64,000 nt of DNA from Zygnema cylindricum (lineage: Eukaryota; Streptophyta; Zygnematophyceae; Zygnematales; Zygnemataceae), in the NCBI GenBank assembly GCA_037447655.1, contig JBBHKE010001521.1, forward strand, positions 1 to 64,000, read 5' to 3'. How positions within the stretch are numbered: the first letter of the stretch is position 1; each line of letters begins with the position of its first letter. The notes under the pieces were generated by a model that was not told where the DNA came from, made no database searches, and saw only the letters and a list, made by a program, of their open reading frames with translations. The position numbers and the translations under genes were made by a program. Shown piece after piece: positions 1 to 64,000 of the stretch.

Positions 1-315
1 GATAATTTTTAATCGTTTCGGGTGAAGTAGCATCCCGGCCGTCAACGCTGATTATGTAATTTTTGTAACTTCGCATCTAGACCGTCGACGCAAATGACAA
101 ACAAATCGGCTGTCAGTTTTGACAAAGCGACCTAACCATAACCAGCTAAGTCGTTGACCTTTCTTTTTCTTCCACCTTGCTTGTTGTTGTATTTATTCAT
201 TGTCGATTTTATGTTTTATTTCATTTACGATATCGCGCTATCATTTGAGTTTAATTTGAGCACAGCTGATGATATTACATGCATCTTCATGTTATTTGAC
301 ACATGCACGACACGC
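1..315. other. Unassigned flank
   Basis: AT-rich sequence with no ORF, RNA gene or repeat that I can recognise. It does not match the first 158 bases of the Copia-1 3' LTR (4967-5124), so the 5' LTR of that element is broken off here. Confidence 0.5.
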
Positions 316-846
316 TAATGAATTTAGACGTGATAAGAATCACCCGGATTTTAGGGTAAAGATATTGTTAGTGGACAATTCTGGTCCAAACACTTAGAGT
401 TTTGTCAGTAGGTTGTTTGGTGAACCATGTACATACGTTTTAGATATTTTAAGGATCTTTAGAGTATTTAATTCAATTAGGAATGATCAGTTTGACATAG
501 AATGTACATTCTACACAAGAGTTAAAGAAATGAGAGGCACTAAGTGCAGTTTAAGGTGTTTTGTGCTCTATAGTCTTTGATTTGCCTGTAGTGCATGTTT
601 GTATGGCTGAAAGACCTCTTTCATTTGGAGTTACATATCTTACAATATAGATCTAGTCTACTAGGCATTTCTCTTTGGGTTTGCTACTGGAGTCATGTCT
701 ACTGATGGCTCAGCTCCTACTGCAAGTGCTCCTATTAGCCCTAGTGTTCCACCTGCTCCTCCAAGGATGAATATCCCAGTTGGTGCAAGTGTGATTCCTT
801 GTAGGAGTGGATCACAGCCGAGTATCAATGCCCATGACCTTCAAAA
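316..846 (+). repeat. Copia-1 5' LTR, 5'-truncated
   Basis: Positions 316-667 align to 5125-5471 and positions 668-846 align to 18028-18207 of the 3' LTR. The LTR therefore runs past the point where a naive comparison with 5125-5471 stops. About 158 bases of U3 are missing compared with the 3' copy. The end should be CA, as at 18206-18207; here it reads AA (845-846). The LTR contains the Gag start at 695. Confidence 0.8.
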
Positions 847-1819
847 GGTTATGGGCCCACCGCCCAAATTGCCTATTTTTGACGAAACTGACTACTTATA
901 CTGGGAAAATATGTTGAGCTCATATTTCGTGGAAAGGGACTTGTCACCTATTGTGAAAGGAATTGCAGATGTGATAGCGCCGGATTGGAGAAAGAAAAAT
1001 CTCCACTGCCTCAACGTCTTGAAGTAGTTAATGTCAAAAGACTTGGTAATGTTGTATCTTGAGATGAAAAAAACATGTGAAGTTTGTTTCATTGTACGTG
1101 CTATGTATGTTCAGCTAGATGTTACTGTCCAGACCAACATAGCCACTTAGATTTTTTATTTTAAGTATTCTGGAGGTAGTATGTCAGATCATTATCCTGT
1201 TATGAAAAGGTTGTTCCTTCAAAGTACTAGTGCAGGTGGGGACTTTTCACCACCTCAGCAGGCTAAGTTGTTGATGAGAACTTTGCCCGATGAATATAAG
1301 GGAGACATGGATAGGCATAGGGCTATTCCACAGCGTCAATGGAACATAGCATTAGCAATTCAACTTATTTTGAGTGAAGAAGCTAACTAGATGTCAAAAA
1401 GAGGTAGTAGTAAGTCTGTTCAGGCACTAGCTAACCAGCTTTCGGATTCTAAGATTGGCAGTGGCACTGGCAAAGGTAGTGGTCCTAGAAGGTCACCTTT
1501 GACATGCTATTACTGTGATGAAAAAGGGCATGTGTTCAGAATGTGTAATGCATACAAGAAAGCGAAAGCCACAAGAAATTCTCGCTTTGGTTGCGGTGAA
1601 AGTTGGGTTCCTTCTCAATCTGGTGGACGACCAACTTCTCTCTTCAACGAACTTCAGGAGGAGGACGTGAGCAGCTTTCCCAACAACAGTGAAAAGAAAT
1701 ATTTTGCGATGGCACAAGCAACGGAAGGCGTGGAGGAAGACGAATGGATTATGGACTCCGGCGCATCTGCCTACATGAGCCGCAATCGCCATCTATTTGA
1801 CAGTATTCAATCTGTTTAA
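695..1819 (+). pseudogene. Copia-1 gag and N-terminal protease (broken)
   Basis: Gag packages element RNA into virus-like particles; the protease cuts the polyprotein. The first about 50 residues (Pro/Ala/Ser-rich) are encoded inside the LTR. The conserved Val-Met-Gly-Pro-Pro and a Tyr-Trp motif of the copia Gag N-terminus follow. The frame is stopped at 1025-1027 and resumes at 1181-1390 and 1391-1819. A CCHC zinc knuckle (C-x2-C-x4-H-x4-C) lies near 1505-1546, and the protease active site Trp-Ile-Met-Asp-Ser-Gly-Ala with its Asp at 1753-1755. The gag centre between 1028 and 1180 has lost its frame. It is not functional. Confidence 0.85.
847..861 (+). other. Copia-1 primer-binding site (half initiator tRNA-Met type)
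   Basis: GGTTATGGGCCCACC follows the LTR end directly. Its complement, GGTGGGCCCATAACC, equals the anticodon stem-loop of plant initiator tRNA-Met (from memory of that tRNA). It is also translated as part of Gag (Val-Met-Gly-Pro-Pro). Confidence 0.75.
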
Positions 1820-1885
1820 CTCATCAAAACTTATTTTAGTTGTGATACGATTGTTGATTTAAAAGCAAAGGGGAGGGTGTAACTT

Positions 1886-3268
1886 ATGTTGAATGTAGAT
1901 GGAAAACCTGTGAAAATGGCCTTGGAAGATGTGTTACATGTCCCAACTTTTAAAAGTATTTTTTTCTCTACGTCATTAGTAGAAAAGAAAGGTTTTAAAA
2001 CTATATCTGAGAATGTGAAGAAGACAGTGAGTAAAAATGGGAAAATAGCTGCAAAGGGATTTGTTGGAGGAAACAATTTGTATCGATTGAGTCTTGCAAA
2101 CGATAATGACAATGATGTTATGTACTCAAGTGTAATCAGTGATTGTGATTTATGGCATAAACGTTTAGGACATGTGAATTATGATAGATTAGAAAAGATG
2201 GTAAATCAAAAAATGGTGGAAGGTGTAAAAATTAGTCAAAAACCAGCATCAAATGTGTTCGATGGTTATGCAATGGGAAAAATTCATAAGTTATCTTTCC
2301 TTTCAAAAACTGATCATAGAAGTAGCAGGGTGCTAGAACTGAATTATTTAGATGTATGAGGGCCATCTAGGTATCCATCTGTGGGAGTTGCTAAGTTTAT
2401 GCTTACCTTTACTGATGATTATAGTAGATTTAGTACAATTTATTTTTTGAAAAGTAAAGATGAAGTTTTTTCAAAATTTAAATAGTAAAATGCTTGGGTT
2501 GAAAATCTTCATGAGAGAAAGATAGTGGGATTCAGATCTGATAATAGAGGGGAGTACATATCTAATGAGTTTGCAAAATTCCTAAAATTGCATGGAATCT
2601 CACGTCAGCTAACTGTTCCTTATTCTCCGAAACAAAACAGTGTTTCAAAGAGGATGAACAGGACCATATCAGAGTGTGCTAGGATAATGATGGCTGATAT
2701 GGACATAAATTTCAAATTTTGGGCAGAGGCTATGAATTGTGCAGCTTATGTGAGAAATAGGCTAGAAACAAGGGCAGTAAAAGATAAAACTACTTACGAA
2801 ATGTGGCCAGTACACAAACCAGATGTAAGTGACTTCAAGGTCTTTGGAAGTATGATATTCTTGCTAGATAATGATCCGCAAAAATGGAAATTAGATCCAA
2901 AACGCATACCAGGTATATTTCTATGGTATGATGATCATGCCAAGGGTTATAAAGTGTATGACACTAAGAGAAATAGAGTTGTGGTAGCCAGAAACATTAT
3001 TTTGAAGGATGAGGGAAATGGAGTAGATGTATTTAGTCAGCGTACAGATGAAATGATAGATAGAAGTGTTTATTATATCTTTTTAGAGGAAAATCCTATG
3101 TTTTTCAAGAAAAATATTGAAAATGCATCTACATCAACTCAAAGTGACTTCCAATCATCTTCTCCACCAGAAAGAAGAAGTGTTATGCAAGAAAGAGTTG
3201 CAAACTCTCCTCCACCTCAAGTTGAAACTGAATCACAAGAAGAATCACATATATCAAAGAGGACCTAA
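1886..3268 (+). pseudogene. Copia-1 protease C-terminus and integrase (broken)
   Basis: The first segment (1886-2359) ends the protease and includes the GAG-pre-integrase region, with the Leu-Trp-His-Lys-Arg-Leu-Gly-His zinc-binding start of integrase. Stops and a frameshift lie between 2357 and 2524. The second segment (2525-3268) carries the integrase core, with the second catalytic Asp in Arg-Ser-Asp-Asn. At the third catalytic position, where Glu is expected in the Val-Ala-Glu-Arg context, Lys is read (2648-2650). The enzyme would therefore be inactive even without the frame breaks. Confidence 0.85.
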
Positions 3269-3446
3269 CCATCTATACCAGCGACAGAATTTCCAGGTAG
3301 AGTTAGGCGAAGTGCACGACTTATGAAGAAAATGCAGCCTTTGCTCACTCAGCACACACAGAATAGCCTCTAACGTTGACGAAAACCTATTCGAGTAATG
3401 AAAGGGAACACTGGGTGGAAGCAGTCAATGAAGAAATAAGTCCATC

Positions 3447-4937
3447 ATGGAGGCCCAAACATGGGATCTGGTGGAACTTCCTCCAGAGAGAAAGGCTACA
3501 GGAAGTAAATGGGTGTTTAAATTAAAATTGAACCCATATAATACCATAGACAGGTATAAGGCTCGCTTGGTTGCTAAGGGATATAATCAAAAGAAGGGGA
3601 TGGATTATGAAGAAACCTTTTCACCGGTTGTAAGGTTTCCATCTGTCCGCATCTTACTTACATTAGCTGCCATAGAGGATTTTGACATCCACCAAATCGA
3701 TGTCAGAACTGCCTTTTTGCATGGTGATTTAGACGAGATCATTTACTTGAAGCAACCGAAGGTTTATGAGGAAGCACGAAAAGAAAACCTTGTGTGCAGA
3801 CTTGTAAAATCTTTGTATGGCCTAAAACAAGCCCCTATGCAATAGAACCGAAAGTTAGATGAGTTCATGACATGATTAGGATTTACTAGAATTAGTTCAA
3901 ATCATTCAGAATATGTGAAGTGTGGTGATAATCCTGATGAGGTGATATTCATTGTTGTGTATGTTGATGATTTGCTGCTAATTAGTAGGAACAAAGAAGG
4001 AATTGCTAGAGTAAAACAGGCTCTTAATTCACAATATGAAATGAAGGATTTGGGTGAGGCAAAATATATTCTTGGCATACAAGTTGAAAGAGATAGAGAA
4101 AAGAAAATAATTAAGCTAACTCAAAAAGAAGAGATAGGAAACATGTTGGAAAAAATTGGCAGGGCTAATGCTAAAGGTTGTGCAACTCGTATGGAGTATA
4201 AGCAAAAACTTGAAGGAAATGGAGCATGAGTTTGGAGTCATAATAGATGAGGAACTTAGTCCAGAAGAGCAAAAATTTATGTCACAATTACTTTACAGAC
4301 AAGTAGTAGGAAGACTGATTTACTTCATGAATTGTACTAGGCCCGATATAGCCGCAGCTGTTGGTGTATTGAGCAGATGTCTGCAAAATCCTTAAAAGAG
4401 AGATTGGGAAGCAGCAAAAAGGGTCTTAAGGTATCTTGTTGGGACTAGGAATCTTTGGCTTATTTTAGGAGGGGACAAGGTTGGCATTAATACTTGGAGT
4501 GATGCTAGCTATGGTGATGTGCCTAATAGGAAGTCTACAATTGGGTATGTCATTCAGATTGGAAGTGGAACTTGTAGTTGGAGTAGTAAACTTCAAAAGG
4601 TCACGGCTCAATCAACTATGGAAGCCGAATACATGGTTGCGAGTGCAGCTTTGAAAGAGCTGGTATGGATTAAGGCATTTCTTCAAGAATTAGGTTTTCC
4701 ACAACACGAACAAAAATAATGTGGTACGATAATCAAGCAGCCATTTATGTGGCAACAAACCCAAGTCACCATTTTAAGAGTAAGTATATCGACATTCGGC
4801 TACATTTTGTACGAGAGAAAGTATTTGCAAAATTGGTAAAACTATGTTATTTGCCTGATGAGAAAATGGTTGCGAACATGTTGACAAAAGCCCTTTCGCT
4901 CCTAAGTTGGAGTATTACAGAAAAGCATGTGGTCTAA
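3447..4937 (+). pseudogene. Copia-1 reverse transcriptase and RNase H (broken)
   Basis: The RT N-terminal segment (3447-3842) contains the copia hallmark stretch ending Tyr-Gly-Leu-Lys-Gln-Ala-Pro, then stops at the codon expected to be Trp. The catalytic Tyr-Val-Asp-Asp box is at 3960-3971. A frameshift near 4200 moves the frame. The RNase H domain follows to 4937, with Trp-Ser-Ser-Lys and a Ser-Thr-Met-Glu-Ala-Glu-Tyr catalytic motif near 4612-4632, and one more frame change near 4717. The domain order RT then RNase H, ending next to a polypurine tract, is standard for copia. Confidence 0.88.
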
Positions 4938-4958
4938 GTGAGTAAGAATCTAAAGCTT

Positions 4959-4966
4959 AAGGGGAG
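4959..4966 (+). other. Copia-1 polypurine tract
   Basis: AAGGGGAG lies directly before the TGTTG start of the 3' LTR; this is the usual plus-strand primer position. Confidence 0.7.
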
Positions 4967-5471
4967 TGTTGAAAAGTAAGCTTTAGTAAGTCTTAGAAAT
5001 TTGAGTCTAAGACTTGGAATATTTTTGGAATACTAATTGTTCAATATTGACCAAATTTAGTGTGGATTTTTTTGTAGTATCTTCACGAATAAATATCTTT
5101 AAGTAAATTAGTGTGTAAGGCCGCCAATGAATGTAGACGTGATAAGAATCACCCGGATTTTTAGGGTATAGATATTGTTAGTGGACAATTTTGGTCCAAA
5201 CACTTAGATTTTTGTTAGTAGGTTGCCTGGTGAACCATGTACATTTTAGATATTTTGAGGATCTTTAGAGTATTTAATTCAATTAGGAATGATCAGTTTG
5301 ACACAGAATGTACATTCTACACAAGAGTTAAGGAAATGAGAGCAATGAGTGCAAGTTAAGGTGTTTTGTGCTCTATTGTCTTTGGTTTGATTGTAATACA
5401 TGTTTCCATGGTAGAAAGACCTCTTTCATTTGGAGTTACATATCTTACACTATAGATCTAGTTTACTAGGC
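4967..5471 (+). repeat. Copia-1 3' LTR, left part
   Basis: Starts TGTTGAAAAG after the polypurine tract and aligns from 5125 onward to the 5' LTR. It ends in the target duplication taggc (5467-5471), where Gypsy-1 entered. The LTR continues at 18028. Confidence 0.85.
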
Positions 5472-5934
5472 AGTAAAAGGGACAATGTTCACCACAATGC
5501 ACAACGAAAAACTCCAAAGATCTCCCCGTAGCAACAGGAGGGCACACATCAATCATAGATAGAATTTGCACTTTCTTAACTAAGAGGAGATTACAAGATG
5601 GTGCGCTCATTGCGAAGGTCTACTCAAAGAGTCTCTTGTTGACTACGTCTTCTTTCTATTTGAACTATCTAGCCGCTAGTCAACCTAGCACTGTACAAAT
5701 GTACACGTGGACCTTCCCAATCAACCGAGATCTATCCAAAATATCCTTATAGAACTATACATCTCAATCCACATTTTGCTGCGTTGCAATGCTGCTATAT
5801 TACTGCGCTACTCTATTAAGTTGCTACGCAGCTATGTTGCGCTGGTCTGGCACCGTTGCTGCGCTGCTCTGAAACCGCAACTATAACAGCCTGGTTTCTA
5901 GTCTTTAAGTTCTCAACTCTGTAACCATGTTACA
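5472..5934 (-). repeat. Gypsy-1 3' LTR
   Basis: 463 bp, matching the split 5' LTR (78 + 390 bp). On the plus strand it ends ...GTTACA, as at 18022. One inner stretch is rich in GCTGCG / TTGCTGCG repeats (about 5780-5870). Confidence 0.85.
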
Positions 5935-5979
5935 GTGCCTCTCACTAAGGATTCAACGTTCTGCTGAACCATACTTTAC

Positions 5980-8722
5980 TCAGAGAAACTGCAATTGACG
6001 GAGGATACCGTATGTCTCCTCACGGTACTCCTCGAATTCTTGTCGCAGAGTTTCAAGTTGGTTTTGCAATTGCTCACATCGCGTCCCAAGCAGCGCAATG
6101 TGGTGATCCGCCGCTGTCAAGCATCTCCGAATGATCCGCTCCTGCACTTGGTCTTCGCCTTCCTCCGGTGCGACCACGGGTGCCTGGGGTCGTGGTGGAG
6201 TGACCGCCGGGCAAGCTCTTCGGTTTCTGGGATTTGAGGAGCTTCCGGTTCTTCAACTCGTTGTGCTTCTTTGGCCACTTCATTGGTCGGTTCGTGAGGC
6301 TTCTTCTTTAGTTTAAAAGAAACATGTTTCTTGGCAGCTCGGTCCCGCTGCAGAGTGTTCTTTCGGGCAAGCTTGAGTGCGCCTACCTCAAGTGTGACCT
6401 CCGCCCAAGAGATAATGTCATGTAGTTGCACATCCCATGGGTGAAATTGGCGGAGCAACCCGGGAATATCCACCCTATACCGATAGTTGTCTTTGACCAC
6501 TTCCACAAACGGCAGGGCTCGTGGATTTAGCTACACGTAACCTTTGTGGTTGTTCCCTAAGTCCTTTGTCCTTATGAAATTCTATGCCGCGTGTGACCAC
6601 ACGTCGGCGGGGATATAAATAGGGTCCCTTGGTTTTCCTGTACGGCACCCTTCGGGCCACTCCGAAGGATCCTAATAAAAATGCTTAGCGAAGCCGAATG
6701 TGAGATCCCAATGGCGGTTGTTGATAGGGAGTGGGAAGAAGAAATCGAAAACATCTTCTCCCTTTTCACTCTTTGAAACTCTGAGACCTCCATAAGTCCT
6801 CAGAGTGGAGAGCTTCGAAGAAGCCTCTAAGATAACCCTGACCTCTTTGTGTTTCAGCAAAAAAGAACTGCCACCCTGGCAGACAATAACTTAGACCACC
6901 TTCACCCCTGTAAAGGCAAGACTCCGTTGAGTCGACAGCAAAAAGAATCTCTGAATTTGCTCCCCTGAGCAGTAAGTTATGGAGGGTCAAAGTTGACCTT
7001 TTGTATAGAAGCTCTCTGGGAGAGAGGATCCTATCTCCTAATTTTTTCTAAGTTCTATCTCTCTCACAGACTCTATCTACTGATATACGGAGCCAATCAT
7101 ATTCCACTTTCGTACACAAATATACATCTGCCGGTGTACTTTTTGTTCGGACATTGTACGACATGGCCTAAATGTCGACACATATCATATCCGGATTCGG
7201 TGTCGTAATCTCCAAAGATACCACGATCCAATGTAATTTCGCCAGGTGTCATCCGATGTGGCGATGACCACAAACCGCCGAAATTCTCTTCCGCGATCTC
7301 GGCGTTCATTCCGGCCGTCCGATTAAATTTACATTTAATCGTAGCCGTAATAAATACATGCGCAGTATTCGTTTCGCTAAAGAAACAAATGCGCGGTATT
7401 CGTTTCTTTATCCGTACCACAATCCGTACTTTACATTACTAATTCTATGTATCCCGTATATAGTATCAGTTAAATGAATTGTCCTCCTTGTTAATGTCTA
7501 ACTAAAAATCAAAACATATAGTACGTAACACTAGCTAAAGACTTAACGGTTAAGGCTACCGGCTACCGGCAGCTTGACGCCCGACAGGTACCAGGATCAA
7601 ATCCTGTGGCCGGCACATATCTTTTTAGTAAATAAACCCCTAACTAATATATATTTCCTGTAAACCTCTGGATAGCCTAGGTAGCCATGGCTCTAGCTCC
7701 CTCTCCGAACTCTCAGTGACGGCGACAAGTTTGAGAGTTGGAGAGAGAAGTTAGAGGTAGACTGCTTCGGCTTCGTTCTATATTTCTATTTAGACCTAGA
7801 AAATACTTTAAACGGACCATTAATTTCTACACTCTCTTCTTCCGTGTCCCCTCGATCCCCTCGAAGGAGAAATACATCGTCTCGCTGGGGTACTGCGCTT
7901 TGGCCTTCTTTTTCGCGCTTTCCGAAGACTATTCGTCAGCGGTACTTTTTTATTGGGGTCCCTCATCACCTCCAGGTCAGATGCAGGCTCCTCAATTGGC
8001 GGAGGTGTCGGTTCCCGCACTCGCTCCTCAGAGTCCAAGATCTCATGATCTTCTTCCTCCTCCTGATCCCCTTCCTGGAGTGGATTGTACTCGGGGTATT
8101 GTAAATTTTCTAACCCCTCTCCACCGTTGGTCTCTGCCGGTCCTGCCTCGCTACTTGTTGTTTCCTCATGTTTAAATGCTACCTCCACCTCCCTCCTCCG
8201 GCCTGCCTCTACCATGGCCTCCGCTGCCACTAACAATCTCTCCGGACAATGCACATCTCCTTGCCCTACCCGTACAAGTCTCCTCATTCTTGATGGCGGA
8301 GAGGACGACGACGCCATGGATATTGTTTTGCCCGACAATTTCGATAACTCCAGAATTGTGGGTAAGCTAGCCGTGCGAAGCGAGACACTCTCTAGACTGC
8401 CTTCACTATGTTGGTAGCAAGGGCTGGTGGTGGCTATAACGGAAAGGGTTGAGGGTTTCACGATTGGACTCTTCCAAGCGTCGCAGCGTGTCAGAGTATC
8501 GCATCGTCCCACATTTAATGAACTGCGCTGCTGCGGCAAAAGCGAGGGTTCGTCGTCACTAATGTGGCGAAAAAAAACTGCGCCGTTGCAATTTCCTATC
8601 AACGCAGCGGTGGCGGTGCGATCTTCTGACGGCACGGCGTCCATGCTACGCTTCGGTGGCTGCGCTACCATAGCGCTCCGGTCTGTTAACTTTGCCGCTG
8701 CATTTCGTCGTCGCGTTCCCAT
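5980..8722 (-). pseudogene. Gypsy-1 extra ORF downstream of pol, function unknown, split by a solo LTR
   Basis: Between the chromodomain and the 3' LTR lie about 1.8 kb of element DNA, too long for a simple 3' UTR. The upstream part (7837-8722) is open for nearly 300 codons: a basic start, then a long acidic Glu/Asp- and Pro-rich stretch, then a basic Arg/Lys/Ser-rich end. After the solo LTR the frame continues in pieces (6768-5980): a segment with aromatic residues, several stops, a piece ending in a Lys-rich stretch, and a Glu/Gln-rich coiled-coil-like end (about 5980-6177). I recognise no domain. It could be an env-position accessory protein or captured host sequence. Confidence 0.5.
6774..7831 (-). 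repeat. Solo copia LTR inserted in the Gypsy-1 extra ORF
   Basis: 1058 bp. On the minus strand it starts TGTAGAAATTAATGG and ends with the LTR-encoded Gag start Met-Glu-Val-Ser-Glu-Phe. The same family forms the LTRs of Copia-4 and Copia-7. Flanks are ctctt (6769-6773) and ctctc (7832-7836), a 5-bp target duplication with one change. No internal domain is attached, so it is a product of LTR-LTR recombination. It contains the tRNA-like module (7540-7615) and the AGCCATGGCT block. Confidence 0.8.
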
Positions 8723-8828
8723 TATGATCGCGATGGTTGCGATACAACGATACGTTCCCTTATCGCGTCTGTTGCAATTGCCCCTCCAGTTAAGCTGAGT
8801 GGTCGCACTCTACGTAAACCGGCGCAGC

Positions 8829-10304
8829 AATTCCGGTCAATGTAGATCTTCCTCATCCACCCTAGAGTCGTCTTCAATTCCGTAGCCCTTCCAACGCACT
8901 AAATATTGGGTGGAGTTAGAATTCTGACAGCGACGCGATTGAAGGATCTCCTCCACCTCATACTCGTCTGAAGTGCCACGGATGGGAGGTAAAGGTATGT
9001 TCGTCCGTCAACGAGGAAAGACTAAATTGGGGTCGCGAAATGGCTTGAGAAGGGAAACATGGAAAATATTGTTGATATGCCAGTCCTTCGGTATATCCAA
9101 CTTATAGGCCACTTCTCCCACCTTCGAAAGCACAGTGAACGGACGCGTGAATTTCGGTTTTAATTTCTTAAAGAGGGCACCCGTAATGATAAGTTTGCCA
9201 TACTAAGGCGAACCTTATCACCCACATTGAAAACCATGTCCTTTTGGTGAGCGTCGGCCTGCGATTTTTGACGATCCTTTGCAAGTTCGAGCGTCTTCGC
9301 CACGTTTTTCAAGTTCCCTTGCAGCGTTCTAGCAAAATCCAGAGCTGTTGGTGTAGGGCATTCCGTTGCCAATAAATTTTGGGGAAGGGTGGGATGTCGT
9401 CTTTTGAGGAGAATGGCGTGGCATTTATGGAATAGTGCACAGCACTGTTGTACGCCACCTCAATTGTCGTTAAATGGTTCACCCAATCTGTTTGGTGCAC
9501 CAAGATATAAGCCCGCAAAGCCTCCTCCAAATTCATGTTCACCCTTTCGGTTTGACCATCAGTTTGAGGGTGGTAAGTTGTGGACATGGCTAACTGCGAT
9601 CCACACAACTCAAACATTTTTTTCCAAAAGTGGCTCACGAATTCCGATCCCGATCACTGACGACCCTCTTCGGAAGTCCGTGATGGCGGAGTATTTCTCG
9701 AAAGAATAAGTCTGCCACATCTCCCGCCGTGGCTGTGGTTGACGTGGGTAGCAAATGAGCCATTTTTTTTTAAATAATCGACGACGACGAAGATAGAGTC
9801 GTAACCTTCCCGAGTCAACGGAAGAGCCACGATGAAATCCATTGAAATCGCCTCCCTATGAACAGATGGTATCGGAAGGGGTTGTAACAGACCTTGGTGA
9901 CCCGATTCCGATTTATTCGTGTTACAAGAGTCACACGTTCGGACATACTCCGCAATGTCCCGAGTCATGTTCGGCCCTTAATACGCCTCTGCGACACGTG
10001 TAGTTCTTTTGTCTCGCCCGAAATGTCCACTAAGCGGCTCGTCATGACTTAATTTAAGTATCGTATGACGTAACTCCTGGTTTATCGAAACGTAAAGTCT
10101 GGTTGTCTTACTCGGTCTGTACCGCCACATACCATTGGCCGTTCTAATTAATACATCCTGCTTAATGAGGTCCTTAATTGTCTCGTCTTCGTCGTATGCG
10201 GCCTTGATCCGACTTATCCACTGTTCGTCCACTTGTACCGTACAGGTCACTGCGCTAACTTTCAGATCCTGCGCTGCGTCTGACGCTGCGGTGTGTTTTT
10301 CCAC
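8829..10304 (-). pseudogene. Gypsy-1 integrase and C-terminal chromodomain (broken)
   Basis: Integrase joins the cDNA to host DNA. The zinc-binding segment (Cys-x2-Cys in Arg-Thr-Cys-Asp-Ser-Cys) lies at about 9890-9968, and the catalytic core with a Tyr-His-Pro-Gln-Thr-Asp-Gly-Gln-Thr-Glu motif near 9560. Stops and frameshifts interrupt it. At the C-terminus (about 8829-8970) is a chromodomain: Tyr-Glu-Val-Glu-Glu-Ile-Leu, then Gln-Tyr-Leu-Val-Arg-Trp-Lys-Gly-Tyr, then an acidic Asp-Asp-Ser stretch. In chromoviruses this domain steers integration to marked chromatin. Confidence 0.85.
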
Positions 10305-10399
10305 GGAGCCTACATTTCCATCCTGCGATGGTTGTCATCGGTGCTCTGTCACCTGTGCAGCTACACCGAGTCTTCTCGACATCACATCCGCTAAGTTCG

Positions 10400-11640
10400 T
10401 CTTGCCCGACTTGTATTCAATAGCCAGCTCCGGCCCGAAGATCTGAAGAAACGTCATCCATCGCACTTGTTTCTTTGACAACTTCGGCTAAGTCTGAAGA
10501 TACTATAGGGCGTGGTGATCAGTGATGACCGTGATCCGCTTCCTTTGAACGTAACATTTCCAAACTTCCAACACATTTATAACTGCGATCGTCTCTTTTT
10601 CATGGGTGGCACAATGAAGCTCTGCTGCCTTTAGCTTCCGGCTGTCGTAGGCAATAGGTTGTAGACCTTTTCCTTGATCCTGTATAAGGATTGCTCCAAT
10701 CGTCGTATCGCTGGCGTCGGTGATTATCGTCCAAGTTAATTCTAGGTCGGGGACAGCTAACACAGGGGCGTTAATCAACTGCTCCTTTAGCGTGTCAAAG
10801 GCTGCCCCTTGCGCCGATTTCCACTCGTAGGGCACGTCATTCTTAAGTCAATCCGTGAGTGGTGCAACAATTTTTGCGAAACCTTTAACAAAACGACGAT
10901 AGTAGGAGCATAATCCAAGAAAGCTTCGTAACTCCGTAATGTTTGTCGGTTGCGACCACTCGTTCACTGCCGGATTTTTGTTCGGATCCACCGCGATCCC
11001 ATCTCGGCTCACCACATGGCCCAAAAACTCAATTCTCTCCTTCAAAGAGTCACATTTACTCCTTTTTGCGTACAGCTCATTCTTCGAAGGACTTGTAGAA
11101 CCGTCCGTAGGTGCTTCATATAATCATCCAGCGTTCGGCTATACACCAAGATATCGTCCAAAAAGACGATGACGAACGCGTCCAAATATTGTCATAAGAT
11201 GGAATTGATCAAATGCATAAAAGTAGCCGGTACGTTGGTCAATCCGAACGGTATAACCCGAAATTAGAAATGACCATACCGAGTTCTAAATGTCGTCTTT
11301 TCCACATCTTCCTCGGCATTCCTGATTTGGTGATAACCCCTTCGCAGTTCTATCTTCGAAAAATATTTGGCACCTCGTAGTCGATCCAACAATTCGTTTA
11401 TCCTTGGTAGGGGGTACGCATTTCTCACCGTTAGTTTGTTTAGCGCTCTGTAGTCCACACACATACAAAAACCTCCATCTTTCTTATTTACGAAGAGAAA
11501 TGGGGCTCCATACGCTGACTTGCTCGGTTCATTTGCTCCGGCTTTGACCAACTCCGCAAGTTGCTTCTTGAGTTCGTCTAATTTGGTGTAATTCATCTTG
11601 TACATCCAATTAGCAGAGGTACCGCTCTAAAAACCAGCTC
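10400..11640 (-). pseudogene. Gypsy-1 reverse transcriptase and RNase H (broken)
   Basis: The RT N-terminal part (11264-11605) has the gypsy motifs Ser-Ala-Tyr-Gly-Ala-Pro and Val-Asp-Tyr-Arg-Ala-Leu-Asn. The catalytic Phe-Leu-Asp-Asp box lies near 11154-11165, after a stop at 11262-11264. The thumb/connection follows at 10848-11045 (Phe-Leu-Gly-His-Val-Val-Ser), and RNase H at about 10503-10835 with Thr-Asp-Ala-Ser, His-Glu-Lys-Glu and Thr-Asp-His-His. Several in-frame stops make it a pseudogene. RT next to RNase H and before integrase is the gypsy order. Confidence 0.9.
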
Positions 11641-11725
11641 TATCTTGTGGTCTACTTCGCGCTTCGGAGGTAATCCTTCCGGAAGTTTCGGGGAAAAACA
11701 TAAACATACTCCTCGAGAAGCTTCT

Positions 11726-12388
11726 TCATGACTCCGGGGCCTCTACAGAAGTCTTCTTAGTGTCGTCACCTTCCTTTGAGTCAAAGTCGAAATCTTTATT
11801 CCTCCATTCTTCCGGAATCCCCTCCTTCACCTCCAACATAGGTTGGACGACCGCCATACTGATTGTCTCCCCTTTCTTGAGTGCCCTCTTTAGTTGTAAG
11901 GCTGAAAGTAGGCATCCCTCTTCCGCTCCCTTACCAGCCGCTCCCGTTTTTACCCCAAACTCTTCTTCACCTTTCTTCACTCTTATGTCGCCACTTCTCT
12001 AATCGATTGTCGGATTCTACTTCTGTAGCCATGGTTTTCCTAGGATTACCTCATTGTCTCCAAGGGGTAATACATGAAGAGTGTCATACCATTGGAACTT
12101 TCCAATTCCAACGCGTAACCTCGGAGTACGATGAGTAATGCCCAGAGAACTCCCGTCTGCCAATTGTACCGACTGACGATCCTTTAGCACCACAAGAGGA
12201 GGTTTCAACTTCTTCACCGTCACCTCGTTGATGAAGTTCCCCGATGCACAGGAGTATACCATGAAGCTAGCTGCACTCACTCCGATTCGACCTTTGAATA
12301 TTAAAGGGTCTCCTCCTTCACCAGCTAACCTCATGACGTTGAGCTTGCCCTCCTTAGAACCTCTCCTTTTTGGGCATTCTCGGGCCAT
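11726..12388 (-). pseudogene. Gypsy-1 aspartic protease region, active site lost
   Basis: The segment 12017-12388 follows the zinc knuckle and ends Val-Ile-Leu-Gly-Lys-Pro-Trp-Leu, the typical C-terminal flap of retropepsin-like clan AA proteases. The Asp-Ser-Gly-Ala-Ser active site reads Tyr-Ser-Cys-Ala-Ser, so the catalytic Asp is lost. The next segment (11726-11980) is a charged Lys/Glu-rich linker to RT with no recognisable domain. Confidence 0.75.
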
Positions 12389-13278
12389 ATGGTCGGTGGA
12401 ACCGCAATGGAAGCATAAGCCGTTTTGCTTGCTCCGTTGGAGCTCCTCGTGGACAAGTTGTTGGTCTTAGTCTTAGTAGTCTTCTTCATTTTTCACAGCA
12501 CGTTGACCACTTCGTTATCCTCATCAATCGCACCGAGCTCCATGGGGGTTAGACCATCGTCTCGTCGACCTCCTACGCTGCTACTCGACCCGTAATGGTA
12601 GGGTCTTCGGAAGGTGAAGTCTACTGAATCGGTCCGTTCCGCAAACTAAATAATTGCTGAGAGACTAGGGGTCGTACTTTCCCGTGCAAGCCATTGCTCC
12701 ACATCCCTCCGGATGGAGGCCTTAAGCCCTTGCACGTAACGATCCACAGCTTCATCCTCTGACATCGAGGGTATCTGAAATTTACACTCCAAGAACCGCT
12801 GCGTGTACTCCAACACCGAGGTCTGTTTTCTCAAAATCGCGATCTTATCCCTTCCAACTTTAACGGTGTTGACTGGTTGCCAAGAGTCACGAAGGAGTTG
12901 GATGAAAAGAGCCCAAAGAGTCGGCGTCTCATCATTTTCCACCATTGTCCTCCACCATGCTCGCGCTACTCCTTTAAAAAGACCACCCGAGTAGTGAATT
13001 TTCTCACGGTCTGATAGACTAGGAAAATTTTCGAGATAATTCGCAATGGAGAATAACCACGTGTCAAGGTTCTTTTGCCTAGCCTGATCAAACTCGTCAA
13101 GAAGTCTTAACTTCGGTCTCTTTAAGTCTCTCTCCACACCTCTATGCGGTCGTTCACCAAGACGAGATTCCAAGGTTGCGACGGTATTGCTCAGTTGCGC
13201 ATTTTGTAATCTAACGTTTTCTAACTCCCGAATAACTTGCGCTAACATCTCCGTGGTGGATACGCCGTGTTCGTCCAT
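12360..13278 (-). pseudogene. Gypsy-1 gag with zinc knuckle
   Basis: Met at 13278 starts 23 bases downstream of the primer site (13301-13311) on the minus strand. The 210-codon open part (12646-13278) has a Leu-rich heptad-like N-terminus and the retrotransposon gag core with Ala-Arg-Ala-Trp-Trp and Val-x-Glu-Tyr-Thr-Gln-Arg-Phe. After frame breaks a CCHC knuckle Cys-Phe-His-Cys-x4-His-x4-Cys is readable at about 12375-12420. Gag is normally fused to the protease that follows. Confidence 0.85.
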
Positions 13279-13300
13279 GCTGTCGAGTCACAAGGGATAG

Positions 13301-13311
13301 CTTTGATACCA
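13301..13311 (-). other. Gypsy-1 primer-binding site (initiator tRNA-Met 3' end)
   Basis: On the minus strand, TGGTATCAAAG begins one base after the 5' LTR end. It is complementary, with one mismatch, to the 3' end of initiator tRNA-Met (primer site normally TGGTATCAGAGC). Contrast the copia elements here, which use an internal site of the same tRNA. Confidence 0.8.
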
Positions 13312-13312
13312 T

Positions 13313-13390
13313 TGTAAATGGGACAATGTACACCACAATGCAAAGCAAAAAATTCCAAGGATCTCCCCGTAGCAACACCAAGGCACACAG
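13313..13390 (-). repeat. Gypsy-1 5' LTR, primer-site-proximal part
   Basis: Matches 5472-5550 of the 3' LTR. It ends in cacag (13386-13390), the target site of Copia-2; the LTR resumes after 17632. Confidence 0.85.
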
Positions 13391-13600
13391 TGTTGGAATT
13401 CAAGTATTTTCTAGGTCTAGAGATTGCAAAATAAAAAGCAAAATAGTAGATATTGACAGCCTGCCTCTAACTCCTCCTCAAGTCCCCACACTTGTCGCAG
13501 TCACTGAAGACTGGAGAAGGAGTTAGCCATGGCTGCCTGTGCTGTCTAGAAGGAGACAGACAGTTGTTTTATAGGGGGTTTTTCTCTAAAAGATAGTTTT

Positions 13601-13675
13601 GACAGGGCCAGGATTTGATCCTGGTAACTGCCACTTGTCTCAACCGCAACAGCCGGTAGTCTTAACCACATAGTC
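13601..13675 (-). other. tRNA-like module in the Copia-2 LTR (repeated at 16644-16718)
   Basis: On the minus strand a T-arm-like hairpin CCAGGATCAAATCCTGG (5-bp stem, 7-base loop) overlaps a Pol III B-box-like GGATCAAATCC. It is preceded by an A-box-like GGTTAAGACTACCGG. No full cloverleaf is evident, so I do not call a tRNA gene. Equivalent modules sit in the other copia LTRs of the window. Confidence 0.55.
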
Positions 13676-14063
13676 TAAATTACATTAAGTATTACGGGGT
13701 ATGATGTTTATTTAAACAGTTACAATAATACTAATTCATTTAACTAGAACTATATGCATAGAGCATAGAAACAGTTATGTAAAGTACGACGTACGGTACA
13801 ACTACGAAATAAATACCGCGCAGTTTGTTTGACGCCGGAAAGAATACCGCGCAGGTATTTATGACGGCCACGATTGAAACCCAAAATTGATCGGACGGCC
13901 GCGAAGGATGCCGAGATCGCGGCGTACGATTTTGGCGGTTTGCGATCACCGCCACATTGCGTGACACGTGGTAACACTACGTTGGATTGCGGCAACTCCG
14001 GAGATTACGGGAACAAATCCGGATATGACACGTGTCGACATTTTGGCCATGTCGTACAATGGC

Positions 14064-14102
14064 CGTACAGAAAGTACACCGGCACCTGTACTTTTCTGTA
14101 CG
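14064..14102. promoter_or_regulatory. GTAC hairpin upstream of TATA in the Copia-2 LTR (repeated at 17107-17145)
   Basis: Inverted repeat CGTACAGAAAGTACA ... TGTACTTTTCTGTACG around a roughly 9-base GC-rich loop. It lies about 110 bases before the TATA box. Versions exist at about 7105-7160, 32760-32805, 53870-53915 and 59878-59920. Confidence 0.6.
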
Positions 14103-14208
14103 ACACAGTAATTTGATTGGTGCCGTACTTCAGTAGATAGAGTTTTAGAGAGGGAATAGGACTTAGATAAATTTTGGATAGGCACTGCCTCTCCCAGAGA
14201 GCACCCTG

Positions 14209-14215
14209 TATAAAT
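14209..14215 (+). promoter_or_regulatory. Probable TATA box of the Copia-2 5' LTR
   Basis: TATAAAT about 350 bases before the Gag ATG, placed as expected for the U3/R border. Confidence 0.6.
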
Positions 14216-14564
14216 GGCAAACTTTGGGAAGCCATAACTATCAATTTACTTGACCATTTTCAGTGATTCTTTTTGCTGCGGACTCAGGGGAGTCCAGGCT
14301 ACACAGGGGTGTAGTCGGTCAGAGTTTTTGTCTGCCAGGGTGGCTGCATTTCTAAGGGAAAGTCAAAGTGGGTGAATGTGTCCAAATCTCATATTCTAAC
14401 TTTGCATTCTGTGGTGGAACTGAGCACACAGAACGTGTTATTTCACAGGGTTGAATCTATATTGGGGTTCTGACTGTCAAGGGGTCAGTCACTTGGGTTT
14501 ATATTAACTTGGAGTCGGCACTATCTAGATTAGCTTCTTTTGGATCTGCATACTCTGAGGGCCA

Positions 14565-16427
14565 ATGGAGGTCTCAGAGTTTCAGGTTATGGGCCCACCA
14601 TCTAGGGTGCCTATGTTCGATGGAACAGACTTCACTTATTGGGAGTTTACAATGGCGGGATTGCTTTTTGAGAAGCACTTATGGGGAATCGTTTCGGGAC
14701 AAGTGAGATGTCCGCCACCTGGCTTTGGAGGAGCTTACTATGGAGATTCATCTGAGGCTGCCCAGAATATCATCCGGAGCTCAGATGCAACGGAAGGTGA
14801 AGGGAAGAATCTTTCCGTGGATGGGGAAATAGAGGAGAAGGAAAAAGGGACACCTATGGTGAGGGGAGCTAGGCTCTCAGCTATGGTACCACATGTAGGG
14901 ATTAAAACTGAGGAAAATGACAGAAAAATATGGGAATACAAAAACACTATAGCAAAACATCTCATACTTAGATATGTGTGTAAGTCGATAGCTATCACTC
15001 TTTTAAGTCTAACCAAGTCTTCAGAGATATGGGAAGTACTAATTCAGATTTATAAGAGTGAGACTATTCAGAGGCAGCAATTAGTAAAACAGGAAATAGA
15101 TGCCTATGTTTATAAAGGCGGTAGCATGATAGAGTTTTGCAATGATATTGCTGCGTTATATGTTGAGCTAGCTAGTGCGGGATGTGTAGAATCTGAGGAG
15201 GGTAAGATTAATACACTACTTATGAAACTCCCAAGTGAGTACGAAAGCATTATTTATCGTATGCAGGCAAGGGATGGCTCCTCATGGACTTGGAGCTTTA
15301 CCATGGGGATAATTCTTGTGAGGGAAAGCACTTTGGAGCTTCGAAGGGGAAAGGACAGGGTCAATGCTTTTTCAGCTGGTGGTGATTGGCGGAAGCGTGA
15401 TGAGAGGAACGGTGGTGACGAGCGGAAGCGTGATGAGAGGAAGAAAGACAAAGGTAAACCTTATCGGAACTTTGGTGGAAAAAGAGGGAGAAGAAAAGAC
15501 ACGGGATCTTTGAAAAAAGGGGTTTGCTTCTTTTGTAGGGAACCTGGTCATTATATGGAAGAATGCCCTTGTTTGGAAAAACTTAGAAGTTGGAATGTGG
15601 ATGAGGAGGAAGAAGGGGAAGAGGAGAAAGAGGATGAAGAAAAATTGGAGCTTCTTCACATCGGTAGAATGGGGAAGAGAGAAAAGTACAAAGAAATTGG
15701 ACGAAGGCAACAGTGTGCTTTTGGAGGTATAAGGGAAGTAAAGAGAGAGGAGATACTTGAAGAAGTTCAAAATATTGAGGATAGTTTCATAGATATTTTG
15801 GAAACAGAAAACTGGTCGGCAAGGGAGACTTCAACGGATTCCGAGGAAAGGGGAGAATTAATTCTAGAGGGGGTTTTAAAGGATAGGGGAGAAGAGAAAT
15901 GTTTATTGGGAATAGAAAGTAATAGTGGAAAGAATTCCATGGGAGAGAGTGAGGGAAGTTCAGAAAATGGGGTAACTATCATAGATAAAAATATGAGTAC
16001 GAAAGATGTAGATCTTATAAGGAACTTAGTGGGGACTAGTGTTTGTTGGGAATATTTGGGGGTGGATGGATTTGACGTCACTACTTGGTGTGATGTCTCT
16101 TGTGAAGATGTGCCTGTAAAAGGGTTATCATCCGAGTATGTGTTGAAGGTTGGGGATGGGGCTGGTTGTTTGAATTTCAAGAGGGAAAGTGGATTTAGTG
16201 TGGATGGAAAAGGGAAGAGGTGGATAAAATCTTCGCTCGGATTTAAGAAAAATGGGATGTTAAATAAAATGTGTGATACAATTATCATTTCAGTTCATTT
16301 AATGCACTGTGTTAAAAACTTAAGTTTTATGAAAGGAAAAGGAAAAAGGAAAAAGAAAAGGAAAAAGGGGAGCGGATGTTTGTTTACTTATTTGTGGAAG
16401 TTAAAAGGAAGAAAGACTAGAAAATAA
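14565..16427 (+). CDS. Gag-like protein of Copia-2 with a re-used RNase H remnant, 620 aa
   Basis: The ATG at 14565 lies in the LTR and the frame runs through the primer site, as in the other copia elements here. Residues about 8-340 are a complete copia Gag: Val-Met-Gly-Pro-Pro N-terminus, the UBN2-like alpha-helical core (about 120-270), an Arg/Lys/Asp-rich stretch (about 275-315) and a CCHC zinc knuckle starting at Cys321 (C-x2-C-x4-H-x4-C). An acidic region follows. The protease site is missing. Residues about 488-535 (Leu-Val-Gly-Thr ... Thr-Thr-Trp-x-Asp-Val-Ser ... Val-Gly-x-Gly-Ala) and about 558-580 (Trp-Ile-Lys-Ser-Ser ... Cys-Asp) follow copia RNase H in order but lack its catalytic motif. 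The tail is Lys/Arg-rich. An open frame across a pol deletion suggests use as a structural fusion. Confidence 0.85.
   Translation: MEVSEFQVMGPPSRVPMFDGTDFTYWEFTMAGLLFEKHLWGIVSGQVRCPPPGFGGAYYGDSSEAAQNIIRSSDATEGEGKNLSVDGEIEEKEKGTPMVRGARLSAMVPHVGIKTEENDRKIWEYKNTIAKHLILRYVCKSIAITLLSLTKSSEIWEVLIQIYKSETIQRQQLVKQEIDAYVYKGGSMIEFCNDIAALYVELASAGCVESEEGKINTLLMKLPSEYESIIYRMQARDGSSWTWSFTMGIILVRESTLELRRGKDRVNAFSAGGDWRKRDERNGGDERKRDERKKDKGKPYRNFGGKRGRRKDTGSLKKGVCFFCREPGHYMEECPCLEKLRSWNVDEEEEGEEEKEDEEKLELLHIGRMGKREKYKEIGRRQQCAFGGIREVKREEILEEVQNIEDSFIDILETENWSARETSTDSEERGELILEGVLKDRGEEKCLLGIESNSGKNSMGESEGSSENGVTIIDKNMSTKDVDLIRNLVGTSVCWEYLGVDGFDVTTWCDVSCEDVPVKGLSSEYVLKVGDGAGCLNFKRESGFSVDGKGKRWIKSSLGFKKNGMLNKMCDTIIISVHLMHCVKNLSFMKGKGKRKKKRKKGSGCLFTYLWKLKGRKTRK
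14585..14600 (+). other. Copia-2 primer-binding site (half initiator tRNA-Met type)
   Basis: GGTTATGGGCCCACCA starts at the first base after the LTR. Its complement matches 16 bases of the plant initiator tRNA-Met anticodon arm. It encodes Val-Met-Gly-Pro-Pro of Gag. Confidence 0.8.
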
Positions 16428-16433
16428 GGGGAG

Positions 16434-17627
16434 TGTTGGAATTCAAGTATTTTCTAGGTCTAGAGATTGCAAAATAAAAAGCAAAATAGTAGATATTGAC
16501 AGCCTGCCTCTAACTCCTCCTCAAGTCCCCACACTTGTCGCAGTCACTGAAGACTGGAGAAGGAGTTAGCCATGGCTGCCTGTGCTGTCTAGAAGGAGAC
16601 AGACAGTTGTTTTATAGGGGGTTTTTCTCTAAAAGGTAGTTTTGACAGGGCCAGGATTTGATCCTGGTACCTGCCACTTGTCTCAACCGCAACAGCCGGT
16701 AGTCTTAACCACATAGTCTAAATTACATTAGGTATTACGGGGTATGATGTTTATTTAAACAGTTACAATAATACTAATTCATTTAACTAGAACTATATGC
16801 ATAGAGCATAGAAACAGTTATGTAAAGTACGACGTACGGTACAACTACGAAATAAATACCGCGCAGTTTGTTTGACGCCGGAAAGAATACCGCGCAGGTA
16901 TTTATGACGGCCACGATTGAAACCCAAAATTGATCGGACGGCCGCGAAGGATGCCGAGATCGCGGCGTACGATTTTGGCGGTTTGCGATCACCGCCACAT
17001 TGCGTGACACGTGGTAACACTACGTTGGATTGCGGCAACTCCGGAGATTACGGGAACAAATCCGGATATGACACGTGTCGACATTTTGGCCATGTCGTAC
17101 AATGGCCGTACAGAAAGTACACCGGCACCTGTACTTTTCTGTACGACACAGTAATTTGATTGGTGCCGTACTTCAGTAGATAGAGTTTTAGAGAGGGAAT
17201 AGGACTTAGATAAATTTTGGATAGGCACTGCCTCTCCCAGAGAGCACCCTGTATAAATGGCAAACTTTGGGAAGCCATAACTATCAATTTACTTGACCAT
17301 TTTCAGTGATTCTTTTTGCTGCGGACTCAGGGGAGTCCAGGCTACACAGGGGTGTAGTCGGTCAGAGTTTTTGTCTGCCAGGGTGGCTGCATTTCTAAGG
17401 GAAAGTCAAAGTGGGTGAATGTGTCCAAATCTCATATTCTAACTTTGCATTCTGTGGTGGAACTGAGCACACAGAACGTGTTATTTCACAGGGGTGAATC
17501 TATATTGGGGTTCTGACTGTCAAGGGGTCAGTCACTTGGGTTTATATTAACTTGGAGTCGGCACTATCTAGATTAGCTTCTTTTGGATCTGCATACTCTG
17601 AGGGCCAATGGAGGTCTCAGAGTTTCA
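16434..17627 (+). repeat. Copia-2 3' LTR
   Basis: 1194 bp, same length as the 5' copy. Differences seen: A/G in the AAAAGRTAG block, A/C in GGTAMCTGCC, A/G in ATTARGTATT, and T/G near the 3' end in CAGGGKTGAA. Confidence 0.93.
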
Positions 17628-17632
17628 CACAG

Positions 17633-18022
17633 CAATCACAGATAGAAGTTGCACTTTATTAACCAAGAGGAGGTTACAAGATGGTGCGCTCCCTGCGAAG
17701 GTCTACTTAAAGAGTCTCCTGTTGACTACGTCTTCCTACTATTTAAACAATCTAACTGCTAGTCAACCTACCACTGTACAAATGTACACGTGGACCTTCC
17801 CAGTCAACCGAGATCTATCCAAAATATCCTTCTAGAACTATACAGTTCAATTCACATTCTGCAGCGTTGCTATGCTGCGCTGCTATATTACTGCGCTACT
17901 CTACTAAGTTGCTAGGCTGTTATGTTGCGCTGGTCTGGCATCGCAGTTGCGCTGCTCCGAAACCGCAACTATAGCAGCCTGGTTTCTAATCCTTAAGTTC
18001 TCAACTCTTTAACCTTGTTACA
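17633..18022 (-). repeat. Gypsy-1 5' LTR, outer part
   Basis: Follows the second cacag copy (17628-17632) and aligns to about 5550-5934 of the 3' LTR. It ends TTACA next to target copy taggc (18023-18027). Confidence 0.85.
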
Positions 18023-18027
18023 TAGGC

Positions 18028-18207
18028 ATTTCTCTTTGGGTTTGCTTTTGTAGTCATGTTTATTGATGGCTTAGCTCCTGCTGCAAGTGCTCCTATTAGC
18101 CCTAGTGCTCCACCTGCTCCTCCATGGATGAATATCCCAGCTAGTGCAAGTGTGACTCCTTGTGGGAGTGGATCACAGCCGAGTCTAAATGCCCATGACC
18201 TTCAACA
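18028..18207 (+). repeat. Copia-1 3' LTR, right part (carries a second Gag N-terminus)
   Basis: Aligns to 668-846 of the 5' LTR and ends in CA. It includes the same Ala/Pro-rich Gag start (ATG at 18056). The similarity stops exactly where the primer site starts in the 5' copy, which proves this is LTR rather than a second gag gene. Confidence 0.8.
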
Positions 18208-18369
18208 AGAATTTCAGTTTTTCACTTCACGTGAGTTCCATTGTGAGAGCACCTATTGACATTTAACTTAGCCGCAAAAATGGAATCCAATCGCGAAACG
18301 TTAAGTTAAACTTGGGGGAAAAAAAAAATTATGCATATGCACGAAACGGTACGGCCCTCAGTAAACAAC

Positions 18370-19420
18370 CACGCTCTTTCGCTAATGGAAGGCCACCCTA
18401 AGTTAAATGCCAGTATGTGTTTTCACATTGGAGCTTACGTGTAGTAAAAAATTACTTATGCGCAACCATTTTATTTACATGAGGTTGCCACACTTTTGTT
18501 ACAGTGAACCTGCGCCAACTGTGTGAATTGTTTTTTAACTTTATGACGGTTGAAGATCGCAAGGGCGACACTTTTTTAACCGTCGTTACAATGTTTCACC
18601 AGTCAAAGTTGTTCGACAGATTAACTGTCAAATTTGAACTCAAAGCTGCGTACCTTGTTCTATACTATACTTCAAATGTACAACTTTTGACAACTACCTG
18701 CGCGCAGCAAAAATTGTCTTTGTGACTAGCAATTCCCTTTTACTCATCGCAAAATTCGACGTCACCAAGTACAAAACTGTACATAATTCGTAAAGAGTTT
18801 GCCGAGATTGGCGTAATTACCTTGAACTTCCAAAATCAGATTGCTGACCTCATCACCGACGCGGATATAGATGGCTATTTCCAGGTGAAGTTAGTAAACA
18901 AGTGTAGCTGGTACAGAAAAATGAAAAGGTCCAGCGCAAGCTGCGGAAAACATTCAACTCCGTTTCTATGTTGCAGTTTTAGTCGCTTGTGCACTTCACT
19001 CTTTTGATTATATGTTGTAGTTGAAGTCTTTTCATTGGTCAGCGTAGTCGCTCTTGCGGGAAAAGATATATACATATTTTAGGGAATCGCTAATCGCAGA
19101 GACAATTTCTGCTGCGCGCAGGTAGTCGCGTCAACTTTTAAAAACATGTATATTTTATGTACAAGTTACGTACCTTTGAGTTTATGCTTTACGATCAATC
19201 CGTCGAACAAATTTGACTTGCGAAATATTGTAACGACTAGTTAAAAAGTGTCGCGCTTGCGAACGACGACCGTCATAAAAAAAACAATAGTTCACACGGT
19301 CGGCAAAGGTTTACTGTGACAAAATTGCGGCAACCACATGCAAAATAAATTGCTGCGCGCAGTACTTTCTCACTTCACTTTCTTCACTTAGGGTAGACTT
19401 CCATTAAGCGTCTCGGTAAG
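18370..19420. repeat. Foldback-like inverted repeat
   Basis: Sequence at about 18370-18735 reappears inverted at about 19085-19420. The arms include a block starting CGCTAATGGAAG near the outer end and CTGCGCGCAG motifs at the inner and middle borders. The arms differ by substitutions and indels. The middle 350 bases hold nothing recognisable. No transposase is seen, so it may be a non-autonomous DNA element. Position 18208-18369, to its left, holds no feature I can name. Confidence 0.5.
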
Positions 19421-21007
19421 TGTACGAAATATTTTAGTGAAGGGCGTGCCTTCCATTAGTTCGTGTTAGTAAACCACTTTTTATTTGTGTGGCTCATTCT
19501 GGTTCGTAACACGTAAGTTAATATTAGATGATTAATATTTGGAAAGAATCTTAGAATACAAAGTTTGGATGCAATATCTGTACGAACGGAAGTAGTATAT
19601 GTACCAGCGGAGGAAATATCTGCACCAGCGGAGGTAATTAATCACTCGTACAAAGGGCATTATCTGTACCCCAAAATTTCAAAACGCAACGACAAAAAGG
19701 CGACGGCAAACTTTGATGGTGGTAGCGTGACGGGATTATTTCGGCGGATTTGCAGCTACCCTGGCAGAAGGCACGTGGCCCTTGCAACGTGTACGCACAT
19801 ACGTGCGCGCTCATCGTGGATTTTTTTCCCTTTTCCACGCAGCCCAGTTTTACTAGTTTGTTTTTGAGAACTGTTCTCCTTGTGCAGGGTCTTAACAAAC
19901 TGTAGGGTTAGTGACGTGGTGTCTCGGATAAAAAGTGTAATAGCATTCGACGGTCCAAATTTACGCCTACAACCTTGGACATTTTCCCGTAATGATGTTT
20001 TCCTTAAAAAAAAACAAAGGTGTACGGAAACGTACAAAACTGTACAGCCCTCAGTAAAAAACCCCACTTTTTCGCTAATGGAAGGCCACTCTTAGATCAA
20101 CTTTGGATGTGGTGATACGTTTGGCCGGCGTACGGAAAAAGTTGTGTTATTCGGTTGATGTCGGTGCATCTATATTGTTGTCGGTGCACTAGGTTAGGAA
20201 TGCGGACAAACGGGGCCATACTATTAATTGCAAACGCTCTTTGCTGTAAGCTATGCGAACTTTTATGCGGCATTTCTGCCGTGTCAATCCGTACTAAACG
20301 CACACGGAGATGTACGGCCTGAGCCTGCACCTTAGATTTGAGATCTCCGGCTAGCGACTTTGCTGCTCATACTAAATGCGCACGAAAAAAGAAAAATACG
20401 CACGTAAAGGCAAAATAAAATACGCACCTAAAGGATGATATTTCTAGTTGTTCAATACGCACGTTTTTTTCCTTTTTTCCAGTTTCTACGTATTGTACGT
20501 GACTTTCAAAAATACGCAAAAAAAGTCTACTGTAAACTGAAACTGGCATTTTACGGAAACTAATAAACTAAATACTGTAACTGTTAGATTTTTTACGGAA
20601 CAGTACGGTAGTTTACAAAAAGATTCGATGCACGTATCCGTACTTTCTGTTCAGTAAACCGAATAGAATGTACATGGAATATACGGGAAAACATCGTCAC
20701 GTCTACAATATTTCCAAAAAGAGACGTTGCGGCGTCACACAATTTGAGCGCCGTGAGTTCAAATTGTTTACGGGCGTCTTCTTCAAATTTCGAAAAGAAG
20801 CCGCCATTATTACTTAAACAGTTGAACGCGAAAAATCACAGAAGACGCCATTACCGACGCCACGGCAGTAGTTAGTAAACTGCCGTTGAAGCCGTTGACA
20901 TATATGCATTTTTTTTTTGTTCTAATGTGATTGTTTTTTTTTTTTATCAATGTGTTACGTCGTGCAATGTTGAATGATGAAAAATGGAATCTGCATATGG
21001 CCTGAAC
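19421..21007. other. Gene-poor stretch with scattered small repeats
   Basis: No supported gene. A block near 20041-20095 (CCCTCAGTAAA ... CGCTAATGGAAGGCCAC) repeats 18352-18395. CCAGTTTCTACGTATTGTACG occurs at about 20479 and again at about 21364. The segment near 20645-20675 is found inverted at about 58209-58237. Confidence 0.45.
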
Positions 21008-21200
21008 TTTGTTTTTTTTAAGTTGCATGCTCTCGGAGATGTAGAGAGAGAAGGCTATGGCTGCCTGTCTGTGAAGGACAGACAATTTAATTATGACAGA
21101 AATGAACTGATTCGCAGGAATTGAACCTGCGCCTGTGTACACAGAATAGCGCGTATCGGTTCCCTCGTCCTTAACCAATTGATGTAGATGTTTTAATACA
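21008..21200 (-). repeat. tRNA-like SINE or LTR relic
   Basis: On the minus strand the start (about 21190-21115) resembles a tRNA: a D-arm-like TCAATTGGTTAAGG and a perfect T-arm GCAGGTTCAATTCCTGC with a canonical B-box GGTTCAATTCC. The body follows with AGGCAGCCATAGCC, matching the AGGCAGCCATGGCT block of the copia LTRs, then an A-rich end (TTAAAAAAAAC). It could be a tRNA-derived SINE. However, flanking sequence also resembles the copia LTR after its tRNA-like module, so an old LTR relic is equally possible. The sequence between 21201 and 21539 is AT-rich with no gene. Confidence 0.5.
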
Positions 21201-21539
21201 TACACGTAGTGTGATAAAAATTTATTTGCATATTATATTTCACCGCTCATTTAACAGAAAGCATACAAACTGCGGTACATGTTCAATTCAATTTTTTTAA
21301 CATGTACGGATTTGTACGGAAAAAAATCATTAACGTTTTTTACGATTTTTTCAAATCGACCTCTCCAGTTTCTACGTATTGTACGCGCGTTCGAAACGTG
21401 CGTAAAATACGTTCTGAACAACTATGATGATATTCGAGCGTTTTTATCATTTAGTTTCATCGATGTTTCTACGTGGGTACGTTTTTTTATCTTGTACGAA
21501 GTTTATTTCGTTTCAATTGAACCTTAATTGAAGTGAGAT

Positions 21540-21835
21540 AGTATCTGCGCGCAGCAATTTATTTTACATGTGGTTGCCGCAGTTTTGTTACAGTAATATT
21601 TGACCGGCCGTGTGAAATGTTGTTTTTTATGACGGGCGTCGTTCGCAAGCGCGACACTTTTTTAACCGGTCGTTACAATATTTCGCTAGTCAAAGCTGTT
21701 CAACGGATTGACCATCAAGCATAATCTCAAAGGTACGTAACTTGTACTAATCTGTACTTAAAATGTACAATTTTTGAAAAGTTGACGCGACTGCCTGCGC
21801 GCAGCAAAAATTGTCGCTGCGATTAGCAATCCTCT
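21540..21835 (+). repeat. Third copy of the foldback arm sequence
   Basis: Repeats about 18470-18735 in the same orientation: GTGGTTGCCGCA, GCGACACTTTTTTAACC, then CTGCGCGCAGCAAAAATTGTC near the end. Both ends carry the palindrome CTGCGCGCAG. Confidence 0.55.
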
Positions 21836-22659
21836 ATATGTATACGTTCCAGGTTATAACGGTTCCAGGTGGGCGATCCTGACAAGTGGTGATCCTGGCC
21901 TCTTTCTAATGGCTCACTAGGTTAATAATTTATTACCGCGCATTTTGGGCAAAAAAAGTTGGCGGCCGAGATAATTGGTAGTTTGGGAGTTCCTTTGGAT
22001 GTGTTCACTTGTTGTCCCTCCAACACACGAGAACAAAAAGCAGCTAACTAGTACAGCCTCGTATTATGACAAATGCGAACACCCAACACTTAGAGAATTG
22101 GAAACACTTTAGACAGCAATATACCGCCACCTAATTGAAATCTTCGAGCTCGTACCCTTTTGAACACATGGCACACAATACAAAACTCTTAAATACTCGC
22201 CAAGATTCCGATGTCTAGAACGTGATGCAATAGATTGCACCAGAAAAGGGTGGCTTACCGTACTTTCACCACTCTCGGTTAACAACCATGCTCCTTACTC
22301 CCACTATTCATTTGTTATTAGCTGAATGCCATTAGTCATTTATTTCTTGTTTGGCAATACCCTTGACTTCGGGTACCCTTGTCCAAAATAGCCTTTAAGG
22401 TCCACTACTGAATGGTATAGCGCTCAATGGAGGTCATTTTGAAGGGTCTTTTCCACTGACGCCAAGGGAAACTATTATCTCTACTGTCAAACGTTTTCCA
22501 GTTGCATTCAACTGGCAAGCTAACCTGCTTCAAGATTTTCATCTGCACAGCACCGCTACAGTTGAGGTTTGAATGGGCGCCAGCATAACAACTTTTATGC
22601 CAAGGCGCCATATGTATTACAGCATTTTTTTGCAACAATGTTTTTTTTCAGAATTGCAC
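21836..22659. other. Unassigned intergenic stretch
   Basis: No gene supported. A 77-codon minus-strand frame (22405-22638) has no recognisable motif and no support from context. Confidence 0.4.
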
Positions 22660-23740
22660 CTACCGTCCGTCAAACATTCCGTTACAATTAGCTTGGTCCA
22701 TTTAGTCTAGGACTATTGTTAAGACATATAGGGTTTGATAGATATTTAAATAGTTTCAGGTAGGGGTTTCCATTTAACTGGATTACGGTATATAGGGCAT
22801 AAAAACAATTGTACTTTTAGTACCGGACGAAATAAATAGTACAAACATTTATTTCGACGGTTCGTTTAAAATGACGATGTAAATCGGACGGTTGTGGTTA
22901 GCGCCGACATCGCGGAAAGGACGATTTGGCAGTTTGCAGACGCCGCAACTCTAGATGACAAGTGGCAACATCATTCGGGCTTGCGAATTTCCGGAACGGA
23001 AGACAACAAATCTGACAAAGGTCGCACTATGGCAATGTCGTACAATGTACGTACAGAAAGTACTCCGGCACTTGTACTTTCTATACGGTACAGTTTTTTT
23101 TAGACGTGGCATGACCTAGAACCACGTGGAGAGATAATACTTGGCAGCATAAATTCCGGGAATTAAAAGAACGAGTCCGGATAAGACACGTGCTAGTTTT
23201 TGGCCATTTTGTACGATGGCCGTACAAAAGGTACACCGGCACCTGTACCTTTATGTACTTTACAATCTTGTCATTGGTTCGTACTTTAGTACTAGGGGGC
23301 TTAGAGAGGGGTTTTAGGACTTCGAATATTTTTGGTAGGTAGCTGCCACTCCCAAAGAGCACATTGTATAAATGGTAAACTTTGGCCAGCCATAACTATC
23401 AATTCAGTTGACCAATTTCAATGATTCTTTTTGCTGCGGACTCAAGGGAGTCCATGATACACAAGGGTCTAGTCGGTTAGAGGTTTTGCCTACCTGGGTG
23501 ACTGCATTTCTAAGGGAAAGTAAAAGTGGGTGAATGTGTCCAAATCTCATTTCTAACTTTGCATTCTGTTGTGGAACTAAGCACACAGAAAGTCTTATTT
23601 CACAAGGGTGAAGTTGTAATGGGGTTTTGATTGTCAAGGGGTTAATCATTTGGGTTTATATAAACTAAGAGTCTGCACTATCTAGATTAGCTTTTTTTTA
23701 TCTGCAAATTATGTGTGGCAATGGAGCCCATAGAATTTCA
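22660..23740 (+). repeat. Copia-3 5' LTR, truncated and mosaic
   Basis: Ends ...ATGGAGCCCATAGAATTTCA with the LTR-encoded Gag start (23721). The U3 core is present twice: a Copia-2-like version (about 22750-23097, with its own GTAC hairpin) followed by a Copia-5-like version (about 23100-23290, with another). The first about 250 bases of the LTR are missing. Confidence 0.6.
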
Positions 23741-24860
23741 CATGGGGACAACAATGTGTTCGAAAAGGGAAAGGAGACACCTCTTACTCTTGCCACGACA
23801 CTCGGAGCGGTGGCCTTGAAGACTGGAAAATGACATTCAAATGTGGGAGTACACCAACGTGAATGCCAGGCATTTCATTCTTTGGCACCTTACTCAAGCC
23901 TTGGTGACCTCTCATCATCACATCTTGAAGGCCAAGGAGTTGTGGATGACTTTAGTGGAGATCTATAGAGTTCGTTCCACTCAAGAGCTCTAGCTGGCTG
24001 AGCAAAGGCTGATCAGTTATACTTACAAAGGTTGGAAGATGTTAAACTACTGCAATGATCTCTCTTGTCTGTACATTGAGATGGAAAGAGTCGGATAGAC
24101 AAGCACTATGAAGATGAAAGTTAACACCCTCATCATGAAGTTTCCTGATGAGTATGAAAAAATAGTGTACCGAGTGCAAGAAATGGATGATATTTCTTAG
24201 AAGTGAAACACCGTGGTCCGAATGATACTCGTGTAGGAGAACACTATTGAGATCTGTAGAGGAGGAAAGAGCGTTCAAGCTCTAGCTGCCAGAACAGACC
24301 GGTGGAGGAAGGATCCAAAGAAGTCGTATTACATCTTCAAAGGGGAGAAGGACCAATCTGGAGGGTCTTTGCCATTTATGCAAAAAGACGAGACACTTCA
24401 TAGCTGATTGCATCAACCTATCTCAGCTGAGGCTTCATGAAAACCGTGGAGGGGGTACTTCCATAGGGAAAAAGAAAGCACTTGTGGTTACACGAGTGAA
24501 AAGAGAGACCTAGGAGGACGAGTATTTTTAGGAGGAGGATGGAGAGCTCCTTCTTGATGAGAATCTAGAGGAGAAAGATATCCCTCAGAAACAGAATTGT
24601 GCCCTTAGAGCCATTCAGGAAGCTCCAAAGGAGGGATGGATCATCGACTCAGGTGCATCCATGCATATATGTCGTGACAGGCACCTCTTCACTAAGCTAA
24701 GAAAGATCCTTACTCTACCAATAGAGTATAGGGATGGAGAGTAGATACCACAGATCTAGTGGGCTCGGTAGATCTAAAAGTCTTAGGGGAGGGTAAGACT
24801 TCTATTCTCACCTTTTCAGATGTGCTCTACATTCCTCAGCTAAGTAAAAATCTTGTGTCT
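23741..24860 (+). pseudogene. Copia-3 gag and protease (broken)
   Basis: Compared with Copia-5 about 200 bp after the LTR are deleted, including the primer site and the Val-Met-Gly-Pro-Pro start. The sequence joins at the point matching 60460. The Gag core is recognisable in several frames up to the zinc-knuckle area near 24370. The protease active site Trp-Ile-Ile-Asp-Ser-Gly-Ala is at about 24638-24661. Numerous stop codons replace Gln, Trp or Glu codons of the Copia-5 frame. Confidence 0.8.
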
Positions 24861-25790
24861 ACTTCTATATAGGATGACAAGGATTTTGATACCTTCACTA
24901 GAAAGGGAGTCTTTACAGCTAAGTATGGAGATAACACCTACTTCACAGCCAATAAGGGTAGCCAAGGAATGTTTAGGCTTAACCTAAGTAATGAAAAGAA
25001 GAGTGCTTACTATTGTGGTACCCTGAGTTTGATGATCTGGCATTAGCGGTTGGGACATGTGCATTTTGATAGGCTGAGGGAAATGAAGAAGCTGGGTGTA
25101 GTAGAAGGCATTCAGTTTGTGGAAAATAACATGGTGGAGGATTGTAGTGGATGTGCCCAAGGTAAGGCTCACATACTCCCCATTCCCAAAACTGCAACAT
25201 ATAGAGGTGAGAAAGTACTAGATCTGGTCCACATAGATATATGGGGACCAGCAAGAGTACCTTCGGTTGGGGGGAAGAGGTATATGCTTACAATTACTGA
25301 TGATTGTTCCAAATATTCCAGAGTCTACTTCTTAAAAACAAAGTCTGAAACACCAAAGTACTTTAAAGAATACAAAGTCTAGAGTGAGAAGTTGCACGGA
25401 ACCCCCATTAAACGAATAAGGAGTGATAATGGGGGGGAGTACACCTCTAACCAGTTTGAGGAATACCTGAGAGATGAGGGAGTTCAACATCATAAAACTA
25501 TACCAAATAATCCATAACAAAATGGGGTAGCTGAGAGGTTTAACCGGACTTTGGGAGATAGTGTATGCAGCATGTTGGTAGATAAGAAAATAGGATGAAG
25601 ATTTTGGGCAGAAGTCATGAACTGTGCTAACTACATTAAGAATAGAATCTTCACAATATTTGTTAAAGGATGACCCCTTATGAGAGATGGGCTGGAAGGA
25701 AACTGAATATTTCTCACTTGAAAGTATTCGGTAGTCAAGTTTACAGTCTTGACACAGATAAGAAAAACTGGAAACTAGATGCTAAAGGGA
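24861..25790 (+). pseudogene. Copia-3 integrase (broken)
   Basis: The segment 25050-25380 holds the GAG-pre-integrase end (Gly-His-Val-His-Phe-Asp), the Cys-x2-Cys-Ala-Gln-Gly-Lys zinc motif and the first catalytic Asp in His-Ile-Asp-Ile-Trp-Gly-Pro. The core continues with Arg-Ser-Asp-Asn-Gly-Gly-Glu-Tyr near 25422 and Asn-Gly-Val-Ala-Glu-Arg near 25530. Stops at 25381 and 25516 and a frameshift near 25670 interrupt it. The homologous part of Copia-5 (61771-62560) is intact. Confidence 0.85.
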
Positions 25791-25804
25791 AACCGTGATA
25801 TTTT

Positions 25805-27803
25805 GTGGGATATGATGACGATGTCAAAAGATACAGAGTCTATGACTTAGCTAAACAAGGTATCATTTTGGTAAAGCATCTAGTTGTCATGGATGAGGGG
25901 AAGTCTTTTGATCCCTTCAAATACACTAAGAAAATCAGAATCAGTTTTGAGTCCGAGAGTGAGGAGGACTTAGATCTTCCCAGAAGGGACACAAGTGAAA
26001 ACGTGATTGCAGATTCACAGGAGATCCAAGATGAGGAAGATGTACCGGAATCTCCTCATATTTCTACATACGCTGAGGAGAGAGAGGAAGAGGAGCTTGA
26101 ACCGACTTCCATGGATAGGGGAGTTGAAGAGACAATGTGGAGGAAACCAAGACTTCCCTCCATTCCAACTTCAAACTTTGAGGTAGGATGGAGGAGCAAC
26201 AAACGACTAGAAGAAAAACAGGCTGCTCACAAGGTAACAAAGCTATTTCACCAAGATGAGCCTCATTCATACTCGGAGGCAATGGACAGTCCGGAGAAAT
26301 ATAGATGGGTCAGAGCCATAAATGATGAGATGACTTCAATTATGGAGGTTAATACTTGGGAGTTGGTGGACTGTCCTCTAAACAAAAAACCTATCGAGTG
26401 CAAATGGGTATTGAAGTTAAAACTAAACCCAGATAATACCATTGAGAGATATAAGGCTCGGTTGGTAGCAAAGGGATTCACCCAAAAGAGGGGATAGATT
26501 ATGAGGAGACTTTTGCTCCGGTGGTTCGGTTCCCATCTGTACAGATTCTCCTTAGTCTAGCAGCAGCGGAAGACATGGAAATTCACCAGAAAGATATCAA
26601 GACCGCTTTCCTCAACGGTGAACTAGAGGAAGAAATCTTTATGAGATAACCAGAGGGGTTTATAGAGGAAGGAGAAGAGAGCAAAGTCTGCAGGCTTATA
26701 AAGTCTTTATATGACTGAAGCAGGCTCCCAGACAATGGAACAAGAAATTAGATGAGTTTCTCACCAGTCTGGGATATATTCGGAACAGTTCTGATAATTC
26801 TATTTATATGTTTGAGGATGAGAACGGAGTAATTTTTATTGCAATATATGTGGATGATTTGCCGGTGTTAGGTAAATCTTTGGAGAAGATCAATAAGTTA
26901 AAGAAAGATCTTAGAAGCAAAATTCACATGAAGGATTTAGGAGAGGGCTAAATATATTTTGGGGATTCAAATGGAAAGAGATAGAGGGAAGAGAATATTC
27001 AGACTTACTCAGAAGGAAGCAATCGGAAATATGCTTGAGAAATTTTAGATGGAAAAAACAAACAGTTGTACCACTCCCATGGACTTGAAGAAAGTAAGTG
27101 ATGGGAGTGTAGGAAGAGGAGTAATACTACTAGATGATTAGATGAGTCCAGAGGAGAGACAGTTTATGAAGTCTATTCCATACAGACAAGTTGTAGGAAG
27201 TTTGATTTATTTAATGAATTGTACTAGGCCGGACATAGCAACAGCAGTTGGAGTCCTTAGTAGGAGTCTTAATGACCCTAGGAAGAGAGACTGGGAGGCA
27301 GCTAAGAGAGTAATGAGATACCTCGTGGGAACTAGGGATTTATGGTTGCATTTGGGAGGGGAGCACACTCACATCACTACCTGGAGTGATGTCAGTTTTG
27401 GGGATGCACCTATGAGAAGATGCACTTCTGGACATGTGTTGTTTGTGGGGGAAGGTGCTTGCTGTTGGAGCAGCAAACAACAAAAGGTTGTTGCTAAGTC
27501 CACTATGGAGGCTGAATACATGGCCTCACGTTCTGCTATTAAAGAATTGATGTGGGCCAAGTCTTTGTTGCAAGAATTGGGGTATATGAAAAAGGGAGTG
27601 CATGAAGTGTTTTGTGATAATTAGGTTGCAATTGCAATTGCAACCAATCCTAAACATCATTTCAAAGCTAAACACATGGATATAAGGTTGAGTTTTGTGA
27701 GGGAAAAGGTAAAAAATAAAATTGTGAATCTGATGTACAAGGGTGATGGGGAAATGATTGTTGATATGATGACGAAACCTGTACCCTCTCCCAAGCTAAA
27801 ATA
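25805..27803 (+). pseudogene. Copia-3 reverse transcriptase and RNase H (broken)
   Basis: Opens with the acidic integrase-RT linker (25805-26250), then the RT start (Trp-Val-Leu-Lys-Leu-Lys-Leu-Asn-Pro-Asp) to a frame break at 26497. RT continues with Tyr-Val-Asp-Asp near 26847-26858 and several stops. RNase H is open from 27142 to 27624 with Ser-Thr-Met-Glu-Ala-Glu-Tyr near 27499-27519, and a stop replaces Gln at 27622. The C-terminal Met-Thr-Lys-Pro-Val-Pro-Ser-Pro follows near 27770. The whole parallels Copia-5. Confidence 0.87.
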
Positions 27804-28523
27804 ATGTAGAGAAAAATGTGGTTTTAAAGAGAAACTGAAATTAGACTACAAAATAAAGAGAGTGTTGAAATCAATAGATTTAGGGAAAGTATTTTCTAGG
27901 TCCTAATTAGTTGAGTTAGCTAAAAGAAAAAGCACAAGCAACCTGCCTCGACCTTCTCTCTCTAGCCCTCATACTTGTTGTAGTCACTGAAGGAGAGAGA
28001 GGGCGGTGGAGCCATGGCTGCCTTAGCTCCTTAGGCAGCGCTAAAGAGTGACCTAAGTCACTCTCAACCAAAAAGGTTGAGTCTTGCGGGACTCAAACCT
28101 CCGACCAGCAGGGCCAGGCGTAGCCGTCAGTCTTTACCAGTGTGTCGTAGTAGTCCGTTAGGATACATAGAGTGTGATAGCTATTTAAACAATAACAAGA
28201 GCATTAAATTGATTAACAGAATTACTATTAGACATTATAGAAACTAGTTGGATTTTTATAGTGCGTACGAAACAAATGTACCATATATTTGTTTTGAACG
28301 GCGAGCATTAAAAGCTGGTTTAGATCAAACGACCCGCATCATCGCCGAGATCCTAGATTAGCCGCCCTGGCGGTTTTCGGACGTAACATGACTTGGCGAC
28401 ACGTGGCAAAATATATTGGGGAAGCAAGAATCTCGGGGAGGATGAGGACGAGTCCAAAGGAGACATGCGTCCACTCCATGGACTTGTCGTACACAAGCCT
28501 TACATAAAGTACATCGGCCTTAG

Positions 28524-29856
28524 TGTTGTTTTTGAAGATTTACTTTCGTGCGTACGTGAAATTTGGTGCGCAAGCGACGTTTCGTGCGTATATGTTTACC
28601 TAATGTACTGTGGAGGTTTGAACAAATTTGCAGTTCGGGGGAGTAAGTGTACAAGTTGAATTAATGCGACGTAATGAACAAATTGAGTGGTACAGAATGC
28701 GCTGGGAAATGGTCGGGGGATCGCTAAGCGATCCGATATGAAATGTTTGAAATATTTGAATATGTACGTTGACGGTACGGAGCGTCTTATTTGGATTGCT
28801 GTACTTTATTTGCGACAGGCGGCATTTGTCACAAATGACGCGTACTTTTTATGTGACATGTCGCATTTAGTACAAATGACACGGTTACGGTACGGTTAGA
28901 TTTGGATAACATGACGTCGCTTCGTCAAGTGGATTTTGAGACCACGCGGCGCGACATCAACGGTGCCGAGCAAGAGGTACGGACGGTGGATATAGGCCGT
29001 CGTTGTTTTTCAAGTAGTGGAGACGCAAAATCGCGTCATTCACACAGCATATTTTGGACGTCCCGGATTGTTTGACGAAAATTGAGGAGTTTCGTTGGGT
29101 GACTTAGCATGACTCAACATACAATTTGGTGTCGGTGTAAATATTTGGAGTAACATTCTTTTGTCTTTTGCATCATTATAAATTAGTGTTGATTATGATG
29201 TTTATATTTAAGTGATCAATTAGGGTTTTGATAGTTTTATTTGTGTGTGTAGAATATCATACTTGTAGACAAGTGTACTCTTACGATTGCTTGACTCTCA
29301 GGTGTACGCTTACGATTAGTTTACTCTTACTAAAAGGTTATTATGCGTAAATAGGATTTAGTGACAGTAACGTAATTTACGTTGGTTATTTTGACACTTA
29401 GTGATTATTTGACAGCTCACAAGTGTATATATAGGAATGAGCTTGGTTAGAAATTAATAATCAATGCTGGTTATTAAAGTGGGGACCAAAGATGTAGTAT
29501 TTTAGGGTTGTCGATTAGGTCATGCACTTTGAATGATATAATGATTATTTGATTATACTTTGATTATACTTTTGTTTATGTGTAATGCATTTGTTTGTTA
29601 TTATTTATGTTATTTTATATATGTTTGATATGCATTGTTTATGCATTTGTCTTAGGGTTTGCTTATATTGATTATTCCATCAAACCTTAGATGTTGTCCT
29701 AAGGTTTGTTTATGTTGATTTTTCCATCAAACATTAGTTGTTGTATGTCAAATGGAGGATGCATTTCAAATGATTGTTCATTGGCCTAGCTTCGCTTAGC
29801 TTTTTACATGATAGTTTAGGTGGCTTCTACGGTCTATTTTAGACAAAAGAACAACA
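28524..29856. repeat. Solo LTR S-i (TGTTG...CAACA family)
   Basis: 1333 bp, begins TGTTGTTTTTG and ends GAACAACA, with a perfect 5-bp target duplication cttag (28519-28523, 29857-29861). The first about 580 bases match S-ii and S-iii in inverse orientation; the rest is AT-rich and different. Contains GGATCGCTAAGCGATCC (28718-28734). No coding domain. Confidence 0.75.
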
Positions 29857-29932
29857 CTTAGTACCTTTCTGTAATGTACATTCTTGTGATTGGTTCGTAA
29901 ATCAATATATAGGGGTTGTGAGAGGGGAATAG

Positions 29933-30992
29933 TGTTGGTTTGAAGCATTTTCAGCCATGAATGTAGCCTCAGAAGCACCACAGACTACCGCAATGCAGCC
30001 TACATTGATTCCACTCTGAATTCTACAGAATTACCAAAACAAGCTGAAACTTCACAAAAAGATATTTTCTAGGCCACTTAGTATTTCCACAAATTTTCAT
30101 CTAAATATACTAACCAGAATTCCAGCATTACCCAGTCAAAGTTTCGGAAAAACAGCCTGCCAGAACTTTGATAAAACCGACCAACTTCACAATAAAGCCC
30201 TTAGCAAATCAGACGCACAATGGGTCTGCAAATCTGCCACAATGTTTCCAATACAAGGTGGAACACACATGCAAAATATTAGATAATTTTGCCGATAGAA
30301 CTGAGAGCAATTCTCAGATGAAATTCCCAAAAAAGAGCAGAAAAACAGTTTCTGTCCAAAAATTCCCCATGTAATAAGTCCTACAAATATACACTACAGC
30401 TTACTACTAACTGTACGGAGGCATACCAGCCGTACGTAATAAATCAACTACCTCAATTTAAGTGAGTGTACATGAGATCTACACTAATAATTAATACAAA
30501 GGTCAAAACATTGCTAAATATCTACAAGTCTTACGAATTCCGTCAAAGGAATCTAGACCGTCCAAAATAAATATCATGTGATGGACGCGATTTTGCGTCC
30601 CTCACCAAACTGACGGCGCCGCGGTCCGTAGCTCTTCTTTGGCACCCTTGATGTCATGAAGCATAATCACCAAAATCCACTTGGCGAAATGACATCACTC
30701 CATCCAAATTAGTCCGTACCGGCGGCGTACTTCTCCAAAAACATTCCAGATCGGATCGCTTCGCGATCCGCCGTACATTTACATATTCCTTCCCTTTCCT
30801 TACGTTTTGTTTGCGCCACTCAAATAATAGCGTACATCCCAAAACAATTAGTACCATTACTCCCCCAATTCCCAAAACAATTCGAACCTCCACATTAAAT
30901 CAAGATAGCATTAGAGTAGCGTACTGTACCCACGAAACATTGTGTACGCACGAAATGACACGCACGCACGAAACTAACTTTTCAAACTAACA
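29933..30992. repeat. Solo LTR S-ii
   Basis: 1060 bp, begins TGTTGGTTTG and ends AAACTAACA. Target duplication aatag/tatag (29928-29932, 30993-30997) has one mismatch. Homologous to S-iii along its length. Contains CGGATCGCTTCGCGATCCG (30752-30770). Confidence 0.75.
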
Positions 30993-31265
30993 TATAGGAC
31001 TTAGAGGATTGAGGAGGTAGCCGCCTCTCTCCTAACGAGATTGAATAAAAATTGGCATCTTTGCCACTTGATAATTAATCGCCTGGTTGGGCGTTTTGAG
31101 TGATTCATTTTGCTCTGGACTCAAGGGAGTCCAGACTGCACAGGGGTGCAGTCAAATTGTTTATTTGTCTGCTTAGGTGGCAGTTTCTCTAGTTAAAAGT
31201 GGGTTATGTAAAACTACCTAGAGACTTTCTCAATTTTGGTCCATAATGGGGGACACAGAATTGCA

Positions 31266-32449
31266 CTTACACATGTGCATGGAGGCACCGGAATCCACAA
31301 TCCAACCTCTTTCACCTTTGAAATCTCCAAAAGCACACTTCTGTTTTCGAGGAATTTTGACCTCGGTCTTTGCCTCCGACTCCTCATCCAGCAAGAGCTC
31401 ACCGTCCTCGTCCTCGGATTCCTCTTCGTGTACCTCACTCACAAGACCCTTTTTCTTTCCTCTTGGACGTCCACCAGTCTGCCCCTCCTTTAACCAAAGT
31501 TCGGTTAGCTTAGTGCACTCCGCCATATAGTGCCCTGGTTTGTTACAAAATTTACACAAACCCTTGAAGCCTTTGATCCAAACTCCTCGGTCTGATTTTT
31601 TTGCACCCCCTCTTCATAATTTTTGACCACTTTCCTAGAATCGTTGTTTCTCCAATCGGTCTCAACCGCTAAGGCTTGCCCACTCTTTCCTCCCCTTCGG
31701 ATCTCAATCGTGTTCTCCCGACAAAAATCATCCCTACCACTGAATTTTGTATCCATCTTCAATGTGGCAAGTCCTGCACATGGTTGAATATGTTCTCGAA
31801 CTCATCTGGTAACTTCATGAGCAAGCACTTAACCTTCATCTTTTCAGTTTCAACCTGTCCAGCACTCTTTAGCTCTATAAATAGTGTTGCAAGCTCATTA
31901 GAGAAATCTAACATCTTCCCCCCCTGTATACATATGTGTTAATTTTCTGAACAACCAACGGCAATTGCTGAATCGTACCACTTCGGTACATCTCTATGAG
32001 AGCCACCCAAAGATCAGATGCCCTCTCTACCTGTAAATGAGGAGATGCAAGCCCTTGAGTGAGATGACGGAGGATGAAGTGCTTTGCCGCCATATTGTTG
32101 TAGTCCTAGGTATAGGTATCATTCTCCTCATTCCTCGGAATAGGTGACATGAATGCCGAACCAATTGCTATCGGTGTGATCTCCTCTTTCTCCTTTCGTT
32201 TTTCCACCACCTCTCCTTCGTTTTTCTCATCCGTTGGAGATGGATCTGCATCTCTGGTGAATATGCTTCCTCCAAACTTTGAAGGACATCAAGAATGGAT
32301 GGGCGCCTCACCCGTCCACTCTCTATTTCCCAAAACCTTTTCTCACATAGAGCTCTTCTCATCATACTCTCCCAGTATATGAGGCCATTTCTATTAAAGA
32401 TGGGCACCCTAGATGGTTGGCCCGTATCCTGTAACTCTGAGACCTCCAT
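31266..32449 (-). pseudogene. Copia-4 gag to protease start (broken)
   Basis: Starts at 32449 in the LTR (Met-Glu-Val-Ser-Glu). Gag core parts lie at 32168-32429, 31908-32093 and 31505-31762. The zinc knuckle Cys-Lys-Phe-Cys-x4-His-x4-Cys is at about 31520-31556, followed by an acidic stretch and the protease active site Trp-Ile-Val-Asp-Ser-Gly-Ala-Ser near 31285. Homology ends at 31266. Frame changes separate the parts. Confidence 0.82.
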
Positions 32450-33477
32450 AGGTCCTCAAATTAGGCAGCTCACACTAAGCCACTAGGATAACCCTGACCC
32501 CTTTATGTTTTAGCAAGAATAACTGCCACCTTGGCACACAAAATCTCTGAACACCTTCACCACTATGAAGGCAAGACTCCCCTAAGTCTATAGCAAAAAG
32601 AAACTCTGAACTTGCTCCCCTGAGGAGTAAGTTATGGTGGGTCAAAGTTTACCTTTTTGTACAAAAGCTCTTTGGGAGATAGGGTCCTATCTACCAAATT
32701 TTCTAAGTCCTATATCTCTTTAACACCCTATCTATTGACGTACGGCACCAATCATATTACTGTGTCGTACAAAAAGGTACAGCTACCGTTGTACTTTCTG
32801 TACGCACATTGTACGACATTGCCAAAAACTGACGCATGTCATATCTGAATTTGTTCACGTAATCTCTAGAGATGCCGGGATCATATGTCATTACGCCACG
32901 TGTCGTCCTATGTGGCGATGACCGCAAATTGCCGAAATCCTCTTTTGCGATCTCGACATCATTTCTGACCGTCCAATCGAAACCAAATTTTGATCGTAGT
33001 CGTCATAAATACTTGCGCGGTATTTGTTTCGCTATCGAAACAAAATGTGCGGTATCTGTTTCTTGGCCGCACCCTACTCCGTACTTTATGTAATTGAATA
33101 TATGCATTCCGAATATAGTCGCCGTTAAATGAATTAGTCTACATTTATTTGTTTATATAATTGTCAAACCCTATATCAGTTAAAACTGGTTCTACACTAA
33201 ACGGATAAAGCTACCAGCTATCCGGGACTCTGACAGACGGTAGGTACCACGATCAAGTCGTGGGTCCGTCAAGCCCAATTTTGGTAAATCAACCCATCTA
33301 GTGCCTATCTTCCTGTAGATAGCACAGGCAGCCATGGCTCTAACTCCCTCTCCAACTTTCAGTGACTACGACAAGTGTGGGAGTTGAAGTGACGAGTTAG
33401 AGGTTGACTACCTTGGCTTCTTTTCAGAAAGCCATTTTAAACCTAGAAAAAACTGAAAAGAACCATTAATTTCTACA
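32430..33477 (-). repeat. Copia-4 5' LTR
   Basis: 1048 bp. Carries a tRNA-like module (33200-33275, plus strand) with a clean T-arm-like hairpin CCACGATCAAGTCGTGG at 33247-33263, and the AGCCATGGCT block near 33332. The following primer site is degenerate (GGATACGGGCCAACC on the minus strand). Confidence 0.8.
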
Positions 33478-33482
33478 CTTAT

Positions 33483-33846
33483 CTGCGATATCATTAATCA
33501 GATTAGTGAACTCTGACATATTTATATACTAATTACACCCCATGTACTCTAACGGACTTCAACGACAAACCAACCAAGGCTGACGGCTATGCCTCGCTCT
33601 GCCGATCGGAGGTTCGAGTCTTGCCGGACTCAACCTTTCTGATAGAAGTGACTAATATTACTTATTTTGACCTGCCTAAGGGTCTAAGGCAGCCATGGCT
33701 CCGCCTCCCTCTTTTTCCTTCAGTGACAACAACAAGTATGGGGGATAAAGGGAAGAGGTGGAGTCAGACTACTAGCGCTTTTCTTTTATGTTTTCACTAA
33801 GCTATTCAGACCTAGAAAATACTTCATAAATTTATTAATTTCAACA
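33483..33846 (-). repeat. Copia-6 3' LTR remnant
   Basis: Aligns to about 52776-53142. Includes the tRNA-like module (33555-33632, B-box-like GGTTCGAGTCT) and the AGCCATGGCT block near 33692. Confidence 0.82.
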
Positions 33847-34012
33847 CTCCCTTTTTATTCTTGTCTAATTTAAACTTTTCTTTTAGTCCACACTTCTCTC
33901 TACAATATTTTAATTTGGGTGATGGTACAGGTTTGGTCATCATATTAGCAATCATTTCACCATCTGAGTCCATAGGAACAAAATGAAGTAGCATTTCTAA
34001 AACTGAAAGAAC
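33847..34012 (-). pseudogene. Copia-6 RNase H C-terminus
   Basis: Reads Gly-Glu-Met-Ile-Ala-Asn-Met-Met-Thr-Lys-Pro-Val-Pro-Ser-Pro, the usual C-terminal tail of copia polyproteins, directly before the polypurine tract and LTR. It becomes non-copia upstream of about 34012. Confidence 0.75.
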
Positions 34013-34116
34013 CACATGACAAGGGAATAAACAAAAAGGAAAATCAAGGCAAAACCGACGAAAATACGAAAGGATGGCAAGGAAATCGAAAATACCCAAA
34101 AAAGCAAAACCCAGCT

Positions 34117-34435
34117 GTCGAGCGTGCCTGAGTAACGTAAGGGAAGGTGTCGAGCGTGCCCGAGAATCCCAAGGGAAGGGCCCACAGCCCGGAGTGGTTG
34201 GCCTCAGATTCCTGCAAAGAACCCCCCCAAATGCGAAAGGCTTCCCAGAATAATGATCATGCCCACTGCTGACCCCCCATCCTTCCCATAGATATGCATG
34301 CAAAGATAGGAGAGACACCTGAACCGGGAGTAAGAGTAAGTGCATGGGAAGGCGAAAAGACCTCCCATCCCCTTTCCTTTCCTATTTGGCCGGGGAAACG
34401 GATTTGGGTTCTCGGTAATCGGGTCGGTGCTCCAA
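34117..34435 (-). repeat. Extra copy of the Gypsy-2 3' UTR block outside its 3' LTR
   Basis: Matches 35616-35908 (shared GTCGAGCGTGCCCGAGAATC, ATAGATATGCATGCAAAGAT, TTCTCGGTAATCGGG), with about 25 extra bases at its left end. Lying on both sides of the LTR, it suggests a remnant of a tandem or recombined element. Positions 34013-34116 are unassigned. Confidence 0.7.
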
Positions 34436-35615
34436 TTTACTTATCCACAGGAAGTCGATAGCATTTGTTCCCTCAAAACCCACTGTTTCGATACAAGGAA
34501 GTTGCAGTTTTACTCCGGGAAGCTCACGCCAAAGCAAAAGAAACTACAAGTGAATACACAAATGCACTACCACGTTGACATATAGAAATAAATAGGAATG
34601 GTTGTTTCAGATTTAACAATATCACCTTGACCACAGAAATAAAATAAAAGATGGAAGATATAAAAGATGGCGAAGCAAGCTTAACATACCCTGGCAATTT
34701 ACGATGACAAAGAGAAAAAGGCGAACTCTCTCCCGATGGTAGTGTAAATAGGTATGGTACTCCTTCAACCCTCGGTGTCCGCAACTCGGAACCGACCAGA
34801 CTCTTCTCAGTTTCAGGCAACGTAAAATCCAAAAATCACCCAAAAGGACGATAGTGCCAACTACCAGCCCGAACTATGATTCCCACAATGGACAAATTCA
34901 AAACAAAGATGGCAATAGAGTGAAACAAAACAAAGATTTTTCCAAAAGAAAGTTTGTTGGATTTTCTGAGGGTTTTCATAGGAGACAGTACTAAAAAGCA
35001 ACATGTCTCTTTCGGCCCCAAGTGCCTTATACAGCAAAAGCTTGTCCAGTTTTAGGTCCAAAAGTCAAACCACCGCTATTAGCCAATGAGCGGCAAGCAA
35101 CAGCAACCGAACTGACATAAGACAAAATAAAGTGTATTACACTTAGGACAAAAAGTTAGACCTCTCACTACGGCTAGATCCGCGGCCTTAAGTTATTATT
35201 TTTTCCACAGTTTTAAGACAAAGTATGAAAAGGACACGGAAGTGCCAAGCTTTGACTTAATGTAATAAATGGACCACTAGTTAGCTGAACCTGAACTGAA
35301 TTGCTACAGATTGCTAACAGCATAATCTATATTGGAGCCCGGAAGTCTACGTGGCAATCCATAATGTACCCCCCACTAGGGCTGGTGGAAGCTAGTGGTA
35401 TGTAACTGAACTGCGATCTTTCAGACGGTAGAACTTTGTTGTCCGGCTTTGTCGTTAGGCGCAAAATAAATTGCGTCTTGTTCCGTAGAGGAAATACTAT
35501 AATCCTTCCGGCTGGTTGTGCTCACTTCTCCGTAATCTGAGAACAGTAAGGGTCAAATGGGTACGGAAGTCCTCGGTAAAATAAAAGGGTGCCTGAAAAG
35601 CACTCGAGCTTGACA
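34436..35615 (-). repeat. Gypsy-2 3' LTR
   Basis: 1180 bp, aligns throughout to 46924-48104 at high identity. In element orientation it begins TGTCAAGCTCGAG; the terminal CA expected at the other end reads AA. Confidence 0.85.
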
Positions 35616-35908
35616 GCTGTCGAGCGTGCCCGAGAATCCCAATGGAAGGGCCCACAGCCCAGAGTGCTTGGCCTCGGGTTCCTTCAAAGAACCCCCGCAA
35701 ATGCAAAAGGCTTCCTAGAATGATGATCATGCCTACTGTTGACCCCCCATCCTTCCCATAGATATGCATGCAAAGATAGGAGAGACACCTGAACCGGGAG
35801 TAAGAGTGAGTGCATGGGAAGGCGAAAAGATCTCCCCTCCCCCTTCCTTTCCTATTTGGCGAGGGAAAGGGATTTAGGTTCTCGGTAATCGGGTTGGTGC
35901 TCCAATTT
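35616..35908 (-). repeat. Gypsy-2 3' UTR block (inner copy)
   Basis: 293 bp between the end of the coding region and the 3' LTR; the second copy is at 34117-34435. Confidence 0.7.
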
Positions 35909-35921
35909 CCTCCCCTCTTAG

Positions 35922-37130
35922 TCAGCCTGGACTAAGAAAAAGAAATAAGTACCCGCCCAATTCACAGTTCCGGCAGAACAATGGACTAGGGGATGGAGAG
36001 TGTGATTCCCACGAGGAGGGGAGACAAGCTAGATGCCAACACTGACAGCACTGATTGTAGACCAAGATGTTGCGCTGCAAGGAGGACAGGTTGCATAATG
36101 AAGAACAGGAAGGAGGATCGGCAAAGTAAGTCAAGTGGAAAGTGGGTTCGTCTTCCAATCCTCGGAGATGGCAAGGGGCCACATTGATCTGATTCTCTTT
36201 AATTCTTGACCATCTTTCCCCTCCAAATTAAAAACTCCCTTGTTTAAGACTTCCACCACTTTCAAAATCACCCGCCCGGCAGAAATGTCAAGCGTGTCCT
36301 TTTTCTGTTGCATTCGATATACAAAGTCTCCTGGCATAAATCGTCGTTGTCTAGGCACATAATCCCCGTTCCGGCGCTAGGAATACCACAATTGATCCCG
36401 GTGTTGTGCGGCCTGTAAATTCCCCATGACGAGAGGCATCTCTCGGTGGAAGATTTTGGCACGATCGGTGATCAGTTTTTTGACAGTCCCCTTGTTAAAC
36501 ATTTCCAAAGGACCACAGCTCGGGCCGAGACAGCCCCGGGCAGAATGGAATGTGGTCCGAATAAAATGAAGTAAGGGCTATAGGAGTGGAGGGAAGCCTG
36601 TCTGGTGAATCTGTATCCCATGGCAATCCAAGGCACCCTTTTGTTCATTCTCCCAAGTCCTCTTCCACGGCATATTTCCGTAGTGACCGCTTCACTGTCT
36701 ATACGCACCTTTCGGCCAAACCGTCGGCTTGAGGGTGGTCGCGACAGGTAAGTCGATGGCCGATGAGGCATTTCCCTAAAAGATTTGTAAATTCTCCAGC
36801 GAATTCCGATCCTTAGTCTGTCATAACCTCTTCTGGCGCTCCAAATTGTGACATGACCCACTGCAAGAAAGCGTCGGCGATGGACTTGGACTCATTTCGG
36901 GGCAGTATCACAAGCTCTATCCATTTTGAGAAATGTTCAATCATGACCAGGACGAAACGATTCCCACGTATGCTGGTCATAAGAGGTCCCAAAAGATCCA
37001 GAGACCACGGATAAAACATCCCCCGGATAGGAAGAGAATGCAGCTCAGTCCCGCCCTTTTTGTCAAAGGAGGCCTTAACTCGATTGCAGGAAGAGCAAGT
37101 CTGTACAATTCGGTTAACTTGGGCCCACAA
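35922..37130 (-). pseudogene. Gypsy-2 integrase with C-terminal PHD-like finger (broken)
   Basis: Integrase inserts the cDNA. The zinc-binding part (Cys-Ser-Ser-Cys-Asn-Arg-Val-Lys) and the first catalytic Asp (Ser-Leu-Asp-Leu-Leu-Gly-Pro) lie in 36813-37130. The core continues to about 36472 through frame breaks, including a His-x-Gln-Ala-Asp-Gly-Leu-Ala-Glu motif near 36715-36745. At 36131-36358 is a GPY/F-like region (Pro-Gly-Asp-Phe-Val-Tyr). At 35964-36107 a Cys/His cluster follows the PHD spacing: a Cys pair (x3 instead of x2), then x2-Cys-x4-His-x2-Cys-Leu-Pro, then Cys-x2-Cys. The third ligand position is Tyr rather than Cys. PHD fingers bind histone H3 tails, so a targeting role like that of chromodomains is inferred. 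Confidence 0.72.
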
Positions 37131-37649
37131 CCTGTGCCACCAATAAGAGCCTGTAACTAGGGAAGTGGTCCGCTTCTGCCCGAAGTGCCCACATTGCTTG
37201 TGGAGATTAGTAATCAGAGTTTCTTGATCTCATGGAGGAGGAACGACTTTCCTCGTACCGTCTGACCATTTCCGGAGGAGAACACCTCGGTCCCATTCAT
37301 ACGCCGCCATCCGGGTCTGAACTCGAGACAATTGAACTCCAGCCAAATGGGGAAGAGGCGATCCCTGTTGGATAGATTTGAGAGCCTCGGAGTCGTGCCA
37401 GATGTCTTTCCATCAGGCTCTTATGGGTGCATGCCCCTCAACACTTGCTGCAAAAGTGGACAATGCCCCCCCAGATGGAGGAAGCCAAATTAAGGCGGAG
37501 GATGCTCGAATGAGTCCCAAACTGATTTCCGGGTCTTCGTCATGCCGAGCCCCGGTGGAATCCAGTGTGGAAGGATCAGGATTTCGGCTAAGTCCGTCGG
37601 CATTCCCATGGATTTCCCCTGCCCGGTGAACAATGCTGAAATCATATTC

Positions 37650-39090
37650 CTACAGGATAAGCACCCATCTGGCGAGTTTGCCGGTCAACTTACTATTCTC
37701 CATAATCCATTTCAGGGGTTGGTGGTTAGTGATCAGTGTGAAATGGACCCCGTACAAATAAGGCTTGAAATGCTGGATAGCCCACACAGCTGCCAAAAGC
37801 TCCCCATGGTAACTGCTATAATTCCCCTCAGCTCGGTTTTTGCTCCGGCTGGCGTAAGCCACCACATACTCGGCTCCGGCGTCGTCAACTTGAGCCAAAA
37901 CCGCTCCTAATCCAAACCCACTCCAATCAGTGTAAAGAAGGAAAGGTCTTTGGTGATCAGGCATCCATAGCACTCGGTGCTGCTTCAGTGCATCTTTCAA
38001 AAACAGGAAAGCGATTTGCTATTCCTCGGCCCACACCCATTCTTGATCTTTCCGCAATAGCTTATTTAGGGGCTGGGCATGACTACTGAACTCAGGAATA
38101 AACATGCGATGGTAGTTGGCCAGGCCGGAAAGGTGCGCAAGGCGGAAATGTCCTGCGGGGGAGGAAGAGCGTCAAGGGCTGCAACCTTAACCATATGGGG
38201 ACCCACTGTCCCGGGAGTCACCTCATGTCCGAGGTAAACAATTTTCTGCACCCCAAAAATACCCTTACCCGGATGACATTTCTAAACCGCTGCTTAAAGG
38301 GTCGGAGAACGATCTGGATATGCTCCAGGTGTTCTTCAAAGGTCTTGGAGAATATTATGACATCGTCGATGTAGCACCGGGTACAATCGATTCCTCGGAG
38401 CGCTTTGTCCTTGGCCCGTTGGAACTTGGCTGGTGCATTCTTGATTCCGAAGGGCATATAAATCCACTCATAAAGTCTGGATCCGGCCCAGAATGTCATT
38501 CTCTACGGTGTTTTCGTTCCATGGCAATCTGGTGGAATCCATTCTTCATATCCAGTGTGGAGAAGATGGTGGCTCCCGCAAGAGAGTCGAAAATCTCTTC
38601 CGGGGTTGGCATTGGATTACGGTCAGAAATGGTGGTCGTGTTTAGCATGCGGTAATCCCCACACATTCAAAAATCTACAATTTTCCTAGATGAATCCTTC
38701 TTAGGAGGGAGACTTGTGAGGGAAGCAAACCCATGGAGTCATGTGCTTTCTTGAACCAACCCAGCGTCTACCAAAGTTTGGACCTTTGCGGTGATAAACT
38801 CCTTCTCCTTAAAGTTGAGAGATACTGTTTCTGCCAAACAGTTGCGGTTTCGTCGATCAAGTCAATACGAAAGGGGGTTCCTTTGTATATTCCGACATCT
38901 GTTTCTGACCAGGAGAAAACCTGATTGTTGTTGGCCAAGAGTTCCGTTAGCTGTTCTTTCTGCTGAGGGTCCAGCTGCTCCCTTAGAGTCCAGTCAATCT
39001 TTCCCGGCTCAACTGCGGCCCAGGCTTCCGGTGGTCTCCCCCAGAGATTGATGTCGAATTCTAGCCAAACTTGTGGATCCGCCTCTACAC
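37650..39090 (-). pseudogene. Gypsy-2 reverse transcriptase and RNase H (broken)
   Basis: RT runs from the Asp-Pro-Gln-Gln-Lys-Glu-Gln-Leu region (about 38970) to about 38066. The Tyr-Met-Pro-Phe-Gly-Ile-Lys-Asn-Ala-Pro motif lies near 38450 and the catalytic Tyr-Ile-Asp-Asp near 38362-38373. Several stops fall between 38770 and 38500. RNase H is in frame at 37650-38000 with Tyr-Thr-Asp-Trp-Ser-Gly, Glu-Leu-Leu-Ala-Ala-Val and Thr-Asn-His-Gln-Pro-Leu. The order RT, RNase H, integrase is that of gypsy. Confidence 0.87.
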
Positions 39091-39269
39091 CTCCGTATAA
39101 TACTTTACCGCTGACAACTTCCGCTAAGTTGTCCCTTTTTGAACTACCGTTCCCCACCACTAAAGGAACTCCTGGGTGTAGAATTTTTCTCCTCTGTCTC
39201 CCCCCCTCAAGCTGCAAAGTGGCTTGCATGGATAACAATTTGGGAGCTTGAAGGTAATTTCTGCGAAAA

Positions 39270-40265
39270 TTTGGAGAATGGAGACTGGAATATGCAAGAG
39301 CGTGTTTTGTAACCCATGTAATGGCATTCAAATCCATGCTTTGCACGATTAAGCTGCACCTTTCAGGACTAAAATACCTGGTGCGACCGTGGTTCCCGGA
39401 TGGAATCCCATGGCTTGTTCTCGTTCCAAACTCGTAGGTGTCGTTCAAATTCTGGCCTTGCTGTCAAAATTCATCCCAGCTGCCCTATTTCTGAAGGCGT
39501 GACTGTGAGGAAAAGAGACCAACGTGGGGGAGGGCTCGGCGAGGAGATCCGGGTGTGTTCCATCGGAAGAAAGGAGGAAGTTCCAGTTTAGTTACAGGTG
39601 TGGCTATTCTCCTTTCCCTAAGTATTTGCTATACTGAAGTCTGAGGTTTGGGGGTCTGTTTCTCCAACAGTTGCCGAAGGACCGGAAGCGGGATCATATT
39701 GGTCCAATATGCCCGGAGTCTGTGTGCTCGAGATCCCATCTAAGCAGCGTCAAAAACCAAAGGAGCTCCCAAAGTCTGGGTTACTTGTTTCCAGCTATCT
39801 GCCACCTGTTTTCGTTTATCATCCCCCGGATGGACGTTCTCTAGGGTGTACCCCACTGGTGTGTCCTGGAGCTGCTGAATCCACGATATTAATGTAATCA
39901 TTTGGTAGAAGGTGCTACTTCGCGGTCTTGATGCCCTTTTCCTTGTCTTGCGAGGGAGTATCCCTGACAAGGCTATCCCGCCACAACCAGATCTATTCTG
40001 CCCAGATTTGCTAAATGGGGTGTCATAATGTTATCCACGTTCTGTGGAATCCTTCGGTGAGCTTTGGAAATGGAAGACATTGGAAGTTGCTGAGGATATA
40101 AACGGTGCAATTGATGGAGTCGGTGTTCGCTGACAGCTCGTGCCTCCGGTGAAATTTCCACTGCTGTATATGACTCCACCTGATATCCTGCTTTCAAAAC
40201 GGCTTTCAAGTCTGAACTAATTCCTGAAAATAAAGAAATAATCCGAAGCCCGGTGTTAGCGACTG
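39270..40265 (-). pseudogene. Cytosine-5 DNA methyltransferase domain of Gypsy-2 (broken)
   Basis: This domain would transfer a methyl group from S-adenosylmethionine to cytosine C5. Motifs appear in family order on the minus strand. Motif I is Ile-Ser-Leu-Phe-Ser-Gly-Ile near 40240, followed by Ala-Val-Glu-Ile-Ser (motif II). Motif IV reads Leu-Val-Val-Ala-Gly, stop, Pro-Cys-Gln-Gly, with the catalytic Cys at 39967-39969 and the stop (39973-39975) in place of the usual residue, probably Trp. A frameshift follows. Motif VI is Leu-Glu-Asn-Val near 39832-39843; motif VIII is Arg-Ala-His-Arg-Leu-Arg-Ala-Tyr-Trp-Thr-Asn near 39690-39720. A probable final motif (Phe-Ser-Pro-Glu-Arg ... Met) is near 39340-39365. 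It looks closer to DNMT3/DRM than DNMT1, which is uncertain. It sits between protease and RT of the same element. Confidence 0.85.
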
Positions 40266-40411
40266 TCAATGAAACCGCATGTCGATTGAAGTTCTCGTTA
40301 CCAGTCTTGGTGGGGAAAACATTTGACCGGGTTGTCGAATCTCTTTTCTGTGATAATAAGGCCGAGAAAGCCTAATCTACTCCACGCCAAAGTTTTGCCA
40401 CCTGCAATAAT

Positions 40412-40920
40412 CTATTTATGTATTCCCCTTCCCACCGCTTGGAAATCGGGAATTGCTAGATGTCTCCTGCGATATCTGTTGAACTGTCGAACAACTCTGC
40501 CGGAGAGGATGTAGAATACACTGGGTAACAGCCAAACGCAGGAACATTGGTCTTCCCTCGGTTCCATAAATCCAAAGGAACCACAACTTTGGTTCTTTCG
40601 GGATTTTTGGGGTACCGAACTGTACAATGCTCTTTCCAAACACTTAAACTCATATTCATCCGGGTCCAAGTAGCCATTCCCAACAGGATTTCAAACTAAT
40701 TCCCCTCTACCACTAAGAAAGGAAGTTCAATTTTCACCTTCTGTCCAACATTATCAGAGAATTCAATGTTCATGGCTTTGATGATTCTATGGACTGGCTG
40801 ATTGCCGCTGCTTACTATGCTTAAGCAGATGTTACTTGGGCAGATTTGGGGCCTAAGTTCTTCAAGCATTTTCTGCAATGGGGAGGTGGTAATAAGGTTA
40901 GGAAGTGCTCCGGTGTCGAC
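40412..40920 (-). pseudogene. Gypsy-2 aspartic protease, split by solo LTR S-iii
   Basis: The active-site Asp-Thr-Gly-Ala lies directly after the insertion point (about 40905-40920), in the context Val-Val-Asp-Thr-Gly-Ala-Leu-Pro-Asn-Leu-Ile. A hydrophobic flap and Ile-Leu-Leu-Gly-Met-Ala follow near 40675-40690, after a stop. Then comes a 40412-40669 segment with no clear domain leading toward the methyltransferase. The codons just upstream of the active site are on the far side of S-iii (42078 onward). Confidence 0.75.
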
Positions 40921-40925
40921 CACAG

Positions 40926-42072
40926 TGTTGTCCATAGCCATTTCTAGCCATGGATTCACCCTAGGAAGCACCACAGACTACCCTAAAAACAGCGTACTTT
41001 GGATACACACAGAATTCAACAAAATTAACAAAACAAGCTGAAACTACATTTACAGATATTATCTAGGATATAAAATGACCTCACAAAGTTTCAGACAAAT
41101 ATAATAAAGAGATTGATCACATCATCTAGTCAAAGTTGCAGAAAAACAGTTTGCCAGAACTTTGATCAGACAGACTAACTTCACAATGAAGTAAAACACA
41201 GACCAGGCACACAATAGACCTGAAAATCTGTGATAATATTAAAAATATAAATAGGAACAAACATGCAGAATTTCAGATAATTCCGCTAGCAGATCTGAGA
41301 GTAATCCTCAGATAAAATTACCAAAATAACCATAAACAGTTTTTGGTCCAAAAAGGTCCTATGTCCTAAAATGACGAAGTCCTACAAATATATACAAGAG
41401 CTTACTGCTGAATGTACGGAGGCATATCAGCGGTACGCTATCTACCAGCTACCTCTATTAATGTAGGTATACCTGAATACTTCAAGGTATGTCAAAGTGA
41501 GTAAATCTACACTAATAATTAATTCACAAAAAGACACATCAATGTTCAACCAAAAATTTACATCGACGCTTCCGTAAAATCCGCGTACTGAGTATCAACT
41601 TGATTAGTCACTTGAGGACGAAACCACGTCATGAACCGACATCACATACGTACGGTCCACTTGATACCACATTATCAAAATACAATCTTTTGGAAATATC
41701 GGCGGACGCCATCCGCCCTCCAAATGTACCATGGACCACTTGCCGAAATTAAACCGTACCGAACTTGCGTCCTTTGCAATAAATACGCCTCTCGCAAATA
41801 AAGTACACTTGTCCAAATAAGACGCTTCGTACCGGCGGCGTACATATTCAACATTTCGTAAATTTCACATCGGATCGCTTCGCGATCCGCCGTCCATTTG
41901 TAAACGTATTCCGAGCCACTCAATTAATCCCTTTAACTTACTCCCCCAATCCACAAATCCATTCGAACCTCCATTTGTACCACCACAATATTTCCGGTAA
42001 TAATCTACGCACGAACCGTCGCGTGCGCACAAAATGTGGCGTAAGTACGAAACTAACATTTCAAAAACAACA
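40926..42072. repeat. Solo LTR S-iii inside the Gypsy-2 protease
   Basis: 1147 bp, begins TGTTGTCCATAGCC and ends AAAAACAACA, with perfect target duplication cacag (40921-40925, 42073-42077). Homologous to S-ii along its length and to half of S-i. Contains CGGATCGCTTCGCGATCCG (41871-41889). It interrupts the protease one codon before its Val-Asp-Thr-Gly site. Confidence 0.8.
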
Positions 42073-42077
42073 CACAG

Positions 42078-45000
42078 CGTCCTGGTACCCGCCGTACCCG
42101 TTGAGTTTAAAATTGCCTGTTCGGTTCAGAATGAGAGCCACAAACAAGGTTTTGTAGTCCCTATCCACCATAGGGGTCTTCGGGTCGGAAGACAAATGTA
42201 CCGCCAGGGGTGGTGTTTCCCTATCTACTTTGTCCTTTCTGGAATGTATCTCTTCTCCCAACGCTTGAATAAGGATTTCTTCTAGCACATTATGGAAGGA
42301 GGTAAGGGTCTTGACATGGGTTAGGGCATACGGCATAAGGTGCCTCACTAACATGACAGCATGTTTGGAGGAAAAGAGTGGGGCTCTCAAGGATGAAGCC
42401 GGCGAATCTGGTTTCCGATCCTGTTCGTTCCCCTCTTTGTCATCACTTTCAGAACCAGAATCGGGCATTGGTGGAGTTTTGGGTGCCTCGTCGTCTGGAC
42501 GTTTGGCCATGAACCGCTCAAACCAATCATGAGTGCTCTGTTTGTCCTCTTCCAGTGATTTCTTCTCCTGCGGTAGTTTCTCGCTCTTGTAATTTTCGAA
42601 ACCGGGAGGCAGTTTAGGCTTAGGAGGAAGAGGAGGAGGTTGAGTGGGCTTGATCCCAAGACGTGTGTCACTGTTCAGCACTACTGCCCAGGGCGTGAAA
42701 GATAAAGGCCCGGTGGCCTTCCGGTTGTGGTCCTTCCTGCTCATTGTCTGCCTGTCTCTCCTCTGATCCAAGGTTGAGGAGCGAAGTTGTTTACGATTAT
42801 CTCCTACTCCCACATTCCACGCTCTGTGCCGGAAGCTGCTTGCATGGTGGGCATTTGGGGGTTCCAAATCCCAGCCAATTAAATCATCGTCATTAGCACC
42901 CGCTGTGCTTTGCAGTTCAAGCTCCGCTAGCTTCTGTAGTAACTCCTGTTTCTGTCTTTGGAGTCGTTGCTCTGCTGTCAGAGGAGCAGTCCGAGAAGAC
43001 AATCCCAAACAAAGTGCAGCCAATTCCGCTGCCATGGCGGCCATCTGGTGACTCTGTTGTTGGATTATAATCTCCGGTGTAAGTCTGGCTGGAGAAACCG
43101 ATGCTCTTTCCGGAGTCTTGGGTATAGGCAGCACGGGGCGCCCCCAAGGGTAAAGGAGTTGTAGGGGAAGAGGGTTAACGGCAGTTTCTCCTCCTCCCGT
43201 GAACAGAGCGAATTGCATCATTTCCTTTGGGATTCCATTCTTCCGGAAACATTGCCCCTCCTTGTGCCCCATAAAACCACAGGCCTCGCACTTGTGACCC
43301 TCGGTGGTATACTTGCTCCGGATCTCGTTGGAGATCTGGGCGTCGTCAAACTTTGGCAGTTTGATTTGCCGCAGTTGAGATTGGGACATTTTAGAAGTTT
43401 CGCTCCGGGGAGTGGGGCGGTAATTGTCCTTTGTGACCGGTGTTCTCTCCCCCCCCACAGCTCCTTTGAGCCGTTCTTCATGCTGCTTCTAGCTCCTTTC
43501 TGAACGCTCTACATCCCATTCTTTCAGCTTGAGGGCTAGCTCCGATTTGAGTTTCCTGTTGCAGCGTTTCCATCCATGTCCCGCTTTTTGACAATTTAGG
43601 CAATTGTACAGAATTACCCGATCGTTTGCCCCCATTGCAGGTTCGGACCCGCTGTCCACCGCTTGCTTCCCTTTAATCTTCCGCAAAGCTTGAAGTTCCG
43701 CTTGTTTTTCCCCACTTAAGGAAGTTTCCCTAGCGAATCCTACAAAATTCGCCCTGGCTTTGCCGGTTACGGCCTTCTCTCTAGCCTCACTGTGAACGAA
43801 GTGGTCGTACAACTTCATTGCCACCAGTGAGATGTCCTGGGCAGAGGGATTGATGTCTTGGATTGCTTGTCCTGCAATCCAGTTATCCAAGGCAGTGTGC
43901 CCTGTCAGTCCAAAGGAATGACGGACAGCAATGAAATAATTTGTGGCCATTGTAGGGAGATCAATATTCGACAGCTTAGTTTTCTGGCACAGGCTCGATA
44001 GACGGTAAAAGAGAGTCTGGGTGTCTCGCTCTTCAAGCATCGGAATTCTGTGAATTCCTTGGTGGCAGATTCGTTCCTCTCGGTGTAGGGAGTCGCCAGA
44101 TATTCAGAAAGGTGGTGCAAGGGTGGGATTGGCCACCATGCGTGTTGCTGCCCGAGCTGCCTGAATAGCTTGCAGCTGGTTAACATAGGCCCTTCCTTGG
44201 GCCTGCAGTTTCATATTATCGGTGAATGTGGCTGTCACAGGGGTGGCCGCCGCTGCAGCCAAGTCAGCCTCCGCTTGAAAAACGGCCGCATCAAGAGTGG
44301 GATCATATATCTTGATGCTAGGAGCCTTCAAAAGAGGTTGACGCTCCTTATAGTCTGCCAACGCCCCTCTTGAGAGGTAGTTGACCATCATGGGAAAAAG
44401 GGTCGTCTCGAAGTCATCGACACTGCTCCTCCCTTGTAGTTATTGATTTCTGATTGGGTGAACGATTTCCATAACAACTCGAAATCTGAGAAAGCGATCA
44501 CCGAGCTGTCCCCTGTAAATATTCGAATATTTCCCCATTTCTTTCTCTTCTTCCGCCGATTGGGTTAACTAAGAAAAGGAAAGGTTGGTGGGAGTGACGA
44601 ACTGTCCCGGCGAAATGACTCCTTTGTCCTCTTCTTCAGGACCGGAGCCACCTTCTCCTCCGGTAGGAGGTGCTGCTCTGCGAGGTGTGGATACTCCTCC
44701 AGCAAAGGAAGTACCAACCCCTGAAAGGATGGCTGGAGGAAGGGTATTCCTCTCGCGGAGAATTCCTGGCCCCCTGGGTGCAAAGGGTATCTGCGTCTGA
44801 AGACTTGTTTGGCCTGGTGTAGTAGAAGGAAGGGCCCACCCCCCTTCGTCCACTCCTAGATATCCACGGGAATACCTTTTGTCCTTAAGAACTGTCTCCT
44901 TTGAAGGGATGTGGATCCGAGGTTTGTTCAAAGGTTGATCTCTGGGTAGGGATGGAGAAGGAGACGACGTAGGCCAGTTCTGAGAAGAAGGAGTTCGTCT

Positions 45001-46875
45001 CCGGAAAGGGGTCTGTTTTCGGGGCTGTCTTCGAGAGGTTTCAGGAGGAGGAGTTCCGAAACTGGAGGATGGGGAACACCGGTGAGGAGGAGAGTAGACG
45101 TCTGACTTGTAGGGTAGATTCAACGGACCTGGTGACCGATGGTCTCCTCCAGTAAGGGAAACAAAAGATGAGGGAAACGAGATGGGATTGTCCTAGGGTT
45201 TTTCTGCCGCATCCTAGGAGTGAGAGGTAGGAGGATGAGGAGGGAAAGGAGGAGGATCAGAGGACAGTCTGGGTGGAGGCGAAGGAGGTGAAGACGGTCT
45301 CAGGGGTGTTTGAATTCTTTCGTCCGGTCGTAACTCCACTAAGGCCTCAAGAGCTGCAGAAACCTCCACCGAAACAAAAGTAGGCTCTTCTCGTGGAGCC
45401 GCTGCGATTTCAGAAGGTGAATCTGCACCCAAACCCCCAATATTAGGTCTTGTGTCTGCCCCCTCTTCCCGCTGAAGAGGAGGTTCTTGACCAGTCTCCG
45501 AGGAGGGAGCCTGGGGTTGATCTCCGGACGGGGGTTCCGCTACTGGTGTTGGAGGAATCTGCCCACTGAGGATCCCAGTTGACCTCCGCCGAGCTTCCCG
45601 TATGAGGTTCAATTCCTGCTCCCACAACTTTCTCCGTTCTTCCTCCAAAGCCTCCCAATCTACTGTGACCGGTCTAGCCCCCGCCGTAGCCTGGCCCTGA
45701 GATTTCAAAATTTCCACTAGTTCCTTAGCCCTTTCCACTACTCCGGTCAGATCAGCTATCCCCGCTCCTAGAATTTCTGGATCTGTAGGCCTGGCTCTCC
45801 ACAATCCCTCGGACAACTCTTCTGGTTCTGCTTCCGAAACCTTTGGGTCAGTGTGTTCGGGTCGCCAGAACCCTCCGTCAGGGCGAACACGATGTGCCAT
45901 AGGGGATGATTTCTCGCTGGAGACTGGCGGCGGCGTTGGGGAAGATTCTTCCTTGGGAAGAGGTGCAAATCTACCCTTACTATCCCTGTGGTCAAACTTC
46001 TTCCCCCTCATCGGCTCTGGAAGCCCTCTCTTGCTGCCACTTGCTCCCCAACGAGACCTCGAAGCAGGGCGCACCTGGAACGGTTGGCTTGCTGCAGTGT
46101 CTAGGGAAGAAGATGGAGGAGGGCGAGAAGGAGGAGCCCTCCTGGGCCTTTCCTGCAAGGACTGTGAGGAACCACTCTCTGAAGAGCTGCTTAGAATCTC
46201 CACCACCCCTCCCACTGGTTTAACCACCCGGGGTCGATCCGACCGAGCCACTCTCTGCACCAACTCCTATTTCACCTTCAGTTCATGAAAATCATGAAGA
46301 GGAAGGAGTTCCTTTTTACCAGGGCGGCTGGGATCCATCAAAACCGCAGGGTCAATCTGCATTTCAGCCCTGGGAATCTTTGATCTAGTATGAAGCCCGA
46401 CCTCCGGAAGAGGACCCAAAAGGGGCTCGCGTTGAGCTTGCCTCTTTGGCTTGGCCCGGGGTGACACTCGGTTTCTTTCTTGAGCCTGTGCACTGAACTC
46501 CTTTCTTTCCTGGGCAAAGGTTCTGGAGGCCTCCGCCAAGGAGGGAAAATCTTTAGGAGTGAGGCTAGGAGGAGATGGGGGCGAAGTTTGCGGTTTGGGC
46601 GGTTTTGGAGGAGTCTAAACTCTAACAGGCTCAGGCATCATCCCTTGGAGAAACCGCTCTATGTTTGCAGACGAGGTGAAAGGGACGGATTCTTCGGGAA
46701 CCTGTGACTCTTCTTCTGGTGCCACCGCTTCTTGATTCGCCCGTTCTTCCGGCCTGGCACCGGAGAGATTCTTATCTTGAGCTTCGCCTCCCCCCATGAT
46801 GACAAAGGTCTTGAAAGAAGAAGAAACGAAAGTAAACAAAACTCGCTTACGTCGAGAGAGAGATTCTAAAGTCAA
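42078..46875 (-). pseudogene. Gypsy-2 gag region, unusually long, two zinc knuckles
   Basis: Open pieces: 46615-46875, 46267-46539, 45214-46263 (349 codons, Pro/Ser/Glu-rich), 44569-45123, 44104-44391 (Ala-rich), 43489-44040 and 42078-43458. The capsid-like part appears to lie in 43489-44391. A CCHC knuckle Cys-Leu-Asn-Cys-x4-His-x4-Cys is at about 43570-43611 and a second, Cys-Glu-Ala-Cys-x4-His-x4-Cys, at about 43252-43293. Downstream to 42078 is a long Pro-rich and acidic stretch reaching the protease. Total span is about 4.8 kb against 1-1.5 kb in most gypsy elements. Frames are broken, and whether one or two proteins were encoded is not clear. Confidence 0.7.
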
Positions 46876-46923
46876 AAGCTCCTATCCCCTCTAATCCAAA
46901 GGAGACAGGTGGCTTTTCAGTAC

Positions 46924-48104
46924 TGTACTTATTCACGGGAAGTCTATAGCATTTGTTCCCTCAAAACCCACTTTTTTGATACAAGGAAGTGGCAGTTTTA
47001 CTCCGGGGAGTTCACGCCAAAGCAAAAGAAACTACAAGCGAATACACAAATGCACTACCACGTGGACATATAGAAATAAATAGGAATGGTTGTTTCTGAT
47101 TTAGCAATATCACCTTGACCACAGAAATAGAATATAAGATGGAAGATGATATAAAAGATGGCGAAGCAAGCTTAACATACCCCGACAGTTTACGATGACA
47201 AAGAGAAAAAGGCGAACTCTCTCCCGATGGTAGTGTAAATAGGTATGGTACTCCTTCAACCCTCGGTGTCCGCATCTCGGAACCGACCAGACTCTTCTCA
47301 GTTTCAGGCAACGTAAAATCCAAAAATCACCCAAAAGGACGATAGTGGCAACTACTAGCCCGAACTATGATTCCCACAATGGACAGATCCAAAACAAAGA
47401 TGGCAATAGAGTGAAACAAAACAAAGATTTTTCCAAAAGAAAGTTTGTTGGATTTTCTGAGGGTTTTCACATGAGACGGTACTGAAAAGCAACCTGTCTT
47501 CTTCGGCCCCAAGTGCCTTATACAGCAAAAGCTTGTCCAGTTTTAGGTCCAAAAGTCAAACCACCGCTATTAGCCAGTGAGCGGCAAGCAACAGCAACCG
47601 AACTGACATAAGACAAAATAAAGTGTACTACACTTAGGACAAAAGGTTAGACCTCTCACTACGGCTAGATCCGCGGCCGGAAGTTATTATTTGTTCCACA
47701 GTTTTAAGACAAAGTATGAAAAGGACACGGAAGTGCCAAGCTGTGACTTAATGTAATAAATGGACCACTGGTCAGCTGAACCTGAATTGAATTGCTACAG
47801 GCAGCTAACACCATAATCTAGATTACAGCCCGGAAGTCTACGTGGCAATCCACAATGTACCCCCCACTAGGGTTGGTGGAAGCTAGTGATATGTAACTGA
47901 ACTGCGATCTTTCAGACGGTAGAACTTTGTCGTCCGGCCTCCGTTAGGCACGAAATAAAGTGCGTCTTGTTCCGTAGAGGAAATACTATAATCCTTCCGG
48001 CTGGTTGTGCTCACTTCTCCGTAATCTGAGAACAGTAAGGGTCGGAAGGGTACGGAAGTCCTCGGTAATATAAAAGGGTGTCTAAAAAGCACTCGAGCTT
48101 GACA
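46924..48104 (-). repeat. Gypsy-2 5' LTR
   Basis: Starts TGTCAAGCTCGAG (minus strand) and ends AAGTACA, flanked at 48105 by Copia-6 RNase H sequence. The following bases on the minus strand (GTACTGAAAAGCC) are the primer-site position, but I cannot match them to a tRNA. Confidence 0.85.
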
Positions 48105-49285
48105 GTACCCTTTTCTTCATGTACCTCAGTTCTTGTAGCAAAAACTTTACCCATATCAATTCTTTCAAAGCAAAACAAGAGGCCATATACTCAGCCTCCA
48201 TAGTGGACTAATCAACCACCTTTTGTTGCTTGCTACTCTAACAGCAAACACCTTCCCCCACATACAATACATACCTAGAAGTGCATCTACTCATAGGTGC
48301 ATCTCCATAACTGGCATCACTCAATGTGGTGATGTCAGTGTGCTCCCCTCCCAAATGCATCCATAATTCCCTTGTTCCCACCAGATATCTCATGACTCTC
48401 TTAGCTGCCTCCTAGTCTCTCTTTTTAGGATCATTAAGAATCCTACTGAGAACTTTGACTGTTGCCGCTATGTGTGGCCTAGTAGAGTTCATAACGTAGA
48501 TTAAACTTCCTACAACCTGCCTGTAAGAAATAGAATTCATAAATTGTCTTTCTTCTGGACTCATTTGGTCATCCTTCTCTTACACTTCCATCACTTATTT
48601 TCATCAAGTCCATAGGAGTGGTACAATTTTTTGCATTTTCCATTTGGAATTTCTTGAGCATATACCCTATAGCTTCTTTCTGAGTAAGTCTGATAATCCT
48701 TTTTCCCCTATCTCTTTGTATTTGTATCCCAAAGATATATCTTGCCTCTTCTATATCCTTCATATCTAACCAGCTTCTAAGATCTTTCTTTAATTTAATG
48801 ATATTTTTCATAGATTAATTTAACACCAACAAATCATCCACATAAATTGCAATGAAAATATCATCATTCTCATCCCCAAACATATAAATAGAATTGTCAA
48901 AACTGATCCGGATATATCCCACGCTGATAAGAAACTCATATAGTTTCTTATTCCATTGCGTAGGAGCTTGCTTTAGTCCATATAAGGACTTTATGAGTCT
49001 GCAGACTTTGCTCTCCCCACCTTCCTCTACAAATCCTTCCGGTTGCCGTATGAAGATTTCTTCCTCTAGCTGACCATTGAGGAAGGCGGTCTTAATATCC
49101 ATCTGGTGTATTTCCATGTCTTCCGCTGCCGCTAGAATATGGAGAATCCTTATTGATGGGATCCGAACCACATGAGCAAATGTCTCTTCATAATCTATCC
49201 CCTCTTTTTGAGTAAACCCATTTGATACCAAGCGAGCCTTATATCTTTCAATGGTATTATCTGGGTTTGGTTTCAATTTAAACAC
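48105..49285 (-). pseudogene. Copia-6 reverse transcriptase and RNase H (broken)
   Basis: RT runs 49285 to 48569, starting Phe-Lys-Leu-Lys-Pro-Asn-Pro-Asp, with Tyr-Gly-Leu-Lys-Gln-Ala-Pro near 48950 and the catalytic Tyr-Val-Asp-Asp near 48832-48843. A stop near 48815 separates two open parts. RNase H reaches 48105 with several stops and ends at Tyr-Met-Lys-Lys, where Gypsy-2 begins. Confidence 0.87.
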
Positions 49286-49471
49286 CTATTTGCACCCGAT
49301 CGATTTTCTGTTTGGAGGGCAGTCCACTAGTTTCCAAGTATTTGCTTCCATGATGGATGCCATCTCATCATTTATGGCTCTAACCCATCTGTCCTTCTCC
49401 GTACTGTCCATTGCCTCTGAGTATGACTGAGGCTCATCACGGTGAGACAGCTTAGTTACCTTGTGAGCGGC

Positions 49472-50740
49472 CTATCTTTCTTGCAGCCTTTTGCTGCTCT
49501 TTCGTCCTCCTTCAAAGTTCGAAGTTGGGATGGAGGGAAGTCTCGGATTCTTCCTCACTGTCTCATCATCTCCCCTATACAGAAAAGTTGGTTTCATCTC
49601 CTCCTCTTTTGTCTCCTCGAAGTTTGTAGGGATTTGGGCAGATTCTGATTTATCTCTTTCATCGTGGATCTCCCCTGAATCTGCAATCACTTTTTCACTC
49701 ATGTCTCTTCTAGGAAGATCCGAGTCTTCCTCACCCTCGGACTCAAAGCTGATTTTTATCTTCTTGGTGTATTTGAAAGGATCAAATGACTTCCCTTCGT
49801 CCTTGACAACTAGATGTTTTACCAAAATGATATCTTGTTTAGCTAAGTCATAGACTCTATATCCCTTGACTTCCTTCTCATATCCATCAAAATATCTAGG
49901 TTCCCTTTAACATCTAGTTTCGAGTTCTTCCTATCTGTGTCAAGTTTGTAAACTTGACTACCGAATACTTTCAGGTGAGAAATATTTGGTTTCCTTCCAA
50001 CCCATCTCTTGTAGGGTCCCATTCTTTCATATTTGAGGTAAGGAATCTATTCTTAATGTAGTTAGCAGAGTTCGTGGCTTCAGCCCAAATCCTTTTTCCT
50101 ATCCTCTTGTCGGCCAACATACTACATACGCAAAGAGTCTGGTTTAGCCTCTCAGCTACCCTATTTTGTACTACATTATAAGGTACAATTTTATGATGCT
50201 GAACTCCCTTATCCCTCAAGTATTCCTCAAACTGGTAAGAGGTGTATTTTCCCCCATTGTCATTCCTTTTTCTCTTAATGGGGGTTCCGTGCAACTTCTC
50301 ACTCTAGGCATTATATTCTTTGAAGTAAGTTGGTGCTTCAGACTTTGTTTTTAAAAGTAGACTCTAGAGTATCTCGACTAGTCATCAGTAATTGTCATCA
50401 TGAACCTCTTTCCTCCTACCGAAGGTACTTTTGCTGGTCCCCAGATATCTGTGTGGACCAGTTCTAGTACTTTCTCACCTCTTTATACGGTAGTTTTGGG
50501 AAAGGGGAGTCTATGAGCCTTTGCTTGGGCACAACCACTACAATCATCCACCTACTTATTATCCCTAAACTGAATTCCGTTTACAACACAAAGCTTCTTC
50601 ATTTCCCTCAAGCTATCAAAGTTCACATGTACCAACCGCGTATGCCTAATCACCAAGTTTGGGACACCAACATAGTAAGCATTCTTCTTTTTATTACTCA
50701 AGTTAAGCCTAAACATTTTTGGCTACCCTTATCTGCTGTG
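49472..50740 (-). pseudogene. Copia-6 integrase and acidic linker (broken)
   Basis: Integrase sequence from about 50740 to 49860. The open part 49971-50294 has Lys-Arg-Asn-Asp-Asn-Gly-Gly-Lys-Tyr (Ser lost from the usual Arg-Ser-Asp-Asn) and Asn-Arg-Val-Ala-Glu-Arg-Leu-Asn with the third catalytic Glu kept. The linker 49472-49825 is Glu/Ser-rich and ends in the Arg-Arg-Ser-Lys-Arg-Leu-Gln-like signature before RT. Confidence 0.82.
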
Positions 50741-50761
50741 AATTAGGTTTCATTCCCATAC

Positions 50762-52138
50762 TTAGTAGTAAAAACTCATTTTTTGGTGAAGGTTGCTCAG
50801 CTGAGGGATATAAAGTATATCTGAGAAAGCGAGTATGGAAGTCTTACCGTTTACTAAGACTTTTAGACCTACCAATCCAACTAGATCTGTAGTAACTACT
50901 CTCCCATCCCTGTACTCTATCTCTACAGTGGGCATCTTTCTTAGCTTAGTAAAGAGGTGCTTGTCACGACACATGTGTATGGATGCATCTAAATCGATGA
51001 TCCATCTTTCTTGTGGAGGTTCTCGAATGGTTCCAAGAGCACATTTATGTTTTCGATAAATCTCTTTATCCTCCAGATTCTCATCAAGAAGAAGCTCTCC
51101 ATCCTCCTCCTCAGAGGACTCATCCTCCTCGGTCTCCCCTTTCACTAGTGTGACCACAAGTGCCTTCTTCTTTCCCCCGGAAGGACCTCCTCCAAGGTTT
51201 TCTTGGAGCATCAGCTTTGACAGCTTGGTGCAATCAGCTATGAAGTGTCCCGACTTTTTGCATAAATGACAAAAGCCCTTTGGAGGCCTCGGTCCTCCAG
51301 TTTGATCTTTCTCTCCTTTGAAGCTACCATATGGCTTCCTCAAATCCTTCCCCCACCAGTCCGTTTCGGCAGCTAGAGCTTGAACGCTATTTCCTCCTCT
51401 CCGAATCTCGATAGTGTTCTCTTGTATAAGTATCATCCGTACAACTGTGTTCCACTTCCAAGAACTGTCATCCATTTCTTGCACTCGGTACACTATGTTC
51501 TCAAACTCATTAGGCAACTTCATGATGAGGGTGTTGACTTTCATCTTCATTGTACTGGTCCACCCGGCACTCTCCATCTCCGTATACAAACAAAAGAGGT
51601 CATTACAATATTCTAATATTTTCCCTCCTTTGTAAGTATACTCCCTTAACCTTTGCTTGGCCAACTGAAGCTCTTGAATGGTAGCGACTCTATAGATCTC
51701 CACTAAGGTCTCCCACAACTCCTCGGCCTTGAAAAAGTGGAGATGGGAGGTTACCAAAGCTTGAGTAAGATGCCTCAGAATGAAATGCCTGGCAGCCATG
51801 TTTGTGTATTCCCACATTTGAATATTGTTCTCTTCAATCTTCACGGCCGCCGCTCCGGGTACTGTGGCAATAAGAGTAAAAGGGGTTTCCTTCTATTTCC
51901 CTTTTTCGACATATTGTTGTCCCCGTTGTCTGCCTCTTTCGTTGGGGCAAATACTGCTACAGAAAAACCTCACTCCACCAAACCCTGGTGGGATTCCCTG
52001 AGATGGACGTTTCACTTGTCCACTAACGATACCCAGTATCGTTATTTCACACAAATCCCCTACCATCATGGCTTCCCAATAAATGAACCCAGATCCGTTG
52101 AAGAAAGGCACCCTAGAGGGTGGGCCAATAACATGCAA
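50762..52138 (-). pseudogene. Copia-6 gag and protease
   Basis: The start part (51893-52138) holds Val-Ile-Gly-Pro-Pro-Ser-Arg-Val-Pro, the translated primer site being degenerate (TGTTATTGGCCCACC). After a frame break, 360 codons are open (50762-51844): the Gag core, zinc knuckle Cys-His-Leu-Cys-x4-His-x4-Cys near 51240-51280, a Glu-rich stretch, and protease in which the active site reads Asp-Leu-Asp-Ala-Ser instead of Asp-Ser-Gly-Ala-Ser. The protease is thus dead despite the open frame. Confidence 0.87.
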
Positions 52139-53142
52139 TTATGTGTCCCCCATTGGACTACATAATTCAAGAAGCCTATAGATTGTTTTAAACTAACCCT
52201 TCTTCAACTAGGATCACAGCTACCCAAGTAGGCAAACAATCAATCTGACTGCACCCTTGTGCAGTTTCAACTCCCTTGAGTTCGCAACAATAGAAATCAT
52301 TGAAAACGCCAAACCAAGCGCTAAGTTATGAAGTGGCAAGGATGCAAAAATATATACAAGCTCATTGGGAGAGAGGCGGCTTCCTACTCCATCTCCTAAG
52401 TCCTAAACCCCTCTCACAACCCCTAACTATAGATGTAAGAACCAATAAGGGAATTGTAAAGTACAGAAAGGTATTGTGGTCGGAAGACTTTCTGTACGGT
52501 TTGTGTACGACTCGACCATTGAGTGGACGCCTGTCTCTTCCATACTCGCCCTCATGCTCTTTGAGATTCTCGCTTCCCAATGTTATCTTGCCACGTGGGG
52601 CCAATTCATGTCACGCCCGAAAGCCGCCAAAGCGACCATTCCGTGATCTCGGCGATGATGCATGCTGTAGGATCCAAAACGACTTTGAATGCTAACCGTT
52701 GAAAATCGATGTCTTGTAAATTTGTTTCGTGCGGTTTCATGTTCTTACTGTGATCTAATTGGTTTCTAGGTTACTTATCCGTGATTCCGCTAATCGGATT
52801 ACTAAACTCTGATATATTTAAAGGGTAATTAAACCCCATGTACTCTAACAGATTTCAACGACAAACCGGCTAAGGTTGACGGCTACGCCTCGCTCTGCCG
52901 GTCGGAGGTTTGAGTCTTGTCGGGCTCAACCTTTTTGTTAGAAGTGACTTATGTTACTTTTTTTGACCTACCTAAGGATCAAAGGCAGCCATGGCTCCGC
53001 CTCTATCTTTTTCCTTCAGTGACTACAACAAGTATGGGGGATAGAGGGAAGAGGTGCAGTCAGACTGTTAGCGTTTTTCTTTTATATTTTCACTAAGCTA
53101 TTCAGACCTAGAAAATACTTCATAAATCTAGTAATTTCAACA
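52134..53142 (-). repeat. Copia-6 5' LTR
   Basis: 1009 bp, on the minus strand TGTTGAAATTAC ... CATAATTGCA. Contains the tRNA-like module (52858-52930) and the AGCCATGGCT block near 52986. The outer flank begins cgaac (53143). Confidence 0.85.
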
Positions 53143-53537
53143 CGAACAAGCCGTGATCATCCACGGGCTGAGGGATTGGCGGAACGAGCAGTTCAAACCT
53201 TCAAGCGAGCATTACGCAAGCGGTGTTTGGAGAAACTTATAAAAGTATGGGACGCGTCACTAGGCTACATTGCCATGGGGTATCGAATGTCACTACAAGC
53301 GAGCCTTGCTAATTTCAATCCATACTATGTCTTATTTGGGCGTCAACCCTTATTGGGCAGGAATATATAGAAAGCTGTAAGCTTTCCGCATCCCTTGCTG
53401 TTTGACGCAGTTTTTCTACAAGAACTAACGAACAAGCACTGATTTTTTCCCGAGAGATGCCTATAGCTTTTGATAATTTGCAGATCGCCCAGCATCAAGA
53501 TACTTTACGCTTTGCCACGACATAAAGCGACAACTAC
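53143..53537 (+). pseudogene. Gypsy-3 integrase fragment
   Basis: On the plus strand: Leu-Ala-Glu-Arg-Ala-Val-Gln-Thr-Phe-Lys-Arg-Ala-Leu-Arg (third catalytic Glu region of gypsy integrase), then Tyr-Ile-Ala-Met-Gly-Tyr-Arg and Pro-Tyr-Tyr-Val-Leu-Phe-Gly-Arg. The wording is closest to the Gypsy-2 integrase (Trp-Ile-Ala-Met-Gly-Tyr-Arg near 36610), so it looks like a relative of the methyltransferase-bearing lineage. It is flanked by Copia-6 and Copia-7, both probably inserted into it. Confidence 0.75.
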
Positions 53538-54589
53538 TGTCTAACTTTGAGACCTCCATTGGCCCTCAAAGTAGGCAGCTGACTCGAAGCCCCTATGATA
53601 ATCCTAACCCCTTTGAGCTTCCACAAGAATAGCTGCCACCCTGACAGATAAAAACACTAACTTCACCCATGTGAAGAGTAGACTTTTGTGAGTCTATAGC
53701 AAAAAAAGAATCTCTGAATTTGCTCCCCGAGAAGTAAGTTATGAAGGGTCAAAGTTGACCTTTTATACAAGAGCTCTTTGAGAGAGAGGTCTACCAACCA
53801 AATTCTCTAAGTCCTAAATCCCTCTCTAAACCCTATACTACTAGAGTACGGACCAATCAGATTACTGTGTCGTACAGAAAAAGTACAGGTGCCGATGTAC
53901 TTTCTTTGCGGCCATTGTGCGGCATGGCCAAAATGTCGATGCTTGTCACATCCGGATTTGTTCCCGTATTCTTCGGAGATGTCGTAGGCCAATGTGACTG
54001 TACCACGTGTCATTTGACGTTGCATTGACTGAAAACCGCCAAAATGTCCATTTCGCGATCTCGGCATATATCACGGCCGTTCGATCTAGATCGGCAATTA
54101 TTTATAGCCGACGAAATTAATTGCGTGGTATTTGTTTCGCGGTTGAAACAAATGCGCAATATTCATTTCGTGGAGTATCGTACGCCGTACTATACAAAAC
54201 TGTGCCTATGTTTGAAAAATTGTTCACGCCGTAAAACGAAACTTGTGTATCTATAATAGTTTAAATAATTGTCAAACACAGTATGTACCAACACCGATCG
54301 TAGACTAATACGATAAAGCTACCCGCTACTGCTGGACTTGACAGACGGCTTGTACCATGATCAAATCCTGGGTCCGTCAAGTATGTTTTGGTAAGTATTC
54401 CAAAATCTACCACCGCCTCTCTATCTCTAAGCAGCATAGGCAGCCATGGCTCGAGCTTCCTTCTCAACCTTCAGTGACTGCGACAAGTGTGGGGGCTGAT
54501 GAGAGGAGTTAGAGGCAGTCTGCCTCGGTTTCTTTACTGCATTTTATTTTAAACCTAGAAAATAATAAAAATAACCATTAATTTCTACA
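53538..54589 (-). repeat. Copia-7 3' LTR
   Basis: 1052 bp of the TGTAGAAATTAATGG family. The tRNA-like module at 54300-54382 has CCATGATCAAATCCTGG flanked by ACTTGAC and GTCAAGT, which can pair. The AGCCATGGCT block is near 54443. Confidence 0.85.
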
Positions 54590-56000
54590 CTCCCCTTATT
54601 TTCTAGTCACTTTTTAATTTCAGACCACACTTCTCTCACCAGAAAATTAGCTTAGGGGAAGGCACGGGTTTGGTCATCATATTTGCTACCATCTCGCTAT
54701 CACGTCTTTACTCTAAACTGATTATTTTGTTGTCTACCTTCTCTCTAACAAAATTGAGTCTAATGTCCATGTGTTTTGGTTTAATAAGATGTTTAGGATT
54801 GGCAGCAATTGCGACTGCTGCTTGGTTATCACAAAAATATTTATGCACACCATTTTTAAGGTGACCAAGCTCACCAAGCAAAGACTTGACCCACGTCAAT
54901 TTTATTACAGCGGAGCAAGAGGCCATATACTCAGCCTCCATGGTGGGCTGAGCAATAACCTTTTGTAATTTGCTACTCGAGCAACAAGCTCCATCACCCG
55001 CATACAATACATATCTAGAAGAACATCACCTCATCGGAGCATCACCATAAATGGCATCACTCCAAGTAGTGATGTCACTATTCCCTCCACCCAAATGCAA
55101 CCATAGATCCCTAGCTCCTATCAGTTATCTAAGGACTCTCTTAACTACCTCCCAATCTCTCTTAGTGGGAGCATTTCGACTTCTACTCAGCACTCCTACA
55201 GCTACAGATAACTTCGGATGGGTACAATTCATAAAACAGATTAGGCTTCCCACTACTTGCCTGTAAAGAATAGTCTGCATGAACTTCTATTCTTTCGTAC
55301 CTAATTCCTCGTGTAAGATTATGACTTCTTCTTCCACACTCCCCTCACTTCCCTTCTTCAACTCCATTGGAGTTGTACAACTATTAGACTTATCCATCTG
55401 AAACTTTTCCAACTGTTCTCTATTGCTTCCTTTTGAGTTAGCCTAATAATTTTTCTTTCTCGGTCTCATTCTACTTGAATTCCCAAAATATATTTGGCCT
55501 CCCCCATATCCTTCATCTCAAATCTCCCTTTAAGATCCGTTTTCAGTTTATTAATTTTGTCCATTGATTTACTTAGAACAAGCATATCATCAACATATAT
55601 TTCAATAAAAATAACCCCTTCCTCACTTTCAAAAACATAGATTGAGTGATCTGAGCTTATCCGGATATATCCAAGACCGGTAAGAAACTCATCAAGCTTC
55701 TTATTCCACTATTGGGGCGCTTGTTTCAGTCCATAAAGAGATTTAATCAGCAGGCATACCTTACTCTCCTCTCTTTGCTCCACAAATCCTTCGGGTTCTC
55801 ACATGAAGATCTCCTCTTCCAATTCTCCATGTAAAAAGGTTGTCTTGTTGTCCACCTGGTGCACTTCAATGTCTTCCGCTGCTGCCAGACTGAGAAGTAT
55901 GCGGACGGACGGAAATCGGATGACCGGGGAAAAGTTTTTCTCGTAGTCAATTCCCTCTTTTTGTGTAAATCCTTTGGCCACTAACCAGGCCTTGTAGCGC
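54590..56000 (-). pseudogene. Copia-7 RNase H and C-terminal RT (broken)
   Basis: RNase H is open at 54708-55007 with Thr-Met-Glu-Ala-Glu-Tyr and Cys-Asp-Asn-Gln-Ala-Ala motifs. Upstream parts are interrupted by stops. The RT catalytic Tyr-Val-Asp-Asp lies near 55587-55598. Frame breaks occur at about 55438, 55710 and 55800. Confidence 0.85.
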
Positions 56001-56938
56001 TCAATGGTGCTATCTGGGTTCAACTTTAATTTGAACACCCACTTACACCCGATTGGTTTTCGGTTAGGTGGGCAATCTACCAGCTCCCAAGTATCGGCTG
56101 CCATGATTGAGGCCATCTCTTCATTAATGGCTGTCTTCCACGGGTTTCTTTCTTGGCAATTCATCGCTTCTCCATAAGTCTGAGGGTCATCAGGATGAGA
56201 GAGTTTTGTTACCTTGTTATTAGCCTTTTTTTCTTGCAACCTTTTGCTATTTCTCCTTCCCCCTTCAAAATCTGCGGCCATAGTAGAAGGTTGTCGTGGG
56301 TTCTTTCGAACAATCACGGCTTCTCCCCTGTCCGTTGATTCCGAATAATTTTCCATCACGTCTTGCGCTTCCGCTTGAGTTGTCACTAGAGTTTCCACGG
56401 CCGAGTCCTTCTCGGTCTGATTTGTACCTGCAAGAATGTCATCTTCTTTGAAACTTGGATAGTTAGGGAGCTCAAAGTCATCGGAATTTTCTGACTCAAA
56501 TCTGATTTTTTCTGACTTTGTATACTTGAAAGGATCCACAGCCTTTCTTTCATCTATAGCTACTAGGTGCTTCACTAAGATTTTATATTCCCTTTTTAGG
56601 TCATAAACTCTGTACCCTTTTACATCCTCATCATATCTAATAAGTACCCTGGTTTTCCTTTAGGATCTAGCTTCTAATTAGACCGATATGTATCTAGGCT
56701 CAACACTTGACTGCCGAAAACCTTTTTTAGAGATATGTCTGGTTTTTGGTCAGTCCATCTCTCGTAAGGTGTTTGGTCTTTTACCGCTGACGTAAGAACT
56801 CTATTTTTGAGGTAATTAGCATAGTTCATTGCTTCGGCCCAAAACCTTTTTCCTGTCTTCTTATCCGACAACATTCTTCTACCACTATCACTTAGTGCCC
56901 TATTTAATCTTTCATCTACCCCATTTTATTTCGGGTTT
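55799..56938 (-). pseudogene. Copia-7 RT N-terminus, linker and integrase end (broken)
   Basis: A 258-codon open part (55799-56575) holds the acidic linker and RT from Trp-Glu-Leu-Val-Asp-Cys-Pro through Arg-Tyr-Lys-Ala-Trp-Leu-Val-Ala-Lys to His-Gln-Val-Asp. The integrase C-terminal part is read at 56674-56874 (Lys-Arg-Phe-Trp-Ala-Glu-Ala-Met-Asn), and the sequence enters the gap within the integrase core. Confidence 0.87.
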
Positions 56939-56948
56939 NNNNNNNNNN
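56939..56948. other. Assembly gap (10 N)
   Basis: Ten N exactly at the end of recognisable Copia-7 sequence and the start of CT-rich DNA. True distance and adjacency are unknown. Confidence 0.99.
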
Positions 56949-57700
56949 CCCCCCTCCATCTCCAGCTCTCTCGCCCTCTCCCTCTCCCCCTCCCTCTCCC
57001 TCACACCCTGTATCTCCTCACCCACCTCCTCTCCCTCGCCCAGTCCCACTTTTTCTCACTCTCTCTCTTTCTCTCCCTCTCCCTCACCTTTAACCTCCCC
57101 GTCTCCCTATACCTCGCGCTCAACATCTACCTCTCTGTTGTGTGTCTCCTCCACCTCTACCTCCCCCCCACCCCCCCTCTCCCATTCTCTCCCTTTTCAC
57201 CCGCCTCTCGCCCTTTCTCCTTCTCTCTCATCTTCCTATCACCCTCTCCTTTTCTCACGCTCTCACTCCCTTTTTGGACCCCTTTCCCTATCACTCTCCC
57301 AATATGCCCTATCCCCCTCTCCTCTTTCTCTATCCCTATCACTCTCCCTCTCCATACCTATCTCTTTCCTTCTCCGTCTCACTCTTCCTCCCGCTCACCC
57401 TCGCCCTCTCCCCCTCTCGCCCACACCCTCTCACTCCCTCTCACTCTCCACCTCTCTTGCTACCCGTCCCTCCCACTCTTCCCTCACAGACTCCTCTCCC
57501 TCTCCCTCTTCCTCTTCCTCTTCCTCTCTACCTCTACAAATCCCTCTCCCTCCCTCCTTTCTTTTTCCTCTACCTCACCCCATCTATCCCTTTTTTCCTC
57601 TCCTCATTTACCCCTCTCTCCCTCCACCTCTCAGCCTCTACCTCTTTCCTCCCCATCCACCTCCCTCTCACCCCCCATCTTCAAAGAAAAAACAAAAGAA
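56949..57700. repeat. CT-rich low-complexity tract
   Basis: About 750 bases of almost pure C and T on this strand, with CCCTCTCC, CTCTCTC and CCTCTTCC units and no fixed period. Long frames through it are compositional artefacts. A polypyrimidine tract next to a gap may be sequencing or assembly noise. Confidence 0.85.
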
Positions 57701-59218
57701 AATGTGACAGCGGAATCACACAAAAAAAATTACGCAATCGGCCAAAAACAAATTTATAAAAAGAATGGCCGAAGCATTTTTATAAAAGGCTTTTCTCCTT
57801 TGCACTCTTCCATCTTTTCACTCTACTGATCCGACTTATAATTCAAAAAAGATAAATACTGCAACTAAAAGATTTTACTAAAGTAGTTGTCACTTTGACG
57901 TGCCGTGCCGTGCACGATAGAAAAACATAGGCGGCACTCTCCGGAAGAAGGCACGCGGGAAGAAGAAAGCACGCAAAAAAGATGGCAGACGCGCTTTATC
58001 CTTCGATATAAGAAAAGAAGAAACATAAAGTTTCGTGCACCCTGCGCCACGAAACTTCAAACAATTCCTTTCGTGTGCCGTGCGCGCACGAAACACCAAA
58101 CGTTTGATTTGAATAACGCATAGTTGTTCAAATCGTGCTAGTTTTTATTTTTTCACTATTTTTACTTATAATTCGTGACTTTTGAAAAAATAGCAACAAA
58201 ATGTTGAGTACATTCTATTCGGTAAACTGAACAGAAATTTACGGAAACGATTTTTTATGGAAAATGTTAAAATCAAGGTTGTAAATTTGTAATCGGTCGT
58301 CGCGGTCTGTCGCGCGGCCAGGTAGGTTGGCGTTACGTGAAGATATTGGTCCAGATTTGTTTGGATTCATTAAGTCGAGTTGTACGGTTATGTAGTACTT
58401 TGGTCTCGCGAAGATTTAGGGTATGTCCCCATGTACTTATAACTTAGCGAACTTACTTTGCATTTTAGCGCGGATCTGGCGGTCCCGCTTTTCAAGTGTC
58501 CCTATGTGTGAGGGTATGTCCCCATGTACTTGTAACTTAGCAAACTTACTTTGTATTTTAGCGCGGATCCGACGGACCCGGTTTTCAAGTGTCCCTATGT
58601 CTGTAAGGACGAATTAGCAAATTACGCTTGTGACGATTGTATACGTCGACAATACCTGTGACAGTTGTCAACGTCTACAATCTGTGGTCGCACGTTATTT
58701 TTTGGAACTGATTTGTGACGTCGCATGTCTCATTGTGACATTGTAGACATACCGCATTCTAGCCTGGCAGTTTCACGGTTGAAGAAGATGCGATTTGCCC
58801 TTCGCGTCGCCTGTCCACTCAAGGTGAAATGGCATCGAAATTTGAAGACTCCAGCAAATAAAAAATCCGTACTGAACGAAAAACGACAAAATCAAACAAA
58901 TTGTGTACTTTTTTTTGTCTTATTATAACGCAAACGGACAGAACATAGCAAACTATATACTTTTCTTTATCCTTGGAAATCGTAGGATTTTTTTCGAAAT
59001 TTAAGGCACGTGCGAAAAAATGTTCCTATTTGTCAATCGAAAAAACCTAATTTTAAAACACATCGCGCATGTGTTATAAACAAAGGTTTGAAGATGACGT
59101 TTTTTTGTCGTAGAAGTGGGTCGAAAAGCACAAGAAGACAAATTTTCGTACATCCTAAGTTCAAGGATGACGCAAATTGTACTCTACAAATTTGCGATTC
59201 CTTCGTACGGTTGCAACT
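57701..59218. other. Gene-poor stretch
   Basis: No gene supported. It contains GTTTCGTGC/GCACGAAAC inverted motifs near 58032-58097, a segment (58209-58237) inverted relative to 20645-20675, and a 93-bp tandem duplication (58418-58603). Confidence 0.45.
58418..58603. repeat. 93-bp tandem duplication
   Basis: Units 58418-58510 and 58511-58603 both start AGGGTATGTCCCCATGTACT and end CAAGTGTCCCTATG plus three or four bases, with a handful of substitutions. Confidence 0.85.
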
Positions 59219-60254
59219 TGTTGAAATCTATAGATTTCTATAGTATTTTCTAGGTTTAAATATGTTTTAATAAAAGGAAAAAAAGGACGGACAGCCTGCC
59301 TCCACCTCGCTCTCTAGCTCCCATACTTGTTGTAGTCACTGAAGGTAAGAGAGAGAGGTTGATCCATGGCTGCCTTTAGTTCAACAGACAGCTATTTTTA
59401 GTAGGTTACTAAAAATTATACTTGACGGACCAGAGATTTGATCCCGGTACCTACGGTTCGTCAAGTTGACCGGTAGCGGTCAGCTTTATCCTAATAGACT
59501 AGGACCAATGCTAAGTGCTATGGTATGTGATAGATATATATTTAGTTAGGAAGAATTAAATCCATTAAACTAGAACTGTGTACGACGCACATAGATTCAG
59601 TTTTATATAGTACGTCGTACGACGCTAATTCAAAACGGATACCGCGCATTTTATTTCGACATCGGAACAAATATCGCGCAAATATTTATTACGGCTAAGA
59701 TTGCGTTTCGCATAAAATCCAACGGCGCACATCATCGCCGAAATCCCGGAGTGGTCACTTTGGCGTTTTGTGACGTGGCATAACCTGGAGCCACGTGGAG
59801 AGATGACATTCGGTCATAGAAATTCCGAGAAACGTACGGACGAGTGAAAAGCGGACACGCGTCCACTTAATAGCCTTGTCGTACATAGGCCGTACAAAAG
59901 GTACATCGGCAGTAGTACTTTTGTGTACGATACAGTAATCTGATTGGTCCGTACTTCAGTAGATAGGAGTTATTAGAGAGAATCAGGACTTAGAAAATTT
60001 TGGTAGGTGGTCACCTCTCCCTTTGAGAGTTTGTACAAATTGGCATTTTTACTGCCTCATAACTTATCGCCTGGTTGGCCTTTTTCAGTGATTCTTTTTT
60101 CTACGGACTCAGGGGAGTCCAGGCTACACAGGGGTGCAGTCAAATTGTCAGTTTGCCTTCTTGGGCAGTAGTGGTTGTGGCTTGAAGTGGGTTAGTTAAA
60201 TACTATCTAGAGGCTTCCTGTATTCTGTAGTCCAATGGAGGACACAGGATTGCA
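59219..60254 (+). repeat. Copia-5 5' LTR
   Basis: 1036 bp, TGTTGAAATC ... GGATTGCA. Holds the conserved block with a near-match TCCATGGCT (about 59363), a tRNA-like module, a GTAC hairpin (about 59878-59920), a TATA-like TACAAAT (about 60026) and the Gag ATG at 60235. The outer flank is caact; the second target copy is outside the window. Confidence 0.87.
59421..59508 (-). other. tRNA-like module in the Copia-5 LTR
   Basis: On the minus strand CTTGACG and CGTCAAG form a 7-bp acceptor-like stem around a T-arm-like hairpin with GGGATCAAATC. Upstream, TGACCG and CGGTCA can pair around CTAC like a D-arm, and AGGATAAAGC is A-box-like. The anticodon arm is absent. Confidence 0.5.
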
Positions 60255-63200
60255 GGTTATGGGCCCACCCTCTAGGGTGCCCACCTTCAATGGATCGGCG
60301 TTCATCTATTGGGAAGCCATGATGATGGGAGCTTTGTGTGAAAAACGATACTGGGGTATCGTCAGTGGACAAGTGAAACGTCCACCTTCGGGAACTCCAC
60401 CAGGATTTGGGGGAGTAAGGTTTCCTGCAACAACGGCTGCCTCGGCGGAAGAGGCAGATGATGGGGACAGCAGTGTGTCCGAAAAGGGGAAAGGGAAGGA
60501 GACACCCCTCACTCCTATTGCCACAGTATCGGGAGCGGCAATCGTGAAGACCGTGGAGAACGATACTCAAATGTGGGAGGATGTAAACATGGCTGCCAAG
60601 AACTTCATTCTGAGGCACCTCACTCAAGGTTTGGCCACCCCTCATCTTCACATTTACAAGGCCGAGGAGTTGTGGGTGAGTTTGGTGGAAATTTATAATG
60701 CTGGAACTATTCAGGAGCTCCAGTTGGCTGAGCAAAAGCTAATGAGTTACACTTACAAAGGAGGAAAGATGCTAGATTACTGTAATGATCTTTCTTGTTT
60801 GTATACCGAAATGGAAAGTGCCGGGTGGATAGGTACAGTGAAAATGAAAGTTAACACCCTTATCATGAAATTACCAAATGAGTTCGAAAACTTAGTGTAC
60901 CGAGTACAGGGAATGCCTGATAGTTCATGGAAATGGAACACAGTAGTCAGGATGATACTTGTGCAGGAGAACACAATGGAGATTAGGAGAGGAGGAAAGA
61001 GCATTCAAGCTCTAGCAGCAGGAGGGGACCGATGGGGGAAGGACCCGAAGAAACCTTATAGAGGGGAAAGAGATCATTCAGGGGGACAGAGGCCCCCAAA
61101 GGGTCTTTGTCATTATTGCAAAAAGCCGGGACACTTTATTGCAGATTGTGTCAAGCTATCAGAGCTGAGGCTCCAAGAGAACCGTGGAGGGGGTTCTTCC
61201 GGAGGGAAGAAAAAGGCACTTGTGGTTACAAAAGTGTCAGGAGAAACCGAGGATGAGTCCTCTGAGGAGGATGGGGAGCTTCTTCTTGACGAGAGTTTGG
61301 AGGAGAAGGAGATTCCTCGGAGGCAGAAGTGTGCCCTTGGAGCCATCCGGGAGGCTCCACAGGAAGGATGGATCATCGACTCAGGTGCATCCATGCATAT
61401 GTGTCGTGATAAAGAACTCTTCACTAAGCTAAGAAAGATTCCTACTGTAGAGATAGAGTATGGGGATGGGAGAGTGGTTACTACAGATCTAGTGGGATCA
61501 GTAGATCTGAAAGTCTTAGTGGAGGGTAAGACTTCTATACTTACATTCTCAGATGTACTTTACATTCCTCAGCTGAGTAAAAATCTTGTCTCTACGTCTG
61601 TGTTAGATGACAAAGAGTTTGATACCTTCACCAGAAAGGGAGTCTTTACAGCTAAGTATGGGGATGAAGTTTACTTCACAGCAGATAAGGGTAGCCAAGG
61701 AATGTTTAGGCTTAACTTGAGTAATGAAAAGAAGAATGCTTACTATGTTGGTGTCCCTAAGATGATGATTTGGCATAAGCGGTTGGGGCATGTACATTTT
61801 GATAGGTTAAGGGAAATGAAAAAGCTTGGGGTAGTAGATGGCATTCAGTTTGGGGATAATGAAATGATGGATGATTGTAGTGGTTGTGCTCAAGGTAAGG
61901 CTCACAGACTTCCCTTTCCCAAAGCCGCCACATATAGAGGTGAGAAAGTGTTAGATTTGGTCCACACAGATATTTGGGGACCTGCAAAAGTACCTTCGGT
62001 TGGAGGAAAAAGATTTATGATGACAATAACTGATGATTGGTCTAGATACTCTAGGGTCTACTTTCTGAAAAATAAGTCTGAAGCATCAACTTACTTCAAA
62101 GAATATAAAGCTTGGAGTGAGAAGTTGCATGAAACCCCCATTAAGAGGATAAGGAGTGATAATGGGGGGGAATATACCTCTAACGAGTTTGAGGAATATT
62201 TGAGAGATGAGGGAGTGCAGCACCAGAAAACTGTACCATATAACCCGGAACAAAATGGGGTAGCTGAGAGGTTGAATCGAACACTAGGAGATAGTGCATG
62301 CAGTATGTTGGCAGACAAGAAAATAGGAAAGAGATTTTGGGCAGAAGCCATGAACTGTGCAAACTATATTAAAAATAGAGTCCTTACCTCAGCTGTAAAG
62401 GGAGTGACACCTTATGAGAGATGGGTTGGAAGGAAACCAGATATCTCACACCTTAAAGTATTTGGTAGCCAAGTTTACAGTCTTGATACGGATAGGAAAA
62501 ACTGGAAACTAGATGCTAAGGGAAAACCTGGATACTTTGTGGGATATGATGAGGATGTTAAGGGATATAGAGTCTATGACTTAGCAAAGAAAGATATCAT
62601 TCTGGTCAAACACTTAGTTGTCATGGATGAAGGGAAGTCATTCGACCCCTTCAAATATACAAAAAGGATAAGGATCAGATTTGAGTCTGAAAATGAGGAG
62701 AACTCAGTCGTTCCCGAAAAAGACATGAGTGAAACTGTGATTACAGACTCACGGGAGATCGAAGATATAGGAGACTCACCGGAAACCTCACATACTCCTA
62801 TGGACTTCGAGGAGATGGAAGAAGCGGGACAAGATACGGTTTTTATGGACAGGGGAGCCGATGAGACAGTGAGAAGAAATCCAAGACTTCCATCCATTCC
62901 AGCTTCGGAGTTTGAGGGAGGAAGGAGGAGCAGCAAAAGGATACAGGAAAAACAAGCTGCCCATAAGGTAACTAAGCTATCTCACCCAGATGAGCCTCAG
63001 TCTTACTTAGAGGCAGTGAATAGTCCAGAGAAAGAAAGATGGATTAGGGCCATAAATGATGAGATGGCTTCTATCATGGAAGCAAATACTTGGGAACTAG
63101 CGGATTGCCCTCCAGACAGAAAACCTATTGGATGTAAATGGGTATTTAAACTAAAACTGAACCCAGATAATACAATTGAGAGGTATAAGGCTCGATTGGT

Positions 63201-64000
63201 AGCGAAGGGGTTCACCCAAAAAGAGGGTATTGACTATGAGGAGACCTTTGCTCCAGTTGTTCGGTTCCCATCAGTAAGGATTCTCCTCAGTCTGGCCGCA
63301 GCGGAAGACATGGAAATTCACCAGATGGATATTAAGACTGCTTTTCTTAATGGTGAGTTAGAGGAAGAAATTTTTATGAGGCAACCCGAGGGGTTTGTGG
63401 AAGAAGGAGAAGAGAGCAAAGTGTGCAGACTCATAAAGTCCTTATATGGACTGAAACAGGCTCCCCGACAGTGGAATAAGAAACTAGATGAGTTTCTCAC
63501 CGATCTGGGATACATCCGGATCAGCTCTGATCATTCTATCTATATGTTTGAAGATGAGAATGGTGTCATTTTTATTGCAATTTATGTGGATGATCTGCTT
63601 GTGTTAAGTAAGTCTTTAGAGAATATCAATAGGCTAAAGAAAGATCTTAGGGGCAGATTTGATATGAAGGATTTAGGGGAGGCAAAATATATTTTGGGGA
63701 TCCAAATGGAAAGAGATAGGGGGAAGAAGATTATCAGACTTACTCAGAAAGAAGCAATAGGTAATATGCTTGAGAAATTCCAGATGGAAAATGCTAACAG
63801 TTGTACCACTCCCATGGACTTGAAAAAAGGAAGTGATGGGAGTGTAGAAGGAGGAGTGATGATCTTAGACGATCAGATGAGTCCAGAGGAAAGAGAATTC
63901 ATGAAGTCTATCCCTTATAGACAGGTCGTAGGAAGCTTAATCTATTTTATGAACTGTACCAGGCCGGACATAGCGGCGGCAGTTGGTGTACTCAGTAGGA
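60235..64000 (+). CDS. Copia-5 Gag-Pol polyprotein, partial (1255 codons in the window)
   Basis: One uninterrupted frame encodes all steps of the element's cycle. The ATG at 60235 is in the LTR, and residues 8-12 (Val-Met-Gly-Pro-Pro) come from the primer site. Gag core about 10-280; zinc knuckle from Cys292 (C-x2-C-x4-H-x4-C). Protease Asp382 in Ile-Ile-Asp-Ser-Gly-Ala. Integrase zinc-binding His514 (Trp-His-Lys-Arg-Leu) and a Cys-x2-Cys-Ala-Gln-Gly-Lys motif; catalytic Asp579, Asp642 and Glu678. Acidic linker about 800-910. RT from about 970 with Tyr-Gly-Leu-Lys-Gln-Ala-Pro and Tyr-Val-Asp-Asp (Asp1119, Asp1120). The window ends at the start of RNase H (Cys-Thr-Arg-Pro-Asp-Ile). Copia polyproteins are usually 1300-1450 residues, so about 100-200 more codons are expected. 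Confidence 0.93.
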   Translation, partial: MEDTGLQVMGPPSRVPTFNGSAFIYWEAMMMGALCEKRYWGIVSGQVKRPPSGTPPGFGGVRFPATTAASAEEADDGDSSVSEKGKGKETPLTPIATVSGAAIVKTVENDTQMWEDVNMAAKNFILRHLTQGLATPHLHIYKAEELWVSLVEIYNAGTIQELQLAEQKLMSYTYKGGKMLDYCNDLSCLYTEMESAGWIGTVKMKVNTLIMKLPNEFENLVYRVQGMPDSSWKWNTVVRMILVQENTMEIRRGGKSIQALAAGGDRWGKDPKKPYRGERDHSGGQRPPKGLCHYCKKPGHFIADCVKLSELRLQENRGGGSSGGKKKALVVTKVSGETEDESSEEDGELLLDESLEEKEIPRRQKCALGAIREAPQEGWIIDSGASMHMCRDKELFTKLRKIPTVEIEYGDGRVVTTDLVGSVDLKVLVEGKTSILTFSDVLYIPQLSKNLVSTSVLDDKEFDTFTRKGVFTAKYGDEVYFTADKGSQGMFRLNLSNEKKNAYYVGVPKMMIWHKRLGHVHFDRLREMKKLGVVDGIQFGDNEMMDDCSGCAQGKAHRLPFPKAATYRGEKVLDLVHTDIWGPAKVPSVGGKRFMMTITDDWSRYSRVYFLKNKSEASTYFKEYKAWSEKLHETPIKRIRSDNGGEYTSNEFEEYLRDEGVQHQKTVPYNPEQNGVAERLNRTLGDSACSMLADKKIGKRFWAEAMNCANYIKNRVLTSAVKGVTPYERWVGRKPDISHLKVFGSQVYSLDTDRKNWKLDAKGKPGYFVGYDEDVKGYRVYDLAKKDIILVKHLVVMDEGKSFDPFKYTKRIRIRFESENEENSVVPEKDMSETVITDSREIEDIGDSPETSHTPMDFEEMEEAGQDTVFMDRGADETVRRNPRLPSIPASEFEGGRRSSKRIQEKQAAHKVTKLSHPDEPQSYLEAVNSPEKERWIRAINDEMASIMEANTWELADCPPDRKPIGCKWVFKLKLNPDNTIERYKARLVAKGFTQKEGIDYEETFAPVVRFPSVRILLSLAAAEDMEIHQMDIKTAFLNGELEEEIFMRQPEGFVEEGEESKVCRLIKSLYGLKQAPRQWNKKLDEFLTDLGYIRISSDHSIYMFEDENGVIFIAIYVDDLLVLSKSLENINRLKKDLRGRFDMKDLGEAKYILGIQMERDRGKKIIRLTQKEAIGNMLEKFQMENANSCTTPMDLKKGSDGSVEGGVMILDDQMSPEEREFMKSIPYRQVVGSLIYFMNCTRPDIAAAVGVLSR
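60255..60269 (+). other. Copia-5 primer-binding site (half initiator tRNA-Met type)
   Basis: GGTTATGGGCCCACC, identical to Copia-1 and Copia-2, starts one base after the LTR. Confidence 0.8.

Follow-up and report, generated by a model that had tools for sequence, protein, structure and literature searches.

What is a DNA methyltransferase doing inside a retrotransposon, and does it belong there at all? The question is raised by one element in the 64,000-nucleotide stretch of DNA analysed here (the window), in which a first-pass annotation had read a cytosine-5 methyltransferase, with its motifs in family order and on the strand of gag and pol, between the protease (PR) and reverse transcriptase (RT) of a Ty3/gypsy element. 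A frame-aware search of the conceptual translation of positions 39300-40260 against Pfam profile PF00145, in which X stood for each stop or change of frame, scored above the curated cut-off of 22 bits (E 5.4e-8, 33.1 bits). The motifs, numbered I, II, IV, VI and VIII, follow one another in the conventional order on the minus strand: LRIISLFSGIS (motif I, from ~40248), AVEIS (motif II region), Pro-Cys-Gln (motif IV, 39972-39964), Glu-Asn-Val (motif VI, 39841-39833), and RLRAYWTN (motif VIII, 39721-39698), after which comes a LEREQAMGF...SMDLNAITW block and, near 39300, the end of the domain. A stop codon (39975-39973) stands directly before Pro-Cys, and there are further stops and frame changes. 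The profile match and motifs confirm a cytosine-5 methyltransferase carried in a Ty3/gypsy-type pol, and the interruptions confirm that this copy is dead.

The frame-joined reading, together with relatives, was needed because single pieces of the window are not significant: positions 39973-40371 alone reach only E 0.085 against DNMT3C, and positions 39740-40030 alone have no methyltransferase match. A 132-aa piece of the window domain is 65%-67% identical to two uninterrupted relatives (E 5e-51 and 2e-49). A single-sequence structure prediction of 39973-40371 had a pLDDT of 44.6 and was not used.

To which class does the domain belong? When solved structures were ranked by their best chain against the window domain (with X), DNMT3C (1e-7), DNMT3A (1.2e-6), and DNMT3B (2.1e-6) came first, followed by the bacterial enzyme 3g7u (0.053), 4onj (0.11), which we take to be tobacco DRM, and DNMT2 (1.8); DNMT1 was absent from the matches up to E 10. 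Uninterrupted relatives ranked DNMT3A best (5.9e-13 in family 1 and 1.7e-10 in family 3), and the lower family 1 matches were HhaI (2.6e-5), DRM2 (3.9e-4), and DNMT2 (1.7), with no DNMT1 up to E 10. A DRM identity was rejected, as the motif order is conventional and not rearranged. The nearest known class, judged by ranking against solved structures only, is DNMT3. Animal DNMT3 catalytic domains share the conventional motif order and are the best solved relatives, but the domain described here is encoded in a retrotransposon and does not have the Pro-Cys-Asn of DNMT3A at motif IV; it has Pro-Cys-Gln (families 1 and 2, with one Pro-Cys-His) or Glu-Cys-Gln (family 3). We therefore call it DNMT3-like.

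The element lies on the minus strand in the order gag, PR, methyltransferase, RT, RNase H, integrase, and PHD finger (Table 1). The domain does sit between protease and RT, with the protease core upstream and RT, RNase H, and integrase downstream. The order PR-RT-RNase H-DDE integrase is that of Ty3/gypsy, although PR scores only below the Pfam cut-off: the PR open reading frame (ORF) of relative L033 matches PF13650 at 1.7e-4 (22.7 bits; cut-off 24.3), and the window's protease piece alone has no Pfam match. The integrase matches Integrase_H2C2 at 9.4e-14 and rve at 2.7e-4, the latter below its cut-off. The PHD piece alone is weak (PF00628, E 1, 9.9 bits) and has no match among solved structures in the PDB. 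In the gag region, zinc-knuckle-like motifs are visible by eye, the pieces scanned gave no significant Pfam match, and the last part (~42447-42070) is the counterpart of the N-terminal portion of the protease ORF in relatives.

Table 1. Parts of the methyltransferase-carrying element and their positions in the window
Feature	Position	Strand	State or evidence
Repeat A1 (element's left end; first bases TGTCAAGCTCGAG)	46926..48104	-	94.8% identity to A2, K2P 0.054
Gag region, several broken frames	42061..46614	-	50-79% identity to gag/PR ORFs of L032, L033
Foreign stretch, ~1.1 kb, splits the protease frame	40939..42069	.	Flanking pieces align to one ORF of relatives
Aspartic protease core (VVDTGA)	40696..40938	-	70-72.5% to PR ORFs of L033, L032
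DNMT3-like cytosine-5 DNA methyltransferase domain	39300..40260	-	Broken by stops and frame changes; PF00145 and DNMT3C matches
Reverse transcriptase, broken	38218..39200	-	RVT_1 1.2e-11 on 38218-38502; 83-84% to family 1 relatives
RNase H	37650..38018	-	RT_RNaseH 5.7e-34
DDE integrase (H2C2 zinc finger, rve core) and C-terminal part	36131..37229	-	84-86% to family 1 relatives
Degenerate PHD finger, C end of pol	35922..36227	-	62-64% identity to C ends of L033, L032
Repeat B1, right after purine-rich tract AAGAGGGGAGGAAA	35618..35911	-	
Repeat A2	34438..35615	-	
Repeat B2, last 32 bases tandemly duplicated (34116-34179)	34116..34441	-	92.5% to B1

The element had also been placed inside long terminal repeats (LTRs). 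Repeats do flank the coding region, but they are split direct repeats in the layout A1, coding, B1-A2-B2 (A-coding-B-A-B) and not plain LTRs; B1 and B2 differ by a K2P distance of 0.079. A tyrosine-recombinase (DIRS) reading was rejected: none of the 27 larger distinct ORF pieces scanned in the window, and none of the pieces from relatives, matched PF00589, and an rve integrase was found in its place. The element is nested in a copia element. No target-site duplication was established: copia sequence runs cleanly up to the element on the left, but on the right ~150 unassigned bases separate B2 from the copia match. A search for a plant-type initiator-tRNA primer site stayed at chance level, and the window holds no tRNA and no Rfam family. 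Part of the foreign stretch that splits the protease frame is 73% similar to 29946-30475; more broadly, 28500-30800 and 40939-42073 are related stretches, 72%-77% alike.

If the domain were a local insertion, other copies of the family should lack it, as the first-pass annotation had itself proposed. We searched the window's own assembly (352,776,454 bases in 2689 contigs; the genome of Klebsormidium nitens has ~104 Mb, against 353 Mb here). Copy counts from these searches are lower bounds, and the match lists overlap. The methyltransferase DNA has at least 42 matches, the window included (40 scored of 534 candidates), and 39 other places match most or all of the query at 83%-89%; the 132-aa piece has at least 152 (150 scored of 1081 candidates). 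Among 40 scored RT copies (of 740 candidates), the window included, 38 carry a methyltransferase upstream, a count that includes two copies taken as carriers unread. It lies no more than 1.5 kb upstream in 24 of the 40, with a gap of 688-696 bases in 21 of these 24; in two it lies at ~7.15 kb, and 12 of the remaining 14 have it by the protein list. RT copies C2337 and C1341 have no methyltransferase in lists scoring 150 of 1081 and 40 of 534 candidates. With the domain upstream of RT in 38 of 40 scored copies, it is therefore no local insertion.

Several individual copies are worth recording. In C576 (32.8-41.9 kb) and C544 (139.9-148.9 kb), the gap between methyltransferase and RT is ~7.15 kb instead of the usual 0.69 kb, and the near-equal lengths suggest the same nested insert. 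At C1254, the RT (77506-78466) is 100% identical to window 37650-38610 (1716 of 1734 bits), whereas the adjacent methyltransferase (79157-80114) is 88% identical to window 39300-40260; here element copies seem to have recombined or been joined by template switching. L016 and L017 are 99.94% identical over 3411 bases and may represent separate insertions or a pair of haplotypes in the assembly. A scan of viral contigs found no methyltransferase relative among 14 pattern matches; one RNase H match there (L001) was dropped as spurious, its listed ORFs appearing phage-like by eye.

A PF00145 profile search of the same genome returned 123 scored matches of 782 candidates. Among the best 50 of these 123 (L002-L031 and L052-L071), 49 are retroelement copies that fall into three families: 25 in family 1 (the window being extra), 9 in family 2, and 15 in family 3 (L005, L006, L016, L017, L026, L030, L052-L054, L057-L060, L062, and L063). 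The one other match is a host exon, L008. The family 3 reference, L037 on C449, came from the remaining 73 of the 123 places. The first-pass annotation had proposed a search for intact copies, and several copies do have long open frames, up to 2395 aa. In these uninterrupted relatives the DNMT3-like domain is accompanied by protease, RT, RNase H, and DDE integrase, and without any joining they match PF00145 at 1.9e-12 (family 1), 3.8e-12 (family 2), and 1.5e-12 (family 3), or 46.7-48.0 bits, followed in order by RVT_1, RT_RNaseH, H2C2, and rve.

A PHD finger ends pol in all three relatives scanned to the pol end (L037, L036, and L033). Only L037, of family 3, passes the PF00628 cut-off of 24 bits (44.3 bits, 1.8e-11); L036 (family 2; 23.9 bits) and L033 (family 1; 21.9 bits) are just below it. 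The piece of L034 shows no PHD finger, and its frame runs beyond the stretch examined. The nearest fingers to that of L037 are those of PHF12 (4e-17), then lid (a KDM5) and KAT6A. The pieces scanned contain neither an ADD nor a PWWP domain.

Split A-coding-B-A-B repeats were seen in the window and in four of six relatives examined. At C1344, A is 100% identical over 931 bases and B 99.6% over 243 bases; at C895, A is 99.6% and 98.9% identical (in two parts) and B 99.1%; at C1374, A is 97.8% identical and a further B copy lies ~3.7 kb upstream; and at C449, ~0.56 kb lies between B1 and A2. C544 and C412 showed no split direct repeats. The identical repeats at C1344 suggest that the element was inserting until recently; the family is large and recently active in this genome.

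Has the domain been kept by selection? We compared copy pairs with at least 200 codons and at least eight changes. Within family 1, methyltransferase dN/dS is 0.12-0.53 except in L009/L014 and L010/L014 (1.0); within family 2, it is 0.11-0.34 except in L019/L031 (1.33, on ten changes); and the family 3 pair L026/L030 gives 0.37. Examples are L003/L007 (0.12), L007/L020 (0.13), and L022/L031 (0.14). In L032/L033, dN/dS is 0.027/0.185 for the methyltransferase and 0.020/0.172 for RT. When family 3 subfamilies, or whole families, are compared with each other, dS reaches or approaches saturation. Nonsynonymous changes fall below the neutral expectation with P values, which ignore relatedness and use approximate site counts, of 4e-12 to 3e-17 in four of five pairs tested and 0.0013 in the fifth. 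In most pairs, then, the domain is under purifying selection.

Families 1 and 2 are 58%-59% identical in the methyltransferase and 83%-86% in RT; families 1 and 3 are 41%-42% and 50%-54% identical, respectively. Because the two identities fall together and the domain has the same position in all families, the simplest reading of these pairwise comparisons is that it was captured once, before the three families split. Motif IV sets family 3 apart. Pro-Cys is kept in all 35 rows of families 1 and 2, the window included (34 PCQG and one PCHG), and family 3 has Glu-Cys-Gln-Gly in 15 of 15 rows, with the catalytic Cys retained. In an alignment of five members, two of them from family 3, the catalytic Cys, the Glu-Asn of motif VI, and the Arg of motif VIII are invariant. 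Activity of family 3 is doubtful because Glu replaces Pro in motif IV.

Two observations bear on the host. First, exon L008 matches solved structures 9mvy, 7ubu, and 4fsx at 3.4e-29 to 3.7e-29 and the next ones at 1.2e-12. All of its solved relatives bear the name DNMT1; we take 4fsx and its sister entries to be maize ZMET2, a chromomethylase, and the next-ranked matches are presumably animal DNMT1. L008 thus appears to be a chromomethylase-like host exon. Second, transitions between repeat copies are enriched at CHG and, less clearly, at CG sites. For the window's A and B repeats, they number 15/113 at CHG, 14/109 at CG, and 25/447 at CHH sites (P 0.0075 and 0.012); for eight repeat pairs, these included, 67/300, 35/244, and 105/1065 (CHG P 6e-8, CG P 0.05). 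A control with G two bases upstream gave 38/295 versus 134/1070 (P 0.84). Three copia copies show 145/607 at CHG, 65/244 at CG, and 433/2660 at CHH sites (P 1.6e-5 and 9e-5), with coding constraint as a caveat and one of the three almost without CHG excess (0.234 versus 0.224). The pattern looks like plant-type CG and CHG methylation and, taken with L008, makes a streptophyte host likely.

The precedent that the first-pass annotation had named is real. Methyltransferase-carrying elements were first reported in 2018, from a green alga and dinoflagellates, by de Mendoza and colleagues (PMC5890265), whose description includes a Dnmt3 in the Gypsy pol of the charophyte Klebsormidium nitens (KnitGypsy-Dnmt3) with a DIRS repeat structure and Ka/Ks <0.2. 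A 2025 paper places some DNMT3s within retrotransposons of streptophytes and dinoflagellates (PMC12344493), and methylase-encoding transposons are stated to be absent from land plants (PMC6338049), with which a land-plant host here would be at odds. As described in print, rather than by sequence comparison, KnitGypsy-Dnmt3 resembles the element here in its Gypsy pol with a Dnmt3 lacking the DRM rearrangement, its DIRS-like repeats, and its purifying selection, and the host is probably a streptophyte here too, though its larger genome makes another species probable. Features here that set it off from that description are at least three families, the PHD finger, and the Glu-Cys motif IV of family 3. 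The word PHD does not occur in the main text (figures aside) of PMC5890265, and literature titles and abstracts yielded no PHD finger with a Gypsy integrase. SymbioDIRS-Dnmt3 of Symbiodinium, as described there, shares Dnmt3 in pol and A-coding-B-A-B repeats but uses a tyrosine recombinase, whereas the elements here have a DDE integrase. Chromodomain/Tudor Gypsy elements of Ectocarpus (PMC12477816), in the published account, likewise bear a chromatin reader at the C end of pol; here a PHD finger takes that place, in a pol that encodes a DNA methyltransferase as well. This kind of element was thus already known, and the PHD reader and the Glu-Cys family may be new.

What, then, does the domain do? 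The element in the window is a dead Ty3/gypsy-type retrotransposon with split direct repeats and a captured DNMT3-like methyltransferase in its pol. We think it probable, with confidence somewhat above even, that the capture took place once, before the three families split, and that the enzyme methylates the element's own cDNA or insertion while the PHD finger steers integration. The placement of the domain in pol beside RT suggests that it would be packaged with RT and integrase and would add 5-methylcytosine to new double-stranded cDNA or to a fresh insertion; methylation of cDNA was proposed for DIRS elements by the 2018 authors (PMC5890265), who describe SymbioDIRS-Dnmt3 domains methylating CG in yeast. 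A PHD finger on the integrase suggests chromatin-guided insertion of the sort associated with the reader domains of Ectocarpus Gypsy elements (PMC12477816), in which the finger would direct the element towards certain chromatin. With methylation already in place, a copy could be taken for host DNA or enter silent chromatin, and the host would suffer less damage. Self-methylation that promotes silencing could also be a cost to the element. More tentatively, and as a possibility we would not put first, the families may form a writer-reader lineage, in which a de novo methyltransferase and a PHD finger on the integrase would let the element choose its chromatin and set its own epigenetic state; family 3 would keep a selected enzyme in which the Pro-to-Glu change alters chemistry, specificity, or regulation.

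Would the enzyme instead work chiefly in trans, with the DNA of the host or of rival elements as its target, altering host silencing to the element's benefit? The many copies (at least 152 matches, 150 of 1081 candidates scored, some in long uninterrupted frames) and the host-wide effects discussed for Symbiodinium in PMC5890265 speak for such action. We hold it to be unlikely nonetheless: a domain placed between PR and RT was probably packaged along with RT, and the window's repeats have decayed strongly at CHG, in the manner of plant-type host methylation, and not at CG alone. Somewhat less credible is a domain that has lost methylation and now serves the polyprotein as a DNA- or RNA-binding module; family 3 is where this would be most plausible. 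The uniform replacement of Pro by Glu in a motif IV otherwise set among much conserved sequence fits that idea, as does the outcome for KnitGypsy-Dnmt3, which gave no methylation in yeast, a result its authors call inconclusive (PMC5890265); the invariance of the catalytic Cys, of Glu in motif VI, and of Arg in motif VIII, which extends to the two family 3 members aligned, and the Pro-Cys kept throughout families 1 and 2 argue against it. We give very little weight to methylation of RNA, raised for LINE elements in PMC5890265, or to defence against DNA viruses, suggested in PMC6338049, both published as speculation only; the domain is closest to DNMT3, a family of DNA enzymes, with the RNA enzyme DNMT2 far off (E 1.8 and 1.7). 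Chance resemblance, or a methyltransferase fragment that happened to land in a single copy, draws on the non-significance of single window pieces and is refuted by the same domain in the same place in dozens of copies at a near-constant distance from RT.

Self-methylation of cDNA or of the new insertion thus remains our preferred reading, and it predicts that new insertions are methylated before host pathways act. The genome adds many young and old copies to a class for which literature searches yielded one primary report (PMC5890265), and makes it testable why a target of silencing carries a silencer; the PHD reader in the same polyprotein and the selected family with an altered catalytic motif offer natural comparisons.

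Other elements share the window. At 9309-13287 on the minus strand lies a different Ty3/gypsy element without a methyltransferase between PR (named by eye) and RT; its RT is 31%-39% identical to those of the methyltransferase families, and because only 390 bases separate the PR and RT frames, there is no room for the domain. A repeat pair (13389-14584 and 16432-17627), 99.7% identical, surrounds a 622-aa open frame; by eye, 13389-17627 is a very young element without evident pol. A long C/T-rich simple-repeat tract at 56820-57830 is interrupted by a few undetermined bases, which appear as four X in its translation. Finally, a copia-type polyprotein frame of 1263 aa (60211-63999) is open to the window's end, and relatives of it lie at 23.7-27.6, 48.1-51.9, and 54.9-56.9 kb.
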